Of a stretch of 64,000 nt of DNA, positions 1-64,000 are shown one piece after another. The notes under the pieces are model-generated. The model saw nothing but the letters and a program-made list of their open reading frames with translations, was not told the DNA's origin and ran no database searches. This stretch comes from Siphonodentalium dalli (taxonomy: Eukaryota; Mollusca; Scaphopoda; Gadilida; Siphonodentaliidae). Within the stretch, counting starts at the first letter, position 1, and each line of letters starts with the position of its first letter. The stretch covers positions 83,106,705 to 83,170,704 of the forward strand of contig CP136067.1 of the NCBI GenBank assembly GCA_032622095.1, given 5' to 3'. The position numbers and the translations under genes were made by a program.

Positions 1-458
1 ATGTGAATGTATCTTGCCCAGGATATGAATTTTATCGGGTCGCCGAGCCCGTGCGACGCCAGCTTCGCGCATGCGCAGACCAGATCTCGGAAACAGGTAG
101 AGATTATCGACTTGAAATTTGCTATGTGAATGTATCTTGCCCCGAATACGAATTTTATCGGGTCGCCGAGCCCGTACAACGCAAGCTTCGCGCATGCGCA
201 GACCAGATCTCTGAAACGGGTGGAGCTATCGACTTGAAATTTGGTATGTGAATGTATCTTGCCCCGGATACGAATTTTATCGGGTCGCCGAGCTCTTGCG
301 ACGCCAGCTTCGCGCATGCGCAGACCAGATCTCGGAAACGGGTAGAGCTATCGACTTGAAATTTTGTTTTTAGCCCGGACAACGTCGGGCTGGGTAGAGC
401 TATCGACTTGAAATTTTGTTTTTTCAATAGCCCGGACAACGTCGGGCTCATCGGCTAG
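1..458 (+). mobile_element. Helitron-like element, 3' part (cut by window edge)
   Basis: Contains three units of a 122-bp satellite, each carrying the palindrome GCGCATGCGC (67-76, 190-199, 312-321). A first hairpin (372-391) lacks the terminal CTAG. The second, at 429-448, reads AGCCCGGACAACGTCGGGCT and is followed 6 bp later by CTAG at 455-458. A hairpin a few bases before CTRR is the classical Helitron 3' terminus. No Rep/helicase frame is visible, so the element is non-autonomous. The 5' end lies outside the window. Small frames in the satellite exist only because the 122-bp unit is GC-rich and I do not treat them as genes. Confidence 0.6.
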
Positions 459-1036
459 TCTCATATATATTTTGAAGACCTCTGTCTGTTTGTTTGTATG
501 TTTGTCTGTATGTTTGTCTGTATGTTTGTCATTTATACAAATCTACGATTCTCGACCGATCGGGACCAAACTTGGTACGTGTGTGTAGTTTGACCAGGCG
601 GTGGACGTTGTCGTATTGGTGAGCCCGTGTGGCGCCCGATTCGCGCATGCGCAGACGAGATCTCGGAAACGGGTGGAGCTATCGACTTGAAATTTGGTAT
701 GTGAATGTATCTTGCCCCGGATACGAATTTTATCGGGTCGCCGAGCCCGTGCGACGCCAGCTTCGCGCATGCGCAGACGAGATCTCGGAAACGGGTAGAG
801 CTATCGACTTGAAATTTGGTATGTGAATGTATATTGCCCCGGATACGAATTTTATCGGGTCGCCGAGCCCGTGCGACGCCAGCTTCGCGCATGCGCAGAC
901 CAGATCTCGGAAACGGGTAGAGCTATCAACTTGAAATTTTGTTTTTGAATTGCCCTGACAACGTCGGGCTGGGTAGAGCTATCGACTTGAAATTTGTTTT
1001 TTGAATAGCCCGGACAACGTCGGGCTAATCGGCTAG
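459..1036 (+). mobile_element. Non-autonomous Helitron-like element, complete
   Basis: Begins with TC (TCTCATATATATTTTG) directly after the CTAG of the preceding element. It runs through a TGTTTGTCTGTATG-rich stretch and three 122-bp satellite units (GCGCATGCGC at 643-652, 765-774, 887-896). It ends in a hairpin at 1007-1026 and CTAG at 1033-1036. The length is 578 bp. TC at the 5' end, and a hairpin plus CTAG at the 3' end without terminal inverted repeats, match known Helitron structure. No coding capacity is seen. Confidence 0.6.
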
Positions 1037-2282
1037 TCTATTATATATTTTGGAAGATCTGTGTGTGTGAGGGTGTGTGTGTGTGGGGTGTGGGGGTGTG
1101 TGTGTGTGTGAGAGAGAGAGGGTGTGTGTGTGTGTGTGTGTGTGTGTGATCGTGATGAACTCGAAAACGGCCGACCCGATTTCGATGAAACTTGGTATGT
1201 GGGGATACTTTCGGTCGGGAACTGGCATAGGCATATTAATTTGTCCGTTCGACGTGATCTTCAAAACTCATATATCCGGATCCGGCGTGATTGTCACCCG
1301 ATGCAGGGAGGATAACTCTATATTCATACGTCGACGAACGTAAGCAATTTGCAGGCAATTACGAATCGTGTATTTATCCCAAAATTATAACATTTACAAT
1401 ATATATTGTCAATTTGCAGGCTATTAAGAATCGTGTATCTATCCCAAAATATATCATTTACAATTTCTGATCTATAAATTTTGTTACAGCTGATATTCTT
1501 AGGTCTATTGTCGATAGATTTATTTTTTGTATATTCACACCACGCATAGACTCAAGTCGTTTACAGTTACTCCGCGGGTAAAAGTTCGATAAATTATTAT
1601 CATGTTTATGGTCTGGAATCTCATCCAAGAATCCATTTAGCTGAAATGGCTTCCGCGTACGAATCTACCCGTGGCCCACAAGCCGTCAATGCCAACAACA
1701 TCGACATTGTTGAATTTTTGACGGCGAGAAAATAATTAGTTATAATTAGTTAAAATTTACCACGCAATGCTAATTTATCTTTATGTTGAAGCTTGATAAT
1801 TAATGAGCGTGTGTATATGAGGCGCGTTTATATAGTTGAGTGGAAATCAAATCGGTTAAAACTGGCGGATTATTACGGACGAAATTTGATACATAGGGTA
1901 TCTCGGTATCCGCTGGGCCGGTTTCCCGGTATCCGCTGGTCCGATTTCCACCATTTTTGCGGTGTTGGTGTTGGTGTTGGAAAACTGCCAGACGGATTTT
2001 TTACGAAATTTGATACTTAGTGGTAATTTTTTCCAGGGAGTGTTTTGGACGGGTCAAATCGTGACCCCGACCTGACCTTGACCTTCAAAATGATCAATTC
2101 GAAGTCAAATCGGGTAAAACCGGATGGACTTCGACGGGTACTTTTGTCGGGTACTTTTGTCCGGGCATTTTTTTGGACGGGTCAAATCGTGACCTTCAAA
2201 ATGGACAATTCAAGGTCAAATCGCGCAATTAGCCGAAAAGCAGAGGGGAAACAGCCAGGACGAAGTCGGGTCCACCTGCTAG
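1037..2282 (+). mobile_element. Non-autonomous Helitron-like element, 1.25 kb
   Basis: Starts TCTATTATATATTTTGG, followed by a (GT)n/(GA)n run at about 1061-1147 and the phrase GATTTCGATGAAACTTGG, which recurs in the elements at 3649 and 47388. It ends with an imperfect hairpin near 2253-2271 and CTAG at 2279-2282. The inside holds dispersed phrases such as GGGTCAAATCGTGACC but no long frame. The block at 1370-1480 contains two copies of a short AATTTGCAGGC / AATCGTGTAT phrase. Confidence 0.5.
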
Positions 2283-3134
2283 TCTACTATATTTTTTGAG
2301 ACTTCCGTATATATATATATGTGTGTATATATATGTGTGTGTATGTGGGTACTTCATAGAATCGAAAACGGCTGGTCGGATCGAGCTCAAATTTCGTATA
2401 TAAGGGTAAAAACCCACGGGGATCGTCTACGTCGCATTTTGGACAAGCTCTGAGCACTCATTCTCCACTCCCAATCATCAAAATCGCCGAAAACGGGACT
2501 CGGGGGTTAAGGCATCAACGATCTTTATATTGACCGTATTTGGAGTTGTTAACCGACAAACGCTCTTTATTGCCATCGACGTTGCTAAACGGTTACCCAT
2601 GAATACGAAACTACGGACGCAAAACGCGAAATGCATTTATCTTGTTTAAAAAGGCAGAATTAACGTGTTGTGTGATTCTTATGTCTGTCGTTCCTAGGAA
2701 CGTGGGAAATTTTCAATCATACCTCTTTTAGGGACGGGTACTGCGTGTTGTGTGAAAATAAAAAATGCGTGTAGTGTGATTCTTATGTCTGTCGTTCCCA
2801 GGAACAGGGGATTTTTCCATCGGGTCAGTTTTTCCGCCCGATGTACCTTAAATAATACCTCTTTTAGGGACAGGTACTGCGTGTTGTGTGATTCTTATGT
2901 CCTCTTCACGTTAATCGGGTAAAATAAGGTCTAATCGGGTAAATAAATTAACAAATTAATCAAAAAAATTAATTAAAAAATCCAGTAAATTAAAAATGCA
3001 CAATTAACTCATGTTATAAACAAAAAATTAATATTAACTCATTGAAAAAAAACAAATTCAAATTAATTAAATTAAAAAACTTAAAAATTGTCATCTTTCT
3101 GACGAACGCCGCCAGTGGCGGGCTAACATGCTAG
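2283..3134 (+). mobile_element. Non-autonomous Helitron-like element, 0.85 kb
   Basis: Starts TCTACTATATTTTTTGAG with an (AT)n/(GT)n run, and ends with a GC-rich hairpin (CCGCCAGTGGCGG, about 3109-3121) and CTAG at 3131-3134. Inside, the phrase GTGTTGTGTGATTCTTATGTC or a close variant occurs three times between about 2667 and 2900. The last 200 bp are A/T-only repeats. No coding frame is seen. Confidence 0.5.
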
Positions 3135-3648
3135 TCTCATATATATTTTGAAGACCTCTGTTTGTCTGTCTGTATGTTTGTTTGTCTGTATGTATGTCAT
3201 TTATACAAATCTACGATTCTCGACCGATCGGGACGAAACTTGGTACGTGTGTGTAGTTTGACCAGGCGGTCGTCGTTGTCGTATTGGCGAGCCCGGGCGG
3301 CGCCCGATTCGCGCATGCGCAGACGAGATATCGGAAACGGGTGGAGCTATCGACTTGAAATTTGCTATGTGAATGTATCTTGTCCCGGATACGCATTTTA
3401 TCGGGTCGCCGAGCCCGTGCGACGCCAGCTTCGCGCATGCGCAGACGAGATCTCGGAAACGGGGGGAGCTATCGACTTGAAATTTGGTATGTGAATGTAT
3501 CTTGCCCCGGATACGAATTTTATCGGGTCGCCGAGGCCGTGCGACGCCAGCTTCGCGCATGCGCAGACCAGATCTCGGAAACGGGTGGAGCTATCGACTT
3601 GAAATTTGGTTTTTGAATAACCCGGACAACGTCGGGCTCATCGGCAAG
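3135..3648 (+). mobile_element. Non-autonomous Helitron-like element with degenerate 3' tetranucleotide
   Basis: Closely resembles the element at 459-1036: same TCTCATATATATTTTG start and three 122-bp satellite units at about 3300-3610, each with GCGCATGCGC. The 3' hairpin is at 3621-3638. The terminal tetranucleotide is CAAG (3645-3648) rather than CTAG, probably a point mutation. The next element follows with no gap. Confidence 0.55.
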
Positions 3649-4354
3649 TCTATTATATATTTTGGGAAATATGTCTGTCTGTCTGTGTGTGTGTGTGTTC
3701 GCGATGGACTCGAAAACGGCCGAGCCGATTTCGATGAAACTTGGTATGTGGGGATAATTTCGAACGTGGAGTGGCATGGGCCTGTTAATTTGCCCGTGCG
3801 ACGTGACATTGACCTTGAAATCGGTCATTTTAAGGTCAAACTTCCGAGTATCAGCCGATTTCGATGAAACTTGGTATGTGGGGGTAGTTTCCGCCGGGGA
3901 GTGGCATGGGCCTATTAATTTGCCCGTGCGACGTGACCTTGAAATGACCCGAAAAACGCCCAAATATCACGGGATTTCGATGAAAATTAGTGTCTAAGGA
4001 TACTTTCGTATGGGGAGTGTCATAAGCCTATTCATTTGCCCGTGCGACGTGACATTGACCTTGAAATCGGGTCAATTCAAGGTCAAATCGCGAATTTTGA
4101 TGGGATTTCCACGAAATTTGATACATAGGGTTACTTTTGTCCACTGAGTGTTTTGGACGGGTCAAATCGTGACCCCGACCTGACCTTGACCTTCAAAATG
4201 ATTAATTCAAGGTCAAATCGGGTAAAACCGGATGGATTTCGACGGGTACTTTTGTCGGGTACTTTTGTCCGGGCAGTGTTTTGGACGGGTCAAATCGTGA
4301 CCCCACCTGACCTGGACCCTCAAAATGGACAATTCAAGTATATATATATATATA
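3649..4354 (+). mobile_element. Helitron-like element, 3' end missing
   Basis: Begins TCTATTATATATTTTGGG immediately after the preceding element. It has a GTCTGTCT run and three successive copies of the phrase 'CCGATTTCGATGAAACTTGG ... GCCCGTGCGACGTGAC', spaced by roughly 100-150 bp. It stops at about 4338 in the phrase GACAATTCAAG. In the related element at 47388-48234 the same phrase is followed by the hairpin and CTAG. Here an (AT)n run and the next element take over, so the 3' terminus was lost. Confidence 0.45.
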
Positions 4355-7300
4355 TCTTATATCTATATCTATATTTGCGAATGTCTGTCTGTCTGTCTGT
4401 CTGTCTGTGTTCTATAGAAATTCACAGGGGACCATCTAGATGATGCCAAAGGGGTCTACTAGGGGTAGCTTTTTACGAGAAAGATAATGGTCGGGGTTAG
4501 AATTTTCTAAAGTGACGCCGTTGTTGTCAGGGGCAGAAAAGGGGGAGGGGCAGAAAAAAAATTTGTCGCCGATTGCCACCAAACTTATATATAATCATCC
4601 CCATAATATGAGGAATATAATGGCGTGGTTTAAATATGGCAAAAGTCGCGCCGTTCGCGTCAGGGGTGCCCGGAAGGGGGGGGGGCAGATTTTTTTTCTC
4701 TCGCCGATTGCCACGAAACTTACATATAATCATCCCCATGATATGAAAAATCAACGGTGTGGTTTAAATTTGTCAAAAGTGGCGTCGTTTGAGCCAGGGA
4801 TGAACGGAAGGGGAGAGGGGCACCAAAATTGATAAAACTAATTTTAGCGCCGATTTCCACCAAATTTATATATATTCTTCTTCATGATACAAGAAATCTA
4901 ATTGTGCGATTTAACAACGCCAAATTATTGTTTTTGGATGAGAGATTGGGAGGGGGTGGGCACTAATTTTGATAATTTCGATGGCACCAAATTGATAAAA
5001 AAAATTGTTTAGTCGCCGATTATCACCAAACTTATAAACAATCATCTCCATGATATCAGGAGTGTAATCGTGTGGTTTTAGGATGTCACAAGTGGGGCCA
5101 TTCGAGTCAGTGGCGTATAGAGATGAGAGGGACACAAAAAAAAAATATCTATATGTTTAGTGCCGATTTCCACCAGATTGATACATATTCTTCTCCGTGA
5201 TACGAGGAATCTTATCGTGTGGTTTAGATACACCAAATTGGTGCCCTATGGGTGAGATATATGGGGACCTTAATTTTGATACGAATTTGTATACTCGCCA
5301 ATTTTCACCAATTTCATATATATGCATCTCTAATCTCTAATGAGTCTTAGTGTGTGTAGCTTGAGTCCGAAATAGGGACGGGAGCGTCACCAAAACTGAT
5401 ACAAAATATATTTAGTACCAATTACCATCAAATTCAGACACGTTCTTCTCAAATGATACAGGAAATAAAAGCGTGCTGTCTGTCTGTCTTTTTGTCTGTC
5501 TGTGTGCGTTCTATATATAACTTCTCGCGGTACAATCGAATGGCACCAAGGCGTTCTAAGAGGGGTAATTTTTAACAAGGAAGATAATGGTGCGGGTTAA
5601 AATTTTCTAAAATGACGCTGTTGGCGGGATGGGAAATTAAAATAATATGGTGAAATAGTTTTGTCGCTGATTTCCACCAAACGAATACATAATCATCTTC
5701 CCAATATTGTGTTGTTCGAGTCAGCGTTGCATCAACAATTGATTTAATAAACCAAATTCCACCAAATTCATACACTTTTTTCTCTAATGATATACCATGA
5801 ATTAAATCACATTTGGTGTCGTTTGCGTCACGGATGGCGAGCGGATATGCACTATCATTGATAATTCTTGCTATTCGCCGATATCCACATATAAGATATA
5901 TACAGTCACCAGGCCATCTCCATATGTAGCTTGAGTCCGAAATAGGGACGGGAGCGTCACCAAAACTGATACAAAATATATTTAGTACCAATTACCATCA
6001 AATTCAGACACGTTCTTCTCAAATGATACAAGAAATAAAAGCGTGCTGTCTGTCTGTCTTTTTGTCTGTCTGTGTGCGTTCTATATATAACTTCTCGCGG
6101 TACAATCGAATGGCACCAAGGCGTTCTAAGAGGGGTAATTTTTAACAAGGAAGATAATGGTGCGGGTTAAAATTTTCTAAAATGACGCTGTTGGCGGGAT
6201 GGGAAATTAAAAAAATATGGTGAAATAGTTTTGTCGCTGATTTCCACCAAACGAATACATAATCATCTTCCCAATATTGTGTTGTTCGAGTCAGCGTTGC
6301 ATCAACAATTGATTTAATAAACCAAATTCCACCAAATTCATACACTTTTTTCTCTAATGATATACCATGAATTAAATCACATTTGGTGTCGTTTGCGTCA
6401 CGGATGGCGAGCGGATATGCACTATCATTGATAATTCTTGCTATTCGCCGATATCCACATATAAGATATATACAGTCACCAGGCCATCTCCATATCATTT
6501 TAAGTAGTTGGGCGTTCACATTTCACAATCCCGACATATGGTGACCCACATAAGTCACTTGAACAATTATATCTTCTTAACAGTCATATTTATATGGGAA
6601 TGGCAATCAAGGCATTCACACAATGAGCTAGCAAAAAGAGATAACTAGAAGAAGCATTAAACGTATATGTATCATTCTATTGAAGAGATACATATATTCG
6701 TGCAAACTGAGAGACCTCGAACCGTCAGAGGATTGCATATATATAATAACAAAATTTAGTGTGTTCCATTCAATACAGTTTCCACAAAAAGTTACAATTT
6801 GTCAACAGACATGGAAGGCCTACAGTGTGCAGTCAAATATAGTTTCTTCTGATATACAAGAAAATGCAGTTAGTATCACAAGACTTTTCAGGATCCTACC
6901 AATACTGACATCTGACAAGGGTTTTAGAACAGACTCATCGACTGACATAAACAACTCAAAATCTCGCTCTGTGCCTGGCACATATAGCTGATATATGTGT
7001 GAAGCAACATTTCGTTTAAACTAAGAATATTTAGCCAATATATAGCACCATGAACAGATGAGCACCTGGGAATTTCTTTGAAACATCTGTATCTTCGTGG
7101 AGATATGATAGCCAGGTGTCATCGAGATCTTAGTTCAACCCACTAGATTGATTGATACATCTCAATATGTAAAACCCAATTATCATCTTTTATCGAACTA
7201 ATGTGTTTATGATGTTCATGTATCATATTATAACGTCTAATGTATACGCAGTTGTAAATAAATAAATACTTCATTATTGGTGGAACGGATTAATCGCGAT

Positions 7301-7492
7301 TAGATAAACAGAATGACAATTGACAAGGTGAGCCACTACTTATATTCCATGACTGTAATAATCATGTGTTGTGATGCTATTTGAATATACAATTTATGAG
7401 AAAACGTATAACACTTTAAGCAAGAGCATTCTCTATTCCCAACAAATATCCACAGCATACATTAACCTGGGCAACGCCGGGTAACCCTGCTA

Positions 7493-7493
<1 letters not shown>
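4355..7493 (+). mobile_element. Helitron-like element, about 3.1 kb
   Basis: The proposed 5' end is a TC within an (AT)n run (4355), followed by TTATATCTATATC and a GTCTGTCT run. The 3' end is clear: hairpin ACCTGGGCAACGCCGGGT at 7465-7482, then AACCCTG and CTAG at 7490-7493, then an (AT)n target. Internally the phrase 'CGCCGATTGCCACCAAACTTATA' recurs in diverged form every 120-170 bp between 4560 and 5400. A 570-bp segment is duplicated in tandem (separate entry). I see no Rep/helicase or other gene. The exact 5' base is uncertain. Confidence 0.5.
5356..6494 (+). repeat. Recent tandem duplication, 2 x 570 bp
   Basis: The segment at 5356-5925 is repeated at 5926-6494. By eye the copies differ at only a couple of bases (for example GATACAGG versus GATACAAG, and AAAATAATATGG versus AAAAAAATATGG). 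It contains (GTCT)n runs and lies wholly inside a Helitron-like element. The near identity points to a very recent duplication or an assembly artefact. Small frames repeated in both copies are not coding. Confidence 0.85.

Positions 7494-7524
<31 letters not shown>
7494..7524. repeat. (TA)n microsatellite
   Basis: An uninterrupted TA dinucleotide run directly after the CTAG terminus of the Helitron-like element. It is probably the pre-existing A/T-rich target into which the element inserted. Confidence 0.9.
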
Positions 7525-7526
<2 letters not shown>

Positions 7527-8329
7527 ACTGAACACATATGGCTACAAAGGCTTATGAGTAAGACTTACGTTATACAGAAGGGTATTTTCTTATTTGTGCC
7601 GGCATGTCGTGAGAGTGATCACAACTGACAATAGATATGGCATTACATACGCTCCATATTTGACAATAAGTTTACGATGGCATCCAAAACGCCCAACACA
7701 ATAGAAGTTTCTCACACTTTCCCCCACAGACATGACTGAGTTCGTTATCTGGTGACAAGGGAATTGTTAATCATGAGTTCACTGGTAACCATAAACAAAC
7801 CGAAGAACCCTACTATTGCTTCATTTAATTTAACCTAATGAGTAATTGATTGTCTTAATGACTATAATACTTATTTATTGGGGGAATACTTGATAGAAGT
7901 CAATGTGAAAAATATTAAAACAATCATCACTAACATGTGTCTTTTGGGTCAGTTTAGATAACTAATATCAAAATATATAATTTTTCTGAAGAAATTGAAA
8001 TTGTATGCCCAAATTTCCGGCCTCCAATTTCAAGTTGCCTATCTCTGATGTAAACATCTGTTCAGGTGAAATATTTTATGTTAACGAAATTAGTTGTTAT
8101 ACAGAGGATGTTTTGCCAATAAAGAAATGACTTTTGCAGTGTATAATATTGTGTTGCCAAACAGTTTTCAAGGCATGCTACTACTTCCTATTCTATACGT
8201 TGAGTTCTCTCACTCTGCTCATCATATGAGTCGTCAAAATTTACACTATTTCGGTTATTGTAGACATTCTCACATACATCGTTACATGGTTAGTCTGTGG
8301 TGAAACAAGATCACTTGCTAGATTCATAT
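7525..8329. other. Unassigned A/T-rich stretch
   Basis: No convincing coding frame, RNA gene or repeat boundary seen. It lies between a Helitron end and a decayed transposon gene, and may be the 3' flank or terminal part of that transposon (read on the minus strand). Confidence 0.4.
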
Positions 8330-9172
8330 GAATCTTTAGAGCCAAGGCTCAGTAGTCACAGTAGATCGGGAGGAAGTATAATCCGACCTTGTTTGTGGGA
8401 CTCAATCAAAGAGCGACCATGTCAGGACATTGCACACCAGGCTGGGGAGTTAGTATGCTGTGCCAATCACTGGTATAGTTCACACGAAGATGTTTTAATG
8501 TGATTTCTTAAGGAGTCAGTGGCTGCTGGCGGTAGAATATGTGTCCCAGTGTTCGGTTATACAACATAAGAACGTGAATTGACGACATTATGGCTCACTA
8601 TAATATAGCCCATATGCAAACTTGGTAGGATATATAGTGTCATCGTCAACATTAATAGATTGCACAAATTGGTACAAAATTCGCATAAGAGTTTACTGCT
8701 TTTGACTATTAAGTTAAACGGCTTCATTAAAAGGTGTTTGTGAATGTCGTAGCCCGTCAACGCGTGAATTAGAAGCAAGGTTTCACACACATCTTGGACA
8801 ATACTGTCCGATATGTCGTTCACGAAAATGGCACATGCCCTATTTGTTTTCAGTATGAAGAATTATCCCAGATCCTATTCAACGAGAACCATGGCATTCT
8901 AGTATTTCGACATGTACGTCATGGGAATACAAAACAATAACTTGCTTCCGCACGAAGCGTGTTGCATTGTCTGCATGTAACAGCATACATGTATCCGCTT
9001 CCTCGAGGTAACATACTAGGAAGATATCAGGAACTAACTCTAAGCGAACGTCGACATTCACGGACCGTATCACGTAACATTCGACCCAATGGCAATTTGG
9101 CAAACATAATTCAGTGTTTTTGAAACAGCATGTAGATTCTGCACTCGACCATTCACGAAACAATAGAAGCAT
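8330..9172 (-). pseudogene. Decayed transposon-derived ORF (EEADT ... HALTG family)
   Basis: Reading the minus strand from 9172 downwards, three diagnostic blocks appear in order. LEEADTCMLLHAD (about 9005-8967) is followed by a VIVLYSHD segment, then LLLIHALTGYDIHKHL (about 8790-8743), then a LRRVNY...W segment near 8470. From memory these match a widespread invertebrate transposon-borne ORF with 'EEADTR..LHA', 'HALTGCDTTS' and 'H..R..YQ..W' blocks; I do not know its catalytic role. The blocks lie in different frames separated by stops, so the gene is dead. The same family is preserved better at 37488-38640, which supports the reading. Confidence 0.55.
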
Positions 9173-12100
9173 GTCAAGGAGTCTTTGTTATCGCCACCTG
9201 ATAACTATTGGCATTGTCTGGAACTGTGTCAATGAAATAGAATATGTGAAGCCTTGCCTGAATATCAGGAATTTATTCTCGGGTTGCAAGAAAAGGGTAG
9301 CATAATAAGTTATTCTGAAAAAGAAGTGCAATGTATCATACTATGCAACAACAATCTACTAATATCAATGACGACCCACTTACATCCTGCCAATAATTTG
9401 TATGTGCTTTATGTGACAAGCCGACATGTATTCAAGTCGATGAAATACGAAAACAAATTTCTCCTGTTGTAAAACGAGAACAATAACACCAAATGAAGAC
9501 TTCTGAAGCAACACGTTTTTCGTGCAAACTATCAGGCAACTACTTGGTACAATAACTCACCCATTCTGGAATGCCATGTCCTTACAACCCTATGCAACTT
9601 GGCTCCATATATAGCCCTACGTTGTGTGGCATATATAACCATAGCCCGTCCATAATGCACGATATACATGTTTATGGTTATATGATAACAACACTAGGCA
9701 TAGAGATATGAGTTGTCCCTAAAGTATGTCCCTTTACCCATTGCCCGTTTGAGTGTCATGTAAATACTGTTATCCCCTGGACACATAGCGGGAATGGTCA
9801 GCACCAAGATGCACATGCATAAGAACGAATCTATACCCAATAACCTATGATGAAGCAAGATTCATGCGTAATCATGATCGGCCAGTCCACTCTCATTGTC
9901 GCTTTCATGCCCGTCGGGTTCGTAGCATAGATCAATGCCATGCAACTATTATAATCTTCGGATTGTTAACAAATCCAAATGATTTCAGATGACCCAAACA
10001 TTTTTCCTCAAAATCCTATAAAGTACTGAACCTTTTTACATGAAGTGTATCGGATCGCCCCGGGTGGCCCGGTCCACCCCAGCGCTAATATATAATCAAG
10101 CCATATGAGTTCTGGTTGTCTCCCTCAATGTCTGGCTAAAATGACCCCACCATAGAAGTACCGGTAAAGAAAGCATGGTTATCGTGCATGAGATATATGG
10201 GTGCATGGGATTATATGGGATTGGTTGTCCATGACGGCCATCGGTGGTCGCTGCGTGAGGGGCCCGAAAGCCTACACATCGGCAACGCATCGATGACACT
10301 TCATCCCTAGTCAAATGCAGTTATGGATCTACTGCGATGTGAAATTGGCTACAATGATTCATGCAAATTGCTGTTATTTGGCCGCCGACATGTCAGGATG
10401 TACTGGTGTATGAAATGTGAAAATATCTGCATGGAATAACCGAAGTAGTAACAATTTTGACTTAAATGGCTACCCTGAGGACAAGCACAGTTTTTGGACA
10501 TTTTCGTTAATGAATTACTCATCACAATAAATGAGTTGAGACAAGATATTAGAGTTCTTTAGTTTGTTGAGGAGCACCAGTGAATGCATTTCTTAATGAG
10601 CAATTCATTATACCCATACGACGAACCCAGTTAAATTTGTGTCGGTAAGTTTGAAAATCGTCGATGTTGGTGGCCGTTTTGGACGCCATCTTAAAACAAT
10701 TGTCAAATATGAAGTATCCGAAGCTGTATATATCGTAATTTGTGTCTATTGTCACAAAATGCGCCACAAAATAAGAAAATAACTCCCGGTAAACGTGAGT
10801 CTCACTCGTCAGCCTCGCCATATGTGACCAGTTGAAATATATATATATATGGCTTTGCACAAAAATTTAAATAAAAATTGAAAAAATATGAAATAGTCGA
10901 CAAAAAAGTGATCATGTGAGGTTTTATGAATTTACAAATTCTGGACCAGTATCCTCGTGTGATTTTTCCATACCCCTATCAAAATTTAATCACAATGTTG
11001 GAAAATTTTGAGAAATTAGTAAAAAATTACCATTTTTGCCATTTCCCCCCCCAAATTTTCATCTTAGAACACGTTCGGACAATGTTGTTTATAATTCCCC
11101 TTCATCAATCTCTACGTTGTTTCATGTTATGCCCCTAAAGTCTTCTTTGCATGCGGCATTCTAAGTGTAAACTATACAATGCATTTTTCTAAGAAAATTA
11201 TATTTTAAGGGGTGGGGTTAAGTTTATGCCCACAGCGCATTTTCACAGAAATATAATTGGCATTCCATCATCCAAATTGTTTTGCTAGGTCCTCGGTGCA
11301 ATTTTTTAGATGTGTTGCCCGTCAATAGCCCATGTTGTCACAAGTTATAGCCAATTATATGTGACACTATTTTTCAAGATCCAAGCAATTTTTCGCAATT
11401 TCAAAATATTTTTCGCATTTTTTTCGAACTAGCTTATACATTGGTCCAGTGTTGTATCACATGTTGTTTTATGGTGATCTATACTTAATATAAACGATGT
11501 CTTGTTCACTTTATACCCGCAGTCATTTTTCTATAGCTGACACTTGTACTCGAAGAAATTTTTATTTTATTTTAGGGATAGGAGTTGCCTTCCCTGAAAA
11601 ATATATTTTGGGACACATTCTGAAGCGGGCAACAAGCAAAATCGGATGCGTCGTATAATGACCTTTAATTTGATATATAAAAACCTTTGTTGGAGGTGGG
11701 TGCAGCCAACTTCTAAACTAGAGGCGTTATGAGAATTGGCCCATGGACTAATATGTATGCACAATTTCGACAAAAGGTATTGTTGCATTTTATTTGTGTC
11801 GAGTATTGCGATAGATAGTATTTTTGTTATACTCAACAGAGTATATAGTCAGTTCTCACATGTTTCGACGGAGTAAATAATGGTTGATTTACTTTCAAGT
11901 GTTATACTGTGACCTGTAGCCAGTATATATCATGGCGGCATGTCAGTTAGATGTGCGACTGTGGTATCAAATTAATCTCAGTCGACCATCAATAGATATT
12001 TGGTATGAAACAGATGCTTTTGTGATGTACGTTGATCATTTTAACGTTTAAATGGAGAGTTAGAAATAATATTGTTTTCATTAAATTTCAAGCTTCAAAT

Positions 12101-12440
12101 TAAATCAAGTTAAATTAAATAATACAAATTAAGCAAATTGAGTTTCAGCAGTGGAGACACCGAGTTAGAGAGAATGTAGATTGATGCTTAGATGTAAATG
12201 ATAGCATGACAGAGAAAAATAATTTTCCTCTCTTTTAAATCTATTTACTGATAGAAATTAGTATTTTGTCAATGTAGATAATTTATGAAAGAAATATGTT
12301 TTAGATGAATATTTGTCAATGAAATATGTTTGTTTTAGATAGTTTGGATAAATTTCGCCAGTTTCTATTTGTTGCTTACAGATAACATGGCAGTTGAATC
12401 CAGAGACATCTAGCGCTAGTGTATATTAGCTTTAATTTAC
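9173..12440. other. Unassigned intergenic or old repeat DNA
   Basis: A/T-rich sequence with no gene I can support. The part just above 9173 may hold the upstream portion of the decayed transposon ORF but is too degraded to read. A GC-rich patch (GCCCCGGGTGGCCCGG) lies near 10056 and an (AT)n run near 10839-10850. The open frame of 103 codons on the minus strand at 10549-10860 resembles nothing I recognise. Confidence 0.4.
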
Positions 12441-12621
12441 AATACAGGTTTCATTCTGCTTTGAACCTTGTATCGTTATGAATTTCATGTACATTGGTGA
12501 ATAGGGCAGATAATGATTTCGGAACAAAAACGCAGATGACCCCGATGGTATCAAGATAAAACTAGCTAACGATGTTTTCCATCTTCTATTCTTTATCTTT
12601 GATGAGAATGCCGAATCCATA

Positions 12622-15170
12622 GTGGACATGATAAGCGGTAGCAAAAGTCGATTACTGTTCTCAAAAGCCACAAAACCTTTTGCAGACACCTTTGCTCTCG
12701 AATTGCCATCCGCCAATGACACCTTCGCTAATCTCCACAAGGACATTTTACTCATGAAAACTGACCAGATGCTTGCTCATGAAAACAACACTCGCGACGT
12801 TCCCGCTCTAAACGGTCTGGTGGCCAGCATTGATTCCCGTCTAAAAGTTATTGAATCAAAACTTTGTCATCTCAACGATATCCCGGAATTGTTCTCCAGA
12901 GTTGACGTACTTGATCAATCAGTAAAATGTCTGTCTGAAGCAGGGGGGGGGGGTCGGACAAATTTCCAGGCACGTATGATCATTTTAATTGTTTCCGGCC
13001 TCGGACCACCCACCCACTCAATTTCTTCCGTTTCCGGCCTTTTTTTCCAGGCAACTTTGGACACCCACCCTTTTTTTTCCGTTTCAGGAATTTTTTTCCG
13101 GTCAGTTTTGGACACACACCCCCTAAATAGTTTATTGCGCGAGATTTTAATAGAACAGTGCATAATGAAGATAACGATACTATTTGAATTTATCATATAA
13201 GTGTCATTAATCAAGAAATGTGTCAACATAATCACATTTCTAGGGATAGGCAGAGTGCCAAAGTTTTTATTAACATTCATTTTCATAATATATAGTCACA
13301 CGATTTAGTCACATAATCACATTTGAGTATTCTACAGACTACATGGTACAACACATTTAAAATTATTTCAAATTTTGATATTTGCTACATGTATATGATA
13401 TATTGCTTGAACCAAATTGTTTATCAAAACATGTGGAAATACAACTGTTCATCCCAGTTCATCCCAGTTTGAAGAATAATGCTAATACCAAACATAACCA
13501 TGATATACCCGCATGACTCTTCTTGGGGCATCTCAGAAACCAGAACTGAGGAAACATGTTATAGCGTGTAATGGTAGGCTGGTAGCCACTGCCTGAAGTA
13601 ATAGGCTTCGTAATAATTGGGAATAACATATGGATGGATAGCCCAATCTCGCTTCTTTTTTGCTCACGATATCAGTGACGATAAAATCTTTGTTACTGTG
13701 ATTAACATTACAAGCTGATCCACATTAACTTGGAAAACTGTTTGAAATTGTTCAAGCTGGCCCGGCTGGCCTTCAATTTATATGTTAAGATTTTATGTTT
13801 TACGTTGTCAAAAGTCTATTTTATTCCATTATTTATTATATCTTTATTTCCATGTCACATGTGGTCAAGTGTGCTTTTATTTTATTGCTTATTTTCAGCT
13901 GAGTTCTGCATAGTTATTCTCATTTTGTTGTATCAGTAGATGGAATCCTGATTAAATTTTATTTTTCCAATAACGCAGTTTCTTGTTCTATCAAGTTGAA
14001 TTTGGGTTATTGTTGGCCATTGTGCAACTGATCCAACTTTTGATAACCTCTATATATATAGTATAGCATTGCTATTAAATATATATGACCTGTTTCTGTT
14101 CAAAACACATCAAAATAAGACTCAATAGCAGAAATGGAAACAAATTTGGCACATGGAAAAAACTGCTTTTCGGACCCGAGAGACACCCACCCACCCCATC
14201 ATACGTGCCTGGAAATGTTTTCCGACCCCCCCCCCCCCCCCCCCTGTCTGAAGACTTTGATTGCGAGTTAAAAACTTAATCGAGCTTAACTCAAGACTTC
14301 GAGAATTACAAAGTTTACAACAAACGTAGTTTGAAGGATATTTCCAATGATATTACTAATTTACTAGGTTCGAGGAGAATATTACTTCATTACATCGACA
14401 AACCGATTCGCAAAGCGGGTTCAAATCAACACTGTAAGATTCTCTTAAAAAGAAACTGACACCACCAGATAAATTTGTACAGTATGCCACTAAAGATTTC
14501 ATTGCATTCACGAAGGCATCAATGGATCATCTGACGACCGAGTCACTTGCAAAACTGGAGTCGTTTTCTAAATCACTTTCAGACTCTGTTCTTTTAATAA
14601 ACAAATGCCAAACAGACATTTCGCATGATATATTGAAGTTGTGTGAATCATCCTTCAGTAATCTTTCGTCGACGAGTCCACCCCATTTCTAGAGATTATG
14701 ACGTCACATGAGATATTCAGCCCGCCAATGACGAATAAACTGCAGTAGTCTCACTGCCACATAATCGCAATGAAGTTTCACTCAGGAGTATCAGCGTGGG
14801 TACGGATTCCGACTGTAAATACAGACCCACCCGCCAATCACGCGAACAAAAGTAACTATTCGCAATCAAAGAAAGACAAAAACAGTGGCCGCTTCATTTT
14901 TTATCAAGAAGGAAAATTCCAAAACACTGAAAACAATTCGACTTTATGTTCGAAATATTCCAAAAACAGTTTGTGCTGGCTCAATGCATGATTATCTGGA
15001 GCAATATGATGTTCATTTTTCAGTTGTCGGATCTTGATGTCTACGCGGAGCTAAATTTGCTTCTGCTATAATCAACGTAGACATCGACGTTGGTGCTTGA
15101 CAAAAACGTTTGGCCGGAAGGCGTTGAGTGCACACACTGGACACCACACAGTGTATATATAAATGTGGGC
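12622..15170 (+). pseudogene. Retrotransposon ORF1 remnant, split by a DNA transposon
   Basis: The first about 107 codons from 12622 encode a helical, coiled-coil-like segment (for example LNGLVASIDSRLKVIESKL) ending at KCLSE. After removal of the 12941-14244 insertion the reading resumes as DFDCELKT..., then further helical text to about 14690 (LAKLESFSKSLSDSVLLINK). A second block near 14950-15090 reads RNIPKTVCAGSMHDYLEQYD and SAIINVDIDV. Coiled coil followed by a short RNA-binding-like domain is what ORF1 proteins of LINE elements look like. Several stops and frame changes make it non-functional. The longer open frame continuing to 13200 is a chimera with inserted DNA. Confidence 0.5.
12941..14244. 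mobile_element. Poly-G/poly-C-ended DNA transposon with 9-bp target duplication
   Basis: The left end has G11 (12943-12953) followed by TCGGACAAATTTCCAGGCAC. The right end has the reverse complement of a close match (GTGCCTGGAAATGTTTTCCGA) followed by C19 (14226-14244). The flanks carry TGTCTGAAG on both sides (12932-12940 and 14245-14253), a 9-bp target-site duplication. The left end has two extra bases (CA) before the G run. The inverted ends, TSD and clean interruption of ORF1 together show a cut-and-paste insertion. No transposase frame is visible in the 1.3 kb, so it is non-autonomous. Mutator-like and Merlin-like elements can give 9-bp duplications; I do not assign a superfamily. Confidence 0.8.
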
Positions 15171-15393
15171 AACGGTAATAACTGGTACACGTACAGGTGG
15201 TAGATATTGTAGTTATGCTGTTGAAAGTTTTGCTATATCTGTGTTTTATTATTGTCCTGATCATACAGGTATGCATTCACACATATGTTGCAACAGAATG
15301 TAGTCACTTGAGGAAGACCGATGCAGGTCGCTGCGTAGTTTTCCTCAACACATGTTGTTATATACGGTACTTAACTTATTCTGTTGAGAATAC

Positions 15394-16248
15394 CACAATA
15401 TTATCCTTGGGAACGTGGAATACCACTGGCATCATGTCCCCTGCACTCTATTTAAGTCACTTATTGACGAGTGGAACTTAGATGTATGTGGAATTTCTGA
15501 ACACTGGTTAAATCTAAAGATATAGATTTCTTTCAAGCAATTCATAAGGATTATGATTTTTGTGCTGTTTCTGATTTTTCCAGCGCCTCCCAATGCAAAG
15601 GGGGAGAAACTCTGGAGGGATAGCCCTGTTTTTGGAAGAGAGATAAATGCGGCGAATCAGTTTCGCAGCTCGATATTGACGATCACCGTGTAATTGGCAT
15701 ACAACTTCGTACATGTACAAGCTATGTCTGTGTCATTGAAGTTTATCTACTATCAACGAATCACTCTTATGCTGAATTTGAAAAGTACATGGAATTACTC
15801 AAATCCATATGGGATAATTATAATGTTCATTGCAAGGTAATTTTCATGGGGGATTTTAACGCTGGTGCCCGCGGCCCCCTCCTGAAAAGATTTTTGAAAT
15901 CAATTGATAGTGTTTCCATGAACAACAAACTAGCTGGCAGTGATTAACCTATGTTCCAGCAATGAATTATGCTGGCTCCATTATCGACCACCTTGTTGTG
16001 AGTGAGTCGGACTCTCACCTAGTTCTTCATTGTGAAGTATCAGATGACGACGTGTCAAATGTATCAAACCATAGAGCGCTTTTACTCCGTTTGGACATCT
16101 CTATGTCGCCATCTTCGGATGAATATAAAAGTATTAACCGCCCACGGTATAACTGGAAACGTTTCAGATCGGACGAAAATGTGTTGACCGCATACCAGGA
16201 TGACCTTAGTTGTAGCTTACCAAATTATCAGTTAACAAGAGTATCGCT
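15394..16248 (+). pseudogene. Endonuclease domain of retrotransposon ORF2
   Basis: Translating in shifting frames gives the landmarks of the APE/exonuclease-endonuclease-phosphatase fold. They are SLGTWNTTGI (about 15403-15432), CGISEHWL (about 15488-15510, with the catalytic Glu), VIFMGDFNAG (about 15839-15868) and IIDHLVVS (about 15979-16000). A terminal SNHRALLL (about 16063-16085) carries the catalytic His. This domain nicks target DNA to prime reverse transcription. Stops and frame changes near 15480, 15630 and 15945 break it. It is followed by an inserted repeat instead of running on to the reverse transcriptase. Confidence 0.7.
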
Positions 16249-17221
16249 AGGGCGTGGCAAAATACGCCCTTTAGCCATTTCGAATTGTACTATCGCAAAA
16301 TAAGATAATACTTTGAGCTTACATTTGAAGAAAATCTGATATACCCCTAATTTCAATGCCAAAATGTGGTCAATGTAAGTCGAAAAATGGCCATAACTCA
16401 TGTAAAAATAATTAGACATAACCTATATTCAAACTTGGCCTGTAGTTTTAGCTGGGAAATACACATACCAGCTTTGGTTTAGCTCAAATAATCAAAACTG
16501 GAGTTATCGGTCGGAAACCAAAATGTTATGAAATTGGTCAAATTCTAAGTTGAAAAAGGGCCGTAACTCATGTAAAAATAACTGGACGGAACCCATATTC
16601 GAACTTGGCCTGTATCTTTAGCTGGGAAATACACATACCAACTTTGGTTCAGATCAAATAATGCAAACTGGAGTTATCGGTCGGAAACCAAAAATGTTAA
16701 CAGACGGTCAAATTCTAAGTCGAAAAGGGCCGTAACTCATGTAAAAATAATTGGACGGAACCCATATTAGAACTTGGCCTGTATCTTTAGCTAGGAAATA
16801 CACATACCAACTTTGGTTCAGATCAAATAATGCAAATTGGAGTTATCGATCGGAAACCAAAAATGTTAACGGACGGACAGACAGACGGACGGACGGACGT
16901 ACTGGCCAAAGTATACTTGTGGGGTGACCGCACATACCCAAGAATACTTGTGAGGTGCGATCTTTTGTTTGAGTAACTTGTGGGGTGCAACGCACAACTG
17001 ACGATTTTTTAAAGAGCGTATTTTTAAAGAGCGTATTTTTAAAGAAATATTATATTAACGAAATAACGGAGATGGTTTGTAAATAAAACAATTAGAAGAA
17101 AAGCATGTTAAATTCATGTTAAATTCATCGCACCCACAAGTACTCTCTGGTTAGTGCTGACGGACAGACGGGCGGACAGACTGATAACATAATACGACCT
17201 TTTTTCAAAAAGGGCGTATAA
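16249..17221. mobile_element. Insertion carrying 170-bp tandem repeats
   Basis: This block separates the endonuclease from the RT of the retrotransposon. Both edges carry GGGCGT/ACGCCC-type inverted sequences. On the left, GGGCGTGGCAAAATACGCCC forms a small hairpin; on the right, ATACGACC...AAGGGCGTAT does. Inside are three copies of a unit of about 170 bp starting near 16390, 16561 and 16730 (phrase CGTAACTCATGTAAAAATAA), then a GGAC/GGAC-rich run near 16870-16900. A similar unit occurs at 35140-35700. No target duplication is obvious and no gene is present. Confidence 0.55.
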
Positions 17222-17257
17222 AAAGTAAGTCTGATGTAGATCAATGTTATACAGACA

Positions 17258-20001
17258 TTGTCTGTGCTAAATGTCTGTGCTATTCGTTTTTCGGCTGACA
17301 AAACTGTTCCACAAAAATCATTCAAACCGTTTTTAAAGCCTTATTGGACAAAAGAGCTAAACAATTTGCATAATGACATGAAGTATCACATAATTTTGTG
17401 GATAGCTTCTGGTAGGCCTGTAAACGATTCTCCCGGCTTTATGCTGCATACAAAGCGTCGAAATGTTCATTTAGACGCGAATTTCGCAAAGCATCGAAAC
17501 GGTATCAGGACAAGTTCAACGATGACATTGATCAATGCGCTGACAGCGATCAAGACACCATTTTAAGACTATTTAACGCGAAGCTCGGGGACATTGGTAC
17601 GCTGTCAACAAATGTTTTTCGTCAAAATGGTGAAATCCTTAGAGAAACAAATTTCATCGATGAGCATTTAAATTTGTGAAACATTGCGTATGCAGTCTAC
17701 TATCACAATCTGATTTCAGCCCAGTTGATAAATGTGTACCTTTCCCTATCTCAGTTGAAGAATTGGTAGGCCTTTATTGTAAATTGAATCACAACAAAGC
17801 TGCCGGTTTATATATCATAAACTATGAACATATCATATATGGTGGCGAAACACTAGCTTGCTCACTTGTAAAATTGTACAATGCTTTTATTGAATTTGAG
17901 CATATCCCGACTTTGGCAAATCGTGGTTTAATTTTTTCTTTGTACAAAGGTCACCCTAAACCAAAGGATTCTTTCGACAGTTATAGGGCCATAACTCTTT
18001 GAATGGCTCTTGTTATCCAGGATCGAGAATTTCGCATCATCACTTCGGGTTTCAGTCGGGTGTCATGGTATATGAGAGTATCTCCTACATATCGGAGATG
18101 CAGAGCAGACTCTATGCCTGTTTTCTGGACGTATGGAAGGCGTTCGATACTGTTTGGGTAGATGGTTTATTGTACAAGCTACACCATAGACAGTATCGAG
18201 GCAAAAATTTCAGATTAATCCATCAACTTTTGTCTGGCATTTCGTGTTGTCTAACATATAACAACTGCACATCCCGCTGGATCCCGATGGTACAGGGAAC
18301 TCGCCAAGGAAGTACGTTTTCGCCAATAGTTTATACTATCTTCATAGATGCTTTATTATACAGGATAGAGAAGTCGAACGTTAGTTTTAAGCTTTCCAAC
18401 GTCAATTGTTCTTCACCCACCCATGCTGACGATATGGCACTTTGTTCACTTACGTCTTACGGTCTGCAGTCACTGATTGATATTTGTGTCAACTATAGCA
18501 ACTTTTGGAGGTATAGGTACAATCCTACAAAAACAGTAATTTGCATATTTAATGAGTCCGCTGACACTGCGCACAGATCTTGGAATCTTAATGGCCGGAC
18601 AATCATTGAAGGTGATCATGTCACGCATCTGGGGATTCCACTTGAGAAGCATGCATTCCGAACAAAATTTGTGGAGAATATTTGTTCAAAGTTACGTTCA
18701 ACATATTTTATGATTTCAAATGCAGGTTTGTATGCTGGTGGTATGACACATATTAGCTGTCTCAAAATATACAAGTCGGTTGTTCTCCCGCGTGCTTTAT
18801 ATGGCAGTGATCTCCTTTGTGATCTGACTTCATCTGACAAGGGGGGGGCCTCGGCGGCTCAATCGGTTAGGGGTACAACTCCAAGCCGTTTCGCCCTCCA
18901 GCGCTGGCGATTAGGGTTCAAATCCACATGTTTCCATCATGGACTTTGTAACTCGAAATCGTTATCTGGTGGAGTTACCAGTTACTCGCCGATGGCCGGT
19001 GGTTTGCCGCACATGGTTGACGAGTTTATCAGCCATTGAAATCACTGTTAGATTAGTCGCAAGTGTGCGGATTTCCCACACCACTAAAACTGGCAATGTC
19101 GTGATATGGCCTTAGTGGCTAAAGCGACAATAAACCCCAATCAATCAATCAGTTATCTGACAAGGAACGTCTGGAAAAGTCACACCGTCTGTGTTTGAAG
19201 CACATTCAAGGCTTGCCAATGCGTATACGTGCCGAAATCGTTCTAGGTCTTTTGTGGTGTTTTCCTATTGAGCGAGACATTGAATACAGAAAGTTTTCTT
19301 TGTTTTGCTCAGTATGTCATCTTAAACGGGGGAAGTCCGCGAAGGAGATCTTCCTGTACAGACTATTTCAATATGTGACATGCCTCAAGCTGTCAATAGG
19401 AACGCCTGCTCTGATTTGTTCCAGTTACTACACAAACGGGGCCTTCTTGAGAACGTTTATGCGTATCTCTCTTCTGTGGCATTCCCGGACAAATGTTTGT
19501 GGAAATGTTTTGTCGGACAGAGTGACTTAATTTGGGAACTGTCTTGGTCTTCCAGAACTAAGTATGATATATATTTTTGGAGATTCAACTCAGCCGATTC
19601 TTGCGTGCAAATGTCATATACATGGAAAGCCTGTAAGAAATTTCCGTCGGAGAAAGGCAACTTTTACGTAGCGGCAAAACTTTTATTGCTCAAAATTATT
19701 TGGTGATGAAGAATCTTGTCACGTGTGTGGCACATCCTACACTGACAGAACGGCGCACATTTTACTTTATTGCTCATTCTTAGAGGCCGATATACTTTGT
19801 TTCTGGTATGACTTGATCGACACTTTCCATGTAAATACTTTTATTTCTGTAGACTCTATGTCATTAGACGATCAATTACTTTTATTTCTGGGTGTTATTC
19901 CTATAGAAACTCTATCACAGCATTACAATGACGAGGAGCTTTCGCTTATGGGAGTTTTTCTTAAGGCAACACATGATATGTGGTTTAAATGGAGCTTATA
20001 G
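17258..20001 (+). pseudogene. Reverse transcriptase ORF2 of the master copy, broken
   Basis: Landmarks in order: FLKPYWTKEL (linker, about 17324), FDSYRAITL ending at 18000, and the catalytic block LDVWKAFDTVWVDGLLYKL (about 18126-18182). GTRQGSTFSPIVYTIFID (about 18297-18350), PTHADDMALCS (about 18416-18448, the ADD active site), and after the SINE the CHVCGTSYTDRTAHILLYC zinc knuckle (about 19720-19776) follow. The C terminus is MWFKWSL with a stop at 19999-20001. Defects include a stop and probable deletion at 18000, a SINE at 18843-19154, and frame changes near 19380 and 19690. The same post-RT frame changes occur in all four downstream copies. Confidence 0.8.
18843..19154 (+). mobile_element. 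tRNA-derived SINE, unit 1
   Basis: A 312-bp insertion in the RT ORF flanked by the 11-bp duplication ATCTGACAAGG (18832-18842 and 19155-19165). The head carries tRNA-like RNA polymerase III promoter boxes: A box GGCTCAATCGGTTAG (18856-18870) and B box GGTTCAAATCC (18915-18925). A tRNA-unrelated body follows, and it ends in (TCAA)n. Internal pol III boxes, a microsatellite tail and a target duplication define a SINE. It has no coding role; the open frame running through it is accidental. Confidence 0.85.
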
Positions 20002-21279
20002 CGCGTCCGGGACGCCGACAAAGAATGTCTGACTTACATTAGCTCTCATTTTCATTGAAAGTCATATTTTCGCTAATTAACAGCAATCTCAATTATGTTC
20101 TCTTTTTAACAACCGAACGTTTAATAACATACGCCAACTTAACGGTTATTAAACGTTCAGTAGTTATATGCACATTCAAGAGTTCTGTTATCGTTAAAAC
20201 GCAGCGACGCGGTGAGCAGGATGCACACTCTGGACCTCCCGTACCCTGAAATTATGTGCTAATTCCAATGAAAATTGTTAAATATGTTGATCTTTAAAAT
20301 TTGCAAAGATATACTGTTTCCACAATTAACTTTCGGTCGATCTAAGTGATGAAAGCACTGTCCCGAGCCTGCAGCATGCTTTCTGTTTTGCCATGTCGCT
20401 GTGGGGAATGGGTCTGTTAGTGAATGTGTAGCTTTATGCTACGGTCTGTTGACATATATCTGTATCTATTGTCAAGAATGTGTGTGCTTGTTTTTATTTA
20501 TTTAATTATTTATTTATGTATGTATGTATTTATCTATTTATTGTGTGCCTATGTGTGATTGTATTGATGAGTGCTTGTGTCTCATGGTGGCAGGAATTAC
20601 TATTTACTTTCCTTTCTATATTTATAATTTTATTGTAACATGTATTTTGTAAAACATACTCTCCTAGCTGGTGGGAAATAAAGATATATGTATATAATTT
20701 ATCAATCTTTTCAAGGTTTGTACAATAATATGTTTTTTTTATCCATGGGTTGAGTTATTTCCTCTAGTACGTGTGTCAGAACAAGAATAGTAGAATGATA
20801 TATGCTAAAGCCATATGGACTATTATATAAGATGTTGTAATTGGTTAGATAACCACTCAATCTGTTATACATTAGTTTCTCGAAAAAATTTGAAACTGGT
20901 CTGTTTTGCTTAGAAGAGTTGGGTATTTGGATATGAAGATGGGGCTTACTTTTGCTGTCTTCATAAGATCTGGAAATGCTCCATTAGCTAGCAAATATAG
21001 CTAGCATATATGAGTTAAAGGTAATATAAACTATTCAAGCATATAATTATGGGTTTTCTTTTGTGACCATTGTGGACACATTTAGTTCTTAGAAATTATC
21101 CGTATCTGCGCAAACTAAAGCTGGCGCATATGCGACTAATTTTCCACCCTGATAGAAATTCCAGTTTCTAAAAACCGCATATAATTGGAAAGCCTATACA
21201 TCATGTTGGAGGAAATCGGTGATAATATGTTTGGTTTTTTTATCAATTTTGTTTCCACGCTGACAAACCCATGCACTTT

Positions 21280-24200
21280 TGTCTGGCATTTCGTGTTGTC
21301 TAACATATAACAACTGCACATCCCGCTGGATCCCGATGGTACAGGGAACTCGCCAAGGAAGTACGTTTTCGCCAATAGTTTATACTATCTTCATAGATGC
21401 TTTATTATACAGGATAGAGAAGTCGAACGTTAGTTTTAAGCTTTCCAACGTCAATTGTTCTTCACCCACCCATGCTGACGATATGGCACTTTGTTCACTT
21501 ACGTCTTACGGTCTGCAGTCACTGATTGATATTTGTGTCAACTATAGCAACTTTTGGAGGTATAGGTACAATCCTACAAAAACAGTAATTTGCATATTTA
21601 ATGAGTCCGCTGACACTGCGCACAGATCTTGGAATCTTAATGGCCGGACAATCATTGAAGGTGATCATGTCACGCATCTGGGGATTCCACTTGAGAAGCA
21701 TGCATTCCGAACAAAATTTGTGGAGAATATTTGTTCAAAGTTACGTTCAACATATTTTATGATTTCAAATGCAGGTTTGTATGCTGGTGGTATGACACAT
21801 ATTAGCTGTCTCAAAATATACAAGTCGGTTGTTCTCCCGCGTGCTTTATATGGCAGTGATCTCCTTTGTGATCTGACTTCATCTGACAAGGGGGGGGGCC
21901 TCGGCGGCTCAATCGGTTAGGGGTACAACTCCAAGCCGTTTCGCCCTCCAGCGCTGGCGATTAGGGTTCAAATCCACATGTTTCCATCATGGACTTTGTA
22001 ACTCGAAATCGTTATCTGGTGGAGTTACCAGTTACTCGCCGATGGCCGGTGGTTTGCCGCACATGGTTGACGAGTTTATCAGCCATTGAAATCACTGTTA
22101 GATTAGTCGCAAGTGTGCGGATTTCCCACACCACTAAAACTGGCAATGTCGTGATATGGCCTTAGTGGCTAAAGCGACAATAAACCCCAATCAATCAATC
22201 AGTTATCTGACAAGGAACGTCTGGAAAAGTCACACCGTCTGTGTTTGAAGCACATTCAAGGCTTGCCAATGCGTATACGTGCCGAAATCGTTCTAGGTCT
22301 TTTGTGGTGTTTTCCTATTGAGCGAGACATTGAATACAGAAAGTTTTCTTTGTTTTGCTCAGTATGTCATCTTAAACGGGGGAAGTCCGCGAAGGAGATC
22401 TTCCTGTACAGACTATTTCAATATGTGACATGCCTCAAGCTGTCAATAGGAACGCCTGCTCTGATTTGTTCCAGTTACTACACAAACGGGGCCTTCTTGA
22501 GAACGTTTATGCGTATCTCTCTTCTGTGGCATTCCCGGACAAATGTTTGTGGAAATGTTTTGTCGGACAGAGTGACTTAATTTGGGAACTGTCTTGGTCT
22601 TCCAGAACTAAGTATGATATATATTTTTGGAGATTCAACTCAGCCGATTCTTGCGTGCAAATGTCATATACATGGAAAGCCTGTAAGAAATTTCCGTCGG
22701 AGAAAGGCAACTTTTACGTAGCGGCAAAACTTTTATTGCTCAAAATTATTTGGTGATGAAGAATCTTGTCACGTGTGTGGCACATCCTACACTGACAGAA
22801 CGGCGCACATTTTACTTTATTGCTCATTCTTAGAGGCCGATATACTTTGTTTCTGGTATGACTTGATCGACACTTTCCATGTAAATACTTTTATTTCTGT
22901 AGACTCTATGTCATTAGACGATCAATTACTTTTATTTCTGGGTGTTATTCCTATAGAAACTCTATCACAGCATTACAATGACGAGGAGCTTTCGCTTATG
23001 GGAGTTTTTCTTAAGGCAACACATGATATGTGGTTTAAATGGAGCTTATAGCGCGTCCGGGACGCCGACAAAGAATGTCTGACTTACATTAGCTCTCATT
23101 TTCATTGAAAGTCATATTTTCGCTAATTAACAGCAATCTCAATTATGTTCTCTTTTTAACAACCGAACGTTTAATAACATACGCCAACTTAACGGTTATT
23201 AAACGTTCAGTAGTTATATGCACATTCAAGAGTTCTGTTATCGTTAAAACGCAGCGACGCGGTGAGCAGGATGCACACTCTGGACCTCCCGTACCCTGAA
23301 ATTATGTGCTAATTCCAATGAAAATTGTTAAATATGTTGATCTTTAAAATTTGCAAAGATATACTGTTTCCACAATTAACTTTCGGTCGATCTAAGTGAT
23401 GAAAGCACTGTCCCGAGCCTGCAGCATGCTTTCTGTTTTGCCATGTCGCTGTGGGGAATGGGTCTGTTAGTGAATGTGTAGCTTTATGCTACGGTCTGTT
23501 GACATATATCTGTATCTATTGTCAAGAATGTGTGTGCTTGTTTTTATTTATTTAATTATTTATTTATGTATGTATGTATTTATCTATTTATTGTGTGCCT
23601 ATGTGTGATTGTATTGATGAGTGCTTGTGTCTCATGGTGGCAGGAATTACTATTTACTTTCCTTTCTATATTTATAATTTTATTGTAACATGTATTTTGT
23701 AAAACATACTCTCCTAGCTGGTGGGAAATAAAGATATATGTATATAATTTATCAATCTTTTCAAGGTTTGTACAATAATATGTTTTTTTTATCCATGGGT
23801 TGAGTTATTTCCTCTAGTACGTGTGTCAGAACAAGAATAGTAGAATGATATATGCTAAAGCCATATGGACTATTATATAAGATGTTGTAATTGGTTAGAT
23901 AACCACTCAATCTGTTATACATTAGTTTCTCGAAAAAATTTGAAACTGGTCTGTTTTGCTTAGAAGAGTTGGGTATTTGGATATGAAGATGGGGCTTACT
24001 TTTGCTGTCTTCATAAGATCTGGAAATGCTCCATTAGCTAGCAAATATAGCTAGCATATATGAGTTAAAGGTAATATAAACTATTCAAGCATATAATTAT
24101 GGGTTTTCTTTTGTGACCATTGTGGACACATTTAGTTCTTAGAAATTATCCGTATCTGCGCAAACTAAAGCTGGCGCATATGCGACTAATTTTCCACCCT

Positions 24201-24329
24201 GATAGAAATTCCAGTTTCTAAAAACCGCATATAATTGGAAAGCCTATACATCATGTTGGAGGAAATCGGTGATAATATGTTTGGTTTTTTTATCAATTTT
24301 GTTTCCACGCTGACAAACCCATGCACTTT
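21280..24329 (+). pseudogene. RT fragment, tandem unit 2
   Basis: Near-identical to unit 1. The RT text begins at LSGISCC, keeps GTRQGSTFSP and HADDMAL, is cut by the SINE at 21892-22204 (duplication ATCTGACAAGG at 21881-21891 and 22205-22215), and resumes to the zinc knuckle and MWFKWSL stop at 23051. It shares the unit-1 variant lacking the 9-bp insertion. It lacks the FDTVW block and everything upstream, so it cannot encode a functional enzyme. Confidence 0.85.
21892..22204 (+). mobile_element. tRNA-derived SINE, unit 2
   Basis: Copy of the unit-1 SINE at the identical RT position, with the same 11-bp target duplication. It was therefore carried along by the tandem amplification and is not an independent insertion. 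The G run at the 5' junction is one base longer than in unit 1. Confidence 0.85.
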
Positions 24330-27300
24330 TGTCTGGCATTTCGTGTTGTCTAACATATAACAACTGCACATCCCGCTGGATCCCGATGGTACAGGGAACT
24401 CGCCAAGGAAGTACGTTTTCGCCAATAGTTTATACTATCTTCATAGATGCTTTATTATACAGGATAGAGAAGTCGAACGTTAGTTTTAAGCTTTCCAACG
24501 TCAATTGTTCTTCACCCACCCATGCTGACGATATGGCACTTTGTTCACTTACGTCTTACGGTCTGCAGTCACTGATTGATATTTGTGTCAACTATAGCAA
24601 CTTTTGGAGGTATAGGTACAATCCTACAAAAACAGTAATTTGCATATTTAATGAGTCCGCTGACACTGCGCTTAAAACAAACAGATCTTGGAATCTTAAT
24701 GGCCGGACAATCATTGAAGGTGATCATGTCACGCATCTGGGGATTCCACTTGAGAAGCATGCATTCCGAACAAAATTTGTGGAGAATATTTGTTCAAAGT
24801 TACGTTCAACATATTTTATTATTTCAAATGCAGGTTTGTATGCTGGTGGTATGACACATATTAGCTGTCTCAAAATATACAAGTCGGTTGTTCTCCCGCG
24901 TGCTTTATATGGCAGTGATCTCCTTTGTGAGCAGACTTCATCTGACAAGGGGGGGGGCTCGGTGGCTCAATCGGTTAGGGGTACAACTCCAAGCCGTTTC
25001 GCCCTCCAGCGCTGGCGATTAGGGTTCATATCCACATGTTTCCATCGTGGACTTTGTAACTCGAAATCGTTATCTGGTGGAGTTACCAGTTACTCGCCGA
25101 TGGCCGGTGGTTTGCCGCACATGGTTGACGAGTTTATCAGCCATTGAAATCACTGTTAGATTAGTCGCAAGTGTGCGGATTTCCTCCACCACTAAAACTG
25201 GCAATGTCGTGATATGGCCTTAGTGGCTAAAGCGACAATAAACCCCAATCAATCAATCAATCATCTGACAAGGAACGTCTGGAAAAGTCACACCGTCTGT
25301 GTTTAAAGCACATTCAAGGCTTGCCAATGCGTATACGTACCGATATCGTTCTAGGTCTTCTGGGGTGTTTTCCTATTGAGCGAGACATTGAATACAGAAA
25401 GTTTTCTTTGTTTTGCTCAGTATGTCATCTTAAACGGGGGAAGTCCGCGAAGGAGATCTTCCTGTACAGACTATTTCAATATGTGACATGCCTCAAGCTG
25501 TCAATAGGAACGCCTGCTCTGATTTGTTCCAGTTACTACACAAACGGGGCCTTCTTGAGAACGTTTATGCGTATCTCTCTTCTGTGGCATTCCCGGACAA
25601 ATGTTTGTGGAAATGTTTTGTCGGACAGAGTGACTTAATTTGGGAACTGTCTTGGTCTTCCAGAACTAAGTATGATATATATTTTTGGAGATTCAACTCA
25701 GCCGATTCTTGCGTGCAAATGTCATATACATGGAAAGCCTGTAAGAAATTTCCGTCGGAGAAAGGCAACTTTTACGTAGCGGCAAAACTTTTATTGCTCA
25801 AAATTATTTGGTGATGAAGAATCTTGTCACGTGTGTGGCACATCCTACACTGACAGAACGGCGCACATTTTACTTTATTGCTCATTCTTAGAGGCCGATA
25901 GACTTTGTTTCTGGTATGACTTGATCGACACTTTCCATGTAAATACTTTTATTTCTGTAGACTCTATGTCATTAGACGATCAATTACTTTTATTTCTGGG
26001 TGTTATTCCTATAGAAACTCTATCACAGCATTACAATGACGAGGAGCTTTCGCTTATGGGAGTTTTTCTTAAGGCAACACATGATATGTGGTTTAAATGG
26101 AGCTTATAGCGCGTCCGGGACGCCGACAAAGAATGTCTGACTTACATTAGCTCTCATTTTCATTGAAAGTCATATTTTCGCTAATTAACAGCAATCTCAA
26201 TTATGTTCTCTTTTTAACAACCGAACGTTTAATAACATACGCCAACTTAACGGTTATTAAACGTTCAGTAGTTATATGCACATTCAAGAGTTCTGTTATC
26301 GTTAAAACGCAGCGACGCGGTGAGCAGGATGCACACTCTGGACCTCCCGTACCCTGAAATTATGTGCTAATTCCAATGAAAATTGTTAAATATGTTGATC
26401 TTTAAAATTTGCAAAGATATACTGTTTCCACAATTAACTTTCGGTCGATCTAAGTGATGAAAGCACTGTCCCGAGCCTGCAGCATGCTTTCTGTTTTGCC
26501 ATGTCGCTGTGGGGAATGGGTCTGTTAGTGAATGTGTAGCTTTATGCTACGGTCTGTTGACATATATCTGTATCTATTGTCAAGAATGTGTGTGCTTGTT
26601 TTTATTTATTTAATTATTTATTTATGTATGTATGTATTTATCTATTTATTGTGTGCCTATGTGTGATTGTATTGATGAGTGCTTGTGTCTCATGGTGGCA
26701 GGAATTACTATTTACTTTCCTTTCTATATTTATAATTTTATTGTAACATGTATTTTGTAAAACATACTCTCCTAGCTGGGGGGAAATAAAGATATATGTA
26801 TATAATTTATCAATCTTTTCAAGGTTTGTACAATAATATGTTTTTTTTATCCATGGGTTGAGTTATTTCCTCTAGTACGTGTGTCAGAACAAGAATAGTA
26901 GAATGATATATGCTAAAGCCATATGGACTATTATATAAGATGTTGTAATTGGTTAGATAACCACTCAATCTATTATACATTAGTTTCTCGAAAAAATTTG
27001 AAACTGGTCTGTTTTGCTTAGAAGAGTTGGGTATTTGGATATGAAGATGGGGCTTACTTTTGCTGTCTTCATAAGATCTGGAAATGCTCCATTAGCTAGC
27101 AAATATAGCTAGCATATATGAGTTAAAGGTAATATAAACTATTCAAGCATATAATTATGGGTTTTCTTTTGTGACCATTGTGGACACATTTAGTTCTTAG
27201 AAATTATCCGTATCTGCGCAAACTAAAGCTGGCGCATATGCGAATAATTTTCCACCCTGATAGAAATTCCAGTTTCTAAAAACCGCATATAATTGGAAAG

Positions 27301-27387
27301 CCTATACATCATGTTGGAGGAAATCGGTGATAATATGTTTGTTTTTTTTATCAATTTTGTTTCCACGCTGACAAACCCATGCACTTT
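24330..27387 (+). pseudogene. RT fragment, tandem unit 3
   Basis: Same content as unit 2, with the second variant set: a 9-bp in-frame insertion near 24671 (adds LKTN in place of H) and GAGCAG for GATCTG near 24929. The SINE lies at 24951-25262, the zinc knuckle near 25828-25884 and the stop at 26109. The frame changes downstream of the SINE are the same as in unit 1, so the copy was dead before amplification. Confidence 0.85.
24951..25262 (+). mobile_element. tRNA-derived SINE, unit 3
   Basis: Same insertion as in unit 1. Here the target duplication reads as 12 bp, CATCTGACAAGG (24939-24950 and 25262-25273), because the base before it is preserved. That suggests this is closest to the original insertion junction. 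The tail is a slightly longer (TCAA)n than in units 1-2. Confidence 0.85.
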
Positions 27388-30300
27388 TGTCTGGCATTTC
27401 GTGTTGTCTAACATATAACAACTGCACATCCCGCTGGATCCCGATGGTACAGGGAACTCGCCAAGGAAGTACGTTTTCGCCAATAGTTTATACTATCTTC
27501 ATAGATGCTTTATTATACAGGATAGAGAAGTCGAACGTTAGTTTTAAGCTTTCCAACGTCAATTGTTCTTCACCCACCCATGCTGACGATATGGCACTTT
27601 GTTCACTTACGTCTTACGGTCTGCAGTCACTGATTGATATTTGTGTCAACTATAGCAACTTTTGGAGGTATAGGTACAATCCTACAAAAACAGTAATTTG
27701 CATATTTAATGAGTCCGCTGACACTGCGCTTAAAACAAACAGATCTTGGAATCTTAATGGCCGGACAATCATTGAAGGTGATCATGTCACGCATCTGGGG
27801 ATTCCACTTGAGAAGCATGCATTCCGAACAAAATTTGTGGAGAATATTTGTTCAAAGTTACGTTCAACATATTTTATTATTTCAAATGCAGGTTTGTATG
27901 CTGGTGGTATGACACATATTAGCTGTCTCAAAATATACAAGTCGGTTGTTCTCCCGCGTGCTTTATATGGCAGTGATCTCCTTTGTGAGCAGACTTCATC
28001 TGACAAGGGGGGGGCTCGGTGGCTCAATCGGTTAGGGGTACAACTCCAAGCCGTTTCGCCCTCCAGCGCTGGCGATTAGGGTTCAAATCCACATGTTTCC
28101 ATCGTGGACTTTGTAACTCGAAATCGTTATCTGGTGGAGTTACCAGTTACTCGCCGATGGCCGGTGGTTTGCCGCACATGGTTGACGAGTTTATCAGCCA
28201 TTGAAATCACTGTTAGATTAGTCGCAAGTGTGCGGATTTCCTCCACCACTAAAACTGGCAATGTCGTGATATGGCCTTAGTGGCTAAAGCGACAATAAAC
28301 CCCAATCAATCAATCAATCATCTGACAAGGAACGTCTGGAAAAGTCACACCGTCTGTGTTTAAAGCACATTCAAGGCTTGCCAATGCGTATACGTACCGA
28401 TATCGTTCTAGGTCTTCTGGGGTGTTTTCCTATTGAGCGAGACATTGAATACAGAAAGTTTTCTTTGTTTTGCTCAGTATGTCATCTTAAACGGGGGAAG
28501 TCCGCGAAGGAGATCTTCCTGTACAGACTATTTCAATATGTGACATGCCTCAAGCTGTCAATAGGAACGCCTGCTCTGATTTGTTCCAGTTACTACACAA
28601 ACGGGGCCTTCTTGAGAACGTTTATGCGTATCTCTCTTCTGTGGCATTCCCGGACAAATGTTTGTGGAAATGTTTTGTCGGACAGAGTGACTTAATTTGG
28701 GAACTGTCTTGGTCTTCCAGAACTAAGTATGATATATATTTTTGGAGATTCAACTCAGCCGATTCTTGCGTGCAAATGTCATATACATGGAAAGCCTGTA
28801 AGAAATTTCCGTCGGAGAAAGGCAACTTTTACGTAGCGGCAAAACTTTTATTGCTCAAAATTATTTGGTGATGAAGAATCTTGTCACGTGTGTGGCACAT
28901 CCTACACTGACAGAACGGCGCACATTTTACTTTATTGCTCATTCTTAGAGGCCGATAGACTTTGTTTCTGGTATGACTTGATCGACACTTTCCATGTAAA
29001 TACTTTTATTTCTGTAGACTCTATGTCATTAGACGATCAATTACTTTTATTTCTGGGTGTTATTCCTATAGAAACTCTATCACAGCATTACAATGACGAG
29101 GAGCTTTCGCTTATGGGAGTTTTTCTTAAGGCAACACATGATATGTGGTTTAAATGGAGCTTATAGCGCGTCCGGGACGCCGACAAAGAATGTCTGACTT
29201 ACATTAGCTCTCATTTTCATTGAAAGTCATATTTTCGCTAATTAACAGCAATCTCAATTATGTTCTCTTTTTAACAACCGAACGTTTAATAACATACGCC
29301 AACTTAACGGTTATTAAACGTTCAGTAGTTATATGCACATTCAAGAGTTCTGTTATCGTTAAAACGCAGCGACGCGGTGAGCAGGATGCACACTCTGGAC
29401 CTCCCGTACCCTGAAATTATGTGCTAATTCCAATGAAAATTGTTAAATATGTTGATCTTTAAAATTTGCAAAGATATACTGTTTCCACAATTAACTTTCG
29501 GTCGATCTAAGTGATGAAAGCACTGTCCCGAGCCTGCAGCATGCTTTCTGTTTTGCCATGTCGCTGTGGGGAATGGGTCTGTTAGTGAATGTGTAGCTTT
29601 ATGCTACGGTCTGTTGACATATATCTGTATCTATTGTCAAGAATGTGTGTGCTTGTTTTTATTTATTTAATTATTTATTTATGTATGTATGTATTTATCT
29701 ATTTATTGTGTGCCTATGTGTGATTGTATTGATGAGTGCTTGTGTCTCATGGTGGCAGGAATTACTATTTACTTTCCTTTCTATATTTATAATTTTATTG
29801 TAACATGTATTTTGTAAAACATACTCTCCTAGCTGGGGGAAAATAAAGATATATGTATATAATTTATCAATCTTTTCAAGGTTTGTACAATAATATGTTT
29901 TTTTTATCCATGGGTTGAGTTATTTCCTCTAGTACGTGTGTCAGAACAAGAATAGTAGAATGATATATGCTAAAGCCATATGGACTATTATATAAGATGT
30001 TGTAATTGGTTAGATAACCACTCAATCTATTATACATTAGTTTCTCGAAAAAATTTGAAACTGGTCTGTTTTGCTTAGAAGAGTTGGGTATTTGGATATG
30101 AAGATGGGGCTTACTTTTGCTGTCTTGATAAGATCTGGAAATGCTCCATTAGCTAGCAAATATAGCTAGCATATATGAGTTAAAGGTAATATAAACTATT
30201 CAAGCATATAATTATGGGTTTTCTTTTGTGACCATTGTGGACACATTTAGTTCTTAGAAATTATCCGTATCTGCGCAAACTAAAGCTGGCGCATATGCGA

Positions 30301-30444
30301 ATAATTTTCCACCCTGATAGAAATTCCAGTTTCTAAAAACCGCATATAATTGGAAAGCCTATACATCATGTTGGAGGAAATCGGTGATAATATGTTTGTT
30401 TTTTTTATCAATTTTGTTTCCACGCTGACAAACCCATGCACTTT
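27388..30444 (+). pseudogene. RT fragment, tandem unit 4
   Basis: Carries the unit-3 variant set (LKTN insertion, GAGCAG) and the SINE at 28009-28319. A shorter G run at the SINE junction shifts the local frame relative to unit 3, so the open frame stops at 28079. The C-terminal part ends at 29166. No intact domain set remains. Confidence 0.85.
28009..28319 (+). mobile_element. tRNA-derived SINE, unit 4
   Basis: Same SINE and site, with duplication ATCTGACAAGG at 27998-28008 and 28320-28330. A and B boxes are intact by eye. Confidence 0.85.
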
Positions 30445-33400
30445 TGTCTGGCATTTCGTGTTGTCTAACATATAACAACTGCACATCCCGCTGGATCCCG
30501 ATGGTACAGGGAACTCGCCAAGGAAATACGTTTTCGCCAATAGTTTATACTATCTTCATAGATGCTTTATTATACAGGATAGAGAAGTCGAACGTTAGTT
30601 TTAAGCTTTCCAACGTCAATTGTTCTTCACCCACCCATGCTGACGATATGGCACTTTGTTCACTTACGTCTTACGGTCTGCAGTCACTGATTGATATTTG
30701 TGTCAACTATAGCAACTTTTGGAGGTATAGGTACAATCCTACAAAAACAGTAATTTGCATATTTAATGAGTCCGCTGACACTGCGCTTAAAACAAACAGA
30801 TCTTGGAATCTTAATGGCCGGACAATCATTGAAGGTGATCATGTCACGCATCTGGGGATTCCACTTGAGAAGCATGCATTCCGAACAAAATTTGTGGAGA
30901 ATATTTGTTCAAAGTTACGTTCAACATATTTTATTATTTCAAATGCAGGTTTGTATGCTGGTGGTATGACACATATTAGCTGTCTCAAAATATACAAGTC
31001 GGTTGTTCTCCCGCGTGCTTTATATGGCAGTGATCTCCTTTGTGAGCAGACTTCATCTGACAAGGGGGGGGCTCGGTGGCTCAATCGGTTAGGGGTACAA
31101 CTCCAAGCCGTTTCGCCCTCCAGCGCTGGCGATTAGGGTTCAAATCCACATGTTTCCATCGTGGACTTTGTAACTCGAAATCGTTATCTGGTGGAGTTAC
31201 CAGTTACTCGCCGATGGCCGGTGGTTTGCCGCACATGGTTGACGAGTTTATCAGCCATTGAAATCACTGTTAGATTAGTCGCAAGTGTGCGGATTTCCTC
31301 CACCACTAAAACTGGCAATGTCGTGATATGGCCTTAGTGGCTAAAGCGACAATAAACCCCAATCAATCAATCAATCATCTGACAAGGAACGTCTGGAAAA
31401 GTCACACCGTCTGTGTTTAAAGCACATTCAAGGCTTGCCAATGCGTATACGTACCGATATCGTTCTAGGTCTTCTGGGGTGTTTTCCTATTGAGCGAGAC
31501 ATTGAATACAGAAAGTTTTCTTTGTTTTGCTCAGTATGTCATCTTAAACGGGGGAAGTCCGCGAAGGAGATCTTCCTGTACAGACTATTTCAATATGTGA
31601 CATGCCTCAAGCTGTCAATAGGAACGCCTGCTCTGATTTGTTCCAGTTACTACACAAACGGGGCCTTCTTGAGAACGTTTATGCGTATCTCTCTTCTGTG
31701 GCATTCCCGGACAAATGTTTGTGGAAATGTTTTGTCGGACAGAGTGACTTAATTTGGGAACTGTCTTGGTCTTCCAGAACTAAGTATGATATATATTTTT
31801 GGAGATTCAACTCAGCCGATTCTTGCGTGCAAATGTCATATACATGGAAAGCCTGTAAGAAATTTCCGTCGGAGAAAGGCAACTTTTACGTAGCGGCAAA
31901 ACTTTTATTGCTCAAAATTATTTGGTGATGAAGAATCTTGTCACGTGTGTGGCACATCCTACACTGACAGAACGGCGCACATTTTACTTTATTGCTCATT
32001 CTTAGAGGCCGATAGACTTTGTTTCTGGTATGACTTGATCGACACTTTCCATGTAAATACTTTTATTTCTGTAGACTCTATGTCATTAGACGATCAATTA
32101 CTTTTATTTCTGGGTGTTATTCCTATAGAAACTCTATCACAGCATTACAATGACGAGGAGCTTTCGCTTATGGGAGTTTTTCTTAAGGCAACACATGATA
32201 TGTGGTTTAAATGGAGCTTATAGCGCGTCCGGGACGCCGACAAAGAATGTCTGACTTACATTAGCTCTCATTTTCATTGAAAGTCATATTTTCGCTAATT
32301 AACAGCAATCTCAATTATGTTCTCTTTTTAACAACCGAACGTTTAATAACATACGCCAACTTAACGGTTATTAAACGTTCAGTAGTTATATGCACATTCA
32401 AGAGTTCTGTTATCGTTAAAACGCAGCGACGCGGTGAGCAGGATGCACACTCTGGACCTCCCGTACCCTGAAATTATGTGCTAATTCCAATGAAAATTGT
32501 TAAATATGTTGATCTTTAAAATTTGCAAAGATATACTGTTTCCACAATTAACTTTCGGTCGATCTAAGTGATGAAAGCACTGTCCCTAGCCTGCAGCATG
32601 CTTTCTGTTTTGCCATGTCGCTGTGGGGAATGGGTCTGTTAGTGAATGTGTAGCTTTATGCTACGGTCTGTTGACATATATATATGTATCTATTGTCAAG
32701 AATGTGTGTGCTTGTTTTTATTTATTTAATTATTTATTTATGTATGTATTTATCTATTTATTGTGTGCCTGTGTGTGATTGTATTGATGAGTGCTTGTGT
32801 CTCATGGTGGCAGGAATTACTATTTACTTTCCTTTCTATATTTATAATTTTATTGTAACATGTATTTTGTAAAACATACTCTCCTAGCTGGGGGGAAATA
32901 AAGATATATGTATATAATTTAGCAATCTTTTCAAGGTTTGTACAATAATATGGTTTTTTTTATCCATGGGTTGAGTTATTTCCTCTAGTACGTGTGTCAG
33001 AACAAGAATAGTAGAATGATATATGCTAAAGCCATATGGACTATTATATAAGATGTTGTAATTGGTTAGATAACCACTCAATCTATTATACATTAGTTTC
33101 TCGAAAAAATTTGAAACTGGTCTGTTTTGCTTAGAAGAGTTGGGTATTTGGATATGAAGATGGGGCTTACTTTTGCTGTCTTCATAAGATCTGGAAATGC
33201 TCCATTAGCTAGCGAATATAGCTAGCATATATGAGTTAAAGGTAATATAAACTATTCAAGCATATAATTATGGGTTTTCTTTTGTGACCATTGTGGACAC
33301 ATTTAGTTCTTAGAAATTATCCGTATCTGCGCAAACTAAAGCTGGCGCATAGGCGACTAATTTTCCACCCTGATAGAAATTCCAGTTTCTAAAAACCGCA

Positions 33401-33499
33401 TATAATTGGAAAGCCTATACATCATGTTGGAGGAAATCGGTGATAATATGTTTTTTTTTTCATCAATTTTGTATCCACGCTGACAAACCCATGCACTTT
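30445..33499 (+). pseudogene. RT fragment, tandem unit 5 (last)
   Basis: Carries the unit-3/4 variants in the RT part (with a private change GTRQGN for GTRQGS near 30528) and the SINE at 31066-31376. The stop of the C-terminal part is at 32223. Its 3' end has private differences (TCCCTAGCC near 32584, GCATAGGCG near 33347, TTTTTTTTTTCATC near 33460) and runs into unique DNA at 33500. It therefore holds the ancestral right flank of the array. Confidence 0.85.
31066..31376 (+). mobile_element. tRNA-derived SINE, unit 5
   Basis: Same SINE and site, with duplication ATCTGACAAGG at 31055-31065 and 31377-31387. Confidence 0.85.
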
Positions 33500-34314
33500 G
33501 GCATCTTTAAACCATCATTAGATTTCATGGATCATAGAGTGAGAGCTTTCCGATGAATGGCAACAAGCCATATTTCCGACTAAATCCTGAAAAGTTACCC
33601 ATAATTATGCTTTGGCTAAGGAGTCGCTAATTAGAGCATTACTGTAGCTATATAAGTTTGTGTATGAAGAATCTGATTGCTCTTCTATATTCACAATTTT
33701 ATGGCTTCAAGTGTTCGGCAAAAAAAAATAGCCACTCGAAGAAAAGCCAGTATCTGCACTAAACATCCAAGAACATACATGTTCTAAATTAGTTTAATGA
33801 TGGTTGCAATCATTTTATCAGTGCAATTTGATTGTCTTAATATTTTCTTCAAAAGATGAGTGTCCGTTTTAAACACGTACTCCGAGAGTCCGCGACCTAA
33901 ATTATAAATGCCACTGAAAGATTCAAGTTGTTTAAGTCGTCTGCTAAAATGTACACAAGTAGTCTATTTGAGTATGGTATTAGGAAAAGCTGGGACCGAA
34001 CACATTCGCCCATTCGATACGACGGTCTATTACATTATATAGTAAGCAGTCAGTCAAGAAATATAATAGTCTAATGTATGTTAGCAAGGTATAACATCAA
34101 TACCATACGGTAAGACCTTTGACTTGCTATAAAATTAAAGATGATCTACCAAAGATGGGCCCGAATTACAGCAAAAAGATGTTTATACATCCCTATATCA
34201 AGACTACAAATCGCTATTTTTCTGAATAAAATACAGACAAAAACTGAAGATGGGGTATAATATTTATAAACCGAGCCCCACTGTGGAATCATAATGATAA
34301 GATACATAGAGGAT
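33500..34314. other. Unassigned intergenic DNA
   Basis: Right flank of the tandem array. A/T-rich, with no gene, RNA or repeat boundary that I can support. Confidence 0.5.
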
Positions 34315-34447
34315 ATCTACACTTTTTGGTTAGATATGAGATGTAAAAAAAAAATGAATTTCCACGAGTGGCTCTACCACGAGTGGAAATTCATTTTCTG
34401 TGTCATCACGAATGAGATAATTACTATATCCAACAAAAAGTGTAGAT
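34315..34447. repeat. Foldback (MITE-like) element
   Basis: The outer arms ATCTACACTTTTTGG (34315-34329) and CCAACAAAAAGTGTAGAT (34430-34447) pair. Inside, AATGAATTTCCACGAGTGG and CCACGAGTGGAAATTCATT form a second strong stem around the loop CTCTA. The whole 133 bp can fold into one hairpin. It may be a small non-autonomous DNA element. No target duplication was identified. Confidence 0.65.
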
Positions 34448-34726
34448 GTTCTGTTTATTATATGCTCCGCTCAATTGACGCATGGTTCAACTTGAAAGAA
34501 GAGTAAAAAGTGCTAATTTGTATAACCAAGCACAGCCATGGTAATGAGCTTGTGCATATAATTCTAGTTCCATTTTTCAGAGAGATTGGTTGAGGGGAAA
34601 AGGGGCTAACATCATAGTATGTCTAACAAAGAAATTTACCTTGATCGCAAATTACAATTTCTCAATGAAGCGATGTTAACTCATCTCGTACCGAATCACT
34701 TTTAATTTTAGCGCGGATGGATATGG

Positions 34727-34746
34727 GTGAGATATCGATATCTCAC
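34727..34746. repeat. Perfect 20-bp palindrome
   Basis: GTGAGATATCGATATCTCAC reads the same on both strands. It lies in otherwise featureless DNA. It could be a protein-binding site or the tip of an element; nothing nearby decides. Confidence 0.8.
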
Positions 34747-35139
34747 TAGTCGGATAATGGTCTTTATCTGATGCAACAATACTACTATTTGATAGCATAA
34801 CATATAATAATAGCTATTATGATTGATTAGTGCAACTTGGATTTGCAACATCATAATCTCAGACATCAATCAAATAATCAATCTCAGAATAATCAAAATA
34901 TGCATAAAAACAAATTAATTTGAGTTGTCACCACATATGCCAACACTTACAATAATGATGAGGCATCACACCCATGGCTCAATGTAACAAGTGCACCGCT
35001 GGGCCGACTGTACAATCAGAGAGGATTTATCTTATTTTTGTGCAAATACTTATTAAATGGCACTTTGTAAAGTTATGTTATTCATGAGTATTTAGTACGA
35101 ATGTTGTTCTATATTAGCTTCAAATTTGGTCTGGTGCCA

Positions 35140-35700
35140 CAAAAATAGAAGGAAAACTGAATTTTCTAAAAAAAAAATGAATTTTTTAAGTCGAAAAAGG
35201 GTCATAACTCTAACAAAAATTATCCGATTGAACCGAAATTTTACCTTGTTATCAAGTTATCATCTGGAAACCAAAAAAAGTAGCAGAACAACCTGAATTT
35301 TCTAAGTCCAAAAAGGGGCGTAACTCTGGAAAAAATGGGCGGACGAAACCACGGCTATGGGGAAATCTTGTTCCCCCGGCTGGTCTATTGGCATACCAAA
35401 GATCAACTGAATTGAATTAGCGAAACCAAAGTTATGAGTTGAAACGTTCGTATGCCACAGAAAACTGAATTTTCTAAGTCCAAAAAGGGGCGTAACTCTG
35501 GAAAAAAATGGGCGGCCGAAACCGCAGTTATGGGGAAATCTTGTCCCCCCGGCGGGTCTATTAGCATATCAAAGATCAACTGAATTGAGTTAGCGAAACC
35601 AAAGTTATGAGTTGAAACGTTCGCACGGACGGAAGGACGGATGGACGGAATGACGGACGGACGGACGGACGGACGGAGGGCTCCACTATATACCCCCAAA
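35140..35700. repeat. Repeat block with units of about 172 bp and (GGAC)n tail
   Basis: The phrase AAGTCC/GAAAAAGGG(T/G)CATAACTCT recurs at about 35187, 35304 and 35476; the last two units are near-identical over about 170 bp. The block ends in a GGAC-rich run (35630-35688) and a small inverted repeat around 35697-35720. It resembles the insertion at 16249-17221 in phrase and period, so the two are probably one family. Confidence 0.6.
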
Positions 35701-35716
35701 TCTCCATCGGAGATCG

Positions 35717-37440
35717 GGGCATAATAATCACCTACTGAGCTATTGGTATTATTGCTGTGAAAAGACCACAGCACGTGAATGACACCCACGCGTGTTATAG
35801 TGTAGGTAGTTAGCGTTTTGATCAATACAAGTCGGATAAAAGCGCCATTTTTTAATATCTTGTTGGACAGCATCTCTAGTCTAGGAATTTTTTCAAGAAC
35901 CAACTTTTTGACCGACGTAGAGCCGAAAATTTAAGATGGCGTCCAAGATGGCCGCCGGTTTGACGGTGGTACACTTAATAGCTTTGCTTCTCAATTTTAT
36001 ATGTTTAACATAACGAATTCCACCCTATTATCTAAGAATGGTGGTTATCGAATAATAGCCCCCACTTTTAGTTGAAAAATGGCCACAATTATTCAAGATG
36101 GATGCCAAAATGGCGGCAAAAACATGGAAATGTTTTTTTTTTTCCTTATTTTTGTTTAAATACTTTACAATTTTAGAGATAATATAAGAAAAGATATCAA
36201 CAATGTGTTGACTATTCGATGGAATAACCTCTGTGAAAGAGTCATGCACACTAAAGGCGAAGTAGTGTAGTTTGTTATGGTACAAATGTGAGGTAGAATA
36301 TGTGCTATGTAAATGAGCAAAATTATTCTCCGACAGGTTTTCATTCTGTAAATGCTTAGAAACGAACCATGAATGGCTCTGATGTCTTCAATTCTATTTG
36401 CGACACTACTATATGGTTGGATAAATTGAATAAACATTTTAATATCGAGATATTTACAAATAACAATTTAGTAGTGGATTTACCACGAAATTAGGAAACA
36501 CCAAATGACAAAACCCATAATCGTCAAACTCAATTTGGTTCTCAAAACAGGAACACATGGAAGGTATTCTGCAACACATCTTCATCATCCGGACTCGTAT
36601 TCAAATTATAAATACTATGAAATTTGAAAATGCACTTTGTTTTAAACAAACTGAATTGAACAATTCACTTCTCACAACCACACGGCTGCACAACTTCGTA
36701 CATGGAAGTTTGCTTCTTGAACATTTTCACCTGAAACAAACCGATATGCAAACACATTTAGTCAACTCTGTGCACTCTCTAGCTGCGTCTAGGTTGTCAT
36801 CCATAGAGTAACAAAAGAACTGTCAATCAATTTCCATCCAAAGAAGTCAGGTGTTGGAAACTTTGCATCTACTGTGGGGCTTACAGTCCAGATACCAGTC
36901 TGATATATATAGCACGATATTCATTTGAAAGGGCATGTTCCTCGTTGGTGGTATTGAACATTTCATGTCTAGCTTCATTAACTGAGGTCAGGTTCACAGA
37001 TTTGTCATAAACAATCTCAACGAAATGCTAAATACACTCAATAGTGGTGATGAAACATCAAGAACCACACAGGGATTCCTCGTAATTGGCATCAAGCATT
37101 CTGTGAGCTAAGCTTTACAAGCATCCCAAAATTGCGCTTACCCTTACCAAGGAAATGGGAAGTTGAGTCGCATCCTGATATCGGATGGAATATTGGAAGT
37201 ACAGTTGAATTTTGTTTAGCCCATTGAATTGCACATATCAACTATGTTGTAGGTAACATGGGATTTAGACTTCTCGAAAGACAAACAGTTTCAAATGTTT
37301 GCATTGAAGAAGCATAGCATGCAGATGTCCCAACATGATCACGATAATATATGTGTCAACAGTGTGAACAATAATCGATGAATTATCGGTTTGTAGCATA
37401 TGAAATATATGTTCTTCTCACACCAAAACCAGCGATTCGC
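35717..37440 (-). repeat. Left arm of a giant inverted repeat
   Basis: Matches the right arm (37900-40665) in reverse orientation, by eye at something like 75-85% identity with indels. The outer ends read GTGTTATAGTGTAGGTAGTTAG here and the complement of ...AGTGTAGGCAGTTAG at about 40590. Close to each outer end is the pair of motifs AAGATGGCGTCCAAGATGGCC. The arm holds, on the minus strand, the 3' part of the transposon-derived ORF described separately. Confidence 0.75.
36780..37440 (-). pseudogene. Transposon-derived ORF, partial copy in left arm
   Basis: Reading the minus strand from 37440 downwards gives SSIIVHTVDTYIIVIMLGHL, a long decayed stretch with LPISLVRVSAILGCL, then LAHRMLDANYEESLCGS, then FVEIVYDKSVNLTSVNEARHEMF (about 37020-36955). 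These are the same blocks, in the same order, as in the plus-strand copy at 37488-38640. Multiple stops break it and the N-terminal part is absent. Confidence 0.6.
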
Positions 37441-37487
37441 CCATCTATAAAAGGAGGGGCGGTAATAAATGTGACTTCCTAAGCTGC

Positions 37488-38640
37488 ATGAAGGTCCCAT
37501 CCGATTCAAACTGCATAGAAACTGCAGAGCCAAATCCAAAGGTCGAGTGTAAGGTGTTCGACGGAGGTGCTCTGATACATTTACTGACACCTGAAGTCGG
37601 GCTTACCTTCTCAATGTATATCAGCACAAAGTTTATTCCATATGTTATGATGCAGCTCGCAGATTGTAGAAGTACTGACTTGGTTTTGGACAGGTAAATA
37701 TAGGGTAGTATCGAAACAGGAACGTGAGAGAAACGTGGTTGTGGCATTCGAGGTAAGGTTGGGGCTTACTTCAAAAAATCAACCGAATTGGAATGACTTT
37801 CTCAGAAACACCACAACAGGCAAGAATTGTTTGCATTGGTCAATGAATGTCTCTTTAAATTGGAAACCCTAACAGGGAAAACCATCTTCGTAACGGAGGA
37901 TGGTGACACCGTCCAAATGTGTAACCTATACTCTTTGGATATACGTATGAAGAAGCTGACAGTAGATTAGTCGGACATATATCTCATATGCTACACACTC
38001 ATTATTCATCGATTATTGTTCGTACTGTTGACAAGGATATTATCGTGATTCTGTTGTGACATCTGCATGTTATGCTACTCCAATGCAAAGATTTGAAACT
38101 GTGTCTCTCGGCAAGTCTAAATCCCATGTTATCCGCAACATAGTTGATATGTACAATTCAATTGGGGTCAGAAAAAAATTCAACTTTGCTTCCAATATTA
38201 CATAATTTCCATGCGATATCAGGATGCGACTCAACTTCCTTTTTCTTTGGTAAGGGCAAGCGCACATTTTGGGATGATTGAAAAGCTTACCCATGGCTAA
38301 CAGAATGCTTGATGTCAATTACGAGGAATCCTTTTGTGGTACTTAATGTTCCATCACCACTATTTGTGTGTATTTAGCATTTCGTCGTGATTGTTTATGA
38401 CAAATCTGCGAACATGACCTCAGTTAATGAAGATAGACATGAAATGTTCAGCAAAGGCCGTGCACACGAACAGTTACCACCAAAGAAATCGTGCTACTAG
38501 TATATATCAGGTTGGTATATGGACTGTAAGCCCCATAATAGATGCAAAGTGTCCAGCATCTGACTCACTGGGGGAAAACTATTTCACAAGAATCGATTCT
38601 ATCGCCTTTCTGGTTCTGTCTCTATCGAACTAAGTCCCGA
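37488..38640 (+). pseudogene. Transposon-derived ORF, more complete copy
   Basis: The first 69 codons (37488-37697) are open and include CKVFDGGALIHLLTP and FIPYVMMQL. After a stop the text continues with EKRGCGIRGKV, QELFALVNECLFKLE, EEADSRLVGHISHM (about 37956), IIVRTVDKDIIVILL (about 38015), CDSTSFFFGKGKRTFW (about 38230), HFVVIVYDKSANMTSVNE (about 38380) and RHEMFSKGRAHEQLPPKK (about 38435). I remember this block order from uncharacterised transposon-borne proteins that are common in marine invertebrates; I cannot name the enzyme. Several stops and frame changes show it is dead. Its start may lie a little upstream of 37488. Confidence 0.6.
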
Positions 38641-39191
38641 CTCTTTCGCGATTTAAAACAAATATTTTCAAAGTTTTGACCGCCATTTATACACTAAATA
38701 TCAAAACAGAACTATTTTCTAAACAAATATCCGTAGATTAGGTCTTTGCTCGTTCTTATTGATGATAATAATGCGAAATCAGCAATTTTGTGCACACTTA
38801 GAGGCATAATGCATTTTTGTGCATTTCCTATTTAAATTAAGCAGCAATTTGATAAGTTTATCGGCCTTGACACTTTTAGTTGGGCTGGAACATATATCTC
38901 TGTATGATCGAACACTATAATAACCACATTTTCTATCATAAAACCTGACAAGTTCCAGCCCAAATTGAATGTGATAAAATCTGAGCATCAAACTGCTGCT
39001 TAATTCTCGTGGGAAATACACTCAAATGCACGTCTCTAAATGTGCACAACAAGCATCCGATTTTGCACAAACAAAGACCGAATCTGTCGATTGTTATTGG
39101 AGAATACTTTCTGTATTGACAGTCAGTGTATAAACAACCTATCAAAACCTATCGAATATTTTTTTAACAAACCGCGAAAGAGTCGGAACTT
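38633..39191. mobile_element. Nested foldback element with terminal inverted repeats
   Basis: The ends are GTCCCGACTCTTTCGCG (starting about 38634) and CGCGAAAGAGTCGGAAC (ending about 39189), near-perfect inverses. Inside, AGTTGGGCTGGAACA (about 38878) pairs with AAGTTCCAGCCCAAATT (about 38950), and the surrounding 100 bp also pair loosely, giving a foldback about 560 bp long. It has no counterpart in the left arm, so it inserted after the inverted duplication. No transposase is present. Confidence 0.7.
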
Positions 39192-39522
39192 AATTTGATG
39201 GAGACGGAACCGGAAGGGTGATATAATTGATTCTGGTGAAACAGTCCCCCCCCCCCAATGTGACTCCTTCTGGTGGATATAATGATTATTTTGTTCCTGT
39301 ATGGATGACAACCACAGAAGTGGCGAGAGTGTGCACCGAATTGAATAACTGTGTTTGCAAATCGGTTTGTTTCAGGTGCAAATGTTCAAAAAGCAAACTT
39401 CCATGTACGTAGTTGTGCAGATGTGGTTGTGAGTAGTGAATTGTCAATTCAATTTATTAAAACAAAGTGTATTTTAATATTTGCTGATTCCGTCTTCCCA
39501 CAACATGGCCCCATGGAGTATA

Positions 39523-39648
39523 TCCCAGCAACAATAGAACATACAAAATTATACATATGCATATATATGCAATACATTGCACACTAATGTATATACTGTT
39601 GAATATGTGCTATTCGCATGATTGCTTCATGTTCTGTTGCGGGAATAA
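39523..39648. repeat. Second nested foldback insertion in the right arm
   Basis: TCCCAGCAACAATAGAACAT near 39523 pairs with CATGTTCTGTTGCGGGA near 39632. The centre contains ATATGCATATATATGC. The left arm lacks this segment, so it is a later insertion. Exact ends are uncertain. Confidence 0.5.
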
Positions 39649-40665
39649 TTGAGGACACTATATGATACAAGGAAATAATATTATTTCTTATTCCGAACTC
39701 AAATATACTTTCGAGTATATGCTTCAATCATTTTGTGTATAATTTGACATAAAACACTGAATTTAAGTATTGGTAATTTGAATACGAGGCCTGATGATGA
39801 AGATATGTTGCAGAATACCTTCCATATGTTCTTGTTTTTTGAGAACCAAACTGAGTTTGAAGAATATGGGGTCTGTCGTTTAGTGTTTCCTAAATTCGTG
39901 GTAAATCCACTACTAAATTGATTTTTTATTCGTAAACATCTCGACATACAAAGTTGTATTCAATTGATCCAACCATATAGTAGTGTCGTAAATAGAATTG
40001 GTGACATTAGTGTCATTCACGGTTGGTTATTAAGCATTTACAGAATTAAACACAGTCTGAGAATATTTTCATTCATTTTATATAGCACATATTCTATCTC
40101 ACATTACTACCAGAACGAACAATACTACTTCACCTTTAATGTGCATGACTTTTCCACAGAAGTTATCACATCAAATAATGAACACATAGTTGATATCTTC
40201 CTTTATATTATCTCGAAAATTGTAAAGTATTTAATAACAAAATAATGAAAAAACCCAATTTCTCATGTTTTGGCCGCCATTTTGGCATCCATCTTGAATA
40301 ATTGTGGCCATTTTTCAACTAAGAGTCAAGGTTGTTATTCTATAAACACCATTATTATACAATGTGGGGAAATTCATCATGTTTACCATATCAAATCGGG
40401 AAGCAGATCTATTAGGTGTGCCACCGTCAAACTGGCGGCCATCTTGGACGCCATCTTGAATTTTCGGCTCTACGTCGGTCAAAAAGTTGGTTCTTGAGAA
40501 AATTCCTAGACTAGAGATGCTGTCCTACAAGATACTAAAAAATGGCGCTTTTATCCGACTTGTATCGATCCGAGCATTTTTTGTCGCTAACTGCCTACAC
40601 TATTATGAGTACGCTTGAATCTTTTCGCAACATCAAAGCCGTTGAGCGAAATAGGTAATTATATT

Positions 40666-41004
40666 ACCCGCCGTGGGAGTGAGACAACACGTCATTATAT
40701 TATCACCTATATTGTTAAAACCGTGCGAATAGATAACATATCGAATTGGTATAATATTATTATGCAGTTAATTAATATGATATGGAGGATATGAATGGGT
40801 GTGAATTAACTGCCAGATATACGTCCAATGATTGACCTATCAACTAACGGCCTAATCATATTATACCAGTGTGCTAATTCAAACTGGCTCACAAGAAATG
40901 TGCGATATGGAACAAAAGCCCAATTTACAGACACATATTGACAAAGCAAATATTCCCAAACATACAGGGACACAAAGGTTGGAGGGGCAAACACACTTCC
41001 ATAT
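40666..41004. other. Unassigned spacer
   Basis: A/T-rich DNA between the giant inverted repeat and the minus-strand retrotransposon. No feature supported. Confidence 0.5.
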
Positions 41005-41157
41005 TATTATTATTATATCTTTATTTCCTCCAGATATTGAAGATTTTACAAAGAATATAACATTGTTATGCACAACATAATGAATAGATATCATAATTAA
41101 ATTTTATAGAAACAACACAAATAAATATGATAAGCAAGACGTATTTACATTTCTACA

Positions 41158-41537
41158 ATGGTGGATATACTGACGACGACGATGATGATGATGATGATTT
41201 GGATGATGTTGAGAACGACGACGTTGATCGATGATGACGATGTTAATGTTGAACGTGAGGAAGAAGATGACTATATTGATGATGATGATAATGATGATGA
41301 TGACGATGATGATGATGTACATGATGATGAAGATGATGTTGAAGATGAGGAAATTAGATTATGACGATGACGTCAATGATGACGGTGGCGATGACGACGA
41401 TGAAGATTATGATGATGACATGGACGACGGCGATGATGATGACGATGATTATGTCGATGGTGGTGACGACGACGACGATGATGATAATGATGATGATGAT
41501 GATGATGACGGGCTGACTGATTTGTATTATTCAATGG
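41158..41537 (-). repeat. (ATC)n microsatellite inside the retrotransposon 3' region
   Basis: About 380 bp of imperfect GAT/GAC triplets (ATC/GTC on the minus strand). On the plus strand it gives long Asp-rich open frames and on the minus strand His-rich ones; these are artefacts of the triplet period. It begins about 30 bp after the minus-strand ORF stop. Confidence 0.9.
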
Positions 41538-41539
41538 AC

Positions 41540-43026
41540 TAGGAAATATTTCTCTGCAAGAGTGCATTGTACCACATCCATAAATTGGCAGTAATCGTTA
41601 CCATGAAGTCCAGAAAGACGTCTATATCATCAACTGCTGTACACATATCACCAGTAATATGAGTCAAATGAAGCAAGATCATTTCGTCCATTGAAAGATC
41701 ATCAATCTTGATAAACATTCTACGCCATAACGATCAATAATATCAAAAAACATATTATTCCGTAGTGATGTCAGGGAACTGCATTCAATGAGAACGTGCC
41801 GTACTTTATCAAGGTACATTTTATAGCAGTTAGGGCACTGGATTAGTGCTTCGTTTAAGTACGTTGTTGCATCGATCACAAGAGCTGTGGTTAGATAGGA
41901 ATGTCTATTATGTGAAAATTTTCGACAGAGTCGCCAAAGATCAGACATGTTTAGGTTGTCATGTACATTCCGAAACCGATTGAATGATGGGTCAATTTCC
42001 GTTCTAATTTTCCAATCTGACTCGGTTGTGTTTCGAATATTATTTCTCGTTAGCGCCTTCCGCGACTCTTTCGAGAGAAATACGCCAGACCTGATGTACT
42101 CATATACTGCATCAGTCAAGTTGTATTTCACGAGTAATGAAAATACTTCGCCAATAAAAGTTGTTGTCGGGTTCTGTGAGTAAACGTAATCAAACAGCCT
42201 AGTTTCAAAGATTGTTTTACAAGCCTTTCCAGGCGTTAGTCGACAAAGGGCTCCAAAGAGTGAAATTTTTCTGGCATCAATACTAACTTGAAGTGGATAT
42301 GTTCCTAGCAGGCCAGTAACGACATCGGTCCTGCATCGGGCAGGTAGGCCCTGAATACGCTTCAAGCAAAATCTGTGAACTCTTTCGAGCTTGATCAAGT
42401 TAGAGGCTGATAAGCCACAGAGAAATTCTGAACCGTAAAGTCCACGAGAAAGTACCACTGATTTATATATTACCATTGAACTCTGAGGTGTTATGCCTCC
42501 TGCGTACGTATACCAGCAGTGCTTAACATAAGATATGTCGATGGAATATTTGAGCTGACACTTTCTGTAAGAGTGTTTGGAAAGTCACTTTTGTGTAATG
42601 GTATGCCCAGGTGCGTGACTGAATCCGTTTTATTAACTGCTATGCCATTTAGCATCCATGTGCGATTGATAGAGGCGTATTTAGATTTCTCATTGAAGAT
42701 AATTACCTGACATTTCTGTTGGTTATACATAAATCGCCATTTTTTACTGTAATTGCCACATATATTACACATTTTTTGTATGCCATATGATGAAAGCGAG
42801 AGGAGGGTCATATCATCTGCCTGTGTGGGAGACGAGCAGTTGATATCTCGCAGCCTGAAACCAAAGTTCGAGTGTTCGAGCTCATTGAGCAAACTGTCTA
42901 TGTAGATGGCGTAGAAAATCGGAGCGAGGGTACTTCCCTGCCTTGTTCCCTGGCTAATAGATATTATACGTGATGTAAGATTTTCGTGGCGTATATTGCA
43001 GCTCACGCCAGTTAAGAATTGTTTAA
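41540..43026 (-). pseudogene. RT C-terminal half, two frame changes
   Basis: On the minus strand: FLTGVSC, SQGTRQGSTLAPIFYAIYID, PTQADDMTLLSL (ADD active site), THLGIPL, then a frame change near 42510-42525. After it come AGGITPQ, MVIYKSVVLSRGLYGSEFLC, GLPARCRTDVVTGLLGTYPL and the knuckle CPNCYKMYLDKVRHVLIEC (about 41838-41782). A second frame change near 41690 leads to LHLTHITGDM...NLWMWYNALLQ and a TAG at 41540-41542. These align block by block with the plus-strand copies (for example LPMRIRAEIVLGLLWCFPI). Everything upstream of the GTRQGS region is absent. Confidence 0.75.
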
Positions 43027-43200
43027 CGCCAGTTAAAATAGTCACATCTGCTAAAACCGCAATAAACAGAAAAAATATTAAAATATAGGCATATTTCGTT
43101 CTTATACCGATCATATATAATATATCGTAAATAGTATTATATTGTCAAGTTCGTACGATGTGTTAGTAAACAAAAGCCATGTTATGTTTACAGTACAGTG
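43026..43200. repeat. Dispersed repeat shared with 55650-56060
   Basis: The minus strand from about 43115 reads GATCGGTATAAGAACG...CTATATTTTA.TATT.TTTCTGTTTAT, matching the plus strand at about 55963-56010. The plus strand at 43140-43185 (TATTGTCAAGTTCGTACGATG...GTAAACAAAAGCC) matches 55676-55720. The hydrophobic N-terminal residues that an open frame would add to the RT here (MIGIRTKYAYILIFFLF) come from this repeat and are not part of the enzyme. Confidence 0.55.
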
Positions 43201-43558
43201 AGTAAAGAGTATGCGATAAGAAAAACACTCAACACCGGGGATATCCCATTAATGGAACCTTGGTTGAAATTGCCACCAAGTTGTTTGGAAGATACTGACA
43301 TAGCGCTCGCTAATCCTCGCCACTCAAGATGCCAGTGTTGAATGGGTCACCGTGAATCACTCTCCTAAAAAGTCGTCACGGATTTGAGTGTTCCGCTTAT
43401 CACTCACTCTTTACGTGCTGTATAAAAACAAACGCTCGGCTCACACAAAGTGTGTTTTGTGGAAATATGGCATTCATAATATCATTATGCTGTACTATTA
43501 CTATATTCGTAAGAAATTTTTCATAATATGGAAACTGTTACTTCTAAATTATAACCGA
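43201..43558. other. Unassigned spacer
   Basis: No gene or repeat boundary recognised. A small inverted pairing of ATCACTC / GAGTGAT phrases around 43350-43410 may belong to the neighbouring dispersed repeat. Confidence 0.4.
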
Positions 43559-44132
43559 CTAGAAGGTGACCCGACTTCGTCCGGGCTTGGACCTTGAACT
43601 GTCCATTTTGAATGTCAAGGTCAAGTGGGGTCACGATTTGACCAGTCCAAAACACTGCCCGGACAAAAGTACCCGACAAACGTGCCCGTCGAATCCATCC
43701 GGTTTTACCCGATTTGACATTGAATTGATCACTTTGAAGGTCCAGGTCGGGGTCACGATTTGACCCGTCCAAAACACTCAGCGGACAAAAGTAACCCTAT
43801 GTATCAAATTTCGTCGAAATCCCATCAAAACTCGCGATTTGACCTTGAAATGACCCGATATCAAGGTCAAGGTCACGTCGCACGGGCAAATGAATATGCT
43901 TATGAGACTCCCCATACGAAAGTATCCTCACATACCAAGTTTTGTCGAAATCCCGTGATATTCGGGCGTTTGACCTTGAACTGACACGATTTCAAGGTCA
44001 AGGTCACGTCGCACGGGCAAATTAATAGGCCTATGTCACTCGCCGGCCGAAAATACCCCAACATACCAAGTTTCATCGAAATCGGCCGTTTTCGAGTCCA
44101 TCGATTACAGACAGATCTTCCAAAATATATAA
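43559..44132 (-). mobile_element. Helitron-like element, minus strand
   Basis: The 3' terminus is CTAG at 43559-43562, preceded (on the minus strand) by the hairpin AGCCCGGACGAAGTCGGGT. The body carries the GGGTCAAATCGTGACC and CGATTTCGATGAAACTTGG phrases of the elements at 1037 and 3649. The 5' end near 44132 (ATATATAATAG on the plus strand) has lost a few bases at the junction with the next element. Non-autonomous. Confidence 0.55.
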
Positions 44133-44560
44133 TAGCCGATGAGCCCGACGTTGTCCGGGCTATTCAAAAACCAAATTTCAAATCTATAGCTTCACCCGTT
44201 TCCGAGATCTCTTCAAAAACCAAATTTCAAGTCGATAGCTCTACCCGTTTCAGAGATCTGGTCTGCGCATGCGCGAAGCTGGCGTCGCACGGGCTCAGCG
44301 ACCCGATAAAATTCGTATCCGGGGCAAGATACATTGACATAGCAAATTTCAAGTCGATAGCTCCACCCGTTTCCGAGATCTCGTCTGCGCATGCGCTGCA
44401 CGGGCGTCGCACGGGCTCACCAATACGACAACGACCACCGCCTGGTCAAACTACACACACGTACCAAGTTTCGTCCCGATCGGTCGAGAATCGTAGATTT
44501 GTATTAAGGACAGACAGACAGACAGACAAACAGACAGAGGTCTTCAAAATATATATGAGA
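44133..44560 (-). mobile_element. Helitron-like element with 122-bp satellite, minus strand
   Basis: The 3' hairpin region is at 44135-44165 and the 5' TC corresponds to GA at 44559-44560. It carries two GCGCATGCGC palindromes (near 44267 and 44388) and the same TTTGTCTGT-type 5' leader as the element at 459-1036. The next element's CTAG follows immediately at 44561. Confidence 0.55.
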
Positions 44561-44992
44561 CTAGCCGATGAGCCCGACGTTGTCCGGGCTATTCAAAAAC
44601 CAAATTTCAAGTCGATAGCTCCACCCGTTTCCGATATCTGGTCTGCGCATGCGCGAAGCTGGCGTCGCACGGGCTCGGCGACCCGATAAAATTCGTATCC
44701 GGGGCATGATACATTCACATACCAAATTTCAAGTCGATAGCTCCACCCGTTTCCGAGATCTCGTCTGCGCATGCGCGAAGCTGGCGTCGCACGGGCTCGG
44801 CGACCCGATAAAATTCGTATCCGGGGCAAGATACATTCACATACCAAATTTCAAGTCGATAGCTCAACCCGTTTCCGAGATCTCGTCTGCGCATGCGCGA
44901 AGCTGGCGTCGCACGGGCTCGGCGACCCGATAAAATTCTTATTCGGGGCAAGATACATTCACATACCAAATTTCAAGTCGATAGCTCCACCT
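44561..44992 (-). mobile_element. Helitron-like element, satellite array, 5' end missing
   Basis: CTAG at 44561-44564 and hairpin at 44571-44590 mark the 3' end. The body is three 122-bp units (GCGCATGCGC near 44645, 44767, 44889). It stops mid-unit at 44992 where the next CTAG begins, with no TC end, so it is truncated or recombined. Confidence 0.5.
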
Positions 44993-45294
44993 AGCCGATG
45001 AGCCCGACGTTGTCCGGGCTATTCATCCGGGCTATTCAAAAACCAAATTTCAAGTCGATAGCTCCACCCGTTTCCGAGATCTCGTCTGCGCATGCGCGAA
45101 GCTGACGTCGCACGGGCTCGGTGACCCGATAAAATTCGTATCCGGGGCAAGATACATTCACATACCAAATTTCAAGTCGATAGCTCCACCCGTTTCCGAG
45201 ATCTCGTCTGCGCATGCGCGAAGCAGGCGCCGCACGGGCTCGCCAATACGACAACGTTCACCGCCTGGTCAAACTACACTCACGTACCAAGATT
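44993..45294 (-). mobile_element. Helitron-like element, truncated
   Basis: CTAG at 44993-44996 and a hairpin followed by two 122-bp units (GCGCATGCGC near 45088 and 45210). The 5' leader is cut at about 45294 where a different repeat (ATGGCGGC-rich) begins. Confidence 0.5.
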
Positions 45295-46690
45295 CGCCCC
45301 CCAGGACTCAACTTCACCCCACTAATTTTCTTCTTTAATGTCTCCTCTAATTTTTTTCACTTGTTAACAAGAAAAAAAAGTGGCCGCAGAGACACCAGAC
45401 AAGATGGCGTCCATCATGGCGCCATTTAAAAAAATGCACCAGGTCTCTTTGATTGTCGTTATAGTAAAGATGATATCACATGCGGTCTTGTTTTCCGCTC
45501 GATTCGTTATGCTAATAAACAACCCTTACAATTTAGCCAAAAATCCGACACCAGAATCCAATATGGCGGCCAAGATGGCCGCCGAAATGTGAAAATATGC
45601 TATTTTTCTGACATGTTACCACATTTCGTTTGTCTCTGTGGGAAAATGTTGGCATCTTTGCGTCATGTTATACATTTATCGTATAGAGGAGTCATTGGCG
45701 AACACATGGGGACCATAATATACATTCATTGCGGGATGTTTTTGTCCGATTTCACGTTTTCCCAAAAGCCGGTATAATAGGTCAAAGCCGAATCTACGTT
45801 AATAACGCGATGTAATGTTTCGAATCAATGAATGTTATTCCTATTATAACAACACCCATGCATATATATGTGCAGGAGATACTCGAGCTAGGATACCTCT
45901 TATACCTGAGTTGAGGAATATTTACCCAAATCCAAGATGGCGGCCAAAATGGCCAACAGAAATAAAAAATCGGCGAAAATCGCCGATTTTAACATCAGTG
46001 AGCATTATTGTCATGAAAACTCCACACCTGTTTACTATTGTGAGTTGGGAACACTTAGGCGAAGAACTTTCCTTGTACCATATCCAAATAAAAGTCCCCC
46101 AAATCCAAAATGGCGCCCACAATGGCGGGCAGATTTTGAAAAATCACCGAAATTCCCTCATAGTCACATCATTGGGCATTATTGTTGAGACAACTCCATC
46201 CATGCTTACAGTTGAGTTGGAAATACTGAGGTGAAGTAATTACCTTACATCTCATGCAAGAAATTGTTTTTCAAATCGAAGATGGCTGCCAAAATGGCGA
46301 CCGAAATTTGAAAACACGCCTACATTCCTTTACTTTCTTAGGATTGGCGTTATTGTTTCGCGATTTCTACCCACCATTACATGTTGATATGTATGAATTA
46401 TTCATTAAGGTTTGGTAAGTGATACTCACAGTCAATGTGGCGGCCAAACTGGCGGCCAGAAATTGAAAAGGAGCCGATATTATCACATACTAATTTCAAC
46501 TTTTTGTCATAATATCGATTTGTATGGACGAAACGGTACATAATATAAGCCATCTATTAGTTCCAACGTAAGTCGTAGCCTTTTGGAAGGATGAAAACCC
46601 ACAATCGCGATGTGGCATTTCAAAATCCATTCTCCACTAAGGGCTCACACTGGCCGTAACCGTATGTAGGTGCGCCGAATAGTCATATTA
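45295..46690 (+). repeat. ATGGCGGC-rich repeat, copy A (longest)
   Basis: A 1.4-kb block in which paired AAGATGGCGGCC / AAAATGGC motifs occur at about 45401, 45561, 45934, 46107, 46279 and 46435, each 150-190 bp (or twice that) apart. It looks like six or more diverged tandem units. Its first 700 bp recur at 50469-51174 and its last 480 bp recur inverted at 49258-49743, which defines it as one repeat family. The frames of 60-140 codons in it are not conserved between copies beyond DNA similarity, and I do not call them genes. Confidence 0.65.
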
Positions 46691-46769
46691 TGACTTCCAA
46701 TAATCAAAACAACAGTACCTGAGCCACATTCAGCATTATCTAGACCCGTTTCCGTCTCTTCGTCAGATT

Positions 46770-47387
46770 AATCTAACGACCGAGCCGATTTCGATGAAAC
46801 TTGGTATGTGGGGGTATTTTCTGTCGGGAAGTGGCATAGGCCTATTAATTTTCAGATCCGAGCTCAACTTTTCACGTGCCGAGGTCAAATCTGTTTGTAC
46901 GCCGTTTTGCGCTAATATATTTCAGTTCGGTGCTCACAAATCGATTCTATATAGCGCGAATAATAAATTGCCAGTCATATAATTTGCACGGTTAGAATCT
47001 GTGGCGCTTCATCTTTCCAATGATGTATCACACGCCTGTGTACGTTTAAAGTTTCTACCTTAATTATCGGGAAGAACGCAGGACCATGCTTCGCTCATCG
47101 AAAAACATATATTACGCCATCAACAGATCGTGACGTGATCGCGTTAACTCATCAAAGGCCGAGGTATCCGCAAATGACATTGGGCTATATATCTCGCAAC
47201 GGGTGGAGCTATCGACTTGAAATCTGGTATGTGAATGTATCTTGCCCCGGATACGAATTTTATCGGGTCGCCAAGCCCGTGCGACGCCAGCTTCGCGCAT
47301 GCGCAGACCAGATCTCGGAAACGGGTGGAGCTATCGACTTGAAATTTGGTTTTTGAATAGCCCGGACGAAGTCGGGTCACCTTCTAG
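46770..47387 (+). mobile_element. Helitron-like element, 5'-truncated
   Basis: Starts inside the body phrase CCGATTTCGATGAAACTTGG (46783) and continues to one and a half satellite units (GCGCATGCGC near 47297). The hairpin AGCCCGGACGAAGTCGGGT is at 47359-47377 and CTAG at 47384-47387. The 5' TC leader is missing where it joins the ATGGCGGC-rich repeat. Confidence 0.55.
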
Positions 47388-47411
47388 TCTATTATATATT
47401 TGTGGAAGATC

Positions 47412-47442
<31 letters not shown>

Positions 47443-48234
47443 GTGTGTGTGTGTATCTGTGTGTGTGTGTGTGTTCGCGATGAACTCGAAAACGGCCCAG
47501 CCGATTTCGATGAAACTTGGTATGTGGGGGTATTTTCGGCCGGGGGTGGCATGGGCCTATTAATTTTCAGATCCGATGTCAACTTTTCACGTGCCGAGGT
47601 CAAATCTGTTTTACGCTGTGTTACGGGACTTTCATTTGAGTTCGGTGCTTACAAATCGATTCGAAACAGCGCGAATAATAAAATGCCAGTCATAATAATG
47701 ACACTGTGAGAATCTTTCGTGTTTCCTCTTTCCAACGATATATAATGCGTATGTATCCGTTTTAGTTATCTGCCTCAATTATCAAGAAGAAGTGGTACTA
47801 TCTTCCATCAGGATAAAAACAATGCGTAACTTCTATGACGTTGTTAGAGGTCATAACGTTAGATCACGTTAACGCTTAACCGGCCGATGCATTTGACTGT
47901 TTCGGACATCTTGGCGATATATCGGGCACCGATGGTAATTTATCTTTACGTTGAAACTTGATAATTAATGAGCGTGTGTATATGAGGCGCGTTTATATAC
48001 TTGAGTGGAAATCAAATCGGGTTAAACTGGCGAATTTTACGGACGAAATTTGATGCATAGGGTATCTCGGTATCCGCTGACTGACTGACTGACTGACTGA
48101 CTGACTGATTTCCCGGTATCCGCTGGGCCGATTTCCACCATTTTTGGGGTGTTGGTGTTTGACCCCACCTGACCTTGACCTTCAAAATGGTCAATTCAAG
48201 GTCAAAGCCCGGACGAAGTCGGGTCACCTTCTAG
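47388..48234 (+). mobile_element. Helitron-like element, complete, 847 bp
   Basis: Starts TCTATTATATATTTGTGG directly after CTAG, with a (GT)n run at 47412-47476 and the phrase CGATTTCGATGAAACTTGG. A (CTGA)n microsatellite lies at 48077-48108. It ends with the hairpin AGCCCGGACGAAGTCGGGT (48206-48224) and CTAG (48231-48234), followed by an (AT)n target. This gives the complete version of the element truncated at 3649-4354. Confidence 0.6.
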
Positions 48235-49257
48235 TATATATATAAAGCTATATGACCATAAAGGTCGCGTTCCCCAACGTCCACAGCCATTGCCATCGAG
48301 ACTGTAAATTGTTCTTTAAATACATAGAGAAATAAATGCACAACAGTTCCTGACATTGTCTTGAATAATACCGCCCAAATACTGACACTAACCCTGAGAG
48401 AGGATAACAAAAAAACGCATACATTCATGCTATAAAGACACTATCCTTTAGTCAATCCGACTGTTTTCAGGGAGGCTAGCATAGTATTATCCAGACAAAA
48501 AATGTACGTAGTTGAATCAGAAAGGCTTCGAATCTGATGTGGAAATACAATGTTACCACACCCAAAAAAAAAACTGACACGCATGACATGCACCAGGTGT
48601 AAGGTGTTGTATACCGTGGCCCATTTCATTCCCACTATCATGGCGCATGTCCACAAACTAGCACCGCGAGCATTGTTCTTCTCTGCTGGGAAATATTCGA
48701 CGAGACAACTGCGGGCCGTCGCACAGTTTGCTTCGGATCATGGTCAAGACGTGTGGGTAGTCTGTACACTATGGTCTTCTCCTTAGCAGATATACATCTG
48801 TCCAATGGAATGGGACAGCTAACAACCTTCGAAACACTGTCGAAGTTGTCCACATATGACAATGCGTTCGCTGAGTTTGTGAGTTGACGAACCATCTATT
48901 GAGAAGTGACTAGCTAACTGGTTCGCCAGGTGTACATGTCGTTATCCCCATGGGGTATGAGACACACACATAGAGATGACCTTCTGTAAGCTTGTATACT
49001 CATCGGTCATATGCCTTCCTAGTTCAAGATGACGCACAAATATCATATTTAGCAAATATTTAAAATCGTAAGCTAGACACCGGAAAATGAATTGTTTGAA
49101 ACGTTATGACTAGAGGGACCCTACTCCCAAGAAGTGGTGAATACTTTGTCGGTGTGAGCGACATAGATTTATCAGACAAAGAAATGGAAGCTGGTCCAGA
49201 TAATTATGGACGTGACGTAGCAGATCAGAATCTGTTATCAGGTAATTGTTCTGATAT
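48235..49257. other. Unassigned stretch
   Basis: No convincing gene. Short open frames (for example 78 codons on the plus strand at 48550) have no recognisable motif. It may be an old DNA transposon fragment. Confidence 0.35.
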
Positions 49258-49743
49258 AACTATTCGGAGCACCTACGCTTACGGCCATTATCGGCGCTAA
49301 GTGGAGAATGGATTTCGAAATTACACATCGCGATATTAATGGTGATTTTTCATCTTTCCAGAAGGATACGAGCTATGTTATGCGTTTTGATACCTTTAAG
49401 TTGAACTAATAGATGGTTTATATACAGTTTCGTCCATACATACCGATATTATGACAAAACGTTGACATTAATATGTGAAAATATCGATTTCTTTTCAATT
49501 TCTAGCCGCCAATTTAGCAGCGATCTTGGCTGTGAGTATCAATTGCCAAACACTAATGAATACTTCATGTCATTATTCCATATCAACATGTAATGGTGGA
49601 TAGAAATCGCGAAACAATAACGCCCATCGTAAGAAAGTAAAGGAATGTAGACTTGTTTTCAAATTTCGGTCACCATATTGGCCGCCATCTTCGATTTGGA
49701 AAACAATTTCTTGCATGAGATGTAAGGTAATTACTTCACCTCT
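49258..49743 (-). repeat. ATGGCGGC-rich repeat, copy B (inverted 3' part)
   Basis: Reverse complement of 46205-46690 in copy A. It begins at ATTCGGAGCACCTACG and ends at GGTAATTACTTCACCTC. ATGGCGGC motifs appear here on the minus strand (for example near 49685). It is followed directly by module X. Confidence 0.65.
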
Positions 49744-49749
49744 GTAATT

Positions 49750-50437
49750 CCCGTTATAATGGAAGGCGAGGAACAGTTGTGTGCATCGGGGAAAGGTTTA
49801 CGCTATGTGGTGTTCTTTTACAGTGTATATTATTTGGATTCAGGGCCCAATATGTCTGATTTAATTCAAATAATTTTCAAGGTGGGCTGGACGAAAGGAA
49901 ATTGATAAATCAGCACGATAACAGAGAAACGCTTTCGAAGCCGCTAAAATCGCTGAACTTGGGAAGGCAAACTATAGGTGTGAACACTCTGTAAACATAC
50001 ATTCCCAAAATGTTCGTGGATGCTAAAATTTCAACGCATGCTAGAAATATCACTAACAACAGTGTAAAATTTACTTGTAATGATCTTTAGCAAGCCGGAT
50101 TCAACGATTAAACTGTTAGGTCTCGGAGCGGACATTGTAGTAACGCGATTGAGACATATAAGCAACCACATTGAGTTAGCCAGCCTTCGAAGCCTAATAC
50201 TAAAACCTCTAAAACAAATCGTGCAGCTATGTAGCTACATGTAGCTGTCTCCACATTCAAGAACCGGAATGTGTTGACACTGTCGTCTTTTCAAAGGGAA
50301 ATAGGAGAGTCAAAATTTCGTTGTAGTAAACAGTTTCTCATACCATCCGTTAACTGCATGTGTGTGTCAATTGATGGACTTATGACATATTCGCTAATTG
50401 TCGATGTTTCTTTAAATGCACGGATGGCCTTGGTACT
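49750..50437 (+). repeat. Module X, plus orientation (688 bp)
   Basis: The same 688-bp segment occurs inverted at 51969-52656 and 53515-54202, nearly identical by eye. It therefore forms long inverted repeats about 1.5 and 3.1 kb apart. It contains a palindromic CAGCTATGTAGCTACATGTAGCTG phrase (near 50222, broken here by one base). The frame of about 55 codons shared by all copies (starting LSSFQREIGESKF) has no recognised domain. Confidence 0.8.
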
Positions 50438-50468
50438 AGTAGTCCAGGAGATATTGGTCGACCTCTGC

Positions 50469-51174
50469 ACCCCCCAGGACTCAACTTCACCCCACTAATT
50501 TTCTTCCTTAAGGTCTCCTCTAATTTTTTCACTTGTTAACAAGAAAAAAAAGTGGCCGCAGAGACTCCGGACAAGATGGCGTCCATCATGGCGGCCATTT
50601 AAAAAAAATGCACCAGGTCTCTTTGATTGTCGTTATAGTAAAGATGATATCACATGCGGTCTTGTTTTTCGCTCGATTCGTTATGGTAATATACAACCCT
50701 TACAAATTAGTCAAAAATCCGACACCAGAATCCAATATGGCGGCCAAGATGGCCGCGAAATGTGAAAATATGCTATTTTTCTGACATGTTACCACCTTTC
50801 GTTTGTCTCTGTGGGAAATTGTTGGCATCTTTGCGTCATGTTATACATTTATCATATAGAGGAGTCATTGGCGACCACATGGGGATCATATTATACATTC
50901 ATTGCGGGATATTTTTGTCCGATATCACGTTTTCCCAAATGCCGGTATAATAGGTCAAAGCCGAATCTACGTTAATAACGCGATGTAATGTTTCGAATCA
51001 ATGAATGTTATTGCTATTATAACAACACCCATGCATATAAATGTGCAGGATATACTCGAGCTAGGATACCTCTTATACCTGAGTTGAGGAATATTTACCC
51101 AAATCCAAGATGGCGGCCAAAATGGCCACCAGAAATAAAAAATCGCCGAAAATCGCCGATTTTAACATCAGTGA
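50469..51174 (+). repeat. ATGGCGGC-rich repeat, copy C (5' part)
   Basis: Matches 45297-45999 of copy A, by eye well above 90% identical (CCAGGACTCAACTTCACCCC start). It carries the motif pairs near 50575, 50736 and 51108, then stops at 51174 where the X/Z tandem array begins. Confidence 0.75.
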
Positions 51175-54100
51175 GCAGAGCCAATCATCCAGAACTCCAA
51201 AAATCAACACACTGGAGGTCAACTGGCACATGCCATATTTGATCGCTTGCGGTTTGAACTCTCCTGTTCCTTGTTGTAGCCCAGTCACGCCTAACAACAT
51301 TGTCCCAGCCGTTATTTCTCCTTGTGTGTTTCGGTATTCGTTCAACGATCGGGGCCTTTAGCTAGCTGTCAGTAACTGGAGTCGCATGCCGCGAACGCTT
51401 TGAACTTGCAGGCTGCGTTTGTTCGGCTAAGGTACTGGACACCTCGAAATAACTTTCCGACTGCTGCTTTGTGGTACTGGGAATGCGTTAGAAAATACTA
51501 GATCCCAGTTATCGTCCAAACATGGCCAATTATCAAAATCCCTATTATGACTTGTGAACGCTTGTCTGTGAAATGAATGGACTGTTCAAGAGAATTTTGA
51601 TATAATAGAGCTGCCATTGGTGTTATTTAGACATCATACTACCTATAGCATGAACACACTATTCACAAGTATTTAATCACGACGAGTCGTGGTCAATATC
51701 GTGAATGAATTGATTAATTCGGCTATGTCTTATCTTGTGCTCTAATCAGGTTATAGACTTGTCATTATGGTTTACTCGAAATATGCACTCGCCTGTTGGC
51801 ACGTGACATTTCTCATATATACCAATAATAAGTATGTAACCTACAGAATAAAACTTGCTCATATTGCATGTCGGAATAAACTCACCGGTACACGTCAGTT
51901 CGCGATTGATCTTTAATCATATTGTCTGATTTTCCCGATTATCTATTAAACAGCATACAATGCAAACAAGTACCAAGGCCATCCGTGCATTTAAAGAAAC
52001 ATCGACAATTAGCGAATATGTCATAAGTCCATCAATTGACACACACATGCAGTTAACGGATGGTATGAGAAACTGTTTACTACAACGAAATTTTGACTCT
52101 CCTATTTCCCTTTGAAAAGACGACAGTGTCAACACATTCCGGTTCTTGAATGTGGAGACAGCTACATGTAGCTACATAGCTGCACAATTTGTTTTAGAGG
52201 TTTTAGTATTAGGCTTCGAAGGCTGGCTAACTCAATGTGGTTGCTTATATGTCTCAATCGCGTTACTACAATGTCCGCTCCGAGACCTAACAGTTTAATC
52301 GTTGAATCCGGCTTGCTAAAGATCATTACAAGTAAATTTTACACTGTTGTTAGTGATATTTCTAGCATGCGTTGAAATTTTAGCATCCACGAACATTTTG
52401 GGAATGTATGTTTTCAGAGTGTTCACACCTATAGTTTGCCTTCCCAAGTTCAGCGATTTTAGCGGCTTCGAAAGCGTTTCTCTGTTATCGTGCTGATTTA
52501 TCAATTTCCTTTCGTCCAGCCCACCTTGAAAATTATTTGAATTAAATCAGACATATTGGGCCCTGAATCCAAATAATATACACTGTAAAAGAACACCACA
52601 TAGCGTAAACCTTTCCCCGATGCACACAACTGTTCCTCGCCTTCCATTATAACGGGACCAGCTATAGTCGTTTATGGAAGCAAACACCCCATTTTCCCTT
52701 CTCACCTCCATAACGAAACGGCAGAGCCAATCATCCAGAACTCCAAAAATCAACACACTGGAGGTCAACTGGCACATGCCATATTTGATCGCTTGCGGTT
52801 TGAACTCTCCTGTTCCTTGTTGTAGCCCAGTCACGCCTAACAAAATTGTCCCAGCCGTTATTTCTCCTTGTGTGTTTCGGTATTCGTTCAACGATCGGGG
52901 CCTTTAGCTAGCTGTCAGTAACTGGAGTCGCATGCCGCGAACGCCTTGAACTTGCAGGCTGCGTTTGTTCGGCTAAGGTACTGGACACCTCGAAATAACT
53001 TTCCGACTGCTGCTTTGTGGTACTGGGAATGCGTTAGAGCATACTAGATCCCAATTATCGTCCAAACATGGCCAATTATCAAAATCCTTATTATGACTTG
53101 TGAACGCTTGTCTGTGAAATGAATGGACTGTTCAAGAGAATTTTGATATAATAGAGCTGCCATTGGTGTTATTTAGACATCATACTACCTATAGCATGAA
53201 CACACTATTCACAAGTATTTAATCACGACGAGTCGTGGTCAATATCGTGAATGAATTGATTAATTCGGCTATGTCTTATCTTGTGCTCTAATCAGGTTAT
53301 AGACTTGTCATTATGGTTTACTCGAAATATGCACTCGCCTGTTGGCACGTGACATTTCTCATATATACCAATAATAAGTATGTAACCTACAGAATAAAAC
53401 TTGCTCATATTGCATGTCGGAATAAACTCACCGGTACACGTCAGTTCGCGATTGATCTTTAATCATATTGTCTGATTATCCCGATTATCTATTAAACAGC
53501 ATACAATGCAAACAAGTACCAAGGCCATCCGTGCATTTAAAGAAACATCGACAATTAGCGAATATGTCATAAGTCCATCAATTGACACACACATGCAGTT
53601 AACGGATGGTATGAGAAACTGTTTACTACAACGAAATTTTGACTCTCCTATTTCCCTTTGAAAAGACGACAGTGTCAACACATTCCGGTTCTTGAATGTG
53701 GAGACAGCTACATGTAGCTACATAGCTGCACGATTTGTTTTAGAGGTTTTAGTATTAGGCTTCGAAGGCTGGCTAACTCAATGTGGTTGCTTATATGTCT
53801 CAATCGCGTTACTACAATGTCCGCTCCGAGACCTAACAGTTTAATCGTTGAATCCGGCTTGCTAAAGATCATTACAAGTAAATTTTACACTGTTGTTAGT
53901 GATATTTCTAGCATGCGTTGAAATTTTAGCATCCACGAACATTTTGGGAATGTATGTTTTCAGAGTGTTCACACCTATAGTTTGCCTTCCCAAGTTCAGC
54001 GATTTTAGCGGCTTCGAAAGCGTTTCTCTGTTATCGTGCTGATTTATCAATTTCCTTTCGTCCAGCCCACCTTGAAAATTATTTGAATTAAATCAGACAT

Positions 54101-55059
54101 ATTGGGCCCTGAATCCAAATAATATACACTGTAAAAGAACACCACATAGCGTAAACCTTTCCCCGATGCACACAACTGTTCCTCGCCTTCCATTATAACG
54201 GGACCAGCCTGTCGTTTATGGAAGCAAACACCCCATTTTCCCTTCTCACCTCCATAACGAAACGGCAGAGCCAATCATCCAGAACTCCAAAAATCAACAC
54301 ACTGGAGGTCAACTGGCACATGCCATATTTGATCGCTTGCGGTTTGAACTCTCCTGTTCCTTGTTGTAGCCCAGTCACGCCTAACAAAATTGTCCCAGCC
54401 GTTATTTCTCCTTGTGTGTTTCGGTATTCGTTCAACGATCGGGGCCTTTAGCTAGCTGTCAGTAACTGGAGTAGCATGCCGCGAACGCCTTGAACTTGCA
54501 GGCTGCGTTTGTTCGGCTAAGGTACTGGACACCTCGAAATAACTTTCCGACTGCTGCTTTGTGGTACTGGGAATGCGTTAGAGCATACTAGATCCCAGTT
54601 ATCGTCCAAACATGACCAATTATCAAAATCCTTATTATGACTTGTGAACGCTTGTCTGTGAAATGAATGGACTGTTCAAGAGAATTTTGATATAATAGAG
54701 CTGCCATTGGTGTTATTTAGACATCATACTACCTATAGCATGAACACACTATTCACAAGTATTTAATCACGACGAGTCGTGGTCAATATCGTGAATGAAT
54801 TGATTAATTCGGCTATGTCTTATCTTGTGCTCTAATCAGGTTATAGACTTGTCATTATGGTTTACTCGAAATATGCACTCGCCTGTTGGCACGTGACATT
54901 TCTCATATATACCAATAACAAGTATGTAACCTACAGAATAAAACTTGCTCATATTGCATGTCGGAATAAACTCACCGGTACACGTCAGTTCGCGATTGAT
55001 CTTTAATCATATTGTCTGATTTTCCCGATTATCTATTAAACAGCATACAATGCAAACAA
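51175..55059 (-). repeat. Modular tandem array Z-X-Z-X-Z
   Basis: The repeat starts are at 51175, 52721 and 54265 (period about 1545 bp). Each full unit is module Z (about 794 bp: 51175-51968, 52721-53514, 54265-55059), module X inverted (688 bp) and a 62-64-bp link. The third unit is cut exactly at the Z/X boundary (…TGCAAACAA). Module Z, read on the minus strand, has an open stretch of about 60 codons including ITAGTILLGVTGLQQGTGEF and SSVLIFGVLDDWLC, followed by ATGGAG|GTGAGA, which resembles a splice donor. The same frame is open in all three copies with a M/I difference. I do not recognise the protein. Confidence 0.8.
52700..52909 (-). other. Possible exon-like open segment in module Z
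   Basis: On the minus strand, about 68 codons are open between an in-frame TAA and a GTGAGA that could be a splice donor. The peptide contains a hydrophobic stretch (SSVLIFGVL) and Gln/Gly-rich text. The same segment occurs at about 51175-51363 and 54246-54453. The absence of a convincing acceptor and the location in a tandem repeat argue against an active gene. It could be an exon captured and amplified by a transposon. Confidence 0.25.
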
Positions 55060-55649
55060 TCCGCCAAAATTTACTCAACAATACATAGGTGATCGTGTAC
55101 GGTAAGATCTAAAACGTCCAAGAAAACACACGAATAGAATAGAATAATCATATCAACTCCTATGTATATGGCCATTCACTTATCTATTCCATGAGAAAGT
55201 ATTATGAATACTCGTCAAAATTGGAGAAGAATGAGAATGAAACTCATAGGATTGATGGTAAGTTACTTTTGATTTGTTTAAATACATTGTGTTCATTAAA
55301 CTTACGCACAGCCTTTTTTTCTTTATTTAAAATTTTTATATTTTTATTGAAATCAAGAACATGTCAATGAATGACATGGTATACAACAACAATACATGGT
55401 GAATTGTTCTAGTTTTCTATATGAGAGAGGGATGGACATATATAGCGTTTTAGACTGAATAGAGATAAGAAGAGGGGAAGAGAAAGTTACAGAAGATGAA
55501 ATGGAATGAAGCATGTGGGTAATTGCATACCATGTGCGTTGGTCGCTATTAAAGGCATGGGCGGCGTTCGTTGCAGAACTGTTCATATTTGTTCAAATCG
55601 CCATCAACAGAAGAAATATTCAAATATATATAGTTTTGTTCATATGCCA
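55060..55649. other. Unassigned spacer
   Basis: A/T-rich sequence after the X/Z array. No gene or RNA recognised. The 77-codon frame on the minus strand at 55353-55586 has no recognisable motif. Confidence 0.45.
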
Positions 55650-56060
55650 AACATAATCAGCGCGTAAATGGTATATTGTCGTCAAGACGTACGATGGTGT
55701 ACGTAAACAAGAGCCTGCTCGTGTTGCAGACATTTTGCTTCTGTTTACATAACACACAGCTCAATTCTATTGGTTGATCACACACAAATGATATAAATGC
55801 TCTTTATTATTTCCATATCAGGAAAACAGTAACAAATAACGCTCTTTATGTTTACCATATCCGGATCTAAACAAAAGCCAGGTGCTGTAATGTTTTTGCT
55901 TTTGTTTACATAACAAAGGAAAACATTTGACAATAACATACTGTTTATGCCATATTTCTGATTGGTATAAGAACAAGGTCTGTCTATATTTTACTATTCT
56001 TTCTGTTTATGGCGATTTTTGACGGAGGAGAATATTTTAACAGCATACCCACTGCCAACG
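55650..56060. repeat. Dispersed repeat, second copy
   Basis: Shares two blocks with 43026-43200 (see that entry). Internally TAAACAAAAGCC (about 55867) and GCTTTTGTTTACATAAC (about 55898) are inverted, as are GTAAACAAGAGCC and GCTTCTGTTTACATAAC around 55696-55752. It is probably a small foldback DNA element present at least twice in the window. Confidence 0.5.
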
Positions 56061-56886
56061 CCGCCCGTATCTTTAAAGAATCATTTTTTTTAAATAGTGT
56101 CTTTTGTAGATTACGAATGATGGTGGCTTGTGTGTAATGTTCGCCCACTGCATCTGCAACAATATCTCATAATTGATCAAACAAAAACTATAATGTTGGT
56201 AACACAATTGTTCCGCTGATCTTGACATGAAATATAAATTATATTATGTATTACTTCTTCCCATATACTGTAATCAGAACACGACGTCGTATATATATAG
56301 CAGCTTTTGGTAATAAACACAACCATCATTCCAGTCAGTAACTGTCTTATATTTCATTTCGAATAAGTCATGTATTTGATAAAAACACCCCAAAAAAAAA
56401 GAAGATGACAAGTGTTCGTTAAACAGGAGTGAGGTCTAATTGTGTTTATATCGGTGTCGTGGTACAGCTCATCATTATGGAGATTTACCGCTCTACGCAT
56501 TCCCGTGTCTAAAGAATCGATTTAGTAATCGCGTTTTACGAACGGGGAGTTATTGCATATTTACTCCGTTTACCGGTGGCAAACATACAGAAAGGTTGCA
56601 GAAATTGTTAGCCGCGGTTGTGCGATTGGTTATCTAATATTTCGACAACAGCTGCAGCCCAATCACTTGGGATATTGATAGCTAGGGATTCCTGTATTGT
56701 TTTACGTGGAAAGGGACTATATGCATGCTATCTTCATTTGGTGTACATGTATATTATTACACGTGTTGGAGACACAGGTGGAACTTGTGTTCAGCTGGAG
56801 TATATGCATGAGATAAACGTTTAATATACCTGCATAGTATTGCACGCGGTTGAGACACCGGTGTCACTTCTGGCCAGCTATCTTCA
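56061..56886 (+). other. Upstream region of the GPCR gene
   Basis: No other gene found. ACGACGTCGT (about 56281-56290), a CRE-like palindrome, is followed at once by TATATATATAG, a possible TATA element about 590 bp before the start codon. This is suggestive only; no transcript start can be fixed from sequence. The last in-frame stop before the GPCR start is TGA at 56851-56853. Confidence 0.3.
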
Positions 56887-57921
56887 ATGGAAAAAGTGGT
56901 TGCTACAAATGAAACTAATATAGAAAACATGGCAAATTCTTCGTTTACACTTTTCGGTCCAAGTGTTCAGATATTTTTTGGTCACGTGATTGCCGTCTCC
57001 TTTACTGTTCCAGCGTTATTTATGAACGGTTTGGCAATATTCGTCATTACGAAATCGAAATTTGTTCCATTGATCTCAAGATTTATATGTGCTGGACTTT
57101 CGTTGTCCTATCTTCTGTCTGGACTGATTTACATATACATGTTTATAACAATTCGGATCACTCGATCTTCACGTCCTAAATCCACACTTTGCGTCCAACT
57201 CAACGACGCTGTATACCGAGATGTCATAGAGGCATGCTTGTTCTGTGTATCTTGTCTCTATACTATGGCACTATCAGCAGACCGTGTGCTTACTCTCAGA
57301 ATAGGTCTGAGATATAAGGTCATGGTGGATAAGTTTAGGGTTTCAATTCTAATGGTATTTATCTGGGTGTTCTCTCTGCTGATAGCAACAACGCCTATCA
57401 TGATATTGTCGGCATCCAGTCAAGTCGGAAAGAAATGTATCAATGGAAGAGCTCCGGATCCTTTAAACAGAATATTTCAATGGAAGTTCGTTATGTGGTT
57501 CGCAGCCGTGATGTGCGTTCTGAATATATTTGCCAACATGTACATATATCGTGTTGCGTCACGCCACAGGAGGCAGATAGCAGCATTAACAGTCGGAAAA
57601 GCTGCCCCGCGATTCGCGCAGTCCGACTGTGTTGTTCTTATTGCTTCTTTCGTGTGGATCCTTTGCGTCCTGCCACCAACAATGTTTTTCTTGTACGATA
57701 ACGATACCATTGGCGACCGGGTGAGGGTTAACAGGTCAAGTAGACCGTTTATTAGCACATCCATTCAAATTGCAGGGACGATAAATCCTATCGTATATGT
57801 TGTCAGGCTGAAAATGGCGCGGCTGGAGGTAAGGAAGTTGTTTGGGTTCTGTTCTTTGGACTGCAGAGAAAAGGCCAAGAAACTTGAGCTAGAATTAATG
57901 GATATCCACATGGGCCATTGA
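56887..57921 (+). CDS. Intronless rhodopsin-class (class A) G-protein-coupled receptor, orphan
   Basis: A 344-residue seven-helix membrane receptor expected to couple an extracellular ligand to G proteins. Helices lie at about 34-56 (N47 = N1.50), 65-89, 107-133, 152-174 (W160 = W4.50), 199-221, 247-269 and 287-306, with NPIVY at 300-304. The helix 3 end is DRV (132-134) in place of DRY. Sequons at N8 and N17 suit an extracellular N terminus, and C322/C326 could be palmitoylated. Counting 28 residues from N47 puts Tyr75 where class A receptors have the sodium-site Asp2.50. Helix 6 has W257xxC260VLP, with Val at the toggle Trp6.48. Helix 5 lacks its proline. C184 in loop 2 and C102 may pair, but C102 is six residues further from DRV than usual. 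Position 3.32 is Glu115. The start is set by an in-frame TGA 36 bp upstream. The ligand family is unknown. Confidence 0.85.
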   Translation: MEKVVATNETNIENMANSSFTLFGPSVQIFFGHVIAVSFTVPALFMNGLAIFVITKSKFVPLISRFICAGLSLSYLLSGLIYIYMFITIRITRSSRPKSTLCVQLNDAVYRDVIEACLFCVSCLYTMALSADRVLTLRIGLRYKVMVDKFRVSILMVFIWVFSLLIATTPIMILSASSQVGKKCINGRAPDPLNRIFQWKFVMWFAAVMCVLNIFANMYIYRVASRHRRQIAALTVGKAAPRFAQSDCVVLIASFVWILCVLPPTMFFLYDNDTIGDRVRVNRSSRPFISTSIQIAGTINPIVYVVRLKMARLEVRKLFGFCSLDCREKAKKLELELMDIHMGH

Positions 57922-59579
57922 TTTCTTATGGCTGAGAGTGTGCGTTTCATAATCGCCAGAGAGGGGTCTTCTCCTCTATCCGGAAGATATTGTTTGGTGT
58001 AGGTAGGTAGGTGTGATAATCCCCAGCATGAATGGGTTGCCTCCTATAGTCTGTATCGAGAGCTGTTGACTTCGTCCAGTATGTTTGTGAAAATAACAAT
58101 TGTGTTGATTCGGCGATGTGGAATATTCAACCATGACTCCAAATAAAGGTCCGCATAATACACGTCTTCTCGGCTCCTTCTTTTCCTTGGGCCAATACTA
58201 GATGTATAAGATTCCCCACGCGTATAATTGAGCCACAGATTACGTGATTGAATACTATAAACGGTTAATGTTACACGTGGAGGGGTTTTCCAATTTAGAA
58301 ATCCCTTCCCTTCCACCCCCTCAACCAAACAAACTGTTCAAGTCTGGAAAATTATATTCGCACTCCATCGGGTTGCCGGAATTCTCCAATTGGTTCTCAT
58401 GCAAGCTTTCAAACTGTTGGAAATTTCCAATCCAACACCCACACAAGTCATCACTTAACTTTACGATGCAGTTGTAGACATTCTGTAGCTGTATGCTACA
58501 CGATTTGTACTGAGGATGTTGGATTAGCAAATGTTAAGGAGGATATCATTTAGATGGACATCCTCGACGACGACAAGACACTGGCATGAACTAATTGAGA
58601 TACTATCACTTATTTAAAGATGCATAATCCGAATTAACGCTCGCAAATTACTATTTACTTAGGTTCCGTGGAAAAACATATTTGATTCGAGTCGAGGAAC
58701 CCACCCATCAAAGCTCAGATAGATATCGATTTTTGACATCAATTATTTTCCACCACCGATAATTTTTTGTGGCCCAGTAAACAGTCGACGAGAAGACGGT
58801 CTCAGACCAAATTGCGGATGAAGATGGATAACTCTAAAATCAAGTGGCTTTTTGTGTCAGACATTTGACAAACCGGCAAAATTTCGTTAAACAAACTGTT
58901 GATAAATAACAGGTTTTGGGCAATTTTATACTATAGTTGACCGTGGTTAGCATTATTTTTGAAATTTCTCGATTCTGATAACTGAAGCGGCATTTCAAAA
59001 TTTTTTGTTGTTGTTGTTGTTGTTGTTTAATCTGATGATATGGGTACCATCGAATCGGATTGAGTACCTTTAATGGACTCAATGCCTTCGAATGAGCGCA
59101 TGTGAAATAACATACATTTTATAAAAGTCTGTAAAACAACTTCATCAACAAGTACATGTAAAATATATCGATGTTGTTCATTATTAACTCTCCGATAATG
59201 AGATTTTGCATGTCAAAACAAATTGTTTTGTAAATAGTGGAATTTAATTAAATATAACGGTTATTATCGGAAAAGGTCAAATCATTGAAAAATATTCTGA
59301 AAGTCATATTTAGACTCAAATATTTGAACTTACTACACGATTAGGTATGTTTGTTGATAAATCACTGTAAGAGTTTTGAAACAATGATTTCGGCATTCAA
59401 AACATGTATCACTATTGAATGTAATAACAAGTTTATCTCTTTCTTCTTGTTCCTCTTAGTGATGATGGTTTTACAGACTTCTATATTTTTTGCACATTTC
59501 CCACTGCGAGTAACTTGGGTCATTTAACCTATTCATGGCGGGAGGTGCGCTGGTGCAGCGTTAAAGACCATATGCCAGT
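57922..59579. other. Downstream intergenic region
   Basis: No further gene. It includes a GTAGGTAGGTAGGTG run near 58000 and a (TTG)n microsatellite at about 59007-59030. Small open frames show no motifs. Confidence 0.5.
58142..58147 (+). promoter_or_regulatory. Candidate polyadenylation signal of the GPCR
   Basis: AATAAA, about 220 bp after the GPCR stop codon. It is the first canonical hexamer downstream on this strand that I noticed. Plausible but unproven. Confidence 0.4.
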
Positions 59580-59636
59580 GCATTCTCTTATATATGCGAG
59601 TCTCTCACAGCGAGCCTCGCATATATAAGAGAATGC
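59580..59636. repeat. Perfect 21-bp stem-loop
   Basis: The arms at 59580-59600 (GCATTCTCTTATATATGCGAG) and 59616-59636 are exact reverse complements around a 15-base loop. The arms are long enough for a stable cruciform or RNA hairpin. It could be a tiny transposon end or a small-RNA-type hairpin; neither is shown. Confidence 0.85.
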
Positions 59637-59913
59637 ATGGCTTTCAAGAACAAGGTAAATTGTGTTAGGCCAATGCATTCGCAGGTAGCTCCAGTCATGA
59701 AAGAGTTAAGTAATATTGTTAAAGGAGATAACTCAACATAAGCGGGAACTGTTATTGATTGACGACACAATCATACCAATTATCCAGCTGTTTTGTTTTC
59801 TCTCACCAATATATAGATCCTATTGTTACCCAATAGTAGAGTTTTACTTCGTAAATCATTGGGATTTAGAATTAACTGGTTAACCCCAAATTCGCGTTTG
59901 TAACGCCACAACG

Positions 59914-60056
59914 AACTGTTGCCCGCCCTGAATTAACTGTTGCCCGGTTTGCAATCACGGTCAGCTTTCGTGACGTCACGAGTGAACTGTTGCCCGACCC
60001 GAGCTAACTGTTGACTGGCTCCGAGCGAACTGTTGACTGGCCCGAACGAACTGTTA
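59914..60056 (+). promoter_or_regulatory. Phased cluster of AACTGTTG motifs with CRE
   Basis: AACTGTTG occurs at 59914, 59935, 59985, 60006 and 60028, with AACTGTTA at 60049. The spacings are 21, 50, 21, 22 and 21 bp, close to two helical turns. AACTG with either neighbour fits the Myb core YAAC(T/G)G in part. A perfect CRE, TGACGTCA, lies at 59971-59978, and a second TTTGCAAT...GTGACGT phrase follows at 60062-60078. The motif recurs at the tip of the nearby hairpin. Whether this is regulatory or just a transposon subrepeat is inference. Confidence 0.4.
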
Positions 60057-60238
60057 CATGGTTTGCAATTTCCGTGACGTTTCGGCTATTTCCGGAAATA
60101 GAGACTACATGTGCTTTTTGCATTCAGATACATGGCCTTATATTCCACATAGTTCTCATAATTCGAAATAACACTATTAAAGAGTGTGATTAATTAGCAA
60201 TGACCTGATTATATACAAGTAAATGTATTGGGTAACAA

Positions 60239-60413
60239 AGCAATTATTTCATGTGTCTTTTGGGAACATGCAAAATTGTTGTCCCTCGGTATCAGGAATG
60301 ACTATCGAACTGTTGCCCTCGGCCTACGGCCTTGGTCAACAGTTCGATAGTCATTCCTGATACTTCGGGACAACAATTTGGACTGTTCCCAAAAGACACA
60401 TGAAATAATTGCT
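60239..60413. repeat. Long hairpin with 77-bp arms
   Basis: The arms at 60239-60315 and 60337-60413 match at about 71 of 77 positions. The 21-base loop contains GGCCTACGGCC. The inner end of each arm is the AACTGTTG motif of the neighbouring cluster. It is probably a foldback or MITE-type element, or a hairpin RNA source. No target duplication was recognised. Confidence 0.85.
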
Positions 60414-61207
60414 TACTATCACAGTGAATTATGTCACGTATTAATCATCGAAAACAATTGACTATTCTGTTTACTACACACTCTCTACCATTAAAATTCG
60501 TTAATGTTATAGAAAATATATGACAAAATAGGCCACGATTAGCTGTTTGTTCCGTGAAGTTGCGTGAATGAAAACGGCATTTGAATATTTCCGGACAAGA
60601 ACCTATACGCCATAATTTGGCTGAAAATGGGGGCAAGATGTTTCACATCGCAGCCTGTTCTCCCGAAAACTAGCATATTATCTGCATACAATATAACTTG
60701 TATTTGGTAGATAATCAGTCTATGTAAACATACACTCAAATTCATACTGATACTGAGTCTATTGCATTCCCATCAACTTTTCATTTCTGAACGGTTGTGG
60801 GCTTCCCCCAAATTACGTCACACGCACTAAATATAAATATGAAATTAGTTGTAATTGACAGGCGTAAACATGGTCACGTGCCAGTGCCGTCATGGCCGCT
60901 TCAACCCTGTGAAGCCGATTCTAAGAATCGGAATTAATAGTTGCAGGGTTTGTGACTTTTTGTTCGGCGGTTGTTTTACTGACAATAAAGGGAAACAGCT
61001 AACTTCCGGGATCCAAAATAATATGTACAATAACTAAGACAGATCTTCTTGAAATTATAAAAAAAATGTCAATTTATGTGGATCTCTTGGACTCAGAACG
61101 AAGTATTTTTTAGATTGGCCAGGCGATTTGTCGACCATGTTGTCAAAAAATAACACAAATCAACGGCCACGAATAAAAAATACATGAATGTCGGGACTAT
61201 CTGCTAA

Positions 61208-61369
61208 AACAACTACAGAACTAAAAAAAAGTTAAATGACATAACAAAACGATCTATCAGTTCCCCAGTACCGGCAGTAGTACCACCGCAGCCAAAACGA
61301 GCGAAGAGCAACCCAATTCTACCACCAACCCCACCGAAACCCACCCGACCTTACACAGCCGTATTATAA
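61208..61369 (+). other. Proline-rich open segment, possible exon
   Basis: Fifty-three codons are open to a TAA at 61367-61369, with no ATG in the frame. The peptide has a basic start (KKKLNDITKRS), then VPAVVPPQPKRAKSNPILPP and TPPKPTRPYTAVL. That composition is unlike chance translation of this A/T-rich region and unlike the nearby repeats. A CTAAAAC...CTACAG just upstream could serve as branch point and acceptor, but the pyrimidine tract is poor. It could be the last exon of an unseen gene or a retro-fragment. Confidence 0.3.
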
Positions 61370-61746
61370 GCTCCAACGATTGGCCAGTTGTACCCTAATT
61401 ACATTTGCCCGCAATCCAAATTCCGGTGATTCTTGATTTTAAACTTTCGACCGCTCGTCAACAATCTACTTTATTTGTCGATTTGTGAATTTCTCTTCCG
61501 GTATAACATGACGTCATGGATACTATTTTAACAACATTTAGCCACACCTTCGGAATTTCCACACCGAGAGCACGTGACATGTTACTAGTTTTTTTATTGG
61601 GGCACACATTTCTTGGAGCTAAGTTTTGATTGGCGGTAATTACAAGGAATCCCGGGTTTGGGAAATGAAAACTGAACGAAAGGTCGTCAGACCCACTATT
61701 TTTTATATGTGGGTATGTAGTTTACTCCAGACTGGTAGATAATATG

Positions 61747-61834
61747 CTTAGAATCGCCTTATTTTGAGTCGATAATGTGCTGAAAATGACAACAATTTAG
61801 TCGCATTATCGACTCATAATGAGGCGATTCTAAG
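61747..61834. repeat. Inverted repeat, 33-bp arms
   Basis: The arms at 61747-61779 and 61802-61834 match at about 30 of 33 positions around a 22-base spacer. Each arm contains GAGTCGATAAT. Probably a short foldback element. Confidence 0.75.
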
Positions 61835-64000
61835 TAGATTATTTGTGGACAATGACACAAATAAGCCAAAGCACGACTTTTCATATGCACGCTTTTTAAC
61901 AGGTGTTTTCACTGTGGCCCGCGCCATAAAACGAGATAAAGGGTAAGAGTCCATTATCTGCTTATTTCAGAATCAAATGATCACGTTATGTACATATTTC
62001 ACGTTATCGGTCGATTACGTGCGTATTTCTACGCGAAAATGTTGCACATCGAAGTGAGTTTTCATCGTTTTCTACAGCTATATAAATAAATGAACTCATC
62101 AAGATAGCTAATGAGCGATGTATCAATTGTGCCTGTTCATTGTGAATAAGTATTACTGTTCAGCTGTGTTCACGCTGGACCGGAAAATATTTTGGCCAAT
62201 TTTTTTGCCAATTCTGATATCTTTTGTCAAAGTTTAAATTAAATCCTCGTTTGTTTTCTTGTCTCACAATTACTGAATATTTTTGTTTTATTTAACATCT
62301 AACATTCTATATAATTATGTCCGTACTTTCAAATGCCGTGTTTTGATTTCTTTAATCCCATCATTGTTACTTGACAATATACCACTACCCACCACCTATC
62401 ATTCAGCCTATGACAGACAAAGAAATAATTTTTGTTAATCCTCATTACTGTTTTATTTCATTTGGTGGCACATTATTTGATAGTGAATTGCCATGAGTAC
62501 CTTGTGTTGCATATTAAGCTATATCACATAATCAATTAACAGAAGATCACACTATAAATGTGATTGTCATGTCGCTCCCGTTACAAAATCAATTTGGGTT
62601 TTTTAATTTCCGATTTTGGGGTAAAAAAAATTGCCAAAAGTGTGGGCAAATGAAATTTTAGTTTTTGCCATTTTCGAACAAAATTGGCTATTGGCCTATT
62701 GGAGCGTCAACCCTGTTCTTGAGACAATATAACTGATCAAGTGCATGATTTTGGTCACCATTTTCGAATTTCTGAAATTTGAACGCCAAAATCTCCTTAA
62801 CGCATGTTTTGCCAATATCTCTTTAACTTAAATCTCCTTAACGCACGTTTTTCAAATATTTCCTCGTATTTCAAAATGGATTTTCTCAAAATCTGCCAGG
62901 AATGTCTTTGTGAAATTTGGTGCGAGCGATTATTGTGACACAATATTTAAGAACCATCGACCAATTGCATATTATAACCTCATTTACTTAACTTGTGTTC
63001 AAAATGTCACCGCTTTCAGGTACCAAGAATTTCTGCAAAATATATATAGGTGCAGTTCATATATTCATGATATCATAACTAAAGATCATGAGAGGAGCCT
63101 TAAGTATTCTTGATTCGTGAAATTTGTTGATTATTTTCATTTAGAAAGGCAACTACCCATAAATAATATTGTATATTTGAGAATTTTCATGTTATAAATA
63201 ATTGGGCTCAGACGATTTGTGGGTCATGGGTTCATAACCAAGTTAAAGATGACCACCATATCACAAAATGGTATAATTATAAAGATACTTTACCGTCATT
63301 TTCCTATTTTGGCTGAATGTCCACAAAACAGCCATCGGCAGTTTCTGTGAATACGTTTGGACACTGGTCACAGTTACCCTAAGTCAAACCATATATATCA
63401 TCTGACATTTATTAACAGAAGATAATTTTATATTTAATGTTAGTCCATGCATTAATTGGCTTTGCTCTTAGAAAAATCAGCGAACGAAACTTTTACGAAA
63501 GCCAATCACAATTTGCAAAGTATTTGATTTCACAAATCCACTCTTCCCGACGTGCATGGCCACGGTAAATGAAAACCAAACAAACAGGAATCAATATCAA
63601 ACTTGTTATAGGAAGAGCTGAGACAGACCATCTCTGTAAACTACATAAGGTATCTAAATTTAATAAAGATACCAGTACTCAATTCAATTCAATCTGGACA
63701 AAACTTGGGGAATAACAGTATAGGCCCTGTAATAATTGCATGGTACCGGTAACCGTAAAATATAATACATATGTTCACTTCAGTGTAATTGTAGTCTACA
63801 TAGTTTATATAGCGCATGTATGTAGCTGAAGGATCTAATGACTCGCACGTATTGTCTATTGTGTGAAATATTACAGACTCGCACATGACATATTGAACGC
63901 AGACGTTCCACGCTATATACTGCCAAATTCCCAGTACATTGGACACATAAGTTCGTTCATAATATATAAAGAGAAAGTATGTTCCCACTGTACTGGGAAT
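61835..64000. other. Unassigned intergenic DNA
   Basis: A/T-rich. The phrase AAATCTCCTTAACGCA(T/C)GTTTT occurs twice near 62790 and 62827. No gene, RNA or transposon boundary recognised. A 99-codon minus-strand frame at 63689-63988 has no recognised motif. Confidence 0.5.

Follow-up and report, generated by a model that had tools for sequence, protein, structure and literature searches.

A tandem array of five head-to-tail units, each 3,049-3,058 bp long, occupies positions 18,226-33,499 of the window, the 64,000-nucleotide stretch of Siphonodentalium dalli DNA analysed here (C7:83,106,705-83,170,704, from an assembly of 2.23 Gb in nine contigs of 190-301 Mb). BLASTN self-comparison matched 18217-30444 with 21266-33499 at 99.5%, with additional matches at higher multiples, and together with alignment of the units confirmed the five copies of about 3.05 kb reported in a preliminary description, the copy number being that read in one assembly. 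With the units anchored on the motif ACTTT, their starts fall at 18226, 21275, 24325, 27383 and 30440 and a final ACTTT at 33495-33499, giving periods of 3049, 3050, 3058, 3057 and 3055 bp. Unit 1 (18226-21274), unit 2 (21275-24324), unit 3 (24325-27382), unit 4 (27383-30439) and unit 5 (30440-33494) all lie on the forward strand, as do the other features located below. The array had earlier been placed at 18231-33499; its end stands, and its start moves to 18226 once the microhomology is counted. Each unit carries, in order, the 3′ half of a LINE reverse-transcriptase region with a 312-bp SINE-like insert inside it, then the LINE 3′ end and a flank of about 580 bp. This kilobase-scale head-to-tail arrangement is that of a composite-TE megasatellite or macrosatellite, and the unit shows a pattern of transposable elements composed of the LINE part, the SINE-like insert and an old dispersed repeat in the flank. 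There is no host gene among the unit frames of at least 130 aa, all of which are LINE pieces, some extending into the SINE.

The broken LINE copy that carries the unit spans 15400-20696, as delimited by a reverse-transcriptase domain (RVT_1) match and by the 3′ end of copies elsewhere in the genome, the 5′ bound being approximate and set by eye. The RVT_1 match covers 17987-18847 of the window (E 1.1e-21) and crosses the left breakpoint at 18226; unit 1 therefore sits in its original context within the LINE reverse-transcriptase region. By sequence, relatives with solved structures include R2 and LINE-1 ORF2 proteins. The LINE 3′ end lies near unit position 2480 (window 20,696): among the 30 listed matches ending past 2450, 27 stop at 2470-2481 and the others at 2467, 2487 and 2493. 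The genome search behind these matches scored 39 of 2,873 candidates; their 76 rows do not include the array, and no copy number follows from them. The search skips very common words, and the missing rows over unit positions 627-935 are not a count of the SINE. A reverse transcriptase and dispersed copies sharing a 3′ end identify the element as a non-LTR retrotransposon. For the LINE, the one candidate target-site duplication found is a 10-bp AT-rich match, and insertion is not proved by that route. At about 16230-17220 (bounds by eye) the LINE is interrupted by 170-bp repeats in a short array, together with its flanks, the repeats themselves lying at 16376-16876.

In unit 1, the SINE-like insertion occupies 18843-19154 between two copies of an 11-bp target-site duplication, ATCTGACAAGG, at 18832-18842 and 19155-19165, so that a short insert of 312 bp with target-site duplication is present, as in a SINE. 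The preliminary description called it a tRNA-SINE. A SINE-like insert with its duplication is indeed there; a tRNA origin was confirmed neither by ARAGORN, which finds no tRNA gene, nor by Rfam, in which no tRNA family matches 18800-19200 at E ≤ 1. Motifs resembling A and B boxes can be seen by eye, and no copy of the insert was found within 22 fetched 10-kb stretches.

The insert lies at the identical place in all five units. At the corresponding site, 15 of 15 other LINE copies read are empty, with 0-3 mismatches over the 21-base site and no SINE match; these copies (5 + 10) were chosen, not at random, from 22 rows ending at unit position 626 with the two sides of the SINE site close together, a choice that could have missed copies with an insert there. 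In each of the 22 listed rows ending at 626, the next row starts at 936-941 with a genomic overlap of 9-14 bases, as an empty site with a short target-site duplication would give. The presence of the SINE in every unit, together with the empty site in the other copies, places its insertion before the amplification. In addition, a 135-aa frame after the SINE has an identical stop in all five units. The LINE copy was thus evidently broken and SINE-bearing before it was amplified, and the earlier view that the amplified DNA was already dead is upheld.

The flank part of unit 1 extends over 20697-21274. Its segment at 20723-21039 matches an old dispersed repeat and the remainder is nearly unique, so the "host flank" described previously is present, with the qualification that some 320 bp of it are old dispersed repeat. 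In a genome search that scored 29 of 29 candidates and skipped very common words, the piece 20,700-21,265 was found at full length at exactly five places, which are the five units (100, 100, 99, 99 and 98%). Flank positions 24-340 also gave 24 weaker rows at 66-90%, and the rest of the flank one additional 52-bp match. The right junction, CATGCACTTTGGCATC, occurs once in the 2.23-Gb assembly. Neither another such array nor a single-copy ancestor of this one was found in the assembly, the right junction being present once and the full flank in the five units only. A satellite DNA family would occupy many loci or form long arrays; here, all five full-length flanks belong to this array, which is single-locus in this assembly and has no satellite family behind it. 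The phrase "macrosatellite at birth", as used in the preliminary description, is not supported in that form, and the array is also not exceptional in this genome.

Comparison of the breakpoints places the left copy of ACTTT, inside the LINE reverse-transcriptase region, at 18226-18230 and the right copy, at the junction CATGCACTTTGGCATC, at 33495-33499. Exactly 5 bp are common to the two breakpoints, and the 5-bp microhomology first noticed at the unit junctions is real. A tandem duplication begun at microhomology has breakpoints with few bases in common and no long homology, which is the configuration of this segment. Among 147,883 random breakpoint pairs, set 2-4 kb apart within the window and outside the array, 0.74% had at least 5 bp in common; this speaks for a join assisted by microhomology and against a blunt one, on the strength of one event. 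All four internal junctions have one sequence, in exact phase. Elsewhere in the window, a 570-bp duplication at 5355-6495 (alignment 571, period 570) has 1 bp in common at its join, so no common junction rule can be claimed.

The units fall into two classes, units 1-2 and units 3-5, separated by 19 substitutions and a 9-bp indel. Pairwise substitutions, counted over 3,043-3,057 compared columns, number 3 between units 1 and 2, 3 between units 3 and 4, 11 and 12 between these two and unit 5, and 21-31 between the classes. Inside the unit, units 1 and 2 differ by no substitution and by 1 bp in the length of a G run; three differences in alignment columns 1-9 all lie ahead of the junction. Between units 3 and 4 there are 3 substitutions, and the G run that varies between units 1 and 2 again differs by 1 bp. 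Private to unit 5 are some indels and 9 substitutions, of which 8 fall in columns 2159-3050 (its final 900 bp); in 166 of 20,000 random placements, private substitutions were as tightly clustered (8 of 9 in 900 columns).

The class differences are far more concentrated. A patch at alignment columns 357-1049 (18573-19255 in the window) holds 15 of the 19 class substitutions (2.2%) and the 9-bp indel, with 4 substitutions in the other 2.36 kb (0.17%), and these 15 fit within one 560-column window, a tightness reached in 0 of 20,000 random placements. Between units 1 and 3, 8 of 363 sites differ in the two LINE parts of the patch. Blocks I and III together have 1 difference in 1452 sites (Fisher p = 1.8e-5 against the patch, with block limits picked after the data had been seen), and block IV has 1 in 322. 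Judged by the divergence of unit 3 from five other LINE copies, which is 5.5% and 7.1% in the two LINE parts of the patch and 7.5%, 8.6% and 10.0% in the other three blocks, the patch is not a mutation hotspot. The packing of class differences into a patch of this kind indicates a recombination mosaic and not a record of successive expansions; units or alleles that had already diverged presumably exchanged or converted sequence. Two origins fit: homogenisation of the greater part of each unit, or descent of one patch from a diverged allele. The two variant classes of the preliminary description are real; its deduction of at least two rounds of expansion from them is not supported in that form, with 15 of 19 class substitutions in a single patch that points to exchange or conversion. 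What is supported is more than one amplification or exchange step.

To polarise the sites, the 15 other LINE copies served as outgroup (positions in unit 3 numbering, about one less than the alignment columns). The count omits site 947 and the sites within the SINE, for which there are no outgroup letters, and columns after 1060 were dropped as an end effect of the cut. In the LINE part of the patch, units 1-2 carry the derived state at 990 and 1024, where 15 of 15 other copies agree with units 3-5, and at 1029, where 14 of 15 do and one has a third state. They are also derived at 1048, where 12 of 15 agree with units 3-5; the remaining 3 have T, as units 1-2 do, and the site counts for less. 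The 9-bp deletion in units 1-2 is derived as well, the bases being present in 13 of 13 copies that reach the site. Conversely, units 3-5 are derived at 616 and 1045 (15 of 15 others in the state of units 1-2), at 505 (12 of 15 in that state, 1 in the state of units 3-5 and 2 in a third) and at 618 (11 of 15, with 4 in a third state). Because derived states occur on both sides, both lineages have gained private changes, as expected of two alleles, or two units, of long standing. Outside the patch, at column 2347, unit 5 agrees with 4 of 4 other LINE copies, and units 1-4 have a different state in common. Such a rooting conflict would directly prove exchange, but this is a single site beside a microsatellite; it gives a hint that the 3′ edge has a history of its own.

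These data bear on age. The preliminary description presented the array as caught "at birth", which is unproven: the patch is 2.2% apart and both lineages carry private derived changes. If the differences in the patch accumulated after the first duplication, the array is no newborn; if instead the patch came in with an allele, a very young array is possible, and the lack of substitutions between units 1 and 2 suggests as much.

We regard it as highly probable that the array arose by local tandem segmental duplication and constitutes a single-locus composite-TE megasatellite of five units with a stepwise history. On this reconstruction, a LINE inserted and then decayed, and a SINE-like element inserted into its reverse-transcriptase region. 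An illegitimate join between the LINE reverse transcriptase and the downstream flank at ACTTT, through microhomology-mediated repair or template switching, would have generated the first tandem pair. Homologous unequal exchange and gene conversion among the 3-kb units, within or between homologues, would then have brought the count to five units and produced a mosaic in which some blocks are homogenised and others are not. The insertion and decay of the LINE and the insertion of the SINE-like element did happen, all ahead of the join. A microhomology is present at the join, and the repair pathway would be among those named, one microhomology being weak evidence; similarly, the mosaic is present in the units, and crossover, conversion or import of a diverged allele may have caused it. 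The array has no evident function, and its units are substrates for further copy-number change.

An artefact of assembly is improbable, be it the joining of shorter arrays from two haplotypes, one with units 1-2 and the other with units 3-5, or some other error in copy number. The difference between the two classes is of potentially allelic size, and reads may fail to separate units 1 and 2, which have no substitutions between them. Such an error would nevertheless have to accommodate four internal junctions identical and in exact phase, a right junction and full flank found nowhere else in the assembly, class differences mainly limited to one patch, and a third state at the 3′ edge of unit 5; a second multi-kilobase array is moreover present in the same assembly, although it too is read from the assembly alone. 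More doubtful still is a clean expansion by mutation only, with one duplication, divergence to two types and a further duplication of each. The grouping of units 1 and 2, units 3 and 4, and unit 5 agrees with most variable sites, yet mutation alone would not bring 15 of 19 class substitutions into 560 columns (0 of 20,000 placements) of a region whose evolution in other LINE copies is not fast. The same clustering, and the same behaviour of the patch in those copies, led us to reject an even mutational clock between the unit classes.

The patch of units 1-2 could instead have been imported by ectopic conversion from a LINE copy elsewhere in the genome, which we consider very unlikely. The shortness of the patch and the multi-copy nature of the LINE speak for it, as do the 3 of 15 other copies that have T at 1048, like units 1-2; against this, none of the 15 copies, themselves part of a larger family, has the units 1-2 states at 990, 1024 and 1029, none of 13 has the 9-bp deletion, and the patch includes the SINE, which is absent from all 15. 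Least likely, at a level we would hardly entertain, is amplification by the retrotransposon itself through template switching or tandem insertion during target-primed reverse transcription: the LINE 3′ end does lie inside the unit, but each unit continues for about 580 bp of flank past it and starts within the reverse-transcriptase region. Self-transposition was rejected because the ends of the unit and of the element fall in different places.

Composite-TE megasatellites are established, and the array is a well-resolved further example produced by ordinary local amplification. Human TE-pattern megasatellites, in the portion of the account drawn on here, have gene-free units of more than 2 kb that repeat patterns of interspersed TEs and arose "presumably" via unequal crossing over; some are as short as three units, such as the 16.5-kb array at 4p16.1 with a 5.6-kb unit in 3 copies at >99% (PMC2588610). 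The present array resembles them in its kilobase units of interspersed-TE pattern and its few copies, whereas one human family described there extends over 11 chromosomes and >25 arrays, compared with a single locus of five units with a readable breakpoint microhomology (PMC2588610). ACRO of great apes likewise has a 6-kb tandem unit made of several TE pieces including L1 fragments, according to the relevant part of a preprint (PMC12767296), but its arrays reach up to a few hundred kb on acrocentric chromosomes, in contrast to one 15-kb array here. The maize CRM1TR and CRM4TR are also retrotransposon-derived tandem repeats at few loci, and in the part of that report consulted its authors propose illegitimate recombination as the start of CRM1TR and gene conversion for its growth and variation (PMC3648361). 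They differ in consisting of Ty3/gypsy LTR/UTR sequence, wholly within the element and in maize centromeres, in place of a LINE, a SINE and flank (PMC3648361). In the limpet Patella caerulea, the tandem repeat PcH-Sat is linked with a SINE, from which, as the title of that study proposes, the satellite came (PMC11121367), whereas the SINE here is a passenger in a larger unit. Although the kind of event is well known, the locus is valuable as a worked example of transposon remnants turned tandem array, in which the junction, the order of events and a conversion-like mosaic are legible at one place. All three can be read because the LINE is multi-copy elsewhere and its sites can be polarised.

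Multi-kilobase arrays do not look rare in this assembly. In a survey of 20 stretches, each 10 kb long and sited manually at round coordinates rather than randomly over all nine contigs, 8 of 20 contained a tandem repeat of 150 bp or more at ≥90%, in what is a small sample of assembly sequence only. One of the 20 (L006) contains an array with a 2375-bp unit, which with the adjoining 8 kb amounts to at least 6.2 copies at about 99%, and another (L019) has a 903-bp unit at 92%. It is possible, though we hold it only tentatively, that this genome forms young multi-kilobase tandem arrays unusually often, so that one assembly would contain every grade between a recent two-copy duplication and an array with at least six units; if so, such a series, with readable junctions and unhomogenised edge patches, would make the passage from a duplication born of microhomology to a satellite measurable step by step. 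The locus hints that a genome-wide census of such arrays would pay off. A rhodopsin-type receptor frame and the types of repeat point to an animal host. Two other recent duplications lie in the window, one of 570 bp × 2 at 99.65% and one of 1546 bp × 2.5 at 99.3%, the latter with inverted copies of a 692-bp piece.

A second LINE, which is broken, lies on the minus strand at 41679–43144 (RVT_1, E 8.8e-13) and is related to the LINE of the array, with the two reverse transcriptases sharing ~51% amino-acid identity over 171–173 residues. Elsewhere in the window, a 355-aa open frame at 56854–57921 matches rhodopsin-family receptors (7tm_1, E 1.4e-10).

Several shorter repeats also occupy the window. 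Repeats of ~170 bp form short arrays, each followed by an ACGG-type microsatellite, at 16376–16876 and 35284–35677. An ACGG microsatellite is linked with Pearl/Helentron-like elements. The ~170-bp arrays resemble the Pearl/Helentron-like elements of bivalves, which carry central repeats of ~160 bp as described in passages of PMC7492417; the word ACGG is absent from the text of that article. A 122-bp unit occurs in both orientations as short arrays and fragments (1–1026, 3288–3618, 44591–45290 and 47191–47566), and the same period is present in the left neighbor of the window.

Tandem duplication within the window is also observed at other scales. At 5355–6495, a 570-bp unit is present in two tandem copies with 99.65% identity and 1 bp common at the join; this duplication is recent. 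Approximately 2.5 tandem copies of a 1546-bp unit (99.3%) span 51175–55059 and contain inverted copies of 49749–50440 at 99.6–99.7% identity, so that the whole repeat region covers 49749–55059.

Elsewhere in the genome, contig C2 of the same assembly holds another multi-kb array and a possible long-unit tandem family. A hand-placed survey encountered 2375-bp units in tandem (~99%) from C2:35,003,208 to beyond 35,018,000 (stretches L006 and L029), where the array has at least 6.2 copies and extends past the end of the sequence examined. The old dispersed repeat found in the flank part of each array unit has eight partial matches at C2:168,441,536–168,621,856, all on the plus strand and spaced ~20–42 kb apart, which suggests that they belong to a tandem family whose units are very long.
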